A stretch of DNA of 43,830 nucleotides from Syntrophorhabdus sp. (GTDB lineage Bacteria; Desulfobacterota; Syntrophorhabdia; Syntrophorhabdales; Syntrophorhabdaceae): assembly GCA_012719415.1 (NCBI GenBank), contig JAAYAK010000315.1:1-43830 (forward strand), written 5' to 3'. A program made the position numbers and the translations under genes. Shown piece after piece: positions 1-43,830 of the stretch. Numbering within the stretch: position 1 is the first letter of the stretch; each line of letters opens with the position of its first letter. The notes under the pieces are model-generated. The model was given only the letters and a program-made list of their open reading frames with translations, did not search any database and was not told the DNA's origin.

Positions 1-1
1 G

Positions 2-415
2 CCCACCTACCTCGAGCCCTCGAAGAGCCCCCAGGGCCGCCGCTGGGCAGAGCTGGGAGAGAAGTACCCCCTTGTCCTCGCGACGGGCGTCAGGGACTTC
101 TACTACACCAACGCCATGCTCCACAACGTCAAGTCCGTCCAGAACTGGTCCCCCTACCCCAAGGCGGAGCTGGGACCCGAGACGGCGAAGAAGTACAGCG
201 TCGCCACCGGTGACGACGTCATCGTCGAGACGGACAGGGGCTTCGTGAAGATGAAGGCCTCCGTCGACGAGAGGGTCATGGAGGGCGTTGTCCTCGTGCC
301 CCACGGCTGGCCGGAAGAGGGGAACTGCAACAGGCTCACCGACTGCAACGCCCGGGAGCCCATCATGGGATACCCCGAGTGGAAAGGACTTTTGTGTTCC
401 ATACGGAAAGCGTGA
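2..415 (+). CDS. Molybdopterin oxidoreductase, C-terminal fragment (5' end outside window)
   Basis: This is the last 137 residues of a large molybdenum/tungsten bis-MGD oxidoreductase; the gene enters from the left edge already in frame. The visible part is the molybdopterin-dinucleotide-binding beta-barrel domain. It has a segment 'ATGVRDFYYTNAMLHN', then 'NWSPYPKAELGPETAKKY', a GDDVIVET strand turn and a terminal block HGWPEEGNCNRLTDCN followed by GYPEWKGLLCSI. That closing pattern is typical of the formate dehydrogenase/thiosulfate reductase/DMSO reductase family, where this domain clamps the cofactor. Substrate cannot be told from this piece. A strong terminator follows about 50 bp downstream, so it is probably the last gene of its operon. 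A molybdate uptake operon lies about 9 kb away. Confidence 0.85.
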   Translation, partial: PTYLEPSKSPQGRRWAELGEKYPLVLATGVRDFYYTNAMLHNVKSVQNWSPYPKAELGPETAKKYSVATGDDVIVETDRGFVKMKASVDERVMEGVVLVPHGWPEEGNCNRLTDCNAREPIMGYPEWKGLLCSIRKA

Positions 416-468
416 TATACCGGGGACACATGGGATAACCGCCTGAGAGGGGATGTTCGAAAATGACC

Positions 469-509
469 GGAAGTGACGGACCTATCATGGTTCGTCACTT
501 CCTTTTTTT
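469..509 (+). terminator. Rho-independent terminator
   Basis: A 10-bp perfect stem (GGAAGTGACG / CGTCACTTCC) is extended by four more pairs including one G-T wobble. It has a 6-nt loop and is followed by seven T residues. It sits just after the oxidoreductase gene and before two genes on the opposite strand. Confidence 0.9.
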
Positions 510-522
510 GTGTCAAAGGTCT

Positions 523-789
523 TTACTTCTTCTTCGTCGATGTCGATGTGTTCACGTCGAAGGAGGATGTCGTGGATGTGGATCTCTGGACCTCCTTCGT
601 TTTCACGGGGGTGGGCTCAGGCACGGCAGGCACCTTCACGTCCTCGATCTTCTTCCCCGCCGCCTGCTCAAGCTGCTGCAGGGCCGGGCCTTTCTTCTTC
701 TGCTGCGCCGATGAAACACCGAAACTGCAGATAACGAGCGCGATGATCGCCACAACTGTCAGGACCGTTCTCAAAACCGTGTTCTTCAT
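523..789 (-). CDS. Small exported protein, unknown function
   Basis: An 88-residue protein with an N-terminal signal peptide: MKNTVLR, then a hydrophobic stretch to about residue 26, with likely cleavage after the SSA of 'GVSSAQQ'. The mature part is short and polar. It has a lysine run, a LQQLEQAAGKKIEDVKVP segment, a proline-rich middle and a Ser/Thr/Lys-rich tail ending in KKK, so it is probably disordered. The start is supported by GGAG seven bases upstream of the ATG. It lies 30 bp downstream of the next small exported protein on the same strand, so the two are probably co-transcribed. No family is recognised; export is inferred from the signal peptide only. Confidence 0.6.
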   Translation of the reverse strand: MKNTVLRTVLTVVAIIALVICSFGVSSAQQKKKGPALQQLEQAAGKKIEDVKVPAVPEPTPVKTKEVQRSTSTTSSFDVNTSTSTKKK

Positions 790-821
790 GGTCTTTCTCC
801 TTTGTCCTTCATTATGATGTC

Positions 822-1121
822 CTATTTCGCCTGTCCGTAGGTCCCCTTGTGGTTGATCTGCGGCACGGTGTACCGCGGGGAGTTCCTCACGCGCTCCTTG
901 ATCCTCTCGCGCTCAGCCGTGTAGCTGCCGGAATTACTGCTATTTTTGCCTTTCTCGCTCCGGGAGCTCGTTGCGACATAGTCCTGGTAGGAAGGGTCGG
1001 CTGCCGTCCCGGCATACTTGAAATACTCCTGCGGGGTCGTCTTCACATTGTCCGCCCCGAAACACAGACCGGTGGTCGCCAGAAGGGTCAGAATAACTGC
1101 TGCGCTCAGGATTCTTTTCAT
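822..1121 (-). CDS. Small exported protein, unknown function
   Basis: A 99-residue protein starting MKRILSAAVILTLLATTG, a clear signal peptide with likely cleavage near 'CFGAD'. The mature region is polar, with YFKYAGTAADPSYQDYV, a Ser/Lys-rich linker and a basic helix-like ERERIKERVRN segment. The ATG at 1121 is preferred over two in-frame ATGs 15-18 bases upstream because AGGAG sits seven bases before it. It probably forms a two-gene unit with the exported protein that follows. I do not recognise the family. Confidence 0.6.
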   Translation of the reverse strand: MKRILSAAVILTLLATTGLCFGADNVKTTPQEYFKYAGTAADPSYQDYVATSSRSEKGKNSSNSGSYTAERERIKERVRNSPRYTVPQINHKGTYGQAK

Positions 1122-1139
1122 TTTCGGTCTCCTCATCAT

Positions 1140-1526
1140 TTTTCAAGGTAAGACAAGGGAACGGAAAAAAAGTTCCACAAAAGAAATGTTGCGGGCTGCG
1201 GGTCAAAAACCTTAAAGGCCGTTCCAGGTCCTGTCAGACTGTTGGCAAAATGCCTTTCTACGTCATTCCGGCGACGCCGCCCTTGCTTCGTCATTCCGGC
1301 GAAGGCCGGAATCCAGGAAGAGTCCTGTTACGGCAAAGAACACACAAAAGATAATACCGCGAGAGCACGATAGGGGAAATGCCGTGAGACCGTTCTGTGT
1401 CAGGCGGTCGTATGCTGCCAGTCCTTTCTGGATTCCGGCCTTCGCCGGAATGACGAGAGACGGACCGGATGGGGGCGACTTTATCAACAGCCTGCCAGGT
1501 CTTTAACTCGCGACCCGGAACAGTCT
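1140..1526. repeat. Palindrome-ended repeat element (MITE-like)
   Basis: This gene-free stretch holds two copies, in inverted orientation, of a 29-bp sequence at 1288-1316 and 1428-1456. Each arm is itself a hairpin (CCGGCCTTCGCCGG core). A third, shorter partial copy (cgtcattccggcg) starts at 1261. The roughly 110 bp between the arms contains no gene I can support. This core (ATTCCGGCCTTCGCCGGAATGACG) belongs to a dispersed palindromic repeat type common in proteobacterial genomes. The element lies downstream of the HDAC-like gene and could fold into a transcript end. Confidence 0.7.
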
Positions 1527-2885
1527 TCATAACGTGTTTTCCCGCCCGGTTTTCGTTTCGAAGGTCTTGTATTCATCGTTTATCCTGTCCTGCAGGTAGA
1601 GGTAGCCGTAGCCGGGCCTTTTCTTCATTTCTTCGTAATCCTGCCGTGCCCGCGCCGCGCAGTCGGGGCAGCAGGCGGCGGGCAGTGAGACGCAGAAAAC
1701 GGAATAACTGCGGCCGCTGTGGTGGACGCAGGATGACGAGATGCGGCGGTAGCCGCAGCAGTCCGGGCACATCCTTAGGTCGAGACGCTGCTCTTCCTGG
1801 AGGTACTCCGTGTCATAAAAGATGCTCCGGGAACTGCCGTAGAACTCGCGGCCTTCTTTGCGGTTCGCCTCCACCACCTTTTCCCTCTCCCGGAAGGCGG
1901 CAAGCTGGTGCGCGACGAGGGACCGGATATAGTCCATGTTCTTCGTCGATTCCTTGAAACGGGATGGATTGTAGTCCGGTTCGCGCAGGTTGGAGAAGTC
2001 GATCCCCGCCATGGCCATGATAATGCCCATGTTGATGTAGGGCAGTGCCGTCTCCACGGAGTACCCGCCTTCCAGGACCGCTATGTCGGGCCTGAGCTTC
2101 TGGTTCAGGATGGCATAACCCCGGGCGGTGAAGCTCATGTTCGCCAGGGGGTCGCTGTAGTGGTTGTCCTGCCCCGCCGAGTTGATCACCAGCTCGGGCT
2201 TGAACTCATCGAGTATGGGCAGGACGAGGTTATCCATTATATAATGGATGCCTTCGTCCGTCGTCCTTGGAGCCATGGGTATGTTTATGGTGGTGCCGTG
2301 GGCCAGCGGCCCTCCGAGCTCGTTCGTGAATCCCGAGCCGGGGTAGAGGGTGCGCCCGTCCTGGTGGAAGGATATGAAGAGGACGTCGGGATCGTGCCAG
2401 AATATCTCCTGGCTGCCGTCGCCGTGATGGACATCGGTGTCGACGATGGCCAGGCGCTTGATCCCGTATGTCCGGCGCAAATACTCCACCATGACGGCCT
2501 CGTTGTTGATGTCGCAGAAACCACGGTTGCCGTGAACGACGGTCATGGCATGGTGGCCGGGCGGGCGGATGATGGCGAAGGCGTTCTTCACCTCCTTCTG
2601 CATAAAGGCGTCGGCCATCACCATGGCGCATCCCGCCGATACCATGTGCGCCTCGGTCACGCGGCTCTCCACATCAGGGACGCAGAAGTGAACGCGGGAG
2701 ACGTCCTTTGCCGAGGCAAGGCGGGGATGGTACTCCCGCACCTCGGGCATGTCCATGATCCCTTCCTCGAAGAGTTGGTCCCGGGTATAGAGAAGTCTTT
2801 CCTCCCTCTCGGGATGGGTGGGGCTGATCGCCCAGTCAAAGGCGGGAAAAAATATGACCCCCGTGGGTCTGTCCGTCGTTTTCAT
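1527..2885 (-). CDS. Histone deacetylase-like (AcuC/AphA/HDAC superfamily) amidohydrolase
   Basis: A 452-residue zinc amidohydrolase of the arginase/deacetylase fold, expected to remove acetyl groups from lysine, polyamines or small amides. Visible motifs are RPPGHHA (His111/His112 general acid-base pair), DTDVHHGDG (zinc ligands Asp151 and His153), SAGQDNHYSDP (zinc ligand Asp240) and EGGYS (catalytic Tyr275). After the catalytic domain there is an unusual Cys-rich tail at about residues 375-425, with CPDC, two isolated Cys, CC and CPDC, which looks like an added zinc-binding module. The ATG directly follows the stop codon of the upstream hydantoinase gene, and AGGGGG lies nine bases before it, so the two are translationally linked. 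It is the last gene of the operon. Confidence 0.85.
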   Translation of the reverse strand: MKTTDRPTGVIFFPAFDWAISPTHPEREERLLYTRDQLFEEGIMDMPEVREYHPRLASAKDVSRVHFCVPDVESRVTEAHMVSAGCAMVMADAFMQKEVKNAFAIIRPPGHHAMTVVHGNRGFCDINNEAVMVEYLRRTYGIKRLAIVDTDVHHGDGSQEIFWHDPDVLFISFHQDGRTLYPGSGFTNELGGPLAHGTTINIPMAPRTTDEGIHYIMDNLVLPILDEFKPELVINSAGQDNHYSDPLANMSFTARGYAILNQKLRPDIAVLEGGYSVETALPYINMGIIMAMAGIDFSNLREPDYNPSRFKESTKNMDYIRSLVAHQLAAFREREKVVEANRKEGREFYGSSRSIFYDTEYLQEEQRLDLRMCPDCCGYRRISSSCVHHSGRSYSVFCVSLPAACCPDCAARARQDYEEMKKRPGYGYLYLQDRINDEYKTFETKTGRENTL

Positions 2886-4562
2886 CTATGCCACCCCCTT
2901 GTATTCATGAATGAATCCGGGGGCGATCTGTATCCCCACGTCAAAGAGCTTGCCTTCCTGCTCCCAGCCGCGGATCATGTTGAACTGCTCCTCCAGATAC
3001 ACATGTGCCTCGTCCGCATAATCGGCAAGCCCCCGTTCGCGGCTTGCCTCCTTGAGACAATTCAGCGCCAGTTCTTTTGCGTCTTCGAGCTGGAAACTGC
3101 GTTTCTCGACGGCACCCCTCAACCCTCCCGGCGAACCCGTGTAGGTCCGCCGGGCCGTGTCGACGTGGACCTCCACCGCGAGTGTGGGCCGCGCCACGGC
3201 CGCCCCCAGGGCATTGGCGACAGGGGAGTAGCGGTGCAGGAAATGCTCGACGCCCATCCGCTTGGCCAGCATGGGCACGATGGCGGGAGCCGCCGCTCCT
3301 ATCCCGATCACCCGGTGGAGTTCGAACTTCCTCCTGTGCACCACCTCCCAGACCTTGTAGGCAGGCTCATCCTCCCAGAGACCGAACATTTCCTCGATGT
3401 TGCGCTCCAGCCTGTCGACCACCTCATCGGCCACCTTTTGGCACAATTCCGCGAGGGACGTGCCGAGACGCCTGGCGACGGACTCGAGCTTCTCTCGGGA
3501 CGCATCGGTGTCTCCAAGACGGAGACCGTTCAAGAGGTTGAAGGCATCCGTCACCGTCGGCTCAGAGCCTCCCAGGCAGGCGGCGGGACCGAGGCGCATG
3601 GGGCCCACCCGCAATTCCCCCGATTCATCGTACACGCGGCTGTCGCCGCCGAGTGGTATGGACCGCACCGCGAAGGCATTGATGTGCGTGAGGTGGCCGT
3701 TGATGAGGGCCCCCTTCGAGGCATACAGAGGCGCTCCCTCGATGACGAGGCTGATGTCGGAGGTCGTTCCGCCGATGTCCACGGAAACGGCGTTGAGGGA
3801 TTCGAGGCTCAAGGCCATCGTCCCCATCGTGCTCGCGGCCGGCCCGGAGAACACCGTCTCACAGGGCCGCTTCCGGCTGGCCTCGAGGGTCGTGGTACCG
3901 CCATCGGCCTTCAGGATGTGAACGTCGCTTCGCGGCACCCGTGCCCGTATGGCGGCCTCGATGCTGTCGGCAAAGCGGTTCCACTCCCTCATGGTCATCG
4001 CCGTGTAATAGCAGGTCACGGCGCGCCGCGGGAAATTGAGCCTTCCAGCGATTTCGTTGCTCGTGCACACATCCATGTGTGGGTACAGGGACGCCAGGCG
4101 GTCCTTGACCATCCTTTCGTGGGCGTCGTTGCGATTCGAGAATTTCCCCGCCACGGCCACCCTCTCGATACCGGAATCATGGACCTTCCTCAGCACCTCT
4201 TCCACCTCTTTCACGTCGAGGGGCTCTATCTCCCTGCCGCGAAAATCCATGCCCCCTTTCAGGAAATAGGTGTCGGAACTTATCCTGTAGGCTGAAAAGG
4301 GCAGACCGCTGCCGGGAAGAAGGATAAGCGCCGTGCGCTCCCCCCGCCCCGTTGCGAGGAGGTTGGTGACGAGCGTGGTGGAGAGGACTATCCTGCGCAC
4401 GTCCTTCGCGCCCCCGCGCGCGAGGAGCTCGTCCAGCACGGACAGGAGGGTGCCTTCAAGATCGTTCTCGTCCGTCGGATGCTTGACGCTCAAAAGGACC
4501 GACCCTTCCGAAAAGAGGACCCCGTCCGTGTATGTGCCGCCCACATCTATGCCGATCAGCAT
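2886..4562 (-). CDS. Hydantoinase/oxoprolinase family protein (HyuA-like)
   Basis: A protein of about 558 residues of the ATP-dependent hydantoinase A/5-oxoprolinase family (sugar kinase/actin-like ATPase fold), which opens cyclic amides with ATP hydrolysis. The first phosphate-binding motif is IDVGGTYTDG at the N-terminus. The second is VDIGGTTSDISLV mid-protein, with FSGPAAS before it and GGDSRV after it. The ATG at 4562 is chosen because GAGGTG lies just upstream; an in-frame ATG 30 bases earlier has no such site. No hydantoinase B subunit is visible in the window, so it is either a stand-alone type or has a different role. It is adjacent to the HDAC-like amidohydrolase with no spacing, so the two may act in sequence on an amide or cyclic-amide substrate; that is inference. 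Confidence 0.85.
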   Translation of the reverse strand: MLIGIDVGGTYTDGVLFSEGSVLLSVKHPTDENDLEGTLLSVLDELLARGGAKDVRRIVLSTTLVTNLLATGRGERTALILLPGSGLPFSAYRISSDTYFLKGGMDFRGREIEPLDVKEVEEVLRKVHDSGIERVAVAGKFSNRNDAHERMVKDRLASLYPHMDVCTSNEIAGRLNFPRRAVTCYYTAMTMREWNRFADSIEAAIRARVPRSDVHILKADGGTTTLEASRKRPCETVFSGPAASTMGTMALSLESLNAVSVDIGGTTSDISLVIEGAPLYASKGALINGHLTHINAFAVRSIPLGGDSRVYDESGELRVGPMRLGPAACLGGSEPTVTDAFNLLNGLRLGDTDASREKLESVARRLGTSLAELCQKVADEVVDRLERNIEEMFGLWEDEPAYKVWEVVHRRKFELHRVIGIGAAAPAIVPMLAKRMGVEHFLHRYSPVANALGAAVARPTLAVEVHVDTARRTYTGSPGGLRGAVEKRSFQLEDAKELALNCLKEASRERGLADYADEAHVYLEEQFNMIRGWEQEGKLFDVGIQIAPGFIHEYKGVA

Positions 4563-4598
4563 GTTGTTCACCTCTTGTCTTTCCCCGGGCATCCGGGG

Positions 4599-5513
4599 TC
4601 ATTCAAATTCTTCGAACTCCTCCGCGGAGTAGAAAAGGTGGGTCTCCCGTATCCTTTCCCCGTCGAGGCTGCCGTCGAGAATGGATACCTCGGCCCGGGA
4701 CCTGAATACCTGTGCCCGGTCCTCAAGCTCCGCGAGGCGGTTGTCGAGGCCCCTTTCCCGGATGATGTCCTTGACGGCGCGGAAGATCTCCTCGCTCCCG
4801 TGGAGGAACACTCCTTCATCGAGGATCTTGATGGCGACCATGCGCTTGAAGTCGTCGAAAGCCGCCTGCTCCCTCACGCGCATGAGCCTCTTTATCTTGT
4901 AGTCCACTTCCTCGTTAACGGCGGGGTCGATGAGCATCCTGTACTTCCTGCGGTATATCAGGTCATCGAGCCTGCCTATGGGCCCGTCCTCCACCCCGTC
5001 ATCGGTGACCACCACGAGGTCGATATCGGAGCCGCGCACGAGCTTTCCCGTGCTGCGCTCCGGACGGGGCACATCGTGGGCCATATCGTACACGATGTCC
5101 CCGGCGATGATGAAACACATCCGGCCGGCCATTTCCGCCGCGTCCTCGTACTCGTCCATGACATCAAGGACCATCCGGCGGGCGCGGTCGAACTTGAGTC
5201 TGCTTATCTCCCGGATCCGCTCACCCAACGCGAGGCACCTGTCCTCGAGGGTGGCCCTGTCGCCGGACAGGCCGACGACGCAGTAGGTGAGGAATTCCCG
5301 GAGGATGGACGGGGAGAGGCGGGCGAAACCCTCGACGTGGCGGTCGAGCCTCATGTACCTTCTGCCCAGGGACCGGACCTCGAGTCTATCTGAGGTCCTG
5401 CACGCCCTCCACAGGAGCAGGCTGTCCGTCCGCATCTCCTTCTGGATCTCAAAACCCGTCAGGGGGCCTCTCGCGCCGATGAGACCCACAATTGCTTCTT
5501 CAATACCGCTCAT
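4599..5513 (-). CDS. Nucleotidyltransferase-like protein with helical N-terminal region
   Basis: A protein of 304 residues. Residues 161-165 are GSDID followed by LVVVTDD, the G-S-x-D-x-D catalytic signature of the DNA polymerase beta-like nucleotidyltransferase fold. The N-terminal 80 residues (EEAIVGLIGARGPLTGFEIQ) look like a winged helix-turn-helix, followed by a helical stretch. The C-terminal part is charged, ends in EEFEEFE and may bind a partner. Start: ATG at 5513 is the simplest choice, but a GTG at 5534 in the same frame is an alternative, since the ATG lacks a well-spaced ribosome site. It lies between glmM and the hydantoinase gene in the same operon. Substrate is unknown; it could modify RNA, protein or a small molecule. 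Confidence 0.65.
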   Translation of the reverse strand: MSGIEEAIVGLIGARGPLTGFEIQKEMRTDSLLLWRACRTSDRLEVRSLGRRYMRLDRHVEGFARLSPSILREFLTYCVVGLSGDRATLEDRCLALGERIREISRLKFDRARRMVLDVMDEYEDAAEMAGRMCFIIAGDIVYDMAHDVPRPERSTGKLVRGSDIDLVVVTDDGVEDGPIGRLDDLIYRRKYRMLIDPAVNEEVDYKIKRLMRVREQAAFDDFKRMVAIKILDEGVFLHGSEEIFRAVKDIIRERGLDNRLAELEDRAQVFRSRAEVSILDGSLDGERIRETHLFYSAEEFEEFE

Positions 5514-5563
5514 TTCCTTGATCTTCCGTGCCACGCGCGGACGCGCGGGAAGCTCCCGCCTCT

Positions 5564-6913
5564 CTAACCGAGGTGGGCCCTGATCGCGTCCGCGATCTCG
5601 GCACAGTGCCTTTCCGTAACCGCGTCGGTCGGTCCTTCGACCATCACCCTGCACATGTTCTGGGTGCCGGAATAACGCACGAGGACGCGTCCCTCGTCGC
5701 CAAGTTCCTTCTCGACCCCCTCTATCACCGCCATAACCTGGGGTATGGTGGCGATATCGGGTTTGCTCCTGACATCGACGTTGATGAGCTTCTGGGGATA
5801 GACGTCCATCCACTTCGCCAGCTCCGACAGGGGCTTGCCTGTTCTGACCATGGCCGCGACAAGCTGGAGGGCGGTGATGATGCCGTCACCCGCGGTGTGA
5901 TGGTCGAGAAAGATCATGTGCCCCGAATCTTCTCCCCCCACCACGCCGCCGAGGCGTATCATGTCCTCGAGAACGTAGCGGTCGCCGACCTTCGACGCGT
6001 GGTACCTGAAACCATATTTCCTGCAGGCGACCCTGAGCCCGAGGTTACTCATCACGGTGCTCACCAGGAGGTCGTTCTTCAGTCTGCCCTGATCCTTCAG
6101 CATCCTCGCGCAGATGAGAAGGGTCTGGTCGCCCGTTATCTCCCGCCCCTTCTCGTCGACGGCGATGAGGCGGTCGCCGTCCCCGTCGAAGGCGAGCCCG
6201 ACCGCCGCGCCGGTCTCCACGACCCTTTGCCTGAGGTCCTCCGTGTGCTGCGAGCCGCACCTGTCGTTGATGTTGATACCGTTCGGGGCATTGTGGATGA
6301 CCTCGATGTCGGCACCCAGCTCCCAGAAGGTGTCGGGAGCGACCCTGTACGTCGCCCCGTTGGCGGTGTCGAGGACGATCTTCATCCCCTCGATGGAGAG
6401 GTCGCGGGGAAAGCTGTTCTTCACGAAGACGATGTACCTGCCGTGGGCGTCCTCGAGGCGGAAGGCCTGTCCCATTTCCCGGACAGGCGGGACGAGGCCG
6501 TGCAGGGTGTTGCTCATCATCAGCTCCTCGATGGCCTCCTCCTGTTCGTCGGAGAGCTTGAAGCCGCTGCCGTTAAAGATCTTTATCCCGTTGTCCTGAT
6601 AGGGGTTGTGGGAGGCGGAGATCACGATCCCCGCGTCGGCGCGCATGCTCTGGGCTATGAAGGCTATCCCCGGCGTCGGCAGGACGCCGACGAGATAGGG
6701 GTTGCCCCCCATGGAGGTTATCCCCGATTCCAGTGAGCCCTCGAGCATGTACCCGGAGATGCGCGTGTCCTTCCCGATCACGATCCGGGGACGATCATGC
6801 GTCTTCTTCAGGAGATAGACCACGGCCTGTCCGATGGCAAAGGCTATCTCCGCGTTCATCGGATACCGGTTCGCTTCCCCCCGGACACCGTCGGTACCAA
6901 AAAGTTTACCCAT
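5564..6913 (-). CDS. glmM: Phosphoglucosamine mutase
   Basis: A 449-residue alpha-D-phosphohexomutase that converts glucosamine-6-phosphate to glucosamine-1-phosphate on the way to UDP-GlcNAc, peptidoglycan and LPS. It begins MGKLFGTDGVRGEAN, the family N-terminus. The phosphoserine motif ISASHNPYQDNGIKIF places the catalytic Ser at residue 101. The metal-binding loop is FDGDGDR, the sugar-binding loop is GGEDSGHMIF, and the C-terminal phosphate-binding loop is VRYSGTQNMCRVM. Length is normal for the family. ATG at 6913 is preferred over a GTG six bases upstream, because GAGG is seven bases before it. The preceding gene in the operon is a beta-helix sugar-nucleotide-type protein, consistent with a role in the same pathway. 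Confidence 0.95.
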   Translation of the reverse strand: MGKLFGTDGVRGEANRYPMNAEIAFAIGQAVVYLLKKTHDRPRIVIGKDTRISGYMLEGSLESGITSMGGNPYLVGVLPTPGIAFIAQSMRADAGIVISASHNPYQDNGIKIFNGSGFKLSDEQEEAIEELMMSNTLHGLVPPVREMGQAFRLEDAHGRYIVFVKNSFPRDLSIEGMKIVLDTANGATYRVAPDTFWELGADIEVIHNAPNGININDRCGSQHTEDLRQRVVETGAAVGLAFDGDGDRLIAVDEKGREITGDQTLLICARMLKDQGRLKNDLLVSTVMSNLGLRVACRKYGFRYHASKVGDRYVLEDMIRLGGVVGGEDSGHMIFLDHHTAGDGIITALQLVAAMVRTGKPLSELAKWMDVYPQKLINVDVRSKPDIATIPQVMAVIEGVEKELGDEGRVLVRYSGTQNMCRVMVEGPTDAVTERHCAEIADAIRAHLG

Positions 6914-6947
6914 GATCACCCCTCACTCGCCTCGCACCTTTTCCGCC

Positions 6948-8198
6948 TCATCTGCCGAACATGTTGAGGGACGGCAGCAGCTCCTGCACCTTCCCGCAAA
7001 AGGTATCCACGATCTCCTGCAGCCATGCCGTGCCCTTGCCCGAGGTCTCGGTATCAAACCCCCGTACGGTCTCTACGTAGTCCGCGCCGCCGGCGCTCTT
7101 CAGTTTCCCGGCGAGGGCGAGAAAACCGTCCCGCGACCGTCCCGCGAGGTCGTCCTCCGGCGGGGACATGAAGATCCCTTCCATCTCTCCGAACCTCTCG
7201 TATAATTCGCTCCTCCCGTCGCCGTCCTTCCCTGCTCTCGCCCCGTGCTCCGGCCTTTGCGCCTTTTCCGCCAGCATCCGAAGCCTCTTGAGACGCTCCG
7301 TCTTCGCCAGGGTCAGCGTATCCATGAGCCCCGAGAAGATGAGGTCCCCGAACTCACGCGCCTCGAGGAAGGGGCGGCGCACGTGCAGGTACCACTGCTC
7401 CAGCGCCACCAGGTTGGCGATGTAGATGACATTGTTCCCCATGATGCGGTGGAGGTTCGGATAGGTCCCCGGCCTGACATCCATCGTCTTCGCCGAATGC
7501 GTCTTTCCCACGATGAGCTTGTTGTCTGCCGGAAAATCGTTCCTCAGCACCGAGTTGGCGGCGACCACGTTCCCATACCCCATCCTGATGGGACCCACGA
7601 GACCCCCCTGGCCGCCGAGGAAGATGGGGGGCTGGTTGAGCATGACCCCGCGCGGGACATCCCCGATGAGGGATGGCGTCGTCTTGTCGCCGTCGGGTGT
7701 GAAATTGAAGTGGATATAGGAGCTTCCCACCTCGCTGTGGTTCCTGCGGCTCGTCCCTCCCGCCATCAGGCAGTCGCAGAAGTTGATGAGGCTCCCCAGG
7801 GTCACGAAAGGAAAGAGTATCGTCTGCTTCAGGCCCACGCAATGCGCCCCGCCGGCCTCCTCCTCGATGATGCAGCCTTCGCGCACCTCAGCGCCGAGGC
7901 CCATGTTCGACTTGTCCAGGAAGACAGACCCAGCGAAGTAGCCCCCCTTCAGTTCCACCTTCTGTCCCAGCCGGCAATCATCAATGGTGACGGGCCCCTC
8001 GAAGCCGATCCTGGCACCGGCGGATATGACCGTCCTCGCACCGTAGATCCTGCACCCGGGGTAGATCCTGACGTCAGTCCCCGATATGTGATCGATGTTC
8101 ACCTCGTCACCCACATCCAGGGTCAGCGGGTTCGGGATGTCGACACCTTTCCTGATCATCTGCACAACCTTATCGTGGCATCGAGGCTGAACATCCAT
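6948..8198 (-). CDS. UDP-GlcNAc pyrophosphorylase-related left-handed beta-helix protein
   Basis: A 416-residue cytoplasmic protein. Roughly residues 30-260 show hexapeptide-repeat-like spacing (VRIYPGCRIYGARTVISAGARIG, then VTIDDCRLGQKVEL), as in the left-handed beta-helix acyltransferase domain of GlmU. The segment GGTSRRNHSEVGSSYIHFNFTP and GNNVIYIANLVALEQWY mark a distinct family usually annotated as UDP-N-acetylglucosamine pyrophosphorylase-related. There is no N-terminal nucleotidyltransferase (Rossmann GGxGTRM) domain, so pyrophosphorylase activity by itself is unlikely. The C-terminal 130 residues are helical. The start has GGAGGAG upstream. It is the first gene of the operon and 34 bp before glmM, which supports a role in amino-sugar nucleotide synthesis or in acylating such a sugar. 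Confidence 0.7.
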   Translation of the reverse strand: MDVQPRCHDKVVQMIRKGVDIPNPLTLDVGDEVNIDHISGTDVRIYPGCRIYGARTVISAGARIGFEGPVTIDDCRLGQKVELKGGYFAGSVFLDKSNMGLGAEVREGCIIEEEAGGAHCVGLKQTILFPFVTLGSLINFCDCLMAGGTSRRNHSEVGSSYIHFNFTPDGDKTTPSLIGDVPRGVMLNQPPIFLGGQGGLVGPIRMGYGNVVAANSVLRNDFPADNKLIVGKTHSAKTMDVRPGTYPNLHRIMGNNVIYIANLVALEQWYLHVRRPFLEAREFGDLIFSGLMDTLTLAKTERLKRLRMLAEKAQRPEHGARAGKDGDGRSELYERFGEMEGIFMSPPEDDLAGRSRDGFLALAGKLKSAGGADYVETVRGFDTETSGKGTAWLQEIVDTFCGKVQELLPSLNMFGR

Positions 8199-8556
8199 AT
8201 CCGGTCTCCTCCGTAAAGACTGACGGGCCTGTCAAGATCGTCGAATCATCTGGACCATTTATCGTATGGGAATGATACCAGTTTTTCCCCTGTCTTTGCA
8301 ACATCCCGCCCGGTCATGGACGTCGGGTCACATCTGTCCAAGATACGTCTACTGCAACGGACACGCGGACTCTCCAGAGCAATCCAGGGAAACAGGAATA
8401 ACCAATGACCAAATTCCAATGACCAATGAGAAAGATAATGACCAATTGACCAATGACCAATCCACCCTGACCGCACGAAAGAAGAGACCAACCTCGTCCG
8501 GAATGGAGGATCTACCTGTCCTCATCCCTTGTTCCATAAGGAGGGTATTCCGGGAA
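8199..8556. repeat. Intergenic stretch with short tandem repeats
   Basis: This region between two divergent transcription units holds a degenerate tandem array at about 8397-8463, built on ATGACCAA / CCAATGACCAAT units in direct order. Open frames crossing it give low-complexity peptides and I do not support them as genes. The end near 8200-8260 should carry the promoter of the minus-strand operon. I see a TTGACA on the minus strand near 8232 but no convincing -10. Confidence 0.5.
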
Positions 8557-8628
8557 ATGGATTATTTTGGACAGCAGTGGATGTCGGGTCACGGCCGGAT
8601 GTGGTACAATGACAGTGCTTTCGGATGA
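8557..8628 (+). CDS. Possible RiPP precursor peptide (candidate only)
   Basis: A 23-codon frame starts at an ATG 11 bases after a strong AAGGAGGG site and ends 94 bases before the RRE-transglutaminase gene. The peptide is rich in aromatic residues, Gly and Met: it starts MDYFGQQWM and ends WYNDSAFG. If SGHGRMWYND is read as a core start, Gly11 is eight positions before Asp19, the ring size (G1 to D9) allowed in lasso peptides. However, the leader would be only 10 residues and the usual Thr at -2 is absent. No cyclase gene is nearby. The ribosome site and position are seen; precursor function is speculative. It may be a small leader peptide or chance. Confidence 0.25.
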   Translation: MDYFGQQWMSGHGRMWYNDSAFG

Positions 8629-8722
8629 TGGAAGTTCGGACAGCGTGTCGTTCCCGACATGCACGATAACCTCTGCGCGCCGCTCCGCGCCATGTGAAAC
8701 GCGGATCTCATCGAGGAGGGGG

Positions 8723-9463
8723 ATGGACCGGACAAGGCCGTCAGGCAACCTCAACACGGGGCATCACGTGCCCTCCCATATCCGTCACGTCAGGGTAGGG
8801 GACCGGGTTATCATCCTCGACATCCGCTCGGAATCCTATTTCGCCCTCGATCCCGTCGCTTCGCTCATGTGGGAGGAGCTCATCGCCGGGCGTGGAAGGG
8901 ACGAGTGTCTGCGACGACTCGGAGAGGAGATCTCCGGAACGCCACAAGAGATAGAGGACGATCTTTACGCGTTCTCCGAAAAATGCCTTGCCAGGGGGTT
9001 GATGAGGGAATCGCCCGAGGCGCCCGCAGGAGAAGAGGCGCCGCGGGCGACACGCGCCTGGAAGCGCTTCCTCACCTTCAGGGCATGGTGGAGCCTTGTG
9101 AGAACAAGGCTCTCCCTGTCGCGCAAGGGCTTTTGCACCACCTACAACAGCGCCCTCGCCATGGCATACCCCGGAGAGACCTCGGGGGACAACGCTGGGG
9201 GTGAGGCACTCGAACGCGCCCTCACTGCTTTCGCGGCGGCGGAGAGCTTCTTTCCCCTGGGGAAGGCTCGGCTCGACCATCTTCCTCGATCGCTGGCGCT
9301 CTTCACGTTCCTCAGGCGCACGGGCCTGCCGGTGTGCCACTGCATCGGAGTGAGGCCCTTCCCTTTTTCCGCGCACGCCTGGACCGAGTGCCATGGGCGC
9401 GTCGTGCATGACGATGCGTTGAACCGGAACAGGTTCACCATTATCGCGAGAATACCTAAGTGA
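8723..9463 (+). CDS. RRE (PqqD-like) - transglutaminase-like fusion, lasso-peptide B protein family
   Basis: A 246-residue two-domain protein. Residues about 15-90 resemble a PqqD-type RiPP recognition element (VRVGDRVIILDI, then SYFALDPVASLMWEELIAG), which binds leader peptides. Residues about 110-246 resemble the B2/McjB-type transglutaminase-fold leader peptidase, with LPRSLALFTFLRRTGLPV, IGVRPFPFSAHAWTE and VVHDD. The His (His218) and Asp (230/231) of the Cys-His-Asp triad are present. At the position where the family has Cys in its CLPRSL block this protein has His186; Cys residues occur later, in PVCHCIGV. The start at 8723 has GAGGAGG just upstream. No asparagine-synthetase-like cyclase or transporter is near, so it is an orphan. 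It may be an altered or inactive peptidase, or may act on a distant precursor. Confidence 0.75.
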   Translation: MDRTRPSGNLNTGHHVPSHIRHVRVGDRVIILDIRSESYFALDPVASLMWEELIAGRGRDECLRRLGEEISGTPQEIEDDLYAFSEKCLARGLMRESPEAPAGEEAPRATRAWKRFLTFRAWWSLVRTRLSLSRKGFCTTYNSALAMAYPGETSGDNAGGEALERALTAFAAAESFFPLGKARLDHLPRSLALFTFLRRTGLPVCHCIGVRPFPFSAHAWTECHGRVVHDDALNRNRFTIIARIPK

Positions 9464-9496
9464 GGAAGTTTTCCGGCACGATCCGCGAGAGTGCCG

Positions 9497-9526
9497 CATG
9501 TCGGCCCCGATGCCAGGGCCGACATG
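9497..9526. terminator. Hairpin between convergent genes
   Basis: An 11-bp perfect stem (CATGTCGGCCC / GGGCCGACATG) with an 8-nt loop lies between the 3' ends of the RRE-transglutaminase gene and modB. It has no T-run, so it is either a weak bidirectional terminator or an mRNA-end stabiliser. Confidence 0.5.
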
Positions 9527-9571
9527 TCGCCGGGCCGTCAAAGGACAGCGAGGATAGAACACCCCGGGGCG

Positions 9572-10270
9572 TTAAATGCCGAGGCCCGGGATCCTCTTTC
9601 TGTTCATCGTGTTGAGGACAAGGAGCACGGCGATGGCTATTACCGTAAGTATGATGGAGAATATCGCCGCCCTCAAGAACTCGCCCTCGAAAACGGCGTT
9701 GTAGATGGCGAGAGACAGCGTCTCCGTGCGCCCCACGATGTTGCCGCCGAGCATGAGGCTTATGCCGACCTCCCCCACGGAGCGTCCGAAGGCAAGCAGG
9801 AGCCCTGTCACGATGCCGCCCTTGATGTTGGGAAGGACAACCTTGAACAGCGTCTGGGCCCGCGTCTTTCCCAGGGTGGCGGCCGCCTCGATCAGCGTGC
9901 CGTCCATTTGCTGCCGCGCGGCCTGCACGCTTTTCACCATGAAGGGCAGACCCACTACAAACACGGCGACGAGCACCCCCGAGGGTGTGAATATTATCTT
10001 GAAGGCGAACACCTCCATCAAGAAACGTCCGAGAGGCCCGTTCTTGCCAAGGATGAGGAGCAGGAAGAACCCGAGAGCCATCGGCGGGAAGATCATGGGC
10101 AGGGTGGTGATGATCTCGACTACGGTCTTCACCGGGCTCTTCTTTCCGGCAAGGTACAACCCAAGGGGCAGACCGGCCGCGAGCTGCACGATGAGCGCCA
10201 GCAGGGTCACCTTGAGCGTGAGCGCGATGGCCGGGTGTGTCAGGTAGTCCGTCAGCGGTACGTGGGGCAT
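9572..10270 (-). CDS. modB: Molybdate/tungstate ABC transporter permease
   Basis: A 232-residue integral membrane permease of the ModB/CysT type with about five to six membrane segments (TLLALIVQLAAGLPLGLYL; FFLLLILG; VLVAVFVVGLPFMV; AIFSIILTVIAIAVLLVL). The cytoplasmic EAA loop that docks the ATPase is seen as LIEAAATLGKTRAQTLFKVVLP, followed by the ModB-like GRSVGEVGISLMLGGNI. It starts one base after the modA stop. It is the last gene of the molybdate operon and moves oxyanion delivered by ModA into the cell, which fits an organism with molybdopterin enzymes. Molybdate and tungstate specificity cannot be separated from the permease alone. Confidence 0.9.
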   Translation of the reverse strand: MPHVPLTDYLTHPAIALTLKVTLLALIVQLAAGLPLGLYLAGKKSPVKTVVEIITTLPMIFPPMALGFFLLLILGKNGPLGRFLMEVFAFKIIFTPSGVLVAVFVVGLPFMVKSVQAARQQMDGTLIEAAATLGKTRAQTLFKVVLPNIKGGIVTGLLLAFGRSVGEVGISLMLGGNIVGRTETLSLAIYNAVFEGEFLRAAIFSIILTVIAIAVLLVLNTMNRKRIPGLGI

Positions 10271-10271
10271 A

Positions 10272-11018
10272 TCATTTTACGCCGTATTTCCCGAAAATAT
10301 CCTTCGCTTCCTTCGTCTTCAGATAATCGGTGAATTTCTTCGTTTCCGGCTTGTTCTGAAAGCCTTTCACCACCCCGGCGACAATGAGTATCTCGGTGTA
10401 CTTGTCTTCCGGCACGACGATATAGCCGCCCAACCGGTCCTTGTTCGCCATGGCCTCGGTGAGGTTGATGAACCCCGCGTCCGCCTCTCCTGCCAGCAGG
10501 TAGGAGACGACCTGGGGCACGGTGGCCACCTGGGTTATCTTGCCGGCGAGCTTTGATGCGTAGCCATAGGACTTCAGGGCTTCCGTCCCCGCAATGCCGT
10601 AGATGGCCTTCTTGTCCTCCGGCATGAATACCGTCTTCACTTTGTCCGACGCCATGTCTTCCACCCTGTCAAGGCTCACGCCCTTCCGGTAGGCGAGGAC
10701 GAGAATGCCCTTTCCTATCGGTTCATAGGAAACAAATGTTACCGTGGAACCGAGGGCGGTAAGGAATTTCTTGTCGCCGATGATACAGCTTATCTCGCCG
10801 GTCTGTTTCGACTGGCTCGCCACCATCTGGATGTTCCCGAAGGCGGCGTCCGTCTTTATCCCGGTGGCCTTTTCGAAGGACTTCATCGCCTCCGTGACGG
10901 GCTTCTTGTATCCGGCCCCCGACGCGATCATCAGGGTCTGGGCCGACACCAGGGACGCGCCCAGGAAGAGAAGGAGAAGACACAGGACCGTTCCGATAAC
11001 AACGGGTTTTCTTTTCAT
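10272..11018 (-). CDS. modA: Molybdate-type periplasmic substrate-binding protein
   Basis: A 248-residue exported binding protein. It has a signal peptide MKRKPVVIGTVLCLLLLFLG with cleavage near LVSAQ, then a type II periplasmic-binding fold: LMIASGAGYKKPVTEAMKSF, an ATGIK segment, GNIQMVASQ, and late ESDAGF-like LLAGEADAGFINLTEA. It captures oxyanion outside the membrane and hands it to ModB. ATG at 11018 is chosen because it is followed by a signal peptide and preceded by GAGG; in-frame codons farther upstream lie inside modC. It has five bases of spacing to modC and one to modB, so the operon is tight. Sequence divergence from classical enterobacterial ModA leaves tungstate as a possible ligand. 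Confidence 0.85.
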   Translation of the reverse strand: MKRKPVVIGTVLCLLLLFLGASLVSAQTLMIASGAGYKKPVTEAMKSFEKATGIKTDAAFGNIQMVASQSKQTGEISCIIGDKKFLTALGSTVTFVSYEPIGKGILVLAYRKGVSLDRVEDMASDKVKTVFMPEDKKAIYGIAGTEALKSYGYASKLAGKITQVATVPQVVSYLLAGEADAGFINLTEAMANKDRLGGYIVVPEDKYTEILIVAGVVKGFQNKPETKKFTDYLKTKEAKDIFGKYGVK

Positions 11019-11023
11019 ATTCC

Positions 11024-11920
11024 TCAATTGCCTCCTTTTCCGTTGGAATTCAGTTTTTGAATGATGGGGTTGAAGGCCTTGGAGATCACGAGGGCCTTGT
11101 CGCCAGGTACGAACGTCTCCTGCCGGTTGTTGCACACGGCGACCTTCACGGGCGAGTTCCCGATAAGGAGGGTCAGCACGTCCACGATGTCCTCATTCTC
11201 TACCTTCAGCACTTCCGCGACGAACTGCAGTTTGCCGCTGACCTTGCTTCGGCCGAAGATATCATAAGGATTGCCGTCATCGACGACGCGTCCATCCCTG
11301 AACCCTATCACCCGGTTGCACAGCTTGAATATCTCCGGCAGGTCGTGGCTGACAAGGATCGTCGTGATCCCCCACAGCCTGTGGACCTCCAGGATCTCGT
11401 CCTGAAGGGTGCTTCTCATCTCCATGTCCAGGGCAGAGAGAGGCTCGTCAAGGAGCAGGAGATCCGGCTTGCGTGCCAGGGCCCGCGCCATAGCCACTCT
11501 CTGGTTCTGGCCACCGGAAAGAAACCCCGGCTTGCGGTGCTGCAGATTCGACAACCCGAAGATGCCGAGCAGTTCGTCGATGTGCTTCTTGTCCGCCTTC
11601 GGCTGCGCGAAGCGCAGGTTCTCACGGACGCTCATGTTCGGAAACAGGGCATACTCCTGAAACACGAACCCGACCTTGCGCTGACGAGGCGGCAGGTTCG
11701 TCCCGTCCTTCGAATCGAACCACGTCTGTCCGCCAACCCTGACAAACCCTTCCTCGGCATCGGTCAGGCCTGCGATGATACGCAGCATCGTCGTCTTGCC
11801 CACACCCGACGGACCGAAGAAAGACACCATCTCGCCGGAGCAGATGCTCAGCTCCGCGGTGAAAGGAAACTCTCCCGTGGCCGTGAACAGCCTTTTCCTT
11901 ACCGACAGTTCAATCTCCAT
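11024..11920 (-). CDS. modC: Molybdate/tungstate ABC transporter ATPase
   Basis: A 298-residue ABC ATPase that powers the ModB permease. Walker A is FGPSGVGKTTML, the Q-loop is FVFQEYALFPNMSV, the signature is FLSGGQNQRVAMARAL, Walker B is LLLLDEPLSALD, and the switch His is in VSHDLPE. Beyond residue 230 there is a C-terminal extension (KVENEDIVDVLTLLIGN to the end) in the place of the regulatory TOBE-type domain of ModC. It overlaps the upstream Mop-like gene by 11 bases and is followed five bases later by modA, so translation is coupled. Confidence 0.9.
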   Translation of the reverse strand: MEIELSVRKRLFTATGEFPFTAELSICSGEMVSFFGPSGVGKTTMLRIIAGLTDAEEGFVRVGGQTWFDSKDGTNLPPRQRKVGFVFQEYALFPNMSVRENLRFAQPKADKKHIDELLGIFGLSNLQHRKPGFLSGGQNQRVAMARALARKPDLLLLDEPLSALDMEMRSTLQDEILEVHRLWGITTILVSHDLPEIFKLCNRVIGFRDGRVVDDGNPYDIFGRSKVSGKLQFVAEVLKVENEDIVDVLTLLIGNSPVKVAVCNNRQETFVPGDKALVISKAFNPIIQKLNSNGKGGN

Positions 11921-12332
11921 TCCCTGCCTCGTCCGGCTCCTTCAGCATCACTTCGTTCGTCTTGATGAAGGCCGTCACGCGGTCGCCCGCTTTAAGGTCC
12001 AGTCTCCTCGCCGACATCGTCGTGATCAGGGAGGTCAGGTGTTCACCCCTGAAGGACAGTATCACCTGCGTCAATATCTCCCCCGTCACAAGCCTCTCGA
12101 TGGTGCAATCAAGCTGGTTGTTGAGGCTCATCTGCCCCCCGATCATCTTTCCTATCGAAACCGCCGCTTCATTGAACAGGAGTTCAACATCTCCCGACAT
12201 GCGCAGATAGGAGACCTTTCCCGGCGTTCCGATCATGATCGCCGTCATCCTGGTTCCATCCACGTCGATGCCCACCAGCGTCATGTTCCCCGATGTCGTC
12301 AGCTCAGATATCTTCCCGCGCAAAATGTTCAT
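11910..12332 (-). CDS. Mop/TOBE-domain molybdate-binding protein
   Basis: A 140-residue protein opening MNILRGKISELTTSGNMTLV and closing with a second repeat-like block (LKAGDRVTAFIKTNEVML). The first is Mop-like (NxLxGxI, then a beta-hairpin) and the second is the classical KxGDxVxAxIKxxxVxL ending of a TOBE/molbindin repeat. It may bind molybdate or tungstate in the cytoplasm for storage or sensing. The ATG at 12332 has TTGAGGACC just upstream. It is the first gene of the molybdate operon and lies directly downstream of the ModE-type palindrome. No DNA-binding domain is present, so it is not ModE itself. Confidence 0.8.
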   Translation of the reverse strand: MNILRGKISELTTSGNMTLVGIDVDGTRMTAIMIGTPGKVSYLRMSGDVELLFNEAAVSIGKMIGGQMSLNNQLDCTIERLVTGEILTQVILSFRGEHLTSLITTMSARRLDLKAGDRVTAFIKTNEVMLKEPDEAGNGD

Positions 12333-12366
12333 GGTCCTCAATTCATGTAACGGCTCACTCGCAACT

Positions 12367-12392
12367 TCGTTATATATATACGCATATATCGA
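12367..12392. promoter_or_regulatory. ModE-type operator upstream of the molybdate operon
   Basis: The sequence TCGTTATATA, a short spacer, then TATATCGA forms an imperfect palindrome, 34 bases upstream of the Mop start codon. It matches the general TATATA-N-TATATA layout flanked by CG that ModE recognises in other bacteria. This suggests molybdate-dependent repression. No modE gene lies in the window. Confidence 0.6.
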
Positions 12393-12415
12393 CAGCGAAA
12401 GTCAACATCACGCCG

Positions 12416-12485
12416 TCCCCTCTTTGTGCATGACGCCCCCTCTCTTTTGCCATTGCCTGCAGGGGGCCCTGACTGGTATCCCATT
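12416..12485 (+). repeat. Shared leader element, copy A
   Basis: 70 bp that match 17416-17485 at 58 positions, an offset of exactly 5000 bp. Invariant blocks are CTTTGTGCATGA and CTCTTTTGCCATTGC. It lies 107 bp upstream of the first WD40 gene. Changes between copies are not concentrated at third codon positions in any frame, so I read it as a non-coding regulatory or recombination element. Confidence 0.8.
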
Positions 12486-12536
12486 GATAGCGCGATGCAA
12501 GGACCTGACCGGGGAGGGTCGCTTGCTTCCCGGGCC

Positions 12537-12582
12537 GGTAAAGAGAATCCTCGCGGAAGCGACAAGAATGATATACGATTAG
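12537..12582 (+). pseudogene. 3' scar of the membrane-protein gene found intact at 17830-18432
   Basis: This stretch is nearly the same as the last 46 bases of the intact gene (18387-18432), encoding the end VKRILAEATRxIYD and the stop. Leader copy A sits about 50 bp before it, as if leader, small gene and membrane gene were once present here too and all but the ends was deleted. It precedes the first WD40 start by nine bases. Confidence 0.75.
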
Positions 12583-12591
12583 AGGAAGGTC

Positions 12592-14796
12592 ATGAAGGAA
12601 CTCAAGGTTTCGGACAAAGCGGGGAAGGTACGGCGGGCATCCGATGACGTCGTGCGTGAGGCGCTGGGGACCCTTGTCCCCGGGGGAAGGACCACCCACC
12701 GCATAGGGGGACACACGGACTGGTATCACGGAGCGGCGGTCTCGCCCGACGGGTCGCGGCTGATCACTGCCAACCGCGACGGAACGGCCCGCCTGTGGGA
12801 CATCGCCAGCGGTCAGTGCCTCATGGTGTTTCGGGGGCATACCGGCGAGGTGGTGCGGGCGGCTTTTATGAACCACGCGGACCGGGCCGTCACGACCGAC
12901 GATGACGGCACCCTGCGCCTGTGGGACTGCGCGACGGGCGCCTGCATCCTCGTCCTGAAAGGTCATCATGGACGTGTCGCCGGCCTGGCGGTGAGCCCCG
13001 ATGACAGGTATATCGCAAGCAGCGACAGCTTCTGGGCACTCAGGGTATGGTCCCTTCCCGAGGGTACCTGCGAACATTCCGCGGCAGGGATCAACAATGT
13101 CATGAGGATCCTTGTGAACCGGGACGGCAACACGATGCTGACACTGGACTCACACCATGATATCCTTCGATGGAACTTCCCCGGCATCGGCGAGCCCTCT
13201 CTTGTCGCGAGCGGGGATTATTGGGACATCGCTCTTGCGGGGGATGGAGAGGTTGTGGCCGCCGGAAGGGATGGCCTTTCCTGCTTCGATGTTCGCACCG
13301 GCGCCCGGAAGAGGCTCTATTCCCTGGAACCGCACAAGCCCTACAAGGTGACCACCTCTTCCGACGAAACACGGTTTGTGGCCTGCTGCGGCCCCGGGGA
13401 GACCGTCCTCGTGGTGGACAGCGGAACGGGCGCTATCGAGAAACAGTTTACCGGTCCGAGGCTCGTCACCGACATGACACTCTCGCCGGATGGAAAAACC
13501 CTCTATACGGTGGGCTTTTACCGGACATGCAACATCTGGGATATCGGTACGGGCGAGTGCCTGCAAGCCATCGGTTCCACCCGGAGCGTGCACCATCTCT
13601 CCCTTTCCAGCAGCGGCACGTATCTCGCCGCCTGTGACAAAGGCGATACGGTCAAGCTGTGGAACCTCACGGACGGTTCCCAACGGGCGAAGTTCCCGGG
13701 GGCAACGTCCGTCGCCTTTCTCGAAAACGCCCGTCTTGTTGCCACCGGGCATGATGACGGCCGAGTTCGATTCTGGGACATCGAGAGCGGCAACGAGAAG
13801 CCCGGGGCGGTCTTACAGGCCTACTCATCCGCGGTCGCCTGCGTCCTGCCGCTGGAATCAGGCGCCTCCTTTGCAACCTTCACCCGGCACGGAGTGCCGA
13901 AGCTCTGGAACACGGAAAAACGCAATTGTCTCAAGATCCATAACACGGCCGGAAACATTGACATCGACACCACCGCGATAGATGAAGACACGCAACGCGT
14001 GGCGATGCGTCGCCAGGGGAAGAACCATATACTCGTCTGCGATCTTCGGTCCGGCGATATTCTTGCCACGCTGACGGACCACGCACATAAGTACGGCAAT
14101 CTCTCCGTCATCATCACGGGCATTCGTTTTCTCCCCCGGGGAAGGGGTCTTGTTTCCTGCGGCCGTGACGGCCTTATTATCCTCTGGGACCTCTCCACGT
14201 TCAAGGCCGCGCGGTCTATCAATGTGGGCAGTTCGATCCTCTCCATGGCCGTCGAGAACGACGGACGTCATGTGGTCATCGGCACCTATGCGGGAGGGCT
14301 GGAGCGATGGGACCTCGAAAGCGGGCAACGTGAGATCTGCCGGCCTCCTGAAGGGAGTCCGGTGGCGGGGCTCGCGCTCTCTTCCGACGAAAGCCGGCTC
14401 TTCGTCTCCTTCAGCGACGGGACCGTGAGGATCATAGACAGACAGAGCACGGCCCTCGTCTGCTCCCTCTGGAACGTGGATGACGGCTTCTTCTGGTTCA
14501 CGCCGCCCGACGAGCACGCCCCGGACGGCTGGGTATGGACTGACAGGGAAGACCTGCTCCATCTCGTCGAAGAAGGCAGCGAGGGCAGGGTCCTTGGTGC
14601 CGTACCCCTGGCTGACGAAAGACGAGGAACCTATATCATGACCCGCAACAATGCGGCGATCGTACAGGCGCGCCTCAAGGGCCTCGACGAATACGCGCGC
14701 GTCGCGGGCCGTTATACCCGTGCCCTTGCGGACGGACAGGACAGGATCGAGACCCGCCCGCGCCCGATGCTGACCGGGAAAGATAATGATGCGTAA
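12592..14796 (+). CDS. WD40 beta-propeller protein 1 of the putative unfoldase module
   Basis: A 734-residue cytoplasmic protein made almost wholly of WD40-type repeats, with no signal peptide or membrane segment. Clear blades include GTARLWDIASGQCLMVFRGH, GTLRLWDCATGACILVLKGH, NIWDIGTGECL, VKLWNLTDGS, VRFWDIESGN and LIILWDLSTF. Ten or more repeats imply two propellers. The last 110 residues form a separate conserved tail beginning at FFWFTPPDEHAPDGW, then WTDREDLLHLV, and ending in a basic Arg/Pro-rich stretch. The tail recurs in the next protein. GAGGAAGG precedes the ATG closely. It overlaps the next gene by 11 bases. Likely a scaffold or target-recognition subunit; no enzymatic motif is seen. 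Confidence 0.85.
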   Translation: MKELKVSDKAGKVRRASDDVVREALGTLVPGGRTTHRIGGHTDWYHGAAVSPDGSRLITANRDGTARLWDIASGQCLMVFRGHTGEVVRAAFMNHADRAVTTDDDGTLRLWDCATGACILVLKGHHGRVAGLAVSPDDRYIASSDSFWALRVWSLPEGTCEHSAAGINNVMRILVNRDGNTMLTLDSHHDILRWNFPGIGEPSLVASGDYWDIALAGDGEVVAAGRDGLSCFDVRTGARKRLYSLEPHKPYKVTTSSDETRFVACCGPGETVLVVDSGTGAIEKQFTGPRLVTDMTLSPDGKTLYTVGFYRTCNIWDIGTGECLQAIGSTRSVHHLSLSSSGTYLAACDKGDTVKLWNLTDGSQRAKFPGATSVAFLENARLVATGHDDGRVRFWDIESGNEKPGAVLQAYSSAVACVLPLESGASFATFTRHGVPKLWNTEKRNCLKIHNTAGNIDIDTTAIDEDTQRVAMRRQGKNHILVCDLRSGDILATLTDHAHKYGNLSVIITGIRFLPRGRGLVSCGRDGLIILWDLSTFKAARSINVGSSILSMAVENDGRHVVIGTYAGGLERWDLESGQREICRPPEGSPVAGLALSSDESRLFVSFSDGTVRIIDRQSTALVCSLWNVDDGFFWFTPPDEHAPDGWVWTDREDLLHLVEEGSEGRVLGAVPLADERRGTYIMTRNNAAIVQARLKGLDEYARVAGRYTRALADGQDRIETRPRPMLTGKDNDA

Positions 14797-17203
14797 GACA
14801 GCGGGAACACCGTCGTCTTCCTCGGTCGTATCCTTTCGCCCCGGGAATCTCCCGGCTAAGGTGGTGACCGGCGTCCTCAAGAGGTCCGCCCCGGAGAGCC
14901 GTCTCACCCACGACGCGGGGTTCCACAAACGACAGATCGCCGCGCTCGCGGGGGCCTTTGGCGGCACCCACCTGCTCACGGGAACCTCGAGGGGTGAAGT
15001 TCGCCTGTGGGACATGGCCTCCGGAAGATGCGTACGGACGTTCTCCTGCGGAGGCCCTACCCTTTCGGGCATCTTCACAACACCCCGGACGAACCGCATG
15101 ATAACGGCCTTTCTCTTCGGCACCAAGAAGGTCTGGGACCTTGAAACGGGCGATTGCCTGGCGACCCTGTCCGACCATCCCGGCGATCCCGTGCACTGCA
15201 ACGACGACCATATTTTCTGCAAGCAGAACTGGAATGTCCGGAGTTTCTTCAGGGGGAAAGGTCCTGACTCCAAAAGGTCCGAGGCCCTCGTCTACGAAGT
15301 GAACACAGGAAAGAGAGTCCGAACGTTCCGGATCGAGGGAAGCCATATCAGTTCCCTCGTCGTAAGCCCCGACGGCGGGAAGATCGCCGCCGCCGGCGAC
15401 GACCACTCGGTCCGGATATGGAACGTCACGTCGGAGGACATGCTTCACCAGGCCCGCCGGGGGTTCAGGTGGCCGGCGATCGTTGGCTTCAGTCCCGACA
15501 GCCGGTCAGTTGTTCTGAACTGGACCGACAGGGTCGAGGTACGGGACGTAACGGGGCCGGGCACCTCTTACACCGTCGCGATGCCGTCTCTCAAACAGCC
15601 CTATCGGGCATGGTACGCGCTGAGGGGTTCCCGGCTGATCGAAAACCAGATAGACCTGTCGACTGTCGATCCCTTATCGCATATCCGCGTCATCGATATC
15701 CGAACGGGACAGACCCTGTACACGAACACCTTCTCGGGCGCGATGCAACTTGAGTCCCTGACGGAGGACGGGCGGTTCTGCCTGGGGTTCCGCCACGGCT
15801 GGATCGACGTGTGGGACATGGAAAGCCAGGAAATGACGGCCTCCCTGTCGACAAGCCGGGAATACCACGGCTACGCGGGCGGGTTTAGCAGGATCGCCAC
15901 CATCAATGGACGCATCGCCATCTCCCGGGAGGAATCCGTGGTGCGCCTCGTCGACCCGGCTTCCGGAAGCCCGGCAAGGACATTCCCCGCCAGACAACCC
16001 GTCAGGGACCTCCTGGCGACTCCGGACGGCAAAGCGCTTCTGACGATGCTCGATGGGACGGTGAAATACTGGGAGCTCTCAAGCGGCCGATGTCTCAGGG
16101 AATTCGATGTTCCCGGAATGGAACTCTGGGATGACCTGCCGCAGGGCGCGCCGGTGATGGCAGTCACGCCCGACGGGAGACATCTGGTTCTGCCGTCCGA
16201 GAACGGTGTCGCCATCCATGATCTGTCGACGGGTCGGCATGAAGGGGGTTTCCCCCTGGGAGAAAAAACGGGAGGCCCTTGTGCCCTCTACGTGACCGGG
16301 GACGGAAAAAGACTGATGGCAGTGGCGGGACACACAGGCTTTCTGGGATCCTACGACCTTGGAACGGGCGCCCCCGTTTCCGGTTTCCCTCTCGCCGGCA
16401 TGGACCCCTTCCAGGCATTCTGCATGGGCGGACAGGTCCTCGCCACCGCGAACCGGACTCTCCTTTCGCTCCGGGACGGACGAACAGGCAACCTCCTGAG
16501 GACATGCGACCACAACGATTACATCAACGACATCCTTTGCATCCCGTCGCTGGGAAAGGTGATCGCCGCGGGATTGAGAGGGTTCCACTTCTGGGACCGG
16601 GAAGACGGGGAACCCCTGACGGAAAAGCCGGGCAACGTGGACGGCATCGTCACATTCGGCGGACTCCCATCCCTGTCGCCCGGCGAAACGCGTATCATTC
16701 TTCGGGGCCGGTACTACATCGCCCTGTGGGACACCCGGATACACCGGCTCCTGTGGCGGGACGACTTCCTTGAGGAGAACCGGATAAGAAAGATTGTCAC
16801 CTTTCCCGATGGAAAACGATTCGCGACATCGGATATCACCGGGACCATAAAGGTGAGGAGCATCGAGACCGGGGAGGTCCTCGCCGCCCTTCACATACTG
16901 CCCGAAGGGTTCCTCTGGGAAACCCCGCCCGATGACCATGCCCCTTCGGGCTGGCTCTTTACGGACAGGGAAGACCTTATCACCGTCACGGCCCGGTCGG
17001 GGAACGATGGCGGCACGAGGATATTCCGCGAAGGGGTAAGCGAGCACAGGGCCTACCTGAGGATATACAACAACCGGGCAATGGTCACGGCGAAGATCGC
17101 GGGGAAGGAAGAGTACCGCCAACAGGTCGCACTCCACGCCCGCGTCCTCGACAGGGCACGGATCGGCAACGGCTCCGTCGGTCTTCGCCCCGCCCTGACC
17201 TGA
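14786..17203 (+). CDS. WD40 beta-propeller protein 2 of the putative unfoldase module
   Basis: An 805-residue paralogue of the preceding protein, arranged in tandem. WD40 blades include GEVRLWDMASGRCVRTF, KKVWDLETGDCLATL, HSVRIWNVTSEDML, GWIDVWDMESQEM, GTVKYWELSSGRCL and GFHFWDREDGEPL. The C-terminal tail repeats the pattern of protein 1: GFLWETPPDDHAPSGW, FTDREDLITV, then RAYLRIYNNRAMV. The start codon overlaps the upstream gene by 11 bases (ATGATGCG), so the two are translationally coupled. Divergence between the two is large, so the duplication is old and the copies probably have different partners. It probably works with protein 1 as a pair of propeller subunits. Confidence 0.85.
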   Translation: MMRKTAGTPSSSSVVSFRPGNLPAKVVTGVLKRSAPESRLTHDAGFHKRQIAALAGAFGGTHLLTGTSRGEVRLWDMASGRCVRTFSCGGPTLSGIFTTPRTNRMITAFLFGTKKVWDLETGDCLATLSDHPGDPVHCNDDHIFCKQNWNVRSFFRGKGPDSKRSEALVYEVNTGKRVRTFRIEGSHISSLVVSPDGGKIAAAGDDHSVRIWNVTSEDMLHQARRGFRWPAIVGFSPDSRSVVLNWTDRVEVRDVTGPGTSYTVAMPSLKQPYRAWYALRGSRLIENQIDLSTVDPLSHIRVIDIRTGQTLYTNTFSGAMQLESLTEDGRFCLGFRHGWIDVWDMESQEMTASLSTSREYHGYAGGFSRIATINGRIAISREESVVRLVDPASGSPARTFPARQPVRDLLATPDGKALLTMLDGTVKYWELSSGRCLREFDVPGMELWDDLPQGAPVMAVTPDGRHLVLPSENGVAIHDLSTGRHEGGFPLGEKTGGPCALYVTGDGKRLMAVAGHTGFLGSYDLGTGAPVSGFPLAGMDPFQAFCMGGQVLATANRTLLSLRDGRTGNLLRTCDHNDYINDILCIPSLGKVIAAGLRGFHFWDREDGEPLTEKPGNVDGIVTFGGLPSLSPGETRIILRGRYYIALWDTRIHRLLWRDDFLEENRIRKIVTFPDGKRFATSDITGTIKVRSIETGEVLAALHILPEGFLWETPPDDHAPSGWLFTDREDLITVTARSGNDGGTRIFREGVSEHRAYLRIYNNRAMVTAKIAGKEEYRQQVALHARVLDRARIGNGSVGLRPALT

Positions 17204-17520
17204 TGGGCATCATCGACACCGGGACCGACCCCCAAGGAACACAACATCATCTCCAATGCCTCCCGCACCACCATTCTGCGTGCCCTCATTCTAAGGCTTC
17301 TGTCTCCCTGCCCCTTCCCATTATCGGGTGCCGGCCCGGGTTGTGGCCCCTTCCGACCATCACGGGAAAGGGCAGGGGCTTTGACCTCTCTTGCCATCCG
17401 TTCTTCGCCCCGCAATCCCCACTTTGTGCATGATACACCTTCTCTTTTGCCATTGCGTGCACGGGACTTTGACTGATATCCAATTAGAAAACGCTCTATG
17501 ATCCGTCAATGGAGGTAACC
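17204..17520. repeat. Gap containing shared leader element, copy B
   Basis: No gene is supported here. Positions 17416-17485 are the second copy of the leader found at 12416-12485 (58 of 70 identical), ending 35 bases before the start of the small helical protein. A TTGACT at 17469 and TATGAT at 17497 are present, but the 22-bp spacing is too long for a confident promoter. The rest (17204-17400) is C-rich and featureless. Confidence 0.75.
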
Positions 17521-17808
17521 ATGACAAGAGATGAAGAAATACAGTACGGGATTCAGGCATACAGGGATGCCCTGCGGTTTGCGGCCGGGGCTTCCACACG
17601 GGAAGACCTTGCCGGTGTGGAGGAGAGCTACTGGATCGCCTTTAACAAGTTGAGAGAGTCTCCCCTCGAGGAGCACCGGCTCATCTGCGCCGAATGCCTT
17701 GAAGCGGTGGCGCGGATCCTCGATGGGGAGGGTCGACGGGACGCTGGCAACGATCTTAGGGAGCAGGCGGAGGCCTTCCGCAAGCCCCGCGCCGAAGAGA
17801 AGCGATAA
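17521..17808 (+). CDS. Small helical protein of the unfoldase module
   Basis: A 95-residue acidic protein predicted to be all-helical: EEIQYGIQAYRDALRFAAG, STREDLAGVEESYWIAFNKL, PLEEHRLICAECLEAVARIL and a charged end RKPRAEEKR. It looks like a three- or four-helix bundle and may be an adaptor. The ATG at 17521 has GGAGGT directly before it; an in-frame ATG 12 bases upstream overlaps that site and is less likely. It is the first gene of the second half of the cluster, 21 bases before the membrane-protein gene. I do not recognise a family. Confidence 0.65.
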   Translation: MTRDEEIQYGIQAYRDALRFAAGASTREDLAGVEESYWIAFNKLRESPLEEHRLICAECLEAVARILDGEGRRDAGNDLREQAEAFRKPRAEEKR

Positions 17809-17829
17809 CACACGAGAGGACCGGGGAAC

Positions 17830-18432
17830 ATGGGACACCACAGGCTCATCGCCTGGATACGGGAAGAGATCACGTCCACAGAGGTGGTCATGCGGAGTGA
17901 AGTGGTCGGCTATACAGAGCGATTGGAGCCCAATCCCGCCATGTCTGTCTCCGAGGGCACCCTTTATCCTACAACGTCGGATGGGATGTACGAGATCCAC
18001 CAGGACCCCATCTACAAGGATGTCCCCCGGACCGTCCTCGACGAGAGGCGCGCGTCCGATGCCGCCGAGGCTCTCGTCGCCCTCGTACTCTCCGACGAGC
18101 GGTACATATACCTGGCGAGTGAACTGATGGGCGAAGAGAAGGTGTTCGTTCCGCACTGGGAGCGCCTCTGCCGGATGGGTAGGAACAGAAGGACACGACG
18201 GTTGGCCCTTCATCGCCTTGGCAAAGCCCCTTCCCAGCTTTTCATGGAGGGAGTACGCGCGATGGCGGAAGCGCTGAAAGGTCCGCTCACGTTTCTCTGG
18301 TATCTCTGCGCCAGTGCATGCTTTTACGCCTTTATCATCTACCTCATCTGGCCGGACTCGAAGGCGGGCAGGTGGATCGCCGCGACGGTAAAGAGAATTC
18401 TCGCGGAAGCGACAAGAATAATATACGATTAG
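17830..18432 (+). CDS. Membrane-anchored protein of the unfoldase module
   Basis: A 200-residue protein with a soluble N-terminal part (residues 1-150) and one clear hydrophobic segment at about 155-178 (LTFLWYLCASACFYAFIIYLIW) followed by a short basic tail ending ILAEATRIIYD. The soluble part has an EVVGYTERLEP segment, acidic helices with SDAAEALVALVLSDERY, and an RNRRTRRLALHRLG basic patch just before the membrane. It probably anchors the complex to the inner membrane with the N-terminus in the cytoplasm. A 46-bp copy of its 3' end survives upstream of the first WD40 gene. The family is not recognised. Confidence 0.65.
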   Translation: MGHHRLIAWIREEITSTEVVMRSEVVGYTERLEPNPAMSVSEGTLYPTTSDGMYEIHQDPIYKDVPRTVLDERRASDAAEALVALVLSDERYIYLASELMGEEKVFVPHWERLCRMGRNRRTRRLALHRLGKAPSQLFMEGVRAMAEALKGPLTFLWYLCASACFYAFIIYLIWPDSKAGRWIAATVKRILAEATRIIYD

Positions 18433-18486
18433 AAGGAAACCGCTCATTTGCGACCCTCTTCCGCTGAAAAGGAAAGGAGATGGAAA

Positions 18487-20091
18487 ATGACACCCTACAG
18501 CAAACTCGGCGACGACATGGACGCGGTCATACGGTCCTTTCATACGAACCCCGCCGTCACTAAATGGCAGAGAAACATCTGGCGGGCCGACGGCAAGAAG
18601 AAGGCGATCACCCACGACATGTTCGGATGCGACCACGAAAAGGCCCTTGCTTTCGAAGACGGCACAACGGTGGGCTCCCTGAAGAAGAACAGTGCCCGCC
18701 GGTTCTGGGATTACGCGGGATGGCATGTCTTCCCGCCGGTGGAGGACGTGGCCCGTTTCTGCCTTTTCATGCATCTTGACCTTTACCGAACGCTGGCGCT
18801 CGTGCTGAAAGCCGAATGGGAACGCTTTTTCGCCCACGAGGTGAACGGCTGGAGAGCGGCGGACGGGACAAGCCTGACCGATATTCTTCTCGACAGGAAC
18901 GAGCATGACCTGAGGGAGGCCCTTGCCCGGTTCCAACCCCGGGAGGACCTCTATAGACTCATCGGGGACCTTGCCGCCCGCCACGCGCCGGCATTCGACA
19001 CCGGCAGGCCTTTTCTCGAGGGGCACACACCTTCCACCTTCGGGGAACTGGTGAAAGAGATGCTCATGGGAAGGTATCATTTCCACTCGGTAGTGGGCGC
19101 GGAGGTCTCCCAATTCGCGGCGCGGGCACGGAAGGAATTCCTCCTTCTCGTGGAAGGCACCGAAAAAGAGCAGCAGGCCTACGCCATCGAGAAGGCACGG
19201 TGGGTATCTCTGCGGCAGGAACTGGAAGACGTCTACCTGCTCATCGAGAACCAGCGGATAAGGAACGCCCACACCCGCCGCGAGTGGCTCTCCCTCTTCG
19301 GAAAGGAGGAGATCGGGCTCAGGGAGGCCGCCCTCATGCTGGAACGGCGCGATATGCGCCTTAACCTCAAGAAGGTGAACCCCAGCTGGTCCCGTGAAGA
19401 CATCGAAGAGCACATAGAGAGAGAGGAGGCGCAAAGACAGCTCGAGCTCACGCGGCTTAAGACCGACGCGGCCCTGGCCCCCCACCTCGTGAGGATCTCC
19501 GGGGAAACGGGCGCGGAGGGGAAGACGGTCGAGCCCGACCGGTACCTGAAAGAGTGCAAGACGGTGCTCCGTCAGATACGCAGGCTGCTGCATCCCGACA
19601 GGCTGATGCACCACCCCTCCTACGGACATCTCACAGAGGGCCAGAAGGAACGCCTTGAGGAGATGCTGCTCGCCGCCCTCGAGGTCCGCCCCGAGGAACT
19701 GGGCTATCCCGAGGGGTACATGCTCCACGACATGCGCTCACTGGAAGGTTTGAAGAGCGCCCTTACGCGCGTCGAGGCCATCCTGGGCAACCCGGGGGTC
19801 GAGGTCGACGAGCGGCTCACCATACAGGGTGAAACTCTCCCGGAGAAACTCACATGGCTCCAGAGGGAAGTGAAGTTGCTCGAGGATGAGGTGCTCGCCG
19901 CGAAGGCGGAACTCCAGGCCCTCTTTGAGGATGAGGACAGGGTAAGGGAGCGGGCCATCCTTAAAGACCCGGACCGTCACGACAGGGTGAGGGCCGACCT
20001 TGCGGCCCGCACGGGGGAGATAAGACGCGACGCCGAACGCCTGGAGAGGGACTACAATGCCCTTTTCGGCCCGGAAGGAGAGGCGCGATGA
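18487..20091 (+). CDS. Long helical protein with J-domain-like HPD segment
   Basis: A 534-residue soluble, mostly helical protein. Residues about 350-410 contain YLKECKTVLRQIRRLLHPDR, then a helix LTEGQKERLEEMLLAALEV. This is the helix-HPD-helix pattern of a J-domain, with HPD at about 369-371. The rest shows an N-terminal aromatic-rich domain (ARRFWDYAGWHVFPPVEDV), a charged middle helix (SREDIEEHIEREEAQRQ) and a C-terminal coiled-coil-like region (LQREVKLLEDEVLAAKAELQ, then RRDAERLERDYNAL). ATG at 18487 follows AAGGAG by eight bases. Its stop overlaps the ATPase start (ATGA). It could recruit Hsp70 or deliver substrates to the AAA+ ATPase; the J-domain reading rests on one motif. Confidence 0.65.
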   Translation: MTPYSKLGDDMDAVIRSFHTNPAVTKWQRNIWRADGKKKAITHDMFGCDHEKALAFEDGTTVGSLKKNSARRFWDYAGWHVFPPVEDVARFCLFMHLDLYRTLALVLKAEWERFFAHEVNGWRAADGTSLTDILLDRNEHDLREALARFQPREDLYRLIGDLAARHAPAFDTGRPFLEGHTPSTFGELVKEMLMGRYHFHSVVGAEVSQFAARARKEFLLLVEGTEKEQQAYAIEKARWVSLRQELEDVYLLIENQRIRNAHTRREWLSLFGKEEIGLREAALMLERRDMRLNLKKVNPSWSREDIEEHIEREEAQRQLELTRLKTDAALAPHLVRISGETGAEGKTVEPDRYLKECKTVLRQIRRLLHPDRLMHHPSYGHLTEGQKERLEEMLLAALEVRPEELGYPEGYMLHDMRSLEGLKSALTRVEAILGNPGVEVDERLTIQGETLPEKLTWLQREVKLLEDEVLAAKAELQALFEDEDRVRERAILKDPDRHDRVRADLAARTGEIRRDAERLERDYNALFGPEGEAR

Positions 20092-22322
20092 CCTTGAGCG
20101 ACCTCTGTGAACTTGTGGGCCGGTATTACCCGGACGGCGAACGCACCCTTCCCCGGATCCTCTTCGTCTGGGCCATGCACGACGAGGATGGCAGCCTCGC
20201 CCAGCTCCTCGCGCAGGCGAAGACGAAGGTAAGCATCTTCTCCCTTGCCGTCGAAGGCTTCATAGAAGACCGCGTGGAGGAGGACCGGCGCCTCCTCACC
20301 CGAACCGTCATCGAGACACGCAGGAAACCCGTGACGGCATACGACGTCCTCTCCATTCTCTGCGACAGCCCGGACCACCGCATATACCGGGCCCTTAAGT
20401 CCGCAGGCATCGACATGACGATCCTCGCGATATGCGCGAAGCACGCCGGCTACGCGGCACATCGCAAGACCCTGCTCGGTGGGCAGCGCGCCCTGCGCAA
20501 CGACGGTGTCCTCCTCCAGTATGGCAGGGACCTGACGAAGCTTGCCGAAAACGGGGATTTCGACGACCTCTCCGACCGGCCCGACGAGATCGACCGCCTC
20601 TTCGAGGTCCTTCTGAGGAAGAAGAAACGCAACGCCATGCTCACCGGCCCCGCGGGCGTCGGCAAGACCGCCCTCGTCGAGCTCCTGTCGCGGCGCATCG
20701 CCCGGCGCCTCGCGCCGGCACGTCTCTTTCGGACCCGGGTGTATGAGATCAGCATGGGGAGCCTCCTCGCGGGGACGACACTGCGCGGCATGTTCGAAGA
20801 ACGGGTATCGAAGGTGATAGAGGCCCTTCAGGCCTGTCAGCCGGCGATCCTCTTCATCGATGAGGCGCACCTGCTCTGGGGCGCGGGCAGGGCGGAAGGG
20901 GCGCCCATGGATGCGGCGAACATGTTGAAGCCCATCCTCGCCGGATCGAAGGTCTCCGTCATCGGCGCCACGACGACGGGTGAGTACCACCGCTACATCA
21001 CCCGGGACCCGGCCCTGGCGAGACGCTTTCAGCAGATAAAGATAGAAGAGCCGGAAAGGGAGACGACGCTCGCCATCCTCGCGCGCCACGCGCGAGGCCT
21101 CGAGAGCCACCACGGGATCCGGATCGGGACCGATGTCCTCTCCGAGGCCTGGCACGCAACGGAGCGCCACCTCACGAACCGCACCCAGCCCGACAAGAGC
21201 GTTGACCTCCTCGACAGCGCCGCGGGTCTCGTCGAAAGGGAAGGCAGGGACGTGATGGGAACGGAGGACCTCTACCGGGTCCTCTCCCGCCAGACAGGAA
21301 GGATGATGAGCGCCCTCGGAGAGGGCACGACGAGGGACCTGACGGGCCTCGAGGACGCTCTCAACAGCCAGGTGATCGGACAGGAGGACGCGGTGGGCAG
21401 GGTCGTCTCGACCCTGGTCTCCCGAAGGTACGGGGAGACGGCCCCGGGGAGGCCGCTGGGGACTTTCCTCTTCTGTGGCGCCACGGGCGTCGGCAAGACG
21501 GAGCTTGCCCGGACCCTGGCACGGGAGTATTTCGGGAGCCAGAAGGACTTTCTCCACATCGACCTCGCCGAGTACCCGGGGCAGGACGGCGTGCACAAGC
21601 TCATCGGGACGCCCTACGGTTCCGCCTTCGGCACGGCCGACGGCCTTCTCACCAGGTGGCTCGAGGAGAGATCGAGCGGCGTTATCCTCTTCGACGAGAT
21701 AGAAAAGGCGCACCCCGATGTGCACAGGCTTCTTCTTGGAATGCTCGACGAAGGAAGGGTGACCTCGGGAATGGGAGAGCGTTTCGACATCCGCCGCTGC
21801 GTCGTCATCCTCACCACGAACGTCCTCGCGCACCGCGACATCGACCGGGTCAAACTGGGTTTCTCCGCGAGCGACGACCCGTCAGACCCCTACGCACTCC
21901 TCGCGAAACACTTCCCCGAAGAGTTCCTGGGAAGGCTCGACGAGATCATAATCTTCAAAACACCAACGGCGCCCATCCTGAGGACGATCATGGGCCAGAA
22001 GCTCAAAGAGGCCATAAACCGCCTCAAGCATAAAGGCATCTTTCTCATCTACGACGAGGACCGTCTCCTCGACCACCTGCTCGCAGGCACCGGACGGCCC
22101 TGGGCCGGAGCGCGGGACATGGCCCGCCTCATAGAGCGAAAGCTCATCCAGCCCATCGCCCGCCGCCTCATCGACTGCGACACACAGGAATGGGTCTGCA
22201 TCGAACTGACGGAGTCCTTCTACCGCTCAGGCGTCCTCAACCCCCTGCCGCTCCTCAAACGCCCCGGCCCGCCGCCCGATTACCCCGACAACCCCGCAAC
22301 GGCGTTGAACGCCCGACAATGA
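20088..22322 (+). CDS. ClpA-type double AAA+ unfoldase (Clp/Hsp100 family)
   Basis: A 744-residue ATPase. Residues 1-130 resemble a Clp N-terminal double repeat. D1: Walker A GPAGVGKT (187-194), Walker B ILFIDEAH (254-261), arginines at 312-313. D2: Walker A GATGVGKT (464-471), Walker B VILFDEIEKAH, sensor TTN, GRLDE arginine. No ClpB-type coiled-coil middle domain separates D1 and D2, so it is ClpA/ClpC-like rather than a disaggregase. In D2, KLGFS (589-593) sits where ClpC has its VGF ClpP-docking loop, so a protease partner is possible. The usual pore motifs are altered: TLRG for KYRG in D1 and GSAFG for GYVGY in D2. The C-terminal PPDYPDNPATALNARQ tail recurs inverted near 31.7 kb. Confidence 0.85.
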   Translation: MTLSDLCELVGRYYPDGERTLPRILFVWAMHDEDGSLAQLLAQAKTKVSIFSLAVEGFIEDRVEEDRRLLTRTVIETRRKPVTAYDVLSILCDSPDHRIYRALKSAGIDMTILAICAKHAGYAAHRKTLLGGQRALRNDGVLLQYGRDLTKLAENGDFDDLSDRPDEIDRLFEVLLRKKKRNAMLTGPAGVGKTALVELLSRRIARRLAPARLFRTRVYEISMGSLLAGTTLRGMFEERVSKVIEALQACQPAILFIDEAHLLWGAGRAEGAPMDAANMLKPILAGSKVSVIGATTTGEYHRYITRDPALARRFQQIKIEEPERETTLAILARHARGLESHHGIRIGTDVLSEAWHATERHLTNRTQPDKSVDLLDSAAGLVEREGRDVMGTEDLYRVLSRQTGRMMSALGEGTTRDLTGLEDALNSQVIGQEDAVGRVVSTLVSRRYGETAPGRPLGTFLFCGATGVGKTELARTLAREYFGSQKDFLHIDLAEYPGQDGVHKLIGTPYGSAFGTADGLLTRWLEERSSGVILFDEIEKAHPDVHRLLLGMLDEGRVTSGMGERFDIRRCVVILTTNVLAHRDIDRVKLGFSASDDPSDPYALLAKHFPEEFLGRLDEIIIFKTPTAPILRTIMGQKLKEAINRLKHKGIFLIYDEDRLLDHLLAGTGRPWAGARDMARLIERKLIQPIARRLIDCDTQEWVCIELTESFYRSGVLNPLPLLKRPGPPPDYPDNPATALNARQ

Positions 22323-22338
22323 CAAGGGAGGTAAAAGT

Positions 22339-22509
22339 ATGGAAGACCGCGAAAACAGCAAGAAAGTGGAAGAGCATAACTGCGAGGAACATGTCCGCTA
22401 TGATGGGGGACAGAAGATCAACAGGGATGGGGTGAGGGTGTGGGTGGAGACGTACTATTGCAGCGTTTGTGGGAGGAGGTTGGACATTAAAGAGGAGATA
22501 TTGGACTGA
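22339..22509 (+). CDS. Small zinc-ribbon-like protein, copy 1
   Basis: A 56-residue protein 16 bases after the ATPase stop. AGGGAGG lies seven bases before the ATG. It has an acidic start, CEEH at 15-18 and YYCSVCGRR at 39-47; the Cys/His set could bind one zinc ion. A second copy with 49 of 56 identical residues lies inverted at 31470-31640. Many differences between the copies are synonymous or conservative, so both appear to have been kept under selection. It is the last gene of the unfoldase module; adaptor or regulatory role is inferred from position only. Confidence 0.75.
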   Translation: MEDRENSKKVEEHNCEEHVRYDGGQKINRDGVRVWVETYYCSVCGRRLDIKEEILD

Positions 22510-22514
22510 AAGAC

Positions 22515-22550
22515 GGTTAGAGCCGTTAGAACCGCTGGAGCCGTTGGAGC
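22515..22550 (+). repeat. 9-bp degenerate tandem repeat after the zinc-ribbon gene
   Basis: Four units of nine bases (GGTTAGAGC, CGTTAGAAC, CGCTGGAGC, CGTTGGAGC) start six bases after the stop codon. A related four-unit array follows the second zinc-ribbon copy. Confidence 0.7.
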
Positions 22551-22642
22551 GGGAGGAAAGATGGCCGATCTCCGAAAGGCTCCCTCTATAAGGCGATGGA
22601 TTGGGTTCGCCTTCGTTGCGGATTCACTTCTTAGTATCCCAC

Positions 22643-22670
22643 TTGACAAGAATTAGATATGTGGTATATT
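22643..22670 (+). promoter_or_regulatory. Sigma-70-type promoter for the XRE-ImmA gene
   Basis: TTGACA, a 16-bp spacer and TATATT lie 34 bases upstream of the start codon at 22704. The downstream sequence GTGG...CCAC (22661-22687) could form an operator for self-repression. Confidence 0.7.
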
Positions 22671-22703
22671 TATGGTACGTTCACCACGGGAGGAGGGTTA
22701 GCC

Positions 22704-23795
22704 ATGAACATGGGGGTGCTTGCACAGAACGTAAGGCGCCTCAGGATAGCCAGAAGAATGAGCCAGAGCGACCTTGCGGAAGCATCCGGAGTTTCCCTGC
22801 CAGCCATCAAAGGCTTGGAGAATTCCAAAGCGAAGCCTCGTATGAACACCCTGCTTGCTATAGCAAAGGCCCTCGGGGCCAATCTGCAGGAACTTTTTCT
22901 TCCGGTGAGGGAGCTGCGGGTGGTCCGTTTCCGTTCGAGCAGAAGGATGCAGAATCGCGAGAACATTCTGGCAAAGGCGTCAAGATGGCTCGATGATTTC
23001 GATTATCTGGAGAAAGCTCTTAAGGATGAGCAACCTTTCGGGCTTGGACAAATAAGGCAAAAGTGCTCGAGGAACCATACGGTGGAAGCGGCAGCCCTGT
23101 GCCGCGAAAAACTCGGGCTTAAAACCGACGAGCCCATTCGCAATATCTGCGGACTTCTGGAAAGCGCCGGCATCAAAATCTACCCGATCGAAATGGCGTC
23201 CGATGGTTTCTTTGGTCTTTCGATCGGGGAAGAGGACGGCGGGCCTGCGATAGTCGTGAACGTATGGGAACGTATTACGGTAGAAAGACGTATTTTCAGT
23301 GCCGCCCACGAGCTTGGTCATCTCATGCTGCATCTGGAGGCCTTTGACGTTCGGAAAACCACTGAAGATAAGGAGGAAGAGCGTGAAAGCGACCTCTTCG
23401 CGGGTCATTTCCTCATGCCCGATGCGGGATTTCTGAAGGAATGGAACAGCACCGCCGGCCTTCACTGGATCAAAAGGGTCCTCAAAGTCAAAAGGATCTA
23501 CAGTGTCAGCTACAAGACCGTCCTGTATCGACTTATCGAGCATGGGGCCGTTGATGAAAAGAATGTCTGGAAAGACTTTCTGTCGGCATATCAACGGCTC
23601 TTCAAGCGCAGTCTTTCCTTCAGGGATGAGCCTGATCGTCTGAAGACTCTGGATTTTGTCGAGGACCGGTACACGCGCCTAGCCCGGAAGGCAATCGAGA
23701 AAGAAACGGTGTCAACGAGCCGGGGGGCCGAACTGCTCGGTATCAGCCTGGGAGAGATGCGGGATCTCATGCAAAACTGGGGAGCGGTTCTTTGA
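22704..23795 (+). CDS. XRE-family regulator with ImmA/IrrE metalloprotease domain
   Basis: A 363-residue two-domain protein. Residues 5-65 are a Cro/CI-type helix-turn-helix (LRIARRMSQSDLAEASGVSLPAIKGLE). From about 140 on there is an M78-family domain with the zinc motif HELGH at 202-206 (FSAAHELGHLMLH) and downstream E/D residues in ESDLFAGHFLMP. Such proteins repress a promoter and can be inactivated, or can cleave a partner, in phage and toxin-antitoxin settings. The start is backed by GGGAGGAGG. The stop overlaps the TTG start of a PIN-domain gene. Together they look like a toxin-antitoxin pair of the known COG2856-PIN arrangement. Confidence 0.85.
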   Translation: MNMGVLAQNVRRLRIARRMSQSDLAEASGVSLPAIKGLENSKAKPRMNTLLAIAKALGANLQELFLPVRELRVVRFRSSRRMQNRENILAKASRWLDDFDYLEKALKDEQPFGLGQIRQKCSRNHTVEAAALCREKLGLKTDEPIRNICGLLESAGIKIYPIEMASDGFFGLSIGEEDGGPAIVVNVWERITVERRIFSAAHELGHLMLHLEAFDVRKTTEDKEEERESDLFAGHFLMPDAGFLKEWNSTAGLHWIKRVLKVKRIYSVSYKTVLYRLIEHGAVDEKNVWKDFLSAYQRLFKRSLSFRDEPDRLKTLDFVEDRYTRLARKAIEKETVSTSRGAELLGISLGEMRDLMQNWGAVL

Positions 23796-24319
23796 AACGA
23801 ACCAGGGGGCCTGATGCGTCGCTCCGGCTGATGATCATGGATGCTGACGTGCTGATCGATTTCCTCAAAGTCGACCGCTCGGTTCTCAACCTCATTGTTC
23901 AATACGTCGGACCTATTCACGTGGTGAGTCCCGTCGCCGGGGAGATTGGAGAGGTCGATGACGAGGAAGAACTCGTCGAACTCGGACTGCTCATCATCGA
24001 GCCGGAAGTAGAAGATGGTTTTGAGGCCATGGATTGGCCCCCTGGACCCACGTCGTTCCAGGACAGGCTTTGCCTGCTGACAGCCAGACGTCACGGCTAC
24101 ACCTGCGTGACCAATGACAAGAGGCTCAGGAAACTGTGTGCCAGGGAAAATGTTCCGGTCCTGTGGAGTCTGGAACTGATGTTAGAGCTTCATGGCGCCG
24201 GCGGTATTTCGACGGAAGATGCTCTCGACATCGCCACGGGGATACATGAGGTGAATTCGCGGCATATTACTCTGGACATTCTGGATAGGTTCAGGGTGCG
24301 TTTACGCGGCAAGGGGTAG
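23792..24319 (+). CDS. PIN-domain ribonuclease, likely toxin partner
   Basis: A 175-residue PIN-like nuclease. The acidic set fits the family: Asp17/19 in IMDADVLIDFLK, Glu51 in VAGEIGEV, Asp91 in FQDRLCLLTARR and Asp109 in VTNDKRLR. These would hold metal to cut RNA. The start is probably TTG at 23792, overlapping the stop of the XRE-ImmA gene by four bases, with GGGGAG seven bases before it; an ATG at 23831 lacks a ribosome site. Translational coupling fits the toxin of the pair. It is longer than small VapC toxins (about 130 residues), with an extra helical C-terminus. Confidence 0.8.
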   Translation: MKRTRGPDASLRLMIMDADVLIDFLKVDRSVLNLIVQYVGPIHVVSPVAGEIGEVDDEEELVELGLLIIEPEVEDGFEAMDWPPGPTSFQDRLCLLTARRHGYTCVTNDKRLRKLCARENVPVLWSLELMLELHGAGGISTEDALDIATGIHEVNSRHITLDILDRFRVRLRGKG

Positions 24320-24344
24320 CATCCGACACCTGCGCCGCACCACA

Positions 24345-24456
24345 GGCATCGTACGCCCTTACTGCTCTCTTCTCTCTTAAACTCCTTGTTCAGCCTCTCT
24401 ATGACGTTGGTCGTCCCCAGCGATGTCCATTCCTCGTCGGGGAACGAGAAGAAGGT
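24345..24456 (-). pseudogene. IS256-family transposase remnant
   Basis: A short minus-strand fragment encodes FSFPDEEWTSLGTTNVIERL followed by NKEFKR. This is the C-terminal TTNxIERLNxExKRR block of IS256 (Mutator-type) transposases. Past KR the match continues only in another frame and with a stop, so the gene is frameshifted and truncated at both ends. Confidence 0.75.
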
Positions 24457-24502
24457 GCCCCACCTACCTCATTTCATGATACTCGTGACGGGATTGCTCA
24501 AT

Positions 24503-24533
24503 AAAAAAGCCCTTTGGATCGTAACCCAAAGGG
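24503..24533 (-). terminator. Rho-independent terminator, minus strand
   Basis: An 8-bp stem (CCCTTTGG / CCAAAGGG) with an 8-nt loop, followed on the minus strand by C and six T residues. It could end transcription coming from the STAND gene about 0.7 kb upstream, or belong to an insertion remnant. Confidence 0.6.
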
Positions 24534-24705
24534 AGCCAGGTAGAATTTGCCGCCTGGGGATGAACTATCGGTAGTATAAACTGTGCCGGTTTATTGTCAA
24601 GAACAATCTGAAGCATGGCTGAATCATGGCAGCCTTGGGGAAAATGGTCCCTATCATCGTTCCGTGGAACCCTTGGACCCTCAAACTTTGAAACTGGTGT
24701 TCCCG

Positions 24706-24763
24706 AATGTAATCCCGAAAGGGAACGCGGGGAGACCTTGCACTCGGAAATCTGGTTTCTTGG
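24706..24763 (+). repeat. 58-bp dispersed repeat, copy 1
   Basis: It matches 33462-33519 at 55 of 58 positions, in the same orientation. Core blocks are TGTAATCCCGAAAGGGAAC and AGACCTTGCACTCGGAAA. Both copies sit beside transposase sequence. Confidence 0.85.
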
Positions 24764-24817
24764 TTTCTTGATGTCCCCTTTGCTCCCCGTGACACCTCCG
24801 GGGACTTCCGTCTGGAG

Positions 24818-25189
24818 GTGACGGCGGAGCTTCGCCTGAGGGATGAGATGTATGCACTCCAGCAGACAGCACGGTGGAGGGAACGGTACAGGATCCGTGC
24901 GGGTATCGAGGCGACGAACTCGGAACTCAAGCGAGCGCATGGGATCGGACACCTCCGTGTGCGCCGTCTCGCCAAGGTGTGCTTTGCCGTTGCCTGCAAG
25001 GTGATCGCCTGCAACATCAAGAGGTGGGCCAGGGCCCATGCCGTCCTCATGAGGCTGCTGCAATACCTCGTATCGGCCACCTCCGGTCTTGTGAGAATAC
25101 CGCCTGCGGTCACGGCAACATACTGTCGGAGAATGCCGTTGTCCCCGCCGGGAACGCGGTGCATGAACATGCTGATGAGATACTCCTGA
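24818..25189 (+). pseudogene. DDE transposase C-terminal remnant (IS1182/IS5-like)
   Basis: The frame encodes RERYRIRAGIEATNSELKR, AHGIGHLRVRRLAKVCF and ACKVIACNIKRWAR. These are the last catalytic-Glu block (GIEATNSELK) and the C-terminal helices of IS1182/IS5-type DDE transposases. The N-terminal two thirds, with the two catalytic Asp residues, is missing, so it is a dead fragment. An inverted repeat (CACCTCC / GGAGGTG, about 24791-24820) marks its left edge. Confidence 0.75.
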
Positions 25190-25245
25190 AAACGGGGGTT
25201 GCTTCTCAGGAATCACTAATTAACGAACGTCCCCTTCGCCCGCAG

Positions 25246-28200
25246 CTACTCGTATACCTGAACGATTATTGGACTGACGTTTATTAACCCCACTTCATCG
25301 TACTTCTTTACCTCGTCATAGGAGTACTGCTTCCCTCGGTAGGTTGTTTTCAGAACATATCCGAGCCTTAGGTTCTCTTGTTCCAGCCATTTACCAATAA
25401 AGTCTTTCTCAGCCATCAAATATTCGCCGTGTGGAAACGGAAGATCCCGATAGTACCTTTCTTTTAAACCTTCAAGCCAGTCATAGTGAACAGCAAGTCT
25501 CTTGCCGTCTTTCTCCTGCATCTCCCACCTATTCTCGTGAATCGCAATCCCGAGACGCTCACCGAGCTTCCAATTCAGCGTGAGTGAAGGATTGTAATCT
25601 CTAAAGAACTGCCACAGCCCGATAACCAGATCTTGCTCATACGCGACTATCGGGTGTATCAACAGATCTCCGATCCGAATAGGCTCCTCTCTTACCGGTA
25701 TGTGATTCGCTTTGTCCTCGAGAAAATTGAACGGTCTGGATGTCATTGACGGAATAACGGCAATACGGGGAGAATAACCTATCTTTTTGATCACCTGGTC
25801 ACCCGTTGGTAAATCTACGCCTCTGACTTGATAGCCAAAGGAAATGAGTCTGAAAGAGTGAAGCGGATTAGCTCCCTGTTTCCAGCCGTCTGGAGGTTCA
25901 ATGGCTCCTTGAGCGCCAACGAGAATCATGTTGTCACGTTGTTCCGTCAGTTTTACAATTGGTTCCTTCAACGCAATAGCCACAATCTTTTCTGTTCCGC
26001 CGGAACCGCCTGCGCTTTCCGTGGCAAGTCTTGGCCACCATTCGGGCGCGCGGTTGGGGAGTATCTTCCACTTGGATAGATCAACCGGGAGCGTGGCATA
26101 TGCGTATTCCAGATAGAAATCTCGCTGAATGTTACCGTTTGCGTAAAAAACCTGGAGGACCCGCAAGAAAGCAGATCTGTAAGCTTCGCTTATCTTTGTA
26201 GAAAATCCGGTGAGGAACTCATCGTGCTCGCTTCGAGCATAATAATGAACTTGGTTAGCATCTGCATTCACTCCCGCATCCGTCAATATCTTATCAGCGA
26301 TGAAGGCCCAGTGCTTGATGAATTGTCGGAATGAATTCTTTTCAATTTCCTTAGCTCGTTCCATATAGACAGGGGCCAAGAATGTCTGAACATGTTTCAG
26401 AAAAAACTCGCTCGCTTCATAACCGGTTGGGGCTAATTGAATGTTTTGAAATGCGGGAAGCGCTGGTTTATCAGTCTTGGCAAAAAGGGCTATTTCGTCG
26501 AACAGTTTTTCCACCGTCTCGGAATTCACTGATACTGAATTCGCTATATCTTCAATCCTGATGTATGACAGATCGTCTGGGCTTTCGGCAACGGAGAATG
26601 CTTTAACGATTGGAAGTAGTCCTATGGCGACCGTTGTTTCCATCTTCTGTCGGCTGATCCAACGCAACAGTTCTCCGTATATGTTTTTCTTGTTATCACT
26701 CTTAGAAAGCAGCCGGGCTAATCCTGTAGCAGTGCGCTCGCGGACTGTGGGGCTTGGCCACACCAATCTCTGGAGCAGGATATCGAGAACCGAAGCGTCC
26801 GTTTCTTCTTTGAACCAAATGGGAATCGGCAGGGAAAGATCGGCCATGAGGGTTTCAGCGAACCCCACGCTCGCCTCGGTTATCGTTTCGGCCCGTTCGG
26901 AGTCGTCGAACAGAAGAAAGTATTCCACTCCTCTTGGGTTTGGCACGAAGCGACCGGCGCTTTTTTGGAAGAATTCAACATATCTATTTGGATACTTTTG
27001 TTTAACGAACCTCCATCGACTCTCCGCTTTCTCTTTGTCGGTATAGTATTGAGACCATCCGTGATCATTTGTCTGTGCGGTGCATAATAACTCGAATGCC
27101 AATGCAGGATTGAATTCATAGATGACCGGATAAATAGTGTCGAGCACTTCACCGAACATTGACTGAGTGCCGAACTTCTCAGCAATCATCTCGAACACTT
27201 CGTAAATATCCCGTTTGTGAGCATGCTCCAGCCAGTAGCCTAACCAACCGGCTAGGTACTGATTCCATGCGTAGCGATGTTCAAAATCGCCGTTCAGGTG
27301 TTCCAGCAAATGGTTAGGGTCAATCGCGGAGTAGTCGATATCAGTCTTGTCTAATAAATAGCGTTCCCCCCGCTCTTCTTCGGGATAGTTGGTTTCCCCC
27401 AGATAAGACTGAATGCTTTCAAGCGCCATTTTGGCGCCTTCATTCTTCTTTGCGGTCGACTTCAAAAGAGCGAGAGAATCCTTTTCCAAAGCGGTAGCGG
27501 CTAAAGCTATTTCGATATCGTCCGTGAATGACAGGGAAATCAGTAGACTTCTGAATAGGTCCTTGCCACGATAAAACAGTTCTTGACCGGCCGTCCAATA
27601 GTAATACTTGCGCAACAGACCGGGGTTCTGCTTTGCTAAAAGATCGGCCAGTTCTACAGGGAGATGATTTGTCTCGTCTCCATCGGTGTATTCCCCGGCA
27701 CTATCAACTAAGGGAATGACTCGGCCAACCCATTCATCGGTTCTTTTACGATCCGTTCCTGCCTCGGTGCAAATTTCAATAGCTTCGAGTACACCAAACA
27801 GGTAGACGTCCTTGTGGTAACCATAACCCAGAATATTGTCTGCGCCTTTGGCGAGGAACAGTTGAGCCGGTCCAGAATCATTATGAATGCGCGAAAGCTT
27901 TGCGAGATTACAGTACTCCCTGGCTCGATCGGGTAGAGTTCTTATGGTGTTCGCTAACTCGCCCGCTTTTTCATCTCTGATTTTTTCGTAAAGACGATCC
28001 GAAAAAAACTTCTTGCCGATGTCGAGAGCAATTCCGACCAGGTCGTCGCGGGCAAAGAAAGCTGGATTGTTCACCATTGCTTCATAATCAGGCACATCAA
28101 TCGTGCAATCATCCCCCATGTACTGCTTGATTAAGACCAGCTCTCTCAAAACGTCATCGATCGCAGCTTTGAGAGCAAACTGAAAATTCAGAGAAGATCG

Positions 28201-31122
28201 ATGGTCAGGCCATTTGAGGACGGGCAAATCGCACAAGCTACTAAACAGGACCGGGTATTCTATATGCGACCCTTTAATCCCTAAAGCCACTCTTAATCCT
28301 GCCGCAAGAAGACTGGCCGCTGCTCTTGCTGACCAGATATCAGGCGCTTCCGCAATCCATCTTTCTATTTCTTGCTCTTTACCGGTAAGACCATGGAGCA
28401 AGCCTAAGCGAAAGCTGGAATGAAATACTCTTTGCCAGCGTTTCCGTTCCTCAGAATCGTACTCTGGGCTGGTGTGAGTAAATGTGCCACGAGACGGCAG
28501 AGGTAAATCCGTGTCCACAGACTGTTCTTTCAAGACTTGGTAGATTCTGGCCAGGAGAGGTACGTTTGTTTGCCCGGAAAAGCAGGCAGAGAGATCATTT
28601 CCGTTGTTCGCAAGACCGAATCTTGCGCATTCCTCGATCACGGCAAATTGTTCGGAAGCGTTGAGGTCGAGACCGATAAGAACGAGTAGCTTTTCTTTTT
28701 GTCCGAGCGCTAATAGCCGGCTGGCATAGACCCGGAACAAGGAGTCGCTAACATTCAAATCCCTCAGGTTGGTAATGTATCTATGAACTCCTTTCGTCTC
28801 ATGATCGCGATCAAGAGCAATGGTCCGGATAAGAGCAAGACTAATGGGCGGGACGGTATCCCGCCGATACTCCTGGCTGGTCTGCTGGTCCATAAGTACA
28901 TCGGTTATTTCCTGAACGATTCGATACTCCCCACAAAATTCCGCTATTTCGGCAAGATCAGGAAGGATGGCTATCGGCAATGAGGTCAGATCAATATACT
29001 CAAAGACTTTGCGGTTCCTGAAAAAGCTCTCTTTCCAAAGCAGCTCGGAAGCCTCTTCCACAAATTCTCTTGAGTTTAAATAATAGGTATGAAGGCCGGA
29101 GATATGGAACGTCTTATAGAGGTCACCTTTCTCGGATGCCACTTGAGCGGCCAGCCTCATTTGATTCGATATCTGTTCGAAATTGCAGGGATAGCACATT
29201 GATTCAATTAACCATTTTCGATCCAAAGCCAAAAGCCCATCGCTGTTGCCTAACTCGTGTTCAATTATACGTAGTTCCGCCCACTTAAGGTATTCATAGT
29301 TCGATTGTTCGAGCCATTTTTTGACATTTGTCTTTATGGCAACTTTTTGTTGCTTCGTCTCCGGTTGATCTTTTAGGAAGATATCGAAGCTGTTATGATA
29401 GACACTGATTTGGTTCCTGGCGTTTATCGAAATCAGGTGAGAAATCTGGTTTAGCCCTACGGTTATGTCTGCCGGATTTATGACGAAGAAGGCCGTACAT
29501 TCCGATAGCTGTTGTTCTGTGAAGAGGAAGTTTACGTCTGATAGGGTTATGAGAATTGTTTTTGCCTGCGGCGATATCTGTCGCCAAAGAGCCTCATAGT
29601 ATTTCTCGATCCCCTGACCGTAAGGTATGAGGTTCTCGCAAGAGTATTCGGTGACTAACGAATTACCAGAAGAGATCTTGAGTTGCTTCAAACTGTACCG
29701 GAGATGCAGTGAGTTACCGTCAGAAATTTCGAAGAGTCTATTTGCGAGGCTGGTTAACATATCCGAATGATCTGGAAGATGGAGGTCAGTCTTGTTGACG
29801 GTGACCAGGTGTGCAACGGCATCTCTGCTTAATCCTTTGATTTGAATCCATTGATTCTTTGGGCATCGATCGACCACTATTTGAGGTAAATACGGTTCTG
29901 CGATTTCTTGCATCCCGATGACGATCCAGACCCCTGGTTGCGGCAGGCAGGTAGCTTTCAGAAATCTTTCCAGATCCTCCTTTTCGCCGTATCTCATCAC
30001 ATGGTCTAACCCATCAATGATGATGACAAGAGGTTTGTCTTTGTTGCGCAAGCTCCCCGTCAGAGTCTTTATGAACTCACTGATCGGTATTTGTCCGGAA
30101 TCCCTGTTCGCTAAATCGCCCAGTTCGTCTCTATGGGATTTAATCTGTGCCTTAAGCGCCTCTATGACGCGTTCGGTATTAAGTCTATCTTGGGGATTCG
30201 GGTCTTGCGGTGAAATGTGATAGTGATGCTTGACGCAAATAACCCCATTCGATCTAAGTTCAGAATCCAGCTCAGAAAGGTAGACGCTTTTTCCGACCCC
30301 CGGTTTACCGAAGATTACCTTAACGCCGCCTTCCCGCTCTTGGAGTTTAGATAGAAGTAAGTCGTGGGTGCCCTTATCAAAGAATTCGAAGTCGGCCGGA
30401 ATTTCGAAGTATTCTTCTAAAGGTCTGGGGATGTCGAACTGGCACCATTTTCTAAGTGTTTCTACGTCGAGCCGGCGAGGATTGCGCTGCCTGCATTCCT
30501 TCGCAATTTCATAGTAAAGATTCCTAACACCCGCTTCTGTCGTGCTGAGCCTTTCGTAGAAACTGCGCTGTACTCTGCTTTCAAAGTCGGCCAAGCTTTC
30601 GGCGCGAAAAACAAAATGGATCTTGTCGAGGATTTGAGCAACCTCCTCTTCGCTTCCGATTTCCGCGAGCAAGCGAAAATAAACCTCTTGATTGTCCTTT
30701 ATTTTCGATAACTCCAGATGATCTCCATTGAGGCAGGGTGCTATTTCATCCGATGGCAGACCATCAGTAACAAAATAGGCCGCCTCGCAATGTGCTATGC
30801 GAGGCAACAGAGATTCGGCCCATTTCTTTACTATTGACGTGCCACGGGGACGTGCGGGCTTCAGAAGATCATCCCATGTCCATTTGTCTTCCGGATCTTG
30901 TCTATGTTTTGCCTGATAAAAATGAAAAAAGCCGTTCGTTAGACGACAGACGATATCGTCCAGATAAAAACTATTCGGATTATCTTCATCCGGACAGGTT
31001 TCAAATTGAATCCATTCGTAGCGCTGGGGATCGGCCAACCACTGTCCACAGAGGCTTAGACTCCAAAAATTCTGGTAGTCGAATCCGCTCCTTATTGGAC
31101 TGGTAGGATTTGTATGTGGCAT
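25246..31122 (-). CDS. Cap4-type nuclease - STAND NTPase, Avs-like antiviral protein
   Basis: A 1958-residue protein. Residues 1-90 match the Cap4/DUF4297 dsDNA nuclease start: SGFDYQNFWSL, then Glu41, Asp55/56 in YLDDIVC and Gln70-Lys72 in FYQAKHR, the restriction-like active site. A STAND/NACHT ATPase follows, with Walker A FGKPGVGKS (272-279) and Walker B VIIIDGLDH (Asp370). The remaining 1300 residues are helical and repeat-like, the expected sensor. Avs proteins of this layout bind a conserved phage protein, assemble and then cut DNA. Base composition is clearly AT-richer than the flanking genes, which suggests transfer. Transposase remnants flank it on one side and the inverted module tail and IS110 on the other. 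No strong ribosome site precedes the ATG. Confidence 0.85.
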   Translation of the reverse strand: MPHTNPTSPIRSGFDYQNFWSLSLCGQWLADPQRYEWIQFETCPDEDNPNSFYLDDIVCRLTNGFFHFYQAKHRQDPEDKWTWDDLLKPARPRGTSIVKKWAESLLPRIAHCEAAYFVTDGLPSDEIAPCLNGDHLELSKIKDNQEVYFRLLAEIGSEEEVAQILDKIHFVFRAESLADFESRVQRSFYERLSTTEAGVRNLYYEIAKECRQRNPRRLDVETLRKWCQFDIPRPLEEYFEIPADFEFFDKGTHDLLLSKLQEREGGVKVIFGKPGVGKSVYLSELDSELRSNGVICVKHHYHISPQDPNPQDRLNTERVIEALKAQIKSHRDELGDLANRDSGQIPISEFIKTLTGSLRNKDKPLVIIIDGLDHVMRYGEKEDLERFLKATCLPQPGVWIVIGMQEIAEPYLPQIVVDRCPKNQWIQIKGLSRDAVAHLVTVNKTDLHLPDHSDMLTSLANRLFEISDGNSLHLRYSLKQLKISSGNSLVTEYSCENLIPYGQGIEKYYEALWRQISPQAKTILITLSDVNFLFTEQQLSECTAFFVINPADITVGLNQISHLISINARNQISVYHNSFDIFLKDQPETKQQKVAIKTNVKKWLEQSNYEYLKWAELRIIEHELGNSDGLLALDRKWLIESMCYPCNFEQISNQMRLAAQVASEKGDLYKTFHISGLHTYYLNSREFVEEASELLWKESFFRNRKVFEYIDLTSLPIAILPDLAEIAEFCGEYRIVQEITDVLMDQQTSQEYRRDTVPPISLALIRTIALDRDHETKGVHRYITNLRDLNVSDSLFRVYASRLLALGQKEKLLVLIGLDLNASEQFAVIEECARFGLANNGNDLSACFSGQTNVPLLARIYQVLKEQSVDTDLPLPSRGTFTHTSPEYDSEERKRWQRVFHSSFRLGLLHGLTGKEQEIERWIAEAPDIWSARAAASLLAAGLRVALGIKGSHIEYPVLFSSLCDLPVLKWPDHRSSLNFQFALKAAIDDVLRELVLIKQYMGDDCTIDVPDYEAMVNNPAFFARDDLVGIALDIGKKFFSDRLYEKIRDEKAGELANTIRTLPDRAREYCNLAKLSRIHNDSGPAQLFLAKGADNILGYGYHKDVYLFGVLEAIEICTEAGTDRKRTDEWVGRVIPLVDSAGEYTDGDETNHLPVELADLLAKQNPGLLRKYYYWTAGQELFYRGKDLFRSLLISLSFTDDIEIALAATALEKDSLALLKSTAKKNEGAKMALESIQSYLGETNYPEEERGERYLLDKTDIDYSAIDPNHLLEHLNGDFEHRYAWNQYLAGWLGYWLEHAHKRDIYEVFEMIAEKFGTQSMFGEVLDTIYPVIYEFNPALAFELLCTAQTNDHGWSQYYTDKEKAESRWRFVKQKYPNRYVEFFQKSAGRFVPNPRGVEYFLLFDDSERAETITEASVGFAETLMADLSLPIPIWFKEETDASVLDILLQRLVWPSPTVRERTATGLARLLSKSDNKKNIYGELLRWISRQKMETTVAIGLLPIVKAFSVAESPDDLSYIRIEDIANSVSVNSETVEKLFDEIALFAKTDKPALPAFQNIQLAPTGYEASEFFLKHVQTFLAPVYMERAKEIEKNSFRQFIKHWAFIADKILTDAGVNADANQVHYYARSEHDEFLTGFSTKISEAYRSAFLRVLQVFYANGNIQRDFYLEYAYATLPVDLSKWKILPNRAPEWWPRLATESAGGSGGTEKIVAIALKEPIVKLTEQRDNMILVGAQGAIEPPDGWKQGANPLHSFRLISFGYQVRGVDLPTGDQVIKKIGYSPRIAVIPSMTSRPFNFLEDKANHIPVREEPIRIGDLLIHPIVAYEQDLVIGLWQFFRDYNPSLTLNWKLGERLGIAIHENRWEMQEKDGKRLAVHYDWLEGLKERYYRDLPFPHGEYLMAEKDFIGKWLEQENLRLGYVLKTTYRGKQYSYDEVKKYDEVGLINVSPIIVQVYE

Positions 31123-31469
31123 AGCTACTTATTCTGGTCCTTAAAGGATCAACCGCTAAGTTACCGTCTATCATATTCGACGGAATAACTGAAGAAGAAA
31201 GTACGTTAAAAGGCGTATTAATCGATTCAATCAGCCAATCTGGCGAGGCGCGGTTAAATGAATAAAAATATGTGCTCCAGCTTCTAGCAGAAGAACCATA
31301 TTCGTGATAGAAGGCGAAGTAGTAGGCACTATGGGGAATATATAACGCCCTTCACATTTCCACATTCTCAGGACGCTGCAAGTACGGCGACCGCCAGATA
31401 CCCTTTCCATCATCTCTTGGTTCTCGCGCTCAAGCGATTTAAGCCATTCAAGCGATTCAAGCCGCCTCT
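31123..31469. repeat. Intergenic stretch with 9-bp tandem repeat
   Basis: A gene-free region upstream of the STAND gene. Positions 31431-31466 hold four 9-bp units (CAAGCGATT, TAAGCCATT, CAAGCGATT, CAAGCCGCC) directly downstream of the second zinc-ribbon gene, mirroring the array at 22515-22550. The AT-rich part at 31150-31250 probably carries the STAND promoter; I cannot name a clear -35/-10 pair. Confidence 0.6.
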
Positions 31470-31640
31470 TTAATCCAGCACCTCCTCCCTCACATCCACC
31501 CTCCTCCCGCACACCTTACAGTAGTACGTCTCCACCCATATCCTCACCCCATCGCGATTGATCTTCTGCCCACCATCGTAGCGGACATGTTCCTCGCAGT
31601 TATGCTCTTCCACTTTCTTGTTGTTTTCGCGGTCTTCCAT
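31470..31640 (-). CDS. Small zinc-ribbon-like protein, copy 2
   Basis: A 56-residue paralogue of the protein at 22339-22509, inverted relative to it, with 49 of 56 identical residues. The CEEH and YYCKVCGRR metal-ligand pattern is kept. The start codon and upstream GGGAGG site are also kept. The gene is complete although the ATPase gene that should precede it is reduced to its last 46 codons. Whether it is still transcribed is unclear, since its original promoter is gone. Confidence 0.75.
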   Translation of the reverse strand: MEDRENNKKVEEHNCEEHVRYDGGQKINRDGVRIWVETYYCKVCGRRVDVREEVLD

Positions 31641-31656
31641 ACTGTTACCTCCCTTG

Positions 31657-31794
31657 TCATTGTCGGGCATTAAGCGCCGTTGCGGGGTTGTCGGGGTAAT
31701 CGGGGGGTGACCCCGGGTCCTGGAGAAGGGGCAGGGGGTTCACGGTCCCTGAGTGGTAGAAGGACTCCGTCAGTTCGATGCAGACCCATTCCTG
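31657..31794 (-). pseudogene. Truncated C-terminus of a second ClpA-type ATPase
   Basis: 45 codons plus stop match the end of the ATPase at 20088-22322 (39 of 45 residues identical), from QEWVCIELTESFY to PDYPDNPATALNARQ. Homology stops abruptly at 31794, where unrelated sequence begins. With the adjacent zinc-ribbon gene it forms a 325-bp inverted copy of 22186-22509. Confidence 0.85.
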
Positions 31795-32094
31795 GGGTGG
31801 CAGGGGGACGTCCGGTTTAACTAGAGTCAACAGAAAAGATTTCCTCATCCGTCAATAGGCCGTCGGTTCCCTCCTTCGTTCCTCCCTCTCTTTGCTGCGT
31901 TATGATCTGCGGGTTGCCCCCACTTCATGTCTGCGACCCCACTCGGGTGCTTCGGAGGCGACCTCTTTTTTTGTCCCTCAACAGTGCTTCATCGTGGTCA
32001 GCAGACGTGGGGAGTCACAGCTCGTAAGTCGAAGCCCTCCGGCATGCGGAGGCTCATGGACGTCCCTGGTGACCTCCCCACAGATCTCTTATCT
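31795..32094. other. Non-coding stretch 3' of the IS110 transposase, candidate bridge-RNA region
   Basis: About 230 bases between the IS110 transposase stop and the edge of the inverted module copy contain no supported gene. There is a stem-loop at 32036-32052 (CCTCCG / CGGAGG, 5-nt loop) and several GC-rich segments. IS110-family elements carry a structured non-coding RNA at one end, so this stretch or the 5' side (33340-33440) is where it should lie. Confidence 0.35.
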
Positions 32095-33339
32095 TTACGC
32101 CGCCTTCGTCGTAACGGCGGACAGCGTTTCCGTGTAGCATCGTTGATCACGGGTAAGGGCAAAGAACAACCGTACCAATTTCCTGGACAGGGCGATGAGC
32201 GCCTTCACCGGCGGCATTTTCCTTTCAAGAAACGCCCTGTATTCCCCGTTAAGCGGCATCCCCTTCTTCGCCTGGACGGTGGCTAGGATGAAGAGGATGT
32301 GGCGCAAGAGCGGCCGGCCCCTCTTCGAGATCCGGACCCTTCCCCTGTGTGTTCCCGAACTGATCTCGAAGAGGTTGAGCCCCGCCAGCTTGATGACCTC
32401 CTTCGAGGAGGTGTAGCGGGAGAGTCCACCCGTCTCACCGAGGATGATCGCGGCGCTCACCACCCCCACGCCCCTGAGGCTGAGGAGAAAGCGGGACTCG
32501 GGAACCTCGGCGAGGAGGTTTTCCATCTGTTTCTCGACCCCGGCTTTTTCATCCTGGAGCGTGAGGATCCTCCCGGCGGTGTTTCGTATCCCCGATGCGT
32601 ACGCTCCCCTTGCAACGGGGATACCGACGGTCTCCCCTGCCAGGGCATACAGTGTCTCCAGTTTCTTTATCTTGAGATTCTTGCATGATTGTTTGAGCCT
32701 TGCTGCCACTGCCGGCAATCCTGCGTCGATCAGATCCTCCGGCAGAGGATATAACCGGATAAGATGAAGGAATGTCTTGCCCCATGATTTCCTGAAGACG
32801 GTGAAGATCTCGGGGAAGACCGAATCAAGGAGACGGCGGAGGTAGTTTCTCTTCTGTGTAAGCTCCGTCACGATATGCTGCCTGATCCTCGTGAGTTCTC
32901 TCAGCTCCGCCATGGCACCCTCCGGCAGGACGCAGCTTAAGTACTTGCCGTAGCGCACAAGCTGGGCGATGATCCTTGTGTCCTTGGCGTCGGTTTTCCC
33001 CGGACTGTTGTCCTCGATCTCCTTTGCCCGCTTCGTATGGAGAGCGTTCACCAGGACGACCTTTAACCCTTTTCCTGCGAGCCACCGGGCAGGGACCTCC
33101 CAGTAGTGGCCTGTGGATTCCATGCCGATGATGGCCTCACCGGTGCCGCATTCTTCCTTCCAGAAGCATATGCGCTCGAGGAGGGCCTCGTATCCCTCCC
33201 GGGTGTTATGTAGTGAGAATGTTTTCGTGAAGCGTCCGTCAGGCATGAGGGCGACGGCCACATGGGTGTACTTGCCGATGTCGATGCCGACTATCACGGT
33301 GGGGCTGTTGACAATCATCCGCTTCCCTGCTTTACTCAT
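32095..33339 (-). CDS. IS110-family transposase (DEDD recombinase)
   Basis: A 414-residue transposase, full length for the family. N-terminal RuvC-like domain: VGIDIGKYTH (Asp20), GMESTGHYW (Glu74) and KTDAKDTRIIAQL (Asp117, Asp120), the DEDD set. C-terminal transposase_20 domain: LSLRGVGVVSAAIILGETG, then KLAGLNLFEISSGTHRGR and SKRGRPLLRHILF. ATG at 33339 follows GGAGGAGG; an upstream in-frame ATG lacks such a site. The gene appears intact, so the element may be active. IS110 elements have no classical inverted repeats, and exact ends cannot be set here. Confidence 0.95.
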   Translation of the reverse strand: MSKAGKRMIVNSPTVIVGIDIGKYTHVAVALMPDGRFTKTFSLHNTREGYEALLERICFWKEECGTGEAIIGMESTGHYWEVPARWLAGKGLKVVLVNALHTKRAKEIEDNSPGKTDAKDTRIIAQLVRYGKYLSCVLPEGAMAELRELTRIRQHIVTELTQKRNYLRRLLDSVFPEIFTVFRKSWGKTFLHLIRLYPLPEDLIDAGLPAVAARLKQSCKNLKIKKLETLYALAGETVGIPVARGAYASGIRNTAGRILTLQDEKAGVEKQMENLLAEVPESRFLLSLRGVGVVSAAIILGETGGLSRYTSSKEVIKLAGLNLFEISSGTHRGRVRISKRGRPLLRHILFILATVQAKKGMPLNGEYRAFLERKMPPVKALIALSRKLVRLFFALTRDQRCYTETLSAVTTKAA

Positions 33340-33592
33340 AATGGTTACCTCCTCCTTTGGGCTGTATGGTGATTTGGCGATTTCCATCAGCCTATCCGGT
33401 TGAGGTAACCTTTTCAATGTCCAGGTTTGGTTATAGCACTCTCAAGAAACCAAGAAACTCAAATGTAATCCCGAAAGGGAACACAGCGAGACCTTGCACT
33501 CGGAAATCTGGTTTCTTGGGGACGTCCCTCCGCCACCCCAAAGGAAAGAGAATGACCGCCCCGCATGCCTGCGTTTGCGGTCCATTGAGATG
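33340..33592. repeat. IS110 5' flank with 58-bp dispersed repeat, copy 2
   Basis: The repeat at 33462-33519 matches 24706-24763. Here it is bracketed by a 9-bp inverted repeat (CAAGAAACC at 33443-33451, GGTTTCTTG at 33510-33518), giving a small palindrome-ended unit. This is typical of the repeats into which IS110-type elements insert. No gene is seen in this stretch. Confidence 0.7.
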
Positions 33593-34102
33593 TCAACTTT
33601 TGTCCGCTGAGGGTCCGGGTGCCGGGGTGTCATTGTCGATGAAGGGGATCCCGTTGGCTTCCAGCCAGTCGGCCGCTGTCTCCTTCAGTTTTCCGTCATG
33701 GTATTTGTACCAGTCTTTTTCGATCCCCCGGCGGTGGATGGTGTCCCTGAACCGGCGGAAGGCCCCGCGGCCCTCGATTGCGTAGAGGAGGTCTCCCTTC
33801 AGGCCCTCGTCCTCAAGGGAGTAGCAAAAATCCTCCATGGTGCGATATTCGTCGATCTCGTATCTGCCGGGAAGCCCGATATAGTCATCGGAATCCATGA
33901 CCTCCCTCGCCCTGCGAACCTCTTCCCGCGCCCATTCGGGAACATCGTAGAGATCTTCCTCGTCCTGCGCCATCATCATGATGTCTTCGGTGAGACTCAC
34001 GACCTCTCCCGTCTTCCTGTTAAGGTATGACGACAGGGTATCGCTCGCCATGTCCAGTGCGTCGACGACGTCTCTAAGGGAAACGGGTTTCATATTGGTC
34101 AT
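33593..34102 (-). CDS. UPF0158 family protein
   Basis: A 169-residue acidic cytoplasmic protein matching the uncharacterised UPF0158 family: LDMASDTLSSYLNRKTGEVV near the start, YIGLPGRYEIDEYRTMEDF in the middle and AIEGRGAFRRFRDTI, WYKYHDGKLKETAADWLEAN at the end. The function of the family is not known. The start is either ATG 34102 or ATG 34093; neither has a strong ribosome site. It lies between the IS110 element and the DUF4143 ATPase gene and is transcribed away from the latter. Confidence 0.8.
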   Translation of the reverse strand: MTNMKPVSLRDVVDALDMASDTLSSYLNRKTGEVVSLTEDIMMMAQDEEDLYDVPEWAREEVRRAREVMDSDDYIGLPGRYEIDEYRTMEDFCYSLEDEGLKGDLLYAIEGRGAFRRFRDTIHRRGIEKDWYKYHDGKLKETAADWLEANGIPFIDNDTPAPGPSADKS

Positions 34103-34363
34103 ATTCTTATGCTACCGAAAGGGCACCGGATATTCAAATCTTTTCTCCATACACCCACCCCTGTTCATAGGTAACTTCCTGCTGAGGCTCTCCTTGAGCC
34201 CGAAGCTGTCCCGGTCACACTGAAGCCGGCAATCTTCGAGCAAAGATGCGAGAATCTGAAGGGCCCCGGAGTCTCCCCCAGGATGCCCCTGGAGTCCACT
34301 GTGATTCGGAATTCTCTTGACTAATCATCCGTATGGGCGCATTATGGGTATTATAATTCCATA
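34103..34363. promoter_or_regulatory. Palindromic promoter region of the DUF4143 ATPase gene
   Basis: CATTATGG (34340-34347) and CCATAATG (34359-34366) form an inverted repeat around TATAAT (34352-34357), with a third similar word CATAATGG at 34372. The TATAAT ends six bases before the ATG at 34364, so the transcript may be leaderless and controlled by a protein bound to the palindrome. No matching -35 was found. The rest of the gap holds nothing I can name. Confidence 0.5.
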
Positions 34364-35539
34364 ATGAGGCGCATAATGGAAGTAATAGGTAGATTATTCG
34401 ACCCACCTGCAAGCAGTTTCTTTCTCTTCGGACCCCGCGGAACGGGCAAATCGACCTTTGCCAAAGGCCTTTTTGGAGATGCCCTGGTCGTTGATCTTCT
34501 CGACCCTGAAAGGTCGAGGGCGCTTTCGGCCCGGCCCGAGATGCTCAAGGAAATGGTCGGCGGCCGTCAGGGAACCACGACCGTGCTGATAGACGAGATA
34601 CAGAAGATACCGGAGCTCCTTACGGTGGTGCACGGCCTGATAGAGAGCATGAGAACCGTGACCTTCGTTCTGACGGGCTCCAGCGCGCGGAAGCTCAAGC
34701 GTGCGGGGGTGGACCTTCTGGCGGGGAGGGCGCTTCTGTGTGAGATGCACCCCTTCATGGCCGTCGAGCTGGGGAAACGGTTCCGTCTTGAGGAGGCGCT
34801 TCGGTACGGTACCCTCCCCCTCGTGGTCGCAGCGGGGGAACCGGAGGCGGTACTGCGTTCCTACGCCGCCCTGTATCTGAGGGAAGAGGTCCAGATGGAG
34901 GGCCTTGTCCGGAACATCGGCAATTTTTCCCGTTTCCTCGAAGCCATCAGCTTTTCCCATGCTTCGATATTGAATGTCAGCAGCGTCGCCCAGGAGTGCG
35001 GTGTTGAACGCAAGACGGTGGAAGGCTATGTCGAGATACTGGAGGACATTCTCCTTAGCTGGCGCCTCCGGGTCTTCACGAAACGAGCCAAGAGACAACT
35101 TGCGGGCCATCCGAAGTTCTATCTCTTTGACGCCGGTGTTTTCCGGTCGCTGCGGCCCCGGGGGCCACTTGACCGGCCGGAGGAGATTGACGGCCAAGCA
35201 CTCGAAGGGCTCGTAGGCCAGCACCTAAAGGGATGGATGGCCTACTCGAAGGTCAAGCGGGAGCTGTTCTTCTGGAGGACCCGCTCCGGCGTGGAAGTCG
35301 ACTTCGTCGTCTACGGTCCCGACGGGATCTACGCGCTGGAGGTGAAAAACGCCGGGACCGTCCGCCCCGCGGACCTCAGAGGCCTCAAATCCTTCAAAGA
35401 GGAATACCGGGAGAGCAAGACCCTTCTGCTATATCGCGGAACGGAAAGACTGCTCAAAGGTGATGTGCTGTGCATACCCTGTGAGGAATTCCTCACCACC
35501 CTTCACCCGGACCACGACCTGAAGGAGCTATTCTTCTAG
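34364..35539 (+). CDS. AAA ATPase with DUF4143 domain
   Basis: A 391-residue protein of the AAA_14-DUF4143 family. Walker A is FGPRGTGKS (about 23-30) and Walker B is TTVLIDEIQKIP. The sensor segment is FVLTGSSARKLKR. The C-terminal half (about 200-391) is the DUF4143 domain, ending with a nuclease-like motif set: FFWRTRSGVEVDFVVYGPDGIYALEVKN (Glu/Asp-x-x-Lys of the PD-(D/E)XK type). These proteins are frequent in mobile and defence regions, but their job is unsettled. The start is ATG 34364 or ATG 34376. It is convergent with the efflux operon. Confidence 0.85.
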   Translation: MRRIMEVIGRLFDPPASSFFLFGPRGTGKSTFAKGLFGDALVVDLLDPERSRALSARPEMLKEMVGGRQGTTTVLIDEIQKIPELLTVVHGLIESMRTVTFVLTGSSARKLKRAGVDLLAGRALLCEMHPFMAVELGKRFRLEEALRYGTLPLVVAAGEPEAVLRSYAALYLREEVQMEGLVRNIGNFSRFLEAISFSHASILNVSSVAQECGVERKTVEGYVEILEDILLSWRLRVFTKRAKRQLAGHPKFYLFDAGVFRSLRPRGPLDRPEEIDGQALEGLVGQHLKGWMAYSKVKRELFFWRTRSGVEVDFVVYGPDGIYALEVKNAGTVRPADLRGLKSFKEEYRESKTLLLYRGTERLLKGDVLCIPCEEFLTTLHPDHDLKELFF

Positions 35540-35708
35540 CACATCCCCGGGAACCGGGACTTCGGGGTTCTTAGAACTTTCACATTCCCCTGCTTCTTGA
35601 GGCTCGTTTGAGAAAGTTATTTTCTTGTTAACGAGCGTCCCTCGTGGGGTCCCTCGGGGTCCTTGTTAACGAATGTCCCCCTGGGGTCCTCAAAGTTCTG
35701 CTTCACGG
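35540..35708. repeat. Short direct repeats between convergent units
   Basis: Two related copies of CTTGTTAACGAxyGTCCC...GGGGTCC occur at about 35625-35652 and 35661-35688. A similar TTAACGAACGTCCCC word is at about 25220. They look like debris of a dispersed repeat. No terminator is obvious. Confidence 0.5.
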
Positions 35709-37154
35709 TCAATCGAAAACCTGGTTATCGGGGGACTGATCCTGAGGTGCCAGGCCCTCCCACCCTCCTCCGAGAGCCTTTATAAGTTGCACGGTGGCTA
35801 TGTTTCGTGAGGCCAGGTTCTGTACGACTGAGCGTTCAGCCTGGAGTAACGTGCGTTCGGCATCCACCACGTCGAGATACCCGATCATGCCGCCGTGCAG
35901 ACGCTGACGAAAATAATCCGACGTTCGTTTCGCTGCGCCTTTTGCCCGCAGCAAAGCGGACTCCTGAACACTGTACTCACGGATGTTTACGAGCGCGTTT
36001 TCCACATCACGGAAGGCCGCCAGCACGCCCTGGCGATAAGCGGCCACGGCTTGTTTATACCGGGCTTCGGCGGCCTTAAGATTTGCCCGGTTCCTGCCCC
36101 CTGAGAAAATCGGTAGTGATACGCTCGGACCAATAGACCACAAACGGCCATCCCAGGTAAACAAGTCTCTGAGCTCGATGCTCTCGAGCCCCGCCGCACC
36201 GGTCAACTTGATCGTGGGCAGGAATGCAGCCTTGGCGACGCCAATCTCGGCGCATCTGCCGGCGGCAGTGCGCTCGGCCTCGACTATATCTGGCCGACGC
36301 AGCAAAAGTTGGGAAGGGAGCCCGGCGGGAATTTTCGGCGGCGGTGCGAGTGAATCAGACCTCGGTTCGATAGCAAAAGAGGATGCCGTCTCACCGCACA
36401 AGAGGGCCAGGGCATTCTCATACAGCCCACGACGTCGTCGCGCATTGCTCAAATCGGATTGCACGTTGGCGTGTTCGTTTTCCGCACGGCTCACGTCGGC
36501 GGGGAGAGCGAGACCATGGTCAAGTCGGGTCTGATTTACCGCAAGCGCGTTTTTTCTCAGTAACAGAGCGCGTTGGAGAATCTCAATCTCTGAATCCAGC
36601 GAGCGCAACCTGAAATAGTTGTCAGCTAAGTCAGCGGTGAGGTTGAGCATTATGGTGTCTCGTGCGGCTTCAATGGCATCCGCCCGGGCTTGGGCAGATT
36701 GGATGCTCCGTTTCACGCGTCCCCACAAATCGAGCTCATAGCCAGCATCAAGGGAGGCGCGGAAATAATCTTCTTCCAGCTGAGCCAGATCACCTGCTGC
36801 AATATTGCCCTGTGAGCCATGGGCTGAGTACCGAGAGCGCTCCACCGAGGAATTGAGGTTCAACGATGGATACCTGTCAGCCTTTGCCAGGCGCAGGTTC
36901 GCCCGGTTTTCATCGACACGGGCTATGGCTTCCAGCAAGTTCTGGTTTGCACCAATCGCGCGACGTTGGAGATCATTCAATGTTTCATCCCCAAAGATCG
37001 TCCACCAGTCTCTGGGAATGCTCTGGATAAGCGTGTTGGTTTGTTGTCCTTTCCAGGTTGCTGGCGTTTCCATCGATGGAGGTTTGACCTCCGGGCCGAC
37101 GACCGCGCAGCCGGCGATCAATAAGGCCAGACAGACAGTGATAGTTGTTTTCAT
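35709..37154 (-). CDS. Outer-membrane efflux lipoprotein (NodT/OprM/TolC family)
   Basis: A 481-residue outer-membrane factor. The lipobox LLIAGC places the acylated Cys at residue 16. The mature protein shows the two-fold TolC repeat: N-terminal WWTIFGDETLNDLQRRAIGAN and RVDENRANLRLAKADRYPSL, then LLRRPDIVEAERTAAGRCAEIGVAKAAFLPTIKL, and YRQGVLAAFRDVENALV near the end. It forms a trimer channel across the outer membrane and periplasm that joins the membrane-fusion protein. It is ten bases after the fusion-protein gene and is the last gene of the operon. Such ABC-type tripartite pumps export antibiotics, siderophores or other amphipathic molecules. Confidence 0.9.
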   Translation of the reverse strand: MKTTITVCLALLIAGCAVVGPEVKPPSMETPATWKGQQTNTLIQSIPRDWWTIFGDETLNDLQRRAIGANQNLLEAIARVDENRANLRLAKADRYPSLNLNSSVERSRYSAHGSQGNIAAGDLAQLEEDYFRASLDAGYELDLWGRVKRSIQSAQARADAIEAARDTIMLNLTADLADNYFRLRSLDSEIEILQRALLLRKNALAVNQTRLDHGLALPADVSRAENEHANVQSDLSNARRRRGLYENALALLCGETASSFAIEPRSDSLAPPPKIPAGLPSQLLLRRPDIVEAERTAAGRCAEIGVAKAAFLPTIKLTGAAGLESIELRDLFTWDGRLWSIGPSVSLPIFSGGRNRANLKAAEARYKQAVAAYRQGVLAAFRDVENALVNIREYSVQESALLRAKGAAKRTSDYFRQRLHGGMIGYLDVVDAERTLLQAERSVVQNLASRNIATVQLIKALGGGWEGLAPQDQSPDNQVFD

Positions 37155-37164
37155 TGCGTGCGCC

Positions 37165-38055
37165 TCATTCCTCGATGAACAGATTCATCTGCTGCCCCAC
37201 GTAAATGCGGCGGTTTAGATCGTTGGGAAATTTGTAGATGACCTGAAGGACGCGCGTGTCCACACGCTCGGCACTCGAACCGGTCAGGTTGCGTTTCGGC
37301 GTAACGTACGGCTCGATGCGGACAAACTCCATCCTGATGGGATTCTGGGTGTCCCCCTTCAGGTAGCCAACGGCCTTGCTGGCTGGCTTTACCCGTGGCG
37401 CAAGCTGTTCGTCCACATCGGCGCGTACCTGGAGTTCAGTAATCGAACCAAGCAGCATCGGCGCAGGGCTTGAGCCGGATATGGCAAACTCTCCGGGGCG
37501 GGTGTTCACCTGCAGGACCGTCCCGCTGATCGGAGCGCGCACAGTAAGTCGCTCAATCAGAGTCTTTGTGTGGTTGACCGCAGCGCGAGCTAGTTCGACG
37601 CGGGCTTGAGCGATCGCAAACTCATCGCGGCGCGTCTCTGCTTCCTCCTTCGACACTCCGCTCATGGGGAGTAACGCCTCGGTGCGTTCGTGCTGGTGGC
37701 GAGCTTTGACCAACTCGGCTTTCCGTACTAAAAGATCCGCCTGCTCGGTACGGAGTTCAGCCTGGAGACCACGGTCGTCAAGTCGCAACAGGGGCGCGCC
37801 CGCTTTTACCTTGTCCCATTCTCTTACAAAGATCTCCATGACCAGCGCCGACGCAGGCACAGCGATGCTCGTGTTCTCACGCAACGCTTCGACCATACCC
37901 GCCGCAGCAATGACGTGGTCTGCCGGCTTTTGCGCAGGCGGGGCAGGTGGTGGTGGCACAGGCTCGACTGTTGTTGTCTTGTAGACCATGAAAATGACGG
38001 TCGCTATACCGATCAGTGCGATCCAAAGGGAAAGTTTTCGCCATTGCGTTGACAT
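37165..38055 (-). CDS. HlyD-family membrane-fusion protein (efflux adaptor)
   Basis: A 296-residue periplasmic adaptor with an N-terminal anchor (LSLWIALIGIATVIFMVY) and a proline-rich linker. The core has the lipoyl/barrel-sandwich split: VPASALVMEIFVREWDKVKAG, a coiled-coil hairpin (LRTEQADLLVRKAELVKARHQ ... AQARVELARAAVNHTKTLI) and the return LTVRAPISGTVLQVNTRPGEF. The beta-barrel follows (LQVRADVDEQLAPRV). It links the FtsX/ATPase pump to the outer-membrane factor. It lies three bases after the ATPase gene and ten before the channel gene. The layout resembles DevB/MacA. Confidence 0.88.
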   Translation of the reverse strand: MSTQWRKLSLWIALIGIATVIFMVYKTTTVEPVPPPPAPPAQKPADHVIAAAGMVEALRENTSIAVPASALVMEIFVREWDKVKAGAPLLRLDDRGLQAELRTEQADLLVRKAELVKARHQHERTEALLPMSGVSKEEAETRRDEFAIAQARVELARAAVNHTKTLIERLTVRAPISGTVLQVNTRPGEFAISGSSPAPMLLGSITELQVRADVDEQLAPRVKPASKAVGYLKGDTQNPIRMEFVRIEPYVTPKRNLTGSSAERVDTRVLQVIYKFPNDLNRRIYVGQQMNLFIEE

Positions 38056-38058
38056 GAT

Positions 38059-38799
38059 TCACCTCGTTTCAGGAATTGCAGCGTGCTCCGAAGACGTTAC
38101 CCGCAGGATTCGTCCGTCTTCCATCTCCGCAATGCGGTCGGCATAATTGTAAATGCGTGGGTCGTGTGTAACGACAATGACGGTACGTCGACCGACATTG
38201 GCTACGTGAAGCAAGAGATCCATCACCTGTTGGCCGCTTACTGAGTCAAGCGCTGAAGTCGGTTCGTCGCAAACGATAAGAGAAGGGTCGTGCACAAGTG
38301 CCCGCGCAATGGCGACGCGCTGCTGTTGCCCGCCGGAGAGGCGCCCGGGCCGTTCATTTGCTTTTTCCGGGATACCGACCCGAGCAAGGATTTCCTTCGC
38401 GCGCTTGATTGCCTTGCCTGCCGGAAGGCCTTGAATACGCAATGGAACAGCGACATTCTCGGCAACGGTCAGTGTCGGGAACAAGTTGAACTGCTGGAAG
38501 ATGAACCCGACGTTACAGGAGCGAAAGCGTGTGATCGCCGAATCAGGCAACCTGTGCAAATCCTGCCCGAGAGCATACACCTCGCCGGAGTCCGCGTGCA
38601 AGGTGCCGCATAGCACGGAAAGAAGCGTGGTTTTGCCGCAGCCGGACGGCCCGACGACGAAGATCATCTCGCCGACCAGCGCGGCGAACTCGACCTGTTT
38701 GAGAACGGGCGTGACCTGGTCGCCGATTTGGAACGATTTGTCCACGCCGGACAGGCGAACTGCAACTTCCGGTTCAATAGTTGATAAAGAATTATCCAT
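38059..38799 (-). CDS. ABC transporter ATPase (MacB/DevA/LolD type)
   Basis: A 246-residue ATPase of the lipoprotein/peptide efflux group. Walker A is [12 protein letters not shown], the Q-loop is [13 protein letters not shown], the signature is [15 protein letters not shown], Walker B is [12 protein letters not shown] and the H-loop is VVTHDPRIY. It couples ATP hydrolysis to the separate FtsX-type permease encoded just upstream, six bases away. It is a stand-alone ATPase, unlike fused MacB. Substrate is not predictable. Confidence 0.92.
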
Positions 38800-38805
38800 A
38801 GATCC

Positions 38806-39945
38806 TCAGCTTCGAAATACAATGGCCGGTTCTATGCGCGTCACGCGCCACACGCTCAAAAGTGCTGTGGCCATGCATATAAGCATAATTGCAACGAATA
38901 CGATCACCGGGATAGGCCAGAGCATTACCATCGGCGCGCTGCCTTCCGGTATTAAGGAGAAAAATGTACTTATCAATCCCACCCCCAACCCGAATCCCGC
39001 AAAGCCGACGATTCCCGCCTGCGCCATAATCATCATGGTCAGTGTACGGTTGCCGACCCCCATCGCTTTCAACGCACCGAGGTGCCGGGTGTTTTCCAGC
39101 ACGAAAGTGTAGAATGTCTGCCCGGATACTCCCAGACCGATGATGAAACCAACGCCAACCATCAGTCCCACGACGATCGGAATCGGACTATGGATCAGCA
39201 TCCAGCGTATGCTCATTTCCTTGAATTCAGTTTCTGAAACCGCCTTCAAACCGGTCTCCTCGGAGATGGCGCGAGCGACCTCTCCAATCGGATTGCCGGG
39301 CGCGGGGGCCGCCAAAATATGTGTCAGCATTTTGCGCTGGCCAGGAGCATATTCCTTTGCTCTGTCCCACGTCGTGAAAACATACACCGCTCCCTGCATG
39401 CCCGGGGTCACTTTCGCTATCCCCACAATAACGGCTTCGCGGTCATTCATTTCAAAGACATCGCCGAGTCCGAGGCGCACTCCGCGTTGCTCTTTCATCT
39501 TCGCAACAAATTGGTCATCCACAATGACGCCTTGCGCACGACGCAGATCGAGTAAACTTCCATCGACAATGTTAGTCGGCGCTCCGGCTAGCGTGTCGGC
39601 ATCGAGACCGACCAGCGTCACCGATTGGGTCGCACCTCCTCCGAGCAGCCTGGCCTGTGTACTCCCGACATAAAGAGGTGCGGCCCATTCTACACTTTCG
39701 ACCGAGCGCACGCGGTCAACGTCCGTATCCCGCAACGGTTGATTGTCGCCGATATGCTGCACGAGCGGATCAATTACCCAAATCGGGGCGCGGATGTTTG
39801 TGGCCGTGGCATAGGAAAAAGTGAGAAGACCGCAGAATATCGCCATTCCTTGCGTCAGCAGGATGGTTGCGAAGCATATTCCGCTCACCAGCATCGCGTA
39901 TTTGCCGCGCTCGCCGAAAAGCATTTTGAGGGCTATATCTGTCAT
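38806..39945 (-). CDS. FtsX-family ABC transporter permease
   Basis: A 379-residue permease with one membrane segment near the N-terminus (MLVSGICFATILLTQGMAIF), a large periplasmic domain (residues 45-245) and three more segments near the C-terminus (IPIVVGLMVGVGFIIGLGVSG; GIVGFAGFGLGVGLISTFF; IPVIVFVAIMLICMATALLSV). This four-segment MacB/DevC topology supports mechanotransmission rather than classical transport. It begins after the beta-barrel-like protein gene, 13 bases away, and is six bases before the ATPase gene. Confidence 0.9.
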   Translation of the reverse strand: MTDIALKMLFGERGKYAMLVSGICFATILLTQGMAIFCGLLTFSYATATNIRAPIWVIDPLVQHIGDNQPLRDTDVDRVRSVESVEWAAPLYVGSTQARLLGGGATQSVTLVGLDADTLAGAPTNIVDGSLLDLRRAQGVIVDDQFVAKMKEQRGVRLGLGDVFEMNDREAVIVGIAKVTPGMQGAVYVFTTWDRAKEYAPGQRKMLTHILAAPAPGNPIGEVARAISEETGLKAVSETEFKEMSIRWMLIHSPIPIVVGLMVGVGFIIGLGVSGQTFYTFVLENTRHLGALKAMGVGNRTLTMMIMAQAGIVGFAGFGLGVGLISTFFSLIPEGSAPMVMLWPIPVIVFVAIMLICMATALLSVWRVTRIEPAIVFRS

Positions 39946-39958
39946 AGTATTCAGAGAC

Positions 39959-40633
39959 TCAGGCTGAGGGCAAGACCCACTCAGGGAGCGGGATCAACTC
40001 CACGCGGTCGTCAGTTCCTGCGCAATCTATCTGGCGGTTCACCGGGTACCCGAGGTTCGCTTTCACGCTCGGGGTTTTGCTGATACGATGAGTAACTCCC
40101 GCACCGATGCGGATATCGCGGTAGGTGCCGAGGGCGTCATTGTATTGCGGCAGAACGACGGATGTGCCGAGCGAATCGTCGGTGCGGAACGTCACCATGT
40201 TCAAGTCCGCTCCGACGCGAGAACTCCAGTGGTCGTTGGGCCGATAATTCAGACCGGCGCCGAATTGGAGTGTATGGATATCCTCGGGAGCAGTCACTCC
40301 CGCCAGCGAACTCAGGGACAGGTTCTGCGATCGCAACTCCAGCGGGATGCTCCAGTGTTGGTTCAAGCGGGCGCGAGTCCTAGGACCAAGGCTCACGTTG
40401 CAAGCATCACTGTCGCCAAAATCGGAACCGCGGAATGTTGCTTTGCCGACCGTCGCGAAGGAAGATTCCAGCGTCACATCGAACAACGGCAGACGTCTGT
40501 TCGATTCCCGGACTACATTTTGTCGAGGAGTCACGCCGAATTGCGTTGTTTCGGCAGTCACGACTGAAGGCGTGACAACAATCGCGATCCAGGCGACGGC
40601 TACCGCAGAGAGGCTGGATAAATCACGCTTCAT
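39959..40633 (-). CDS. Exported protein, probable outer-membrane beta-barrel, first gene of the efflux operon
   Basis: A 224-residue protein with a signal peptide (MKRDLSSLSAVAVAWIAIVV, cleavage near VTAET). The mature part has alternating hydrophobic/polar strands, such as LFDVTLESSFATVGKATF, TLQFGAGLNYRPNDHWSSRV, DLNMVTFRTDD and DIRIGAGVTHRISKTPSV, typical of a small outer-membrane barrel. The start at 40633 has GGAG nine bases upstream. It is directly behind the TetR operator at 40689. No specific family is recognised; it resembles proteins annotated as DUF6268-like barrels, which is a weak match. It may help the pump or monitor the outer membrane. Confidence 0.6.
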   Translation of the reverse strand: MKRDLSSLSAVAVAWIAIVVTPSVVTAETTQFGVTPRQNVVRESNRRLPLFDVTLESSFATVGKATFRGSDFGDSDACNVSLGPRTRARLNQHWSIPLELRSQNLSLSSLAGVTAPEDIHTLQFGAGLNYRPNDHWSSRVGADLNMVTFRTDDSLGTSVVLPQYNDALGTYRDIRIGAGVTHRISKTPSVKANLGYPVNRQIDCAGTDDRVELIPLPEWVLPSA

Positions 40634-40688
40634 CGAGTTGTTTCTCCTTCGTTGTTTGGACGTCCTGATCACGCCTAAGATATTAGGT

Positions 40689-40698
40689 CATACGTATG
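40689..40698. promoter_or_regulatory. TetR operator upstream of the efflux operon
   Basis: The palindrome CATACGTATG lies 55 bases upstream of the first efflux gene. On the minus strand it is part of TAATACATACGTATGA, which is identical over 16 bp to the site in the tetR promoter. A possible TTGTGC -35 and TATGAC -10 (17-bp spacing) overlap it. Confidence 0.75.
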
Positions 40699-40725
40699 TA
40701 TTATCTACAGGCACAATAAATCTTC

Positions 40726-41397
40726 TCAGGTGACCGGAGGTTTTTTTGATGGGTTCGTTGGCAGTGGATCCGCACTCGACTCGGCGCGAAGTCCTGCCGC
40801 GATGAAGGCTACCATCTCTTTCAAGACGGACTCCCAATACTCCGGACTCTTTTGTATCGGCTTTTTGCTCAGGAACATCAGCAATGTGCCCAGCGAGAAC
40901 AACATACGAATCTCCAAGACTTCCATCGGCAAGCTCGGCAGCGTCCGAGCAAGAGCCGCTATAAACGGTTCATGAACCGGGGGAGCTTCTTTGGCCATAA
41001 ATTCCTGCATGAACGGCGGCGGCACGAACAGATTTCGCGAGAACAGAGCCGGGAAGTACGGGTGCTCCAGCGCTGCCATGAACGGCGGTCGTAACATGCA
41101 GTCGATGATCGTTTCTACCGGAACCGGCTCCCCCTTTGCCTCCTTTTCGGCCTGCCGAAGCAACCTCATCCGCTCCTCGTTGATCGGACGGAAACAGAGC
41201 ATGACCGTCTCTTTATATAGCTTTTCCTTAGAGCCGTAATGATATGTCGCGGCGCCGAGATTGACGCGCGCCTCATCAGCCAGAGCCCTCATGCCCACCC
41301 CGTCATATCCGTGCTCGGCAAAAAGCCGCTCAGCGGTTTTGAGCAAACTCTCCTTGGTTTTCGATGCGTCACTTTGTTTAATGCGTCGTGTTGTCAT
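40726..41397 (-). CDS. TetR/AcrR-family repressor of the efflux operon
   Basis: A 223-residue regulator. Residues 10-57 form the TetR helix-turn-helix: SLLKTAERLFAEHGYDGVGM, then LADEARVNLGAATYHYGSKEKL. The C-terminal ligand domain is of the CecR (YbiH)-like kind, with YFPALFSRNLFVPPPFMQEFM and IRMLFSLGTLLMFLSKKPI. The ATG at 41397 is chosen because the HTH begins soon after and the promoter lies directly upstream. It is on the same strand as the efflux operon and precedes it. Identical operators in front of both units indicate self-repression and control of the pump, relieved by an unknown ligand. Confidence 0.88.
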   Translation of the reverse strand: MTTRRIKQSDASKTKESLLKTAERLFAEHGYDGVGMRALADEARVNLGAATYHYGSKEKLYKETVMLCFRPINEERMRLLRQAEKEAKGEPVPVETIIDCMLRPPFMAALEHPYFPALFSRNLFVPPPFMQEFMAKEAPPVHEPFIAALARTLPSLPMEVLEIRMLFSLGTLLMFLSKKPIQKSPEYWESVLKEMVAFIAAGLRAESSADPLPTNPSKKPPVT

Positions 41398-41405
41398 AGC
41401 GATAG

Positions 41406-41433
41406 TTAATACATACGTATGAAATAGTGTCAA
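41406..41433 (-). promoter_or_regulatory. tetR promoter with operator between -35 and -10
   Basis: On the minus strand TTGACA (41433-41428), a 16-bp spacer and TATTAA (41411-41406) precede the tetR start. The spacer contains the whole palindrome CATACGTATG (41412-41421). A bound TetR would block RNA polymerase. Confidence 0.8.
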
Positions 41434-41620
41434 GTGATTTCTTCGAGTGAGACTTTTGGGGACATCCTGTAATCCTCCTGTCAACACAAATATCAATACT
41501 CAATGATATCGGGCATATGGGTGGACTAGGGGTCAAATCTTTATCTGTGACAAATCGATTCACCTGCCGGTCATATACTCAAGAATGAAGGTTTGGCCGC
41601 AATGATCCAACCACGGCGTT

Positions 41621-41977
41621 CTACTGATACTCGATCACGGCTGCAATTGCGGCTGCGATCTCTTCCATTGCTGTTGGTGAGATGCTTCCGAGCTTCTTCA
41701 CCAGTCTTTGTGTGGAAACACTTCTTATTTGAAGTGCATCGGCGGCGGATGTTTTGTCGAGGCCGTTCAGTGTGTCGTTGGCAATCTTGATGTGCCACAG
41801 GTTTTTTGCGTAGCGTTCCTTCCAGTCTGTCAACGGAACAACGACGACCAGCGGCAGGATTCCGAGCGCGTCTGAACTGACGACCGCTGCCGGACGTTTT
41901 TTATTGATCTCAGAGCCCAGTGTCGGGTCGAAATTGACGAGCCATACATCTCCGCGCGAAGCGATCTTAATACTCAA
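41621..41977 (-). CDS. MazF/PemK-type endoribonuclease toxin
   Basis: A 118-residue toxin-like protein. The N-terminus reads IKIASRGDVWLVNFDPTLGSE then NKKRPAAVVSSD, the RGDIWxxxxxPxxGxExxKxRPxxVxS pattern of MazF; VVPLTDW and LQIRSVSTQRLVKKLG also fit. It cuts single-stranded RNA at short motifs in known members. The best start is TTG at 41977, with GGAGAG five to six bases before it and an 11-base overlap with the upstream XRE-ImmA gene. So the regulator-protease probably serves as its antitoxin partner in place of MazE. Confidence 0.85.
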   Translation of the reverse strand: MSIKIASRGDVWLVNFDPTLGSEINKKRPAAVVSSDALGILPLVVVVPLTDWKERYAKNLWHIKIANDTLNGLDKTSAADALQIRSVSTQRLVKKLGSISPTAMEEIAAAIAAVIEYQ

Positions 41978-43136
41978 CGATCTCTCCCGTCTCCAGATCG
42001 TCCGCCCTCTCCTGCCCGTACTCTGCCGCAATTTCTCTGGCCTGTTTGGCCATGATCTTCCTGCGTTCCTCCAAAGGCAGCTTCAGGAATGCCTGACGCT
42101 CAACCAGGGTGATGGGTTCCTGTTTATCGATGGGTTCACCTATGGCTTTCATAGCCTCCCCCTTTGTTACCAGCCCCTCACTTAAGGCCCTGAGCACGGT
42201 CTTCTTCAGCCATTGCGATTCTTCCGGTTTGAGTTCGGATGGTTCTTTCCTCTTCCATCCCTCACGGTTAATGGTCATCCACCATTGCCTGTAGTGTTGG
42301 TCCGAAATGATGCCGAGATCGTGCAGCCTGTATACGAGAGACTGGATACTCATGCCGTATTTCTGTTTCATAAGGAACAGCTCCGCCGACTGAACGAGGG
42401 ACCTCTTTCGGCCAAGCTCGCCGAACAATGTTTCGTCCGGCGCCAGAAAAGCGCCCGCAAAACGGAAGGCGGCCTTCTCTTCATCAACACTCTCCGCCGT
42501 ATCAAGTACCAGGTGTCCCAACTCATGCGCCAGGTTGAGCCTCTGTCTTCCGCCGGGCAGTGACTTGCGCGAAACAACTGCCGCCGCAGCGATATTCTCC
42601 TCGCTGTCGTAGGCCACCGCAGAGATCCCGTCGAATCGCGGAGAAGCTTCCACCTCGAAGACGTGTACCGAATGGTCTTCCAGTGTGCCCGTTACGGTGG
42701 GGATGACCCCCAGGCCGAGGTTCCATCTACCCCTCAAGGCCTTCGCGAATCTTTCCGCATCTTCAAGCTTTTCGACCTTGAAACCCTTCACCGGGAGGTC
42801 AACCGTGGTGGCACCGTGCACCATCTGCTGAAGGCGAACCCTCTCTTCAAGCATCTGACAGGTCACCGCCTCAACTCGTTCCTGCTCGGCTTTTGCGAGA
42901 CCGGAACCCTTGCGATACGCAACAAATCTGCAGTCTATTGCCGGCACACTCCATAAGTAGGCCGCTTTAATCCCCAACGCCTGGGCCAATCTGTTCAACA
43001 CCACCGCCGAGGGCTTTGACAACCCCAGTTCATACTTCGAAAGGGCCTGCTTCGTTACAATCCCACCCATCTGAGCCGCCAGACCCTCAAGAGACAAACC
43101 TCTTGCCAACCTGAGCTGCTTCAGTCTCTGTAACAT
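41967..43136 (-). CDS. XRE-family regulator with ImmA/IrrE metalloprotease domain, second copy
   Basis: A 389-residue protein. Residues 3-60 are the helix-turn-helix (LKQLRLARGLSLEGLAAQMG ... TKQALSKYELG). The M78 protease motif is HELGH at 204-208 (NLAHELGHLVLD), with downstream acidic residues in EKAAFRFAGAFLAPDE. A C-terminal tail of about 120 residues (EESQWLKKTVLRALSEGLV to LETGEIVEY) is not found in the first ImmA protein and may bind the MazF-like toxin. ATG at 43136 has GAGGGG eight bases before it; a GTG nine bases upstream is less likely. It shares only the general layout with the 22.7-kb copy. Confidence 0.88.
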   Translation of the reverse strand: MLQRLKQLRLARGLSLEGLAAQMGGIVTKQALSKYELGLSKPSAVVLNRLAQALGIKAAYLWSVPAIDCRFVAYRKGSGLAKAEQERVEAVTCQMLEERVRLQQMVHGATTVDLPVKGFKVEKLEDAERFAKALRGRWNLGLGVIPTVTGTLEDHSVHVFEVEASPRFDGISAVAYDSEENIAAAAVVSRKSLPGGRQRLNLAHELGHLVLDTAESVDEEKAAFRFAGAFLAPDETLFGELGRKRSLVQSAELFLMKQKYGMSIQSLVYRLHDLGIISDQHYRQWWMTINREGWKRKEPSELKPEESQWLKKTVLRALSEGLVTKGEAMKAIGEPIDKQEPITLVERQAFLKLPLEERRKIMAKQAREIAAEYGQERADDLETGEIVEY

Positions 43137-43151
43137 AATGTTCACCCCTCA

Positions 43152-43188
43152 GTTGACAAGTATGGCATATGCATGTAATATTGTCAAC
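43152..43188. promoter_or_regulatory. Divergent overlapping promoters with shared palindromic operator
   Basis: An 8-bp perfect inverted repeat (GTTGACAA at 43152-43159, TTGTCAAC at 43181-43188). Each arm contains a TTGACA -35. The plus strand has TTGACA, 17 bp, TAATAT (43176-43181); the minus strand has TTGACA, 17 bp, CATACT (43164-43159). The two promoters face opposite ways and share the same DNA. The XRE protein is the likely binder and would repress both. Confidence 0.8.
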
Positions 43189-43194
43189 CGCTGT

Positions 43195-43485
43195 ATGATT
43201 GGCAGACATAATCAGGAAGAGAACCGGGGGTCTTTTGATGCCGGCGGAGACTGTCGCACGTCAAGACCGGAAGGTCTTGCCGCTGATGATCGATTTGTGT
43301 ACAATCTGTTTCTGTGGTCCAAGCACAGGATGGAAAAAGCCCGGAGGGCCGGATTGGAATACATCATGGCCTACAAGGTGAGAATGGAAGAGTACATTCG
43401 GTTCCTGACGACATACAAGGGCTATTCGGCCTTTGTAGAGTACTGGAACGGCAAACTGAAAGACATGCGCGATGATGGGATTTGA
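43195..43485 (+). CDS. Small unknown protein divergent from the second XRE-ImmA gene
   Basis: A 96-residue frame starting 13 bases after the TAATAT -10, so its mRNA would have almost no leader. No ribosome site is seen. The N-terminal third is polar (MIGRHNQEENRG). The rest looks like a genuine helical protein: FVYNLFLWSKHRMEKARRAG, YIMAYKVRMEEYIRFLTTYKG and FVEYWNGKLKDMRDDG. The strong promoter and third-position GC preference support expression. An internal start is possible. No family is recognised; a third component of the toxin-antitoxin locus is one option. Confidence 0.5.
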   Translation: MIGRHNQEENRGSFDAGGDCRTSRPEGLAADDRFVYNLFLWSKHRMEKARRAGLEYIMAYKVRMEEYIRFLTTYKGYSAFVEYWNGKLKDMRDDGI

Positions 43486-43830
43486 CCCCAGAAATCCCTA
43501 GTCCTGACGAGCCTCATGAGCCGGAAGCCCGGCGAAGCCGTGGGGAGCCTCAGGGATAAGGTGGAAAACGGGGTGCTCCCAAAGCTCCTCGTTTCCAAAG
43601 CCCCGGCCTGTCATCCTTCCATTTCTTCGATCGGCAGAGAATCCAAGGGGATTCTTAAATATTTCAATTGGTGCAACTATAGAAGGTCTATATGCTTTCT
43701 CATTCGGGCTGATGGATGTTTCCCCTCATGCTCCAAAAAAGACCGATACTGTAATATTTAAGGACGTGCCCTGTTCCCCGCCCTATTTCTTCCGGAATGT
43801 GAACGAGAATTTCTGCCCGGTGCGAACTCC
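43486..43830. other. 3' edge of the window, no supported gene
   Basis: This stretch has a GC-rich first half with CCGG-type short palindromes (about 43520-43560) and an AT-rich second half. An 81-codon frame at 43516-43761 crosses both but shows no coding bias, ribosome site or recognisable motif. A word near 43765 (AAGGACGTGCCCTGTTCCCC) resembles dispersed-repeat edges elsewhere in the window. I see nothing else. Confidence 0.4.

Follow-up and report, generated by a model that had tools for sequence, protein, structure and literature searches.

A module of WD40, J-like and ClpA-type proteins in Syntrophorhabdus that looks like a client-selecting Hsp100 machine

Introduction

What would a Syntrophorhabdus cell do with seven neighbouring genes that bring together two WD40 proteins, a J-like protein and a Clp-type ATPase? 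The question is raised by one locus in a 3.7-Mb draft genome. The window, the whole stretch of 43,830 nucleotides that was analysed, is contig C315 of that genome. The original prediction, made from the letters of the window, described two blocks of genes encoding a membrane-linked unfoldase complex and considered a role in defence plausible. Hsp100 proteins are known in several settings. ClpA and ClpC unfoldases work with ClpP and the adaptors ClpS and MecA, the M-domain of ClpB is the part that talks to DnaK, and ClpV remodels the T6SS sheath.

Seven maintained genes

Seven plus-strand open reading frames, here called WDa, WDb, SH, TM, J-like, CLP and ZR, were located in the window (Table 1). 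The overlaps of 11 bases (WDa/WDb) and 4 bases (J-like/CLP) that had been described are both exact. The J-like reading frame spans 18448-20091, with the ATG at 18487 as its likely start. Relatives keep the seven reading frames as a set and with dN/dS ratios of ∼0.1-0.4 where dS could be estimated (for ZR, dS was often saturated), so all seven are real, maintained genes. Four of the products, SH, TM, J-like and ZR, could not be placed significantly in any Pfam, NCBIfam or PADLOC family. Nor did they have a significant match in PHROGs, where the two marginal ones concerned ZR only.

Table 1. Features of the module in the window
Feature	Position	Strand	Description
Upstream element copy 1	12411-12485	+	Ahead of WDa; 83% identity to copy 2 over 70 bp
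TM 3′-end relic	12530-12587	+	Just 5′ of WDa; 91.5% identity to 18380-18438
WDa	12592-14796	+	WD40 propeller protein, 734 aa; Pfam WD40 E 2.8e-47
WDb	14786-17203	+	Second WD40 propeller protein, 805 aa; Pfam WD40 E 6.1e-16
Upstream element copy 2	17411-17485	+	Ahead of SH
SH	17509-17808	+	Small protein, 99 aa; without known family
TM	17830-18432	+	200 aa; N-terminal soluble domain, then a single predicted membrane helix near the C-terminus
J-like	18487-20091	+	Coiled-coil protein, 534 aa; HPD at residues 369-371
CLP	20088-22322	+	ClpA-type double-ring Hsp100 ATPase, 744 aa
ZR	22339-22509	+	Putative zinc-binding protein, 56 aa

Inheritance as a set within the genus

A search of 99 related genomes with the J-like protein gave matches confined to the genus, and a contig search with the same protein also matched this genus alone. 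Of the 12 genus genomes, seven have the whole set, at protein identities of ∼50-94% across the carriers, which are draft genomes labelled as Syntrophorhabdus sp., Syntrophobacterales or Deltaproteobacteria. In one carrier (G003) the set is broken by a contig end inside CLP, and in another (G010) it is spread across two contigs. When TM was searched for separately, the same seven genomes came up as with J-like, and none of the other five had a match. Absence of the module from these five was judged from the J-like and TM genes, the two for which an all-or-none distribution in the genus is established. The seven genes are one module inherited as a set within the genus, as had been proposed.

The arrangement of the set varies. 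Three carriers (G003, G008 and G011) have the order SH-TM-WDa-WDb-J-like-CLP(-ZR), and small-helical, membrane, WD40a, WD40b, J-like, Clp, zinc-ribbon is probably the ancestral order. The other four, the window genome (G000), G002, G005 and G010, additionally have SH or SH-TM between WDb and J-like. Their first copy is a divergent TM gene in G002 and G005 (56-58% identity) and a mere scar in G000 and G010; upstream of WDa, an intact TM copy is found in G002, G003, G005, G008 and G011. Tungstate-type ABC genes flank the module in four genomes, and since they lie on another contig in G003, the genomic site of the module is not fixed across the genus.

A repeated leader and the scar of a lost gene pair

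The same 70-bp leader had been described ahead of each of the two blocks. The repeat itself is real (12416-12485 and 17416-17485, 83% identity, E 1.5e-13), but the copy at the first block is part of the scar of a deleted SH-TM copy. A second repeat that was absent from the original description pairs 12530-12587 with 18380-18438 (91.5% identity), and its second copy corresponds to the 3′ terminus of TM. The first block therefore starts with the SH leader fused to the last TM codons, which marks a deleted SH-TM copy rather than a separate leader for the WD40 block. Intermediate states of this loss are displayed by related genomes. Upstream element copy 1 is thus best read as a relic of the control region of the lost pair, and the two blocks appear to share a leader because the first two genes were duplicated and one copy was then partly lost.

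The upstream element is strongly conserved across 11 aligned copies, which share the core CTTTTGCCATTGCNTGCA, and in the genus genomes clean matches of this core are confined to the module. On both counts, it probably serves as the control region of the module. A wider role as a regulon element was considered and rejected, as residual matches with one or two mismatches occurred at about the frequency seen with the reversed control pattern. A sigma-70 promoter was rejected as well: near 17473 there is only a 9/12 match, and the strong site at 22643 (11/12) is that of the HTH-M78 gene which follows the module.

WD40 propellers and small subunits

Both WD40 proteins exceed the PF00400 cut-off of 27 bits (157.6 and 58.6 bits), in agreement with the two propellers that had been predicted. 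WDa and WDb have in common a C-terminal tail of 95 residues, GFxWxTPPD...GWxWTDREDL (alignment A3). Their dN/dS ratios (0.25-0.42 for WDa, 0.28-0.38 for WDb) indicate a pace of evolution about twice that of J-like and CLP in the same genome pairs. Such weaker constraint would fit a client-binding role, without proving one.

The remaining subunits are small. SH is 65-91% identical in relatives (alignment A7), with dN/dS of ∼0.10-0.28. The expected membrane anchor was recovered as one predicted membrane segment near the C-terminus of TM (∼154-173): hydropathy peaks at 2.0 at residue 155 in a 19-residue window, and the AlphaFold2 model places a helix at 154-173 (pLDDT ∼60-65 there, 75 for the whole model). 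A fold search with this model, which is of middling confidence, was uninformative and returned only helical-repeat look-alikes (best Z 8.2). In ZR, residues H13, C15, H18, C41 and C44 are invariant (alignment A8).

A J-like protein with an invariant HPD motif

The HPD motif is invariant in eight J-like homologues with identities down to 25%, and in the AlphaFold2 model it is bracketed by helices 352-368 and 384-398. Elsewhere, the model consists of long helices and a coiled coil, at middling confidence (pLDDT 73, pTM 0.55). The J-like protein has no Pfam DnaJ match. Its top PDB profile match is the auxilin J-domain (E 0.18), and hhalign against six J-domains aligned HPD to HPD with a probability of 4%. 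A fold search with the model was uninformative too: the coiled coils and helical bundles that it turned up, and nothing else, scored under or close to the level of helical noise. The protein thus resembles a J-protein by motif, and homology to J-domains is statistically unproven. Its dN/dS (0.12-0.19) is lower than that of the propellers.

A ClpA-type ATPase with unusual pore loops

CLP aligns to E. coli ClpA as a single collinear stretch (CLP 144-695, ClpA 171-721). Its matches to ClpB fall into two parts (CLP 139-381 and 391-702, ClpB 150-391 and 522-832) that skip the M-domain. The predicted ClpA-type ATPase is upheld by this collinearity and by the missing M-domain, at NCBIfam scores below both equivalog cut-offs (462 bits for ClpB, cut-off 1232; 447 for ClpA, cut-off 993). 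By alignment, CLP is a ClpA-type two-ring Hsp100. It evolves more slowly than the propellers (dN/dS 0.10-0.17). The N-domain is divergent and lies below Pfam detection, and its profile (A5) matched the window genome alone among 297 phylum genomes.

ClpA, unlike ClpB, binds ClpP through an IGL/F motif (PMC5540906). The VKLGF segment of CLP aligns to the ClpA-derived IGL loop of a ClpB chimera and to the ClpC loop, and it is invariant in six full-length homologues with overall identity down to 77%. Placed at the docking position of ClpA and ClpC, LGF is a putative ClpP-docking loop. A clpP gene, adjoining tig and clpX, is present in the genome. The genus has ClpB, ClpX and ClpP, and apart from CLP neither ClpA nor ClpC was detected. 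All other Hsp100 matches that were read across the 12 genus genomes belong to the ClpB or ClpV types and lack the LGF loop; the motif is absent from the ClpB proteins read, and the ClpV-type protein of the window genome is a different gene, on C124. CLP is the sole Hsp100 with this predicted loop detected in the genus.

The pore loops depart from the canon. In ring 1, KYRG is replaced by TLRG (pore loop AGTTLRG) in all six homologues. In ring 2, GYVG is replaced by GSAF (GTPYGSAF) in the window, and these residues vary in relatives. The canonical pore-loop tyrosines are therefore missing from both rings, which makes processive threading into ClpP less certain. On inspection of the alignments, CLP retains the Walker motifs as well as the FLGRL and GAR positions, and it is probably an active ATPase with unusual pore loops.

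ClpA and ClpC are among the closest known systems. CLP shares with them two collinear AAA rings, the lack of an M-domain, LGF at the IGL/IGF position and genetic linkage to putative adaptors. It differs in the replaced tyrosines, in the divergent N-domain and in its encoded partners, which are WD40, J-like, membrane and small proteins and not ClpS or MecA. The disaggregase formed by ClpB with DnaK/DnaJ likewise links an Hsp100 to an HPD protein. However, CLP lacks the M-domain, ClpB is separately encoded, and the J-like partner, with its long coiled coil, is not recognised as DnaJ.

An older J-like/WD40 pair

Beyond the genus, sampling covered one phylum. A J-like profile run against 395 phylum genomes matched the window genome, G172, G320 and G339, with one additional marginal short match. 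An independent search with the 95-residue WD40-tail profile found exactly the same four genomes, so that the J-like protein and the tailed WD40 protein co-occur in 4/4 carriers. Chance agreement would have a probability of ∼1e-9 if each genome is counted as independent; because G320 and G339 belong to one class, the four carriers represent about three independent lineages. In G172 and G339, J-like precedes WD40 and the two reading frames overlap. G320 has each of them at the end of a contig, which is compatible with adjacency. A TIR-NPHP3/NACHT-WD40 gene is found two genes away from the J-like gene of G172.

In the stretches read, no Clp gene neighbours the J-like/WD40 loci of G172, G320 and G339. 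ATPase, J-like and WD40 genes recur together within the genus, and this grouping was not seen in the outgroup stretches read. Since the pair stands without a neighbouring Clp gene in other families, CLP is a lineage-specific partner. The J-like/WD40 pair is, on this distribution, the older unit, to which CLP, TM, SH and ZR are additions, here found in the genus only. Genes for DnaJ near WD40 genes have also been described in Cyanobacteria (PMC5587647). That work resembles ours in placing WD40 genes beside J-domain genes, but it offers annotation statistics only, with no Clp, membrane subunit or defined module.

Proposed function and rival explanations

The module looks like a client-selecting remodelling or degradation machine, apparently an undescribed one, rather than a proven defence system. 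The reading we favour, tentatively and with somewhat less than even confidence, is a dedicated, membrane-tethered Hsp100 machine that selects clients and passes them to ClpP or remodels them. The WD40 propellers would bind particular client proteins, and their shared tail would dock onto the coiled-coil J-like protein. The HPD hairpin of the latter may then bring the cell's DnaK to prime the client. The CLP ring would take over, either feeding the housekeeping ClpP through its LGF loop or remodelling the client. Through TM, client handling would take place near the inner membrane, and SH and ZR may serve as small adaptors or assembly factors. Of the two outcomes, handover of clients to ClpP is probably what the conserved loop serves.

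A ClpP-independent remodeller is an unlikely but serious rival, because the pore tyrosines are lost. CLP would then assemble, disassemble or re-shape a specific membrane-proximal complex, with the WD40 and J-like proteins as scaffold and LGF as an inherited loop no longer used by ClpP. Loss of the canonical aromatics from both rings, while the Walker motifs and the FLGRL/GAR positions still align with those of intact Hsp100s, suits such a role, as do the membrane subunit and the dedicated partner genes. Set against it are the strict retention of VKLGF exactly at the ClpP-docking position, down to 77% identity, and the separate gene that this genome has for its own ClpV-type protein.

A conflict or anti-phage system is improbable. 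Recognition of a foreign or phage protein would fall to the propellers, and the Clp/J machinery would respond by destroying or activating something. Such a system would account for the patchy distribution (7/12 in the genus, 4/395 in the phylum sample) and for the fast-evolving propellers, and the gene near J-like in G172 points the same way. In the window, an IS110 transposase, HTH-M78/PIN (toxin-antitoxin) genes and an Avs-like Cap4-NACHT gene adjoin the module on its 3′ side; the Avs-like and toxin-antitoxin genes had prompted the suggestion of defence. However, in G005 and G010 the end of the module directly joins sequence found in the window from ∼33.6-34.1 kb on. The intervening ∼11 kb, on which the Avs-like and HTH-M78/PIN genes sit, is therefore an insert of this lineage, missing from the same site in those two genomes. 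The genes that flank the module in G003, G008 and G011 have no tie to defence and comprise glycosyltransferase, radical-SAM, Asn-synthase, Lnb, PAS, FecR, OmpA, CHASE2 kinase, PpnN and M48 genes. No recurrent association with defence genes was seen in these genomes, and guilt by association is thus weak; a role in defence is not supported. The module also has no toxic effector domain, and no relatives of the J-like protein or the WD40 tail were found in viral contigs or plasmids.

No complete defence system was matched by the module in PADLOC, and neither PADLOC nor NCBIfam matched a named system with this set, in line with the original prediction. As candidates for named defence systems, the generic AAA matches of CLP (PDC-M37B, DolB, TRIP13), its only ones there, were rejected. 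The anti-phage system Dodola (DolA-DolB) contains a ClpB-like ATPase; ring 2 of CLP matches the DolB profile over 173 residues, in the generic AAA region only, and no module protein has a DolA match. Conflict systems that combine an ATPase with a propeller do exist, namely the ternary beta-propeller/FtsH/MoxR-vWA systems (PMC7159879), and this lends the defence reading some further weight. These also encode an AAA ATPase, a beta-propeller and a membrane segment in one operon. The module differs from them in lacking MoxR, its ATPase is of the ClpAB type, and no vWA domain was among its Pfam matches.

Very improbable is a stress or quality-control module in which CLP replaces a missing ClpA/ClpC and, with adaptors of its own, supplies ClpP as a second, general unfoldase. 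The loopless ClpB/ClpV types among the other Hsp100 matches favour it. Against it, two fast-evolving propellers argue for selective clients, and the function is dispensable, since five genus genomes (three of them 92% complete or more) lack both the module and any other detected Clp with the loop.

Outlook

The client-selecting machine that we favour could also be an instance of something broader. It is possible, if doubtful, that the module represents a new class of protein-fate machine, in which a substrate receptor made of WD40 and HPD proteins serves a membrane ClpA-type ring without pore tyrosines, and in which the J-like/WD40 pair is a portable core. Such a pair would plug into different effectors in different lineages, and the receptor unit would be a loose prokaryotic analogue of the WD40 substrate receptors of eukaryotic degradation. 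The J-like protein and the WD40 tail provide a search profile for the core pair elsewhere, and the module offers a natural case in which to ask if canonical pore tyrosines are needed for an Hsp100 to function. If the reading is true, bacteria would have a client-selecting Hsp100 pathway with WD40 receptors and possibly an HPD bridge to Hsp70. That pathway would be tethered to the membrane and would use a ClpA-like ring that keeps the ClpP-docking loop and lacks the canonical pore tyrosines.

Avs-like gene and second CLP–ZR tail

The lineage-specific insert of ∼11 kb on the 3′ side of the module carries a large Avs-like gene. Its product begins with a Cap4-type nuclease domain, followed by a NACHT/AAA domain with a weak match to Avs1b; the long C-terminal region had no match among the listed domain and family results. 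Immediately upstream, and in the same orientation, lies an inverted fragment of the module's 3′ end, which contains the final ∼45–55 codons of a second CLP (the ClpA-type ATPase gene) and a complete second ZR, the small putative zinc-binding ORF. This fragment looks like the tail of a further module copy that may have been either carried in or left with the insert. The 58-bp direct repeat and the IS110-family transposase are possibly a trace of how part of the insert arose.

Features in and around the module and insert
Feature	Window position	Strand	Details
Upstream element, specific to the module	12416–12485; 17416–17485		core TTTTGCCATTGCNTGCA
HTH-M78 (IrrE-like) regulator genes (two)	22659–24319; 41621–43145		
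Direct repeat, 58 bp	24706–24763; 33462–33519		copies 95% identical
Avs-like protein	25246–31122	minus	1958 aa
CLP–ZR fragment, inverted	31423–31803	minus	82% DNA identity to 22175–22555
IS110-family transposase	32095–33417		

Putative regulatory sequences and regulators

The upstream element is kept even where the adjacent non-coding DNA has diverged. One HTH-M78 regulator gene is partnered with a PIN-type protein and the other with a PemK/MazF toxin; the first of the two has a strong sigma-70-like promoter of its own (22643–22670).

Hsp100 complement and related loci

Besides the module's CLP, no ClpA or ClpC was seen in the 12 genomes of the genus, where the remaining Hsp100s are of the ClpB or ClpV types. 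Two near-identical ClpB contigs (C226 and C299) occur in the draft genome containing the window, perhaps reflecting a strain mixture.

The J-like/WD40 pair is also carried in other families of the phylum. In G172, a gene for a TIR + NPHP3/NACHT + WD40 protein (L035 14001–17062) lies two genes away from the pair, with a sigma-54 activator in between; in G339, a sigma-54 response regulator (L042 2531–4234) lies two genes upstream. Within the genus, a cassette of a FecR protein, an OmpA-like lipoprotein and a CHASE2 sensor is found 3′ of the module in G011 and G008 (L020 1–3538; L021 13941–18017), and its presence in both suggests an older module location in common.
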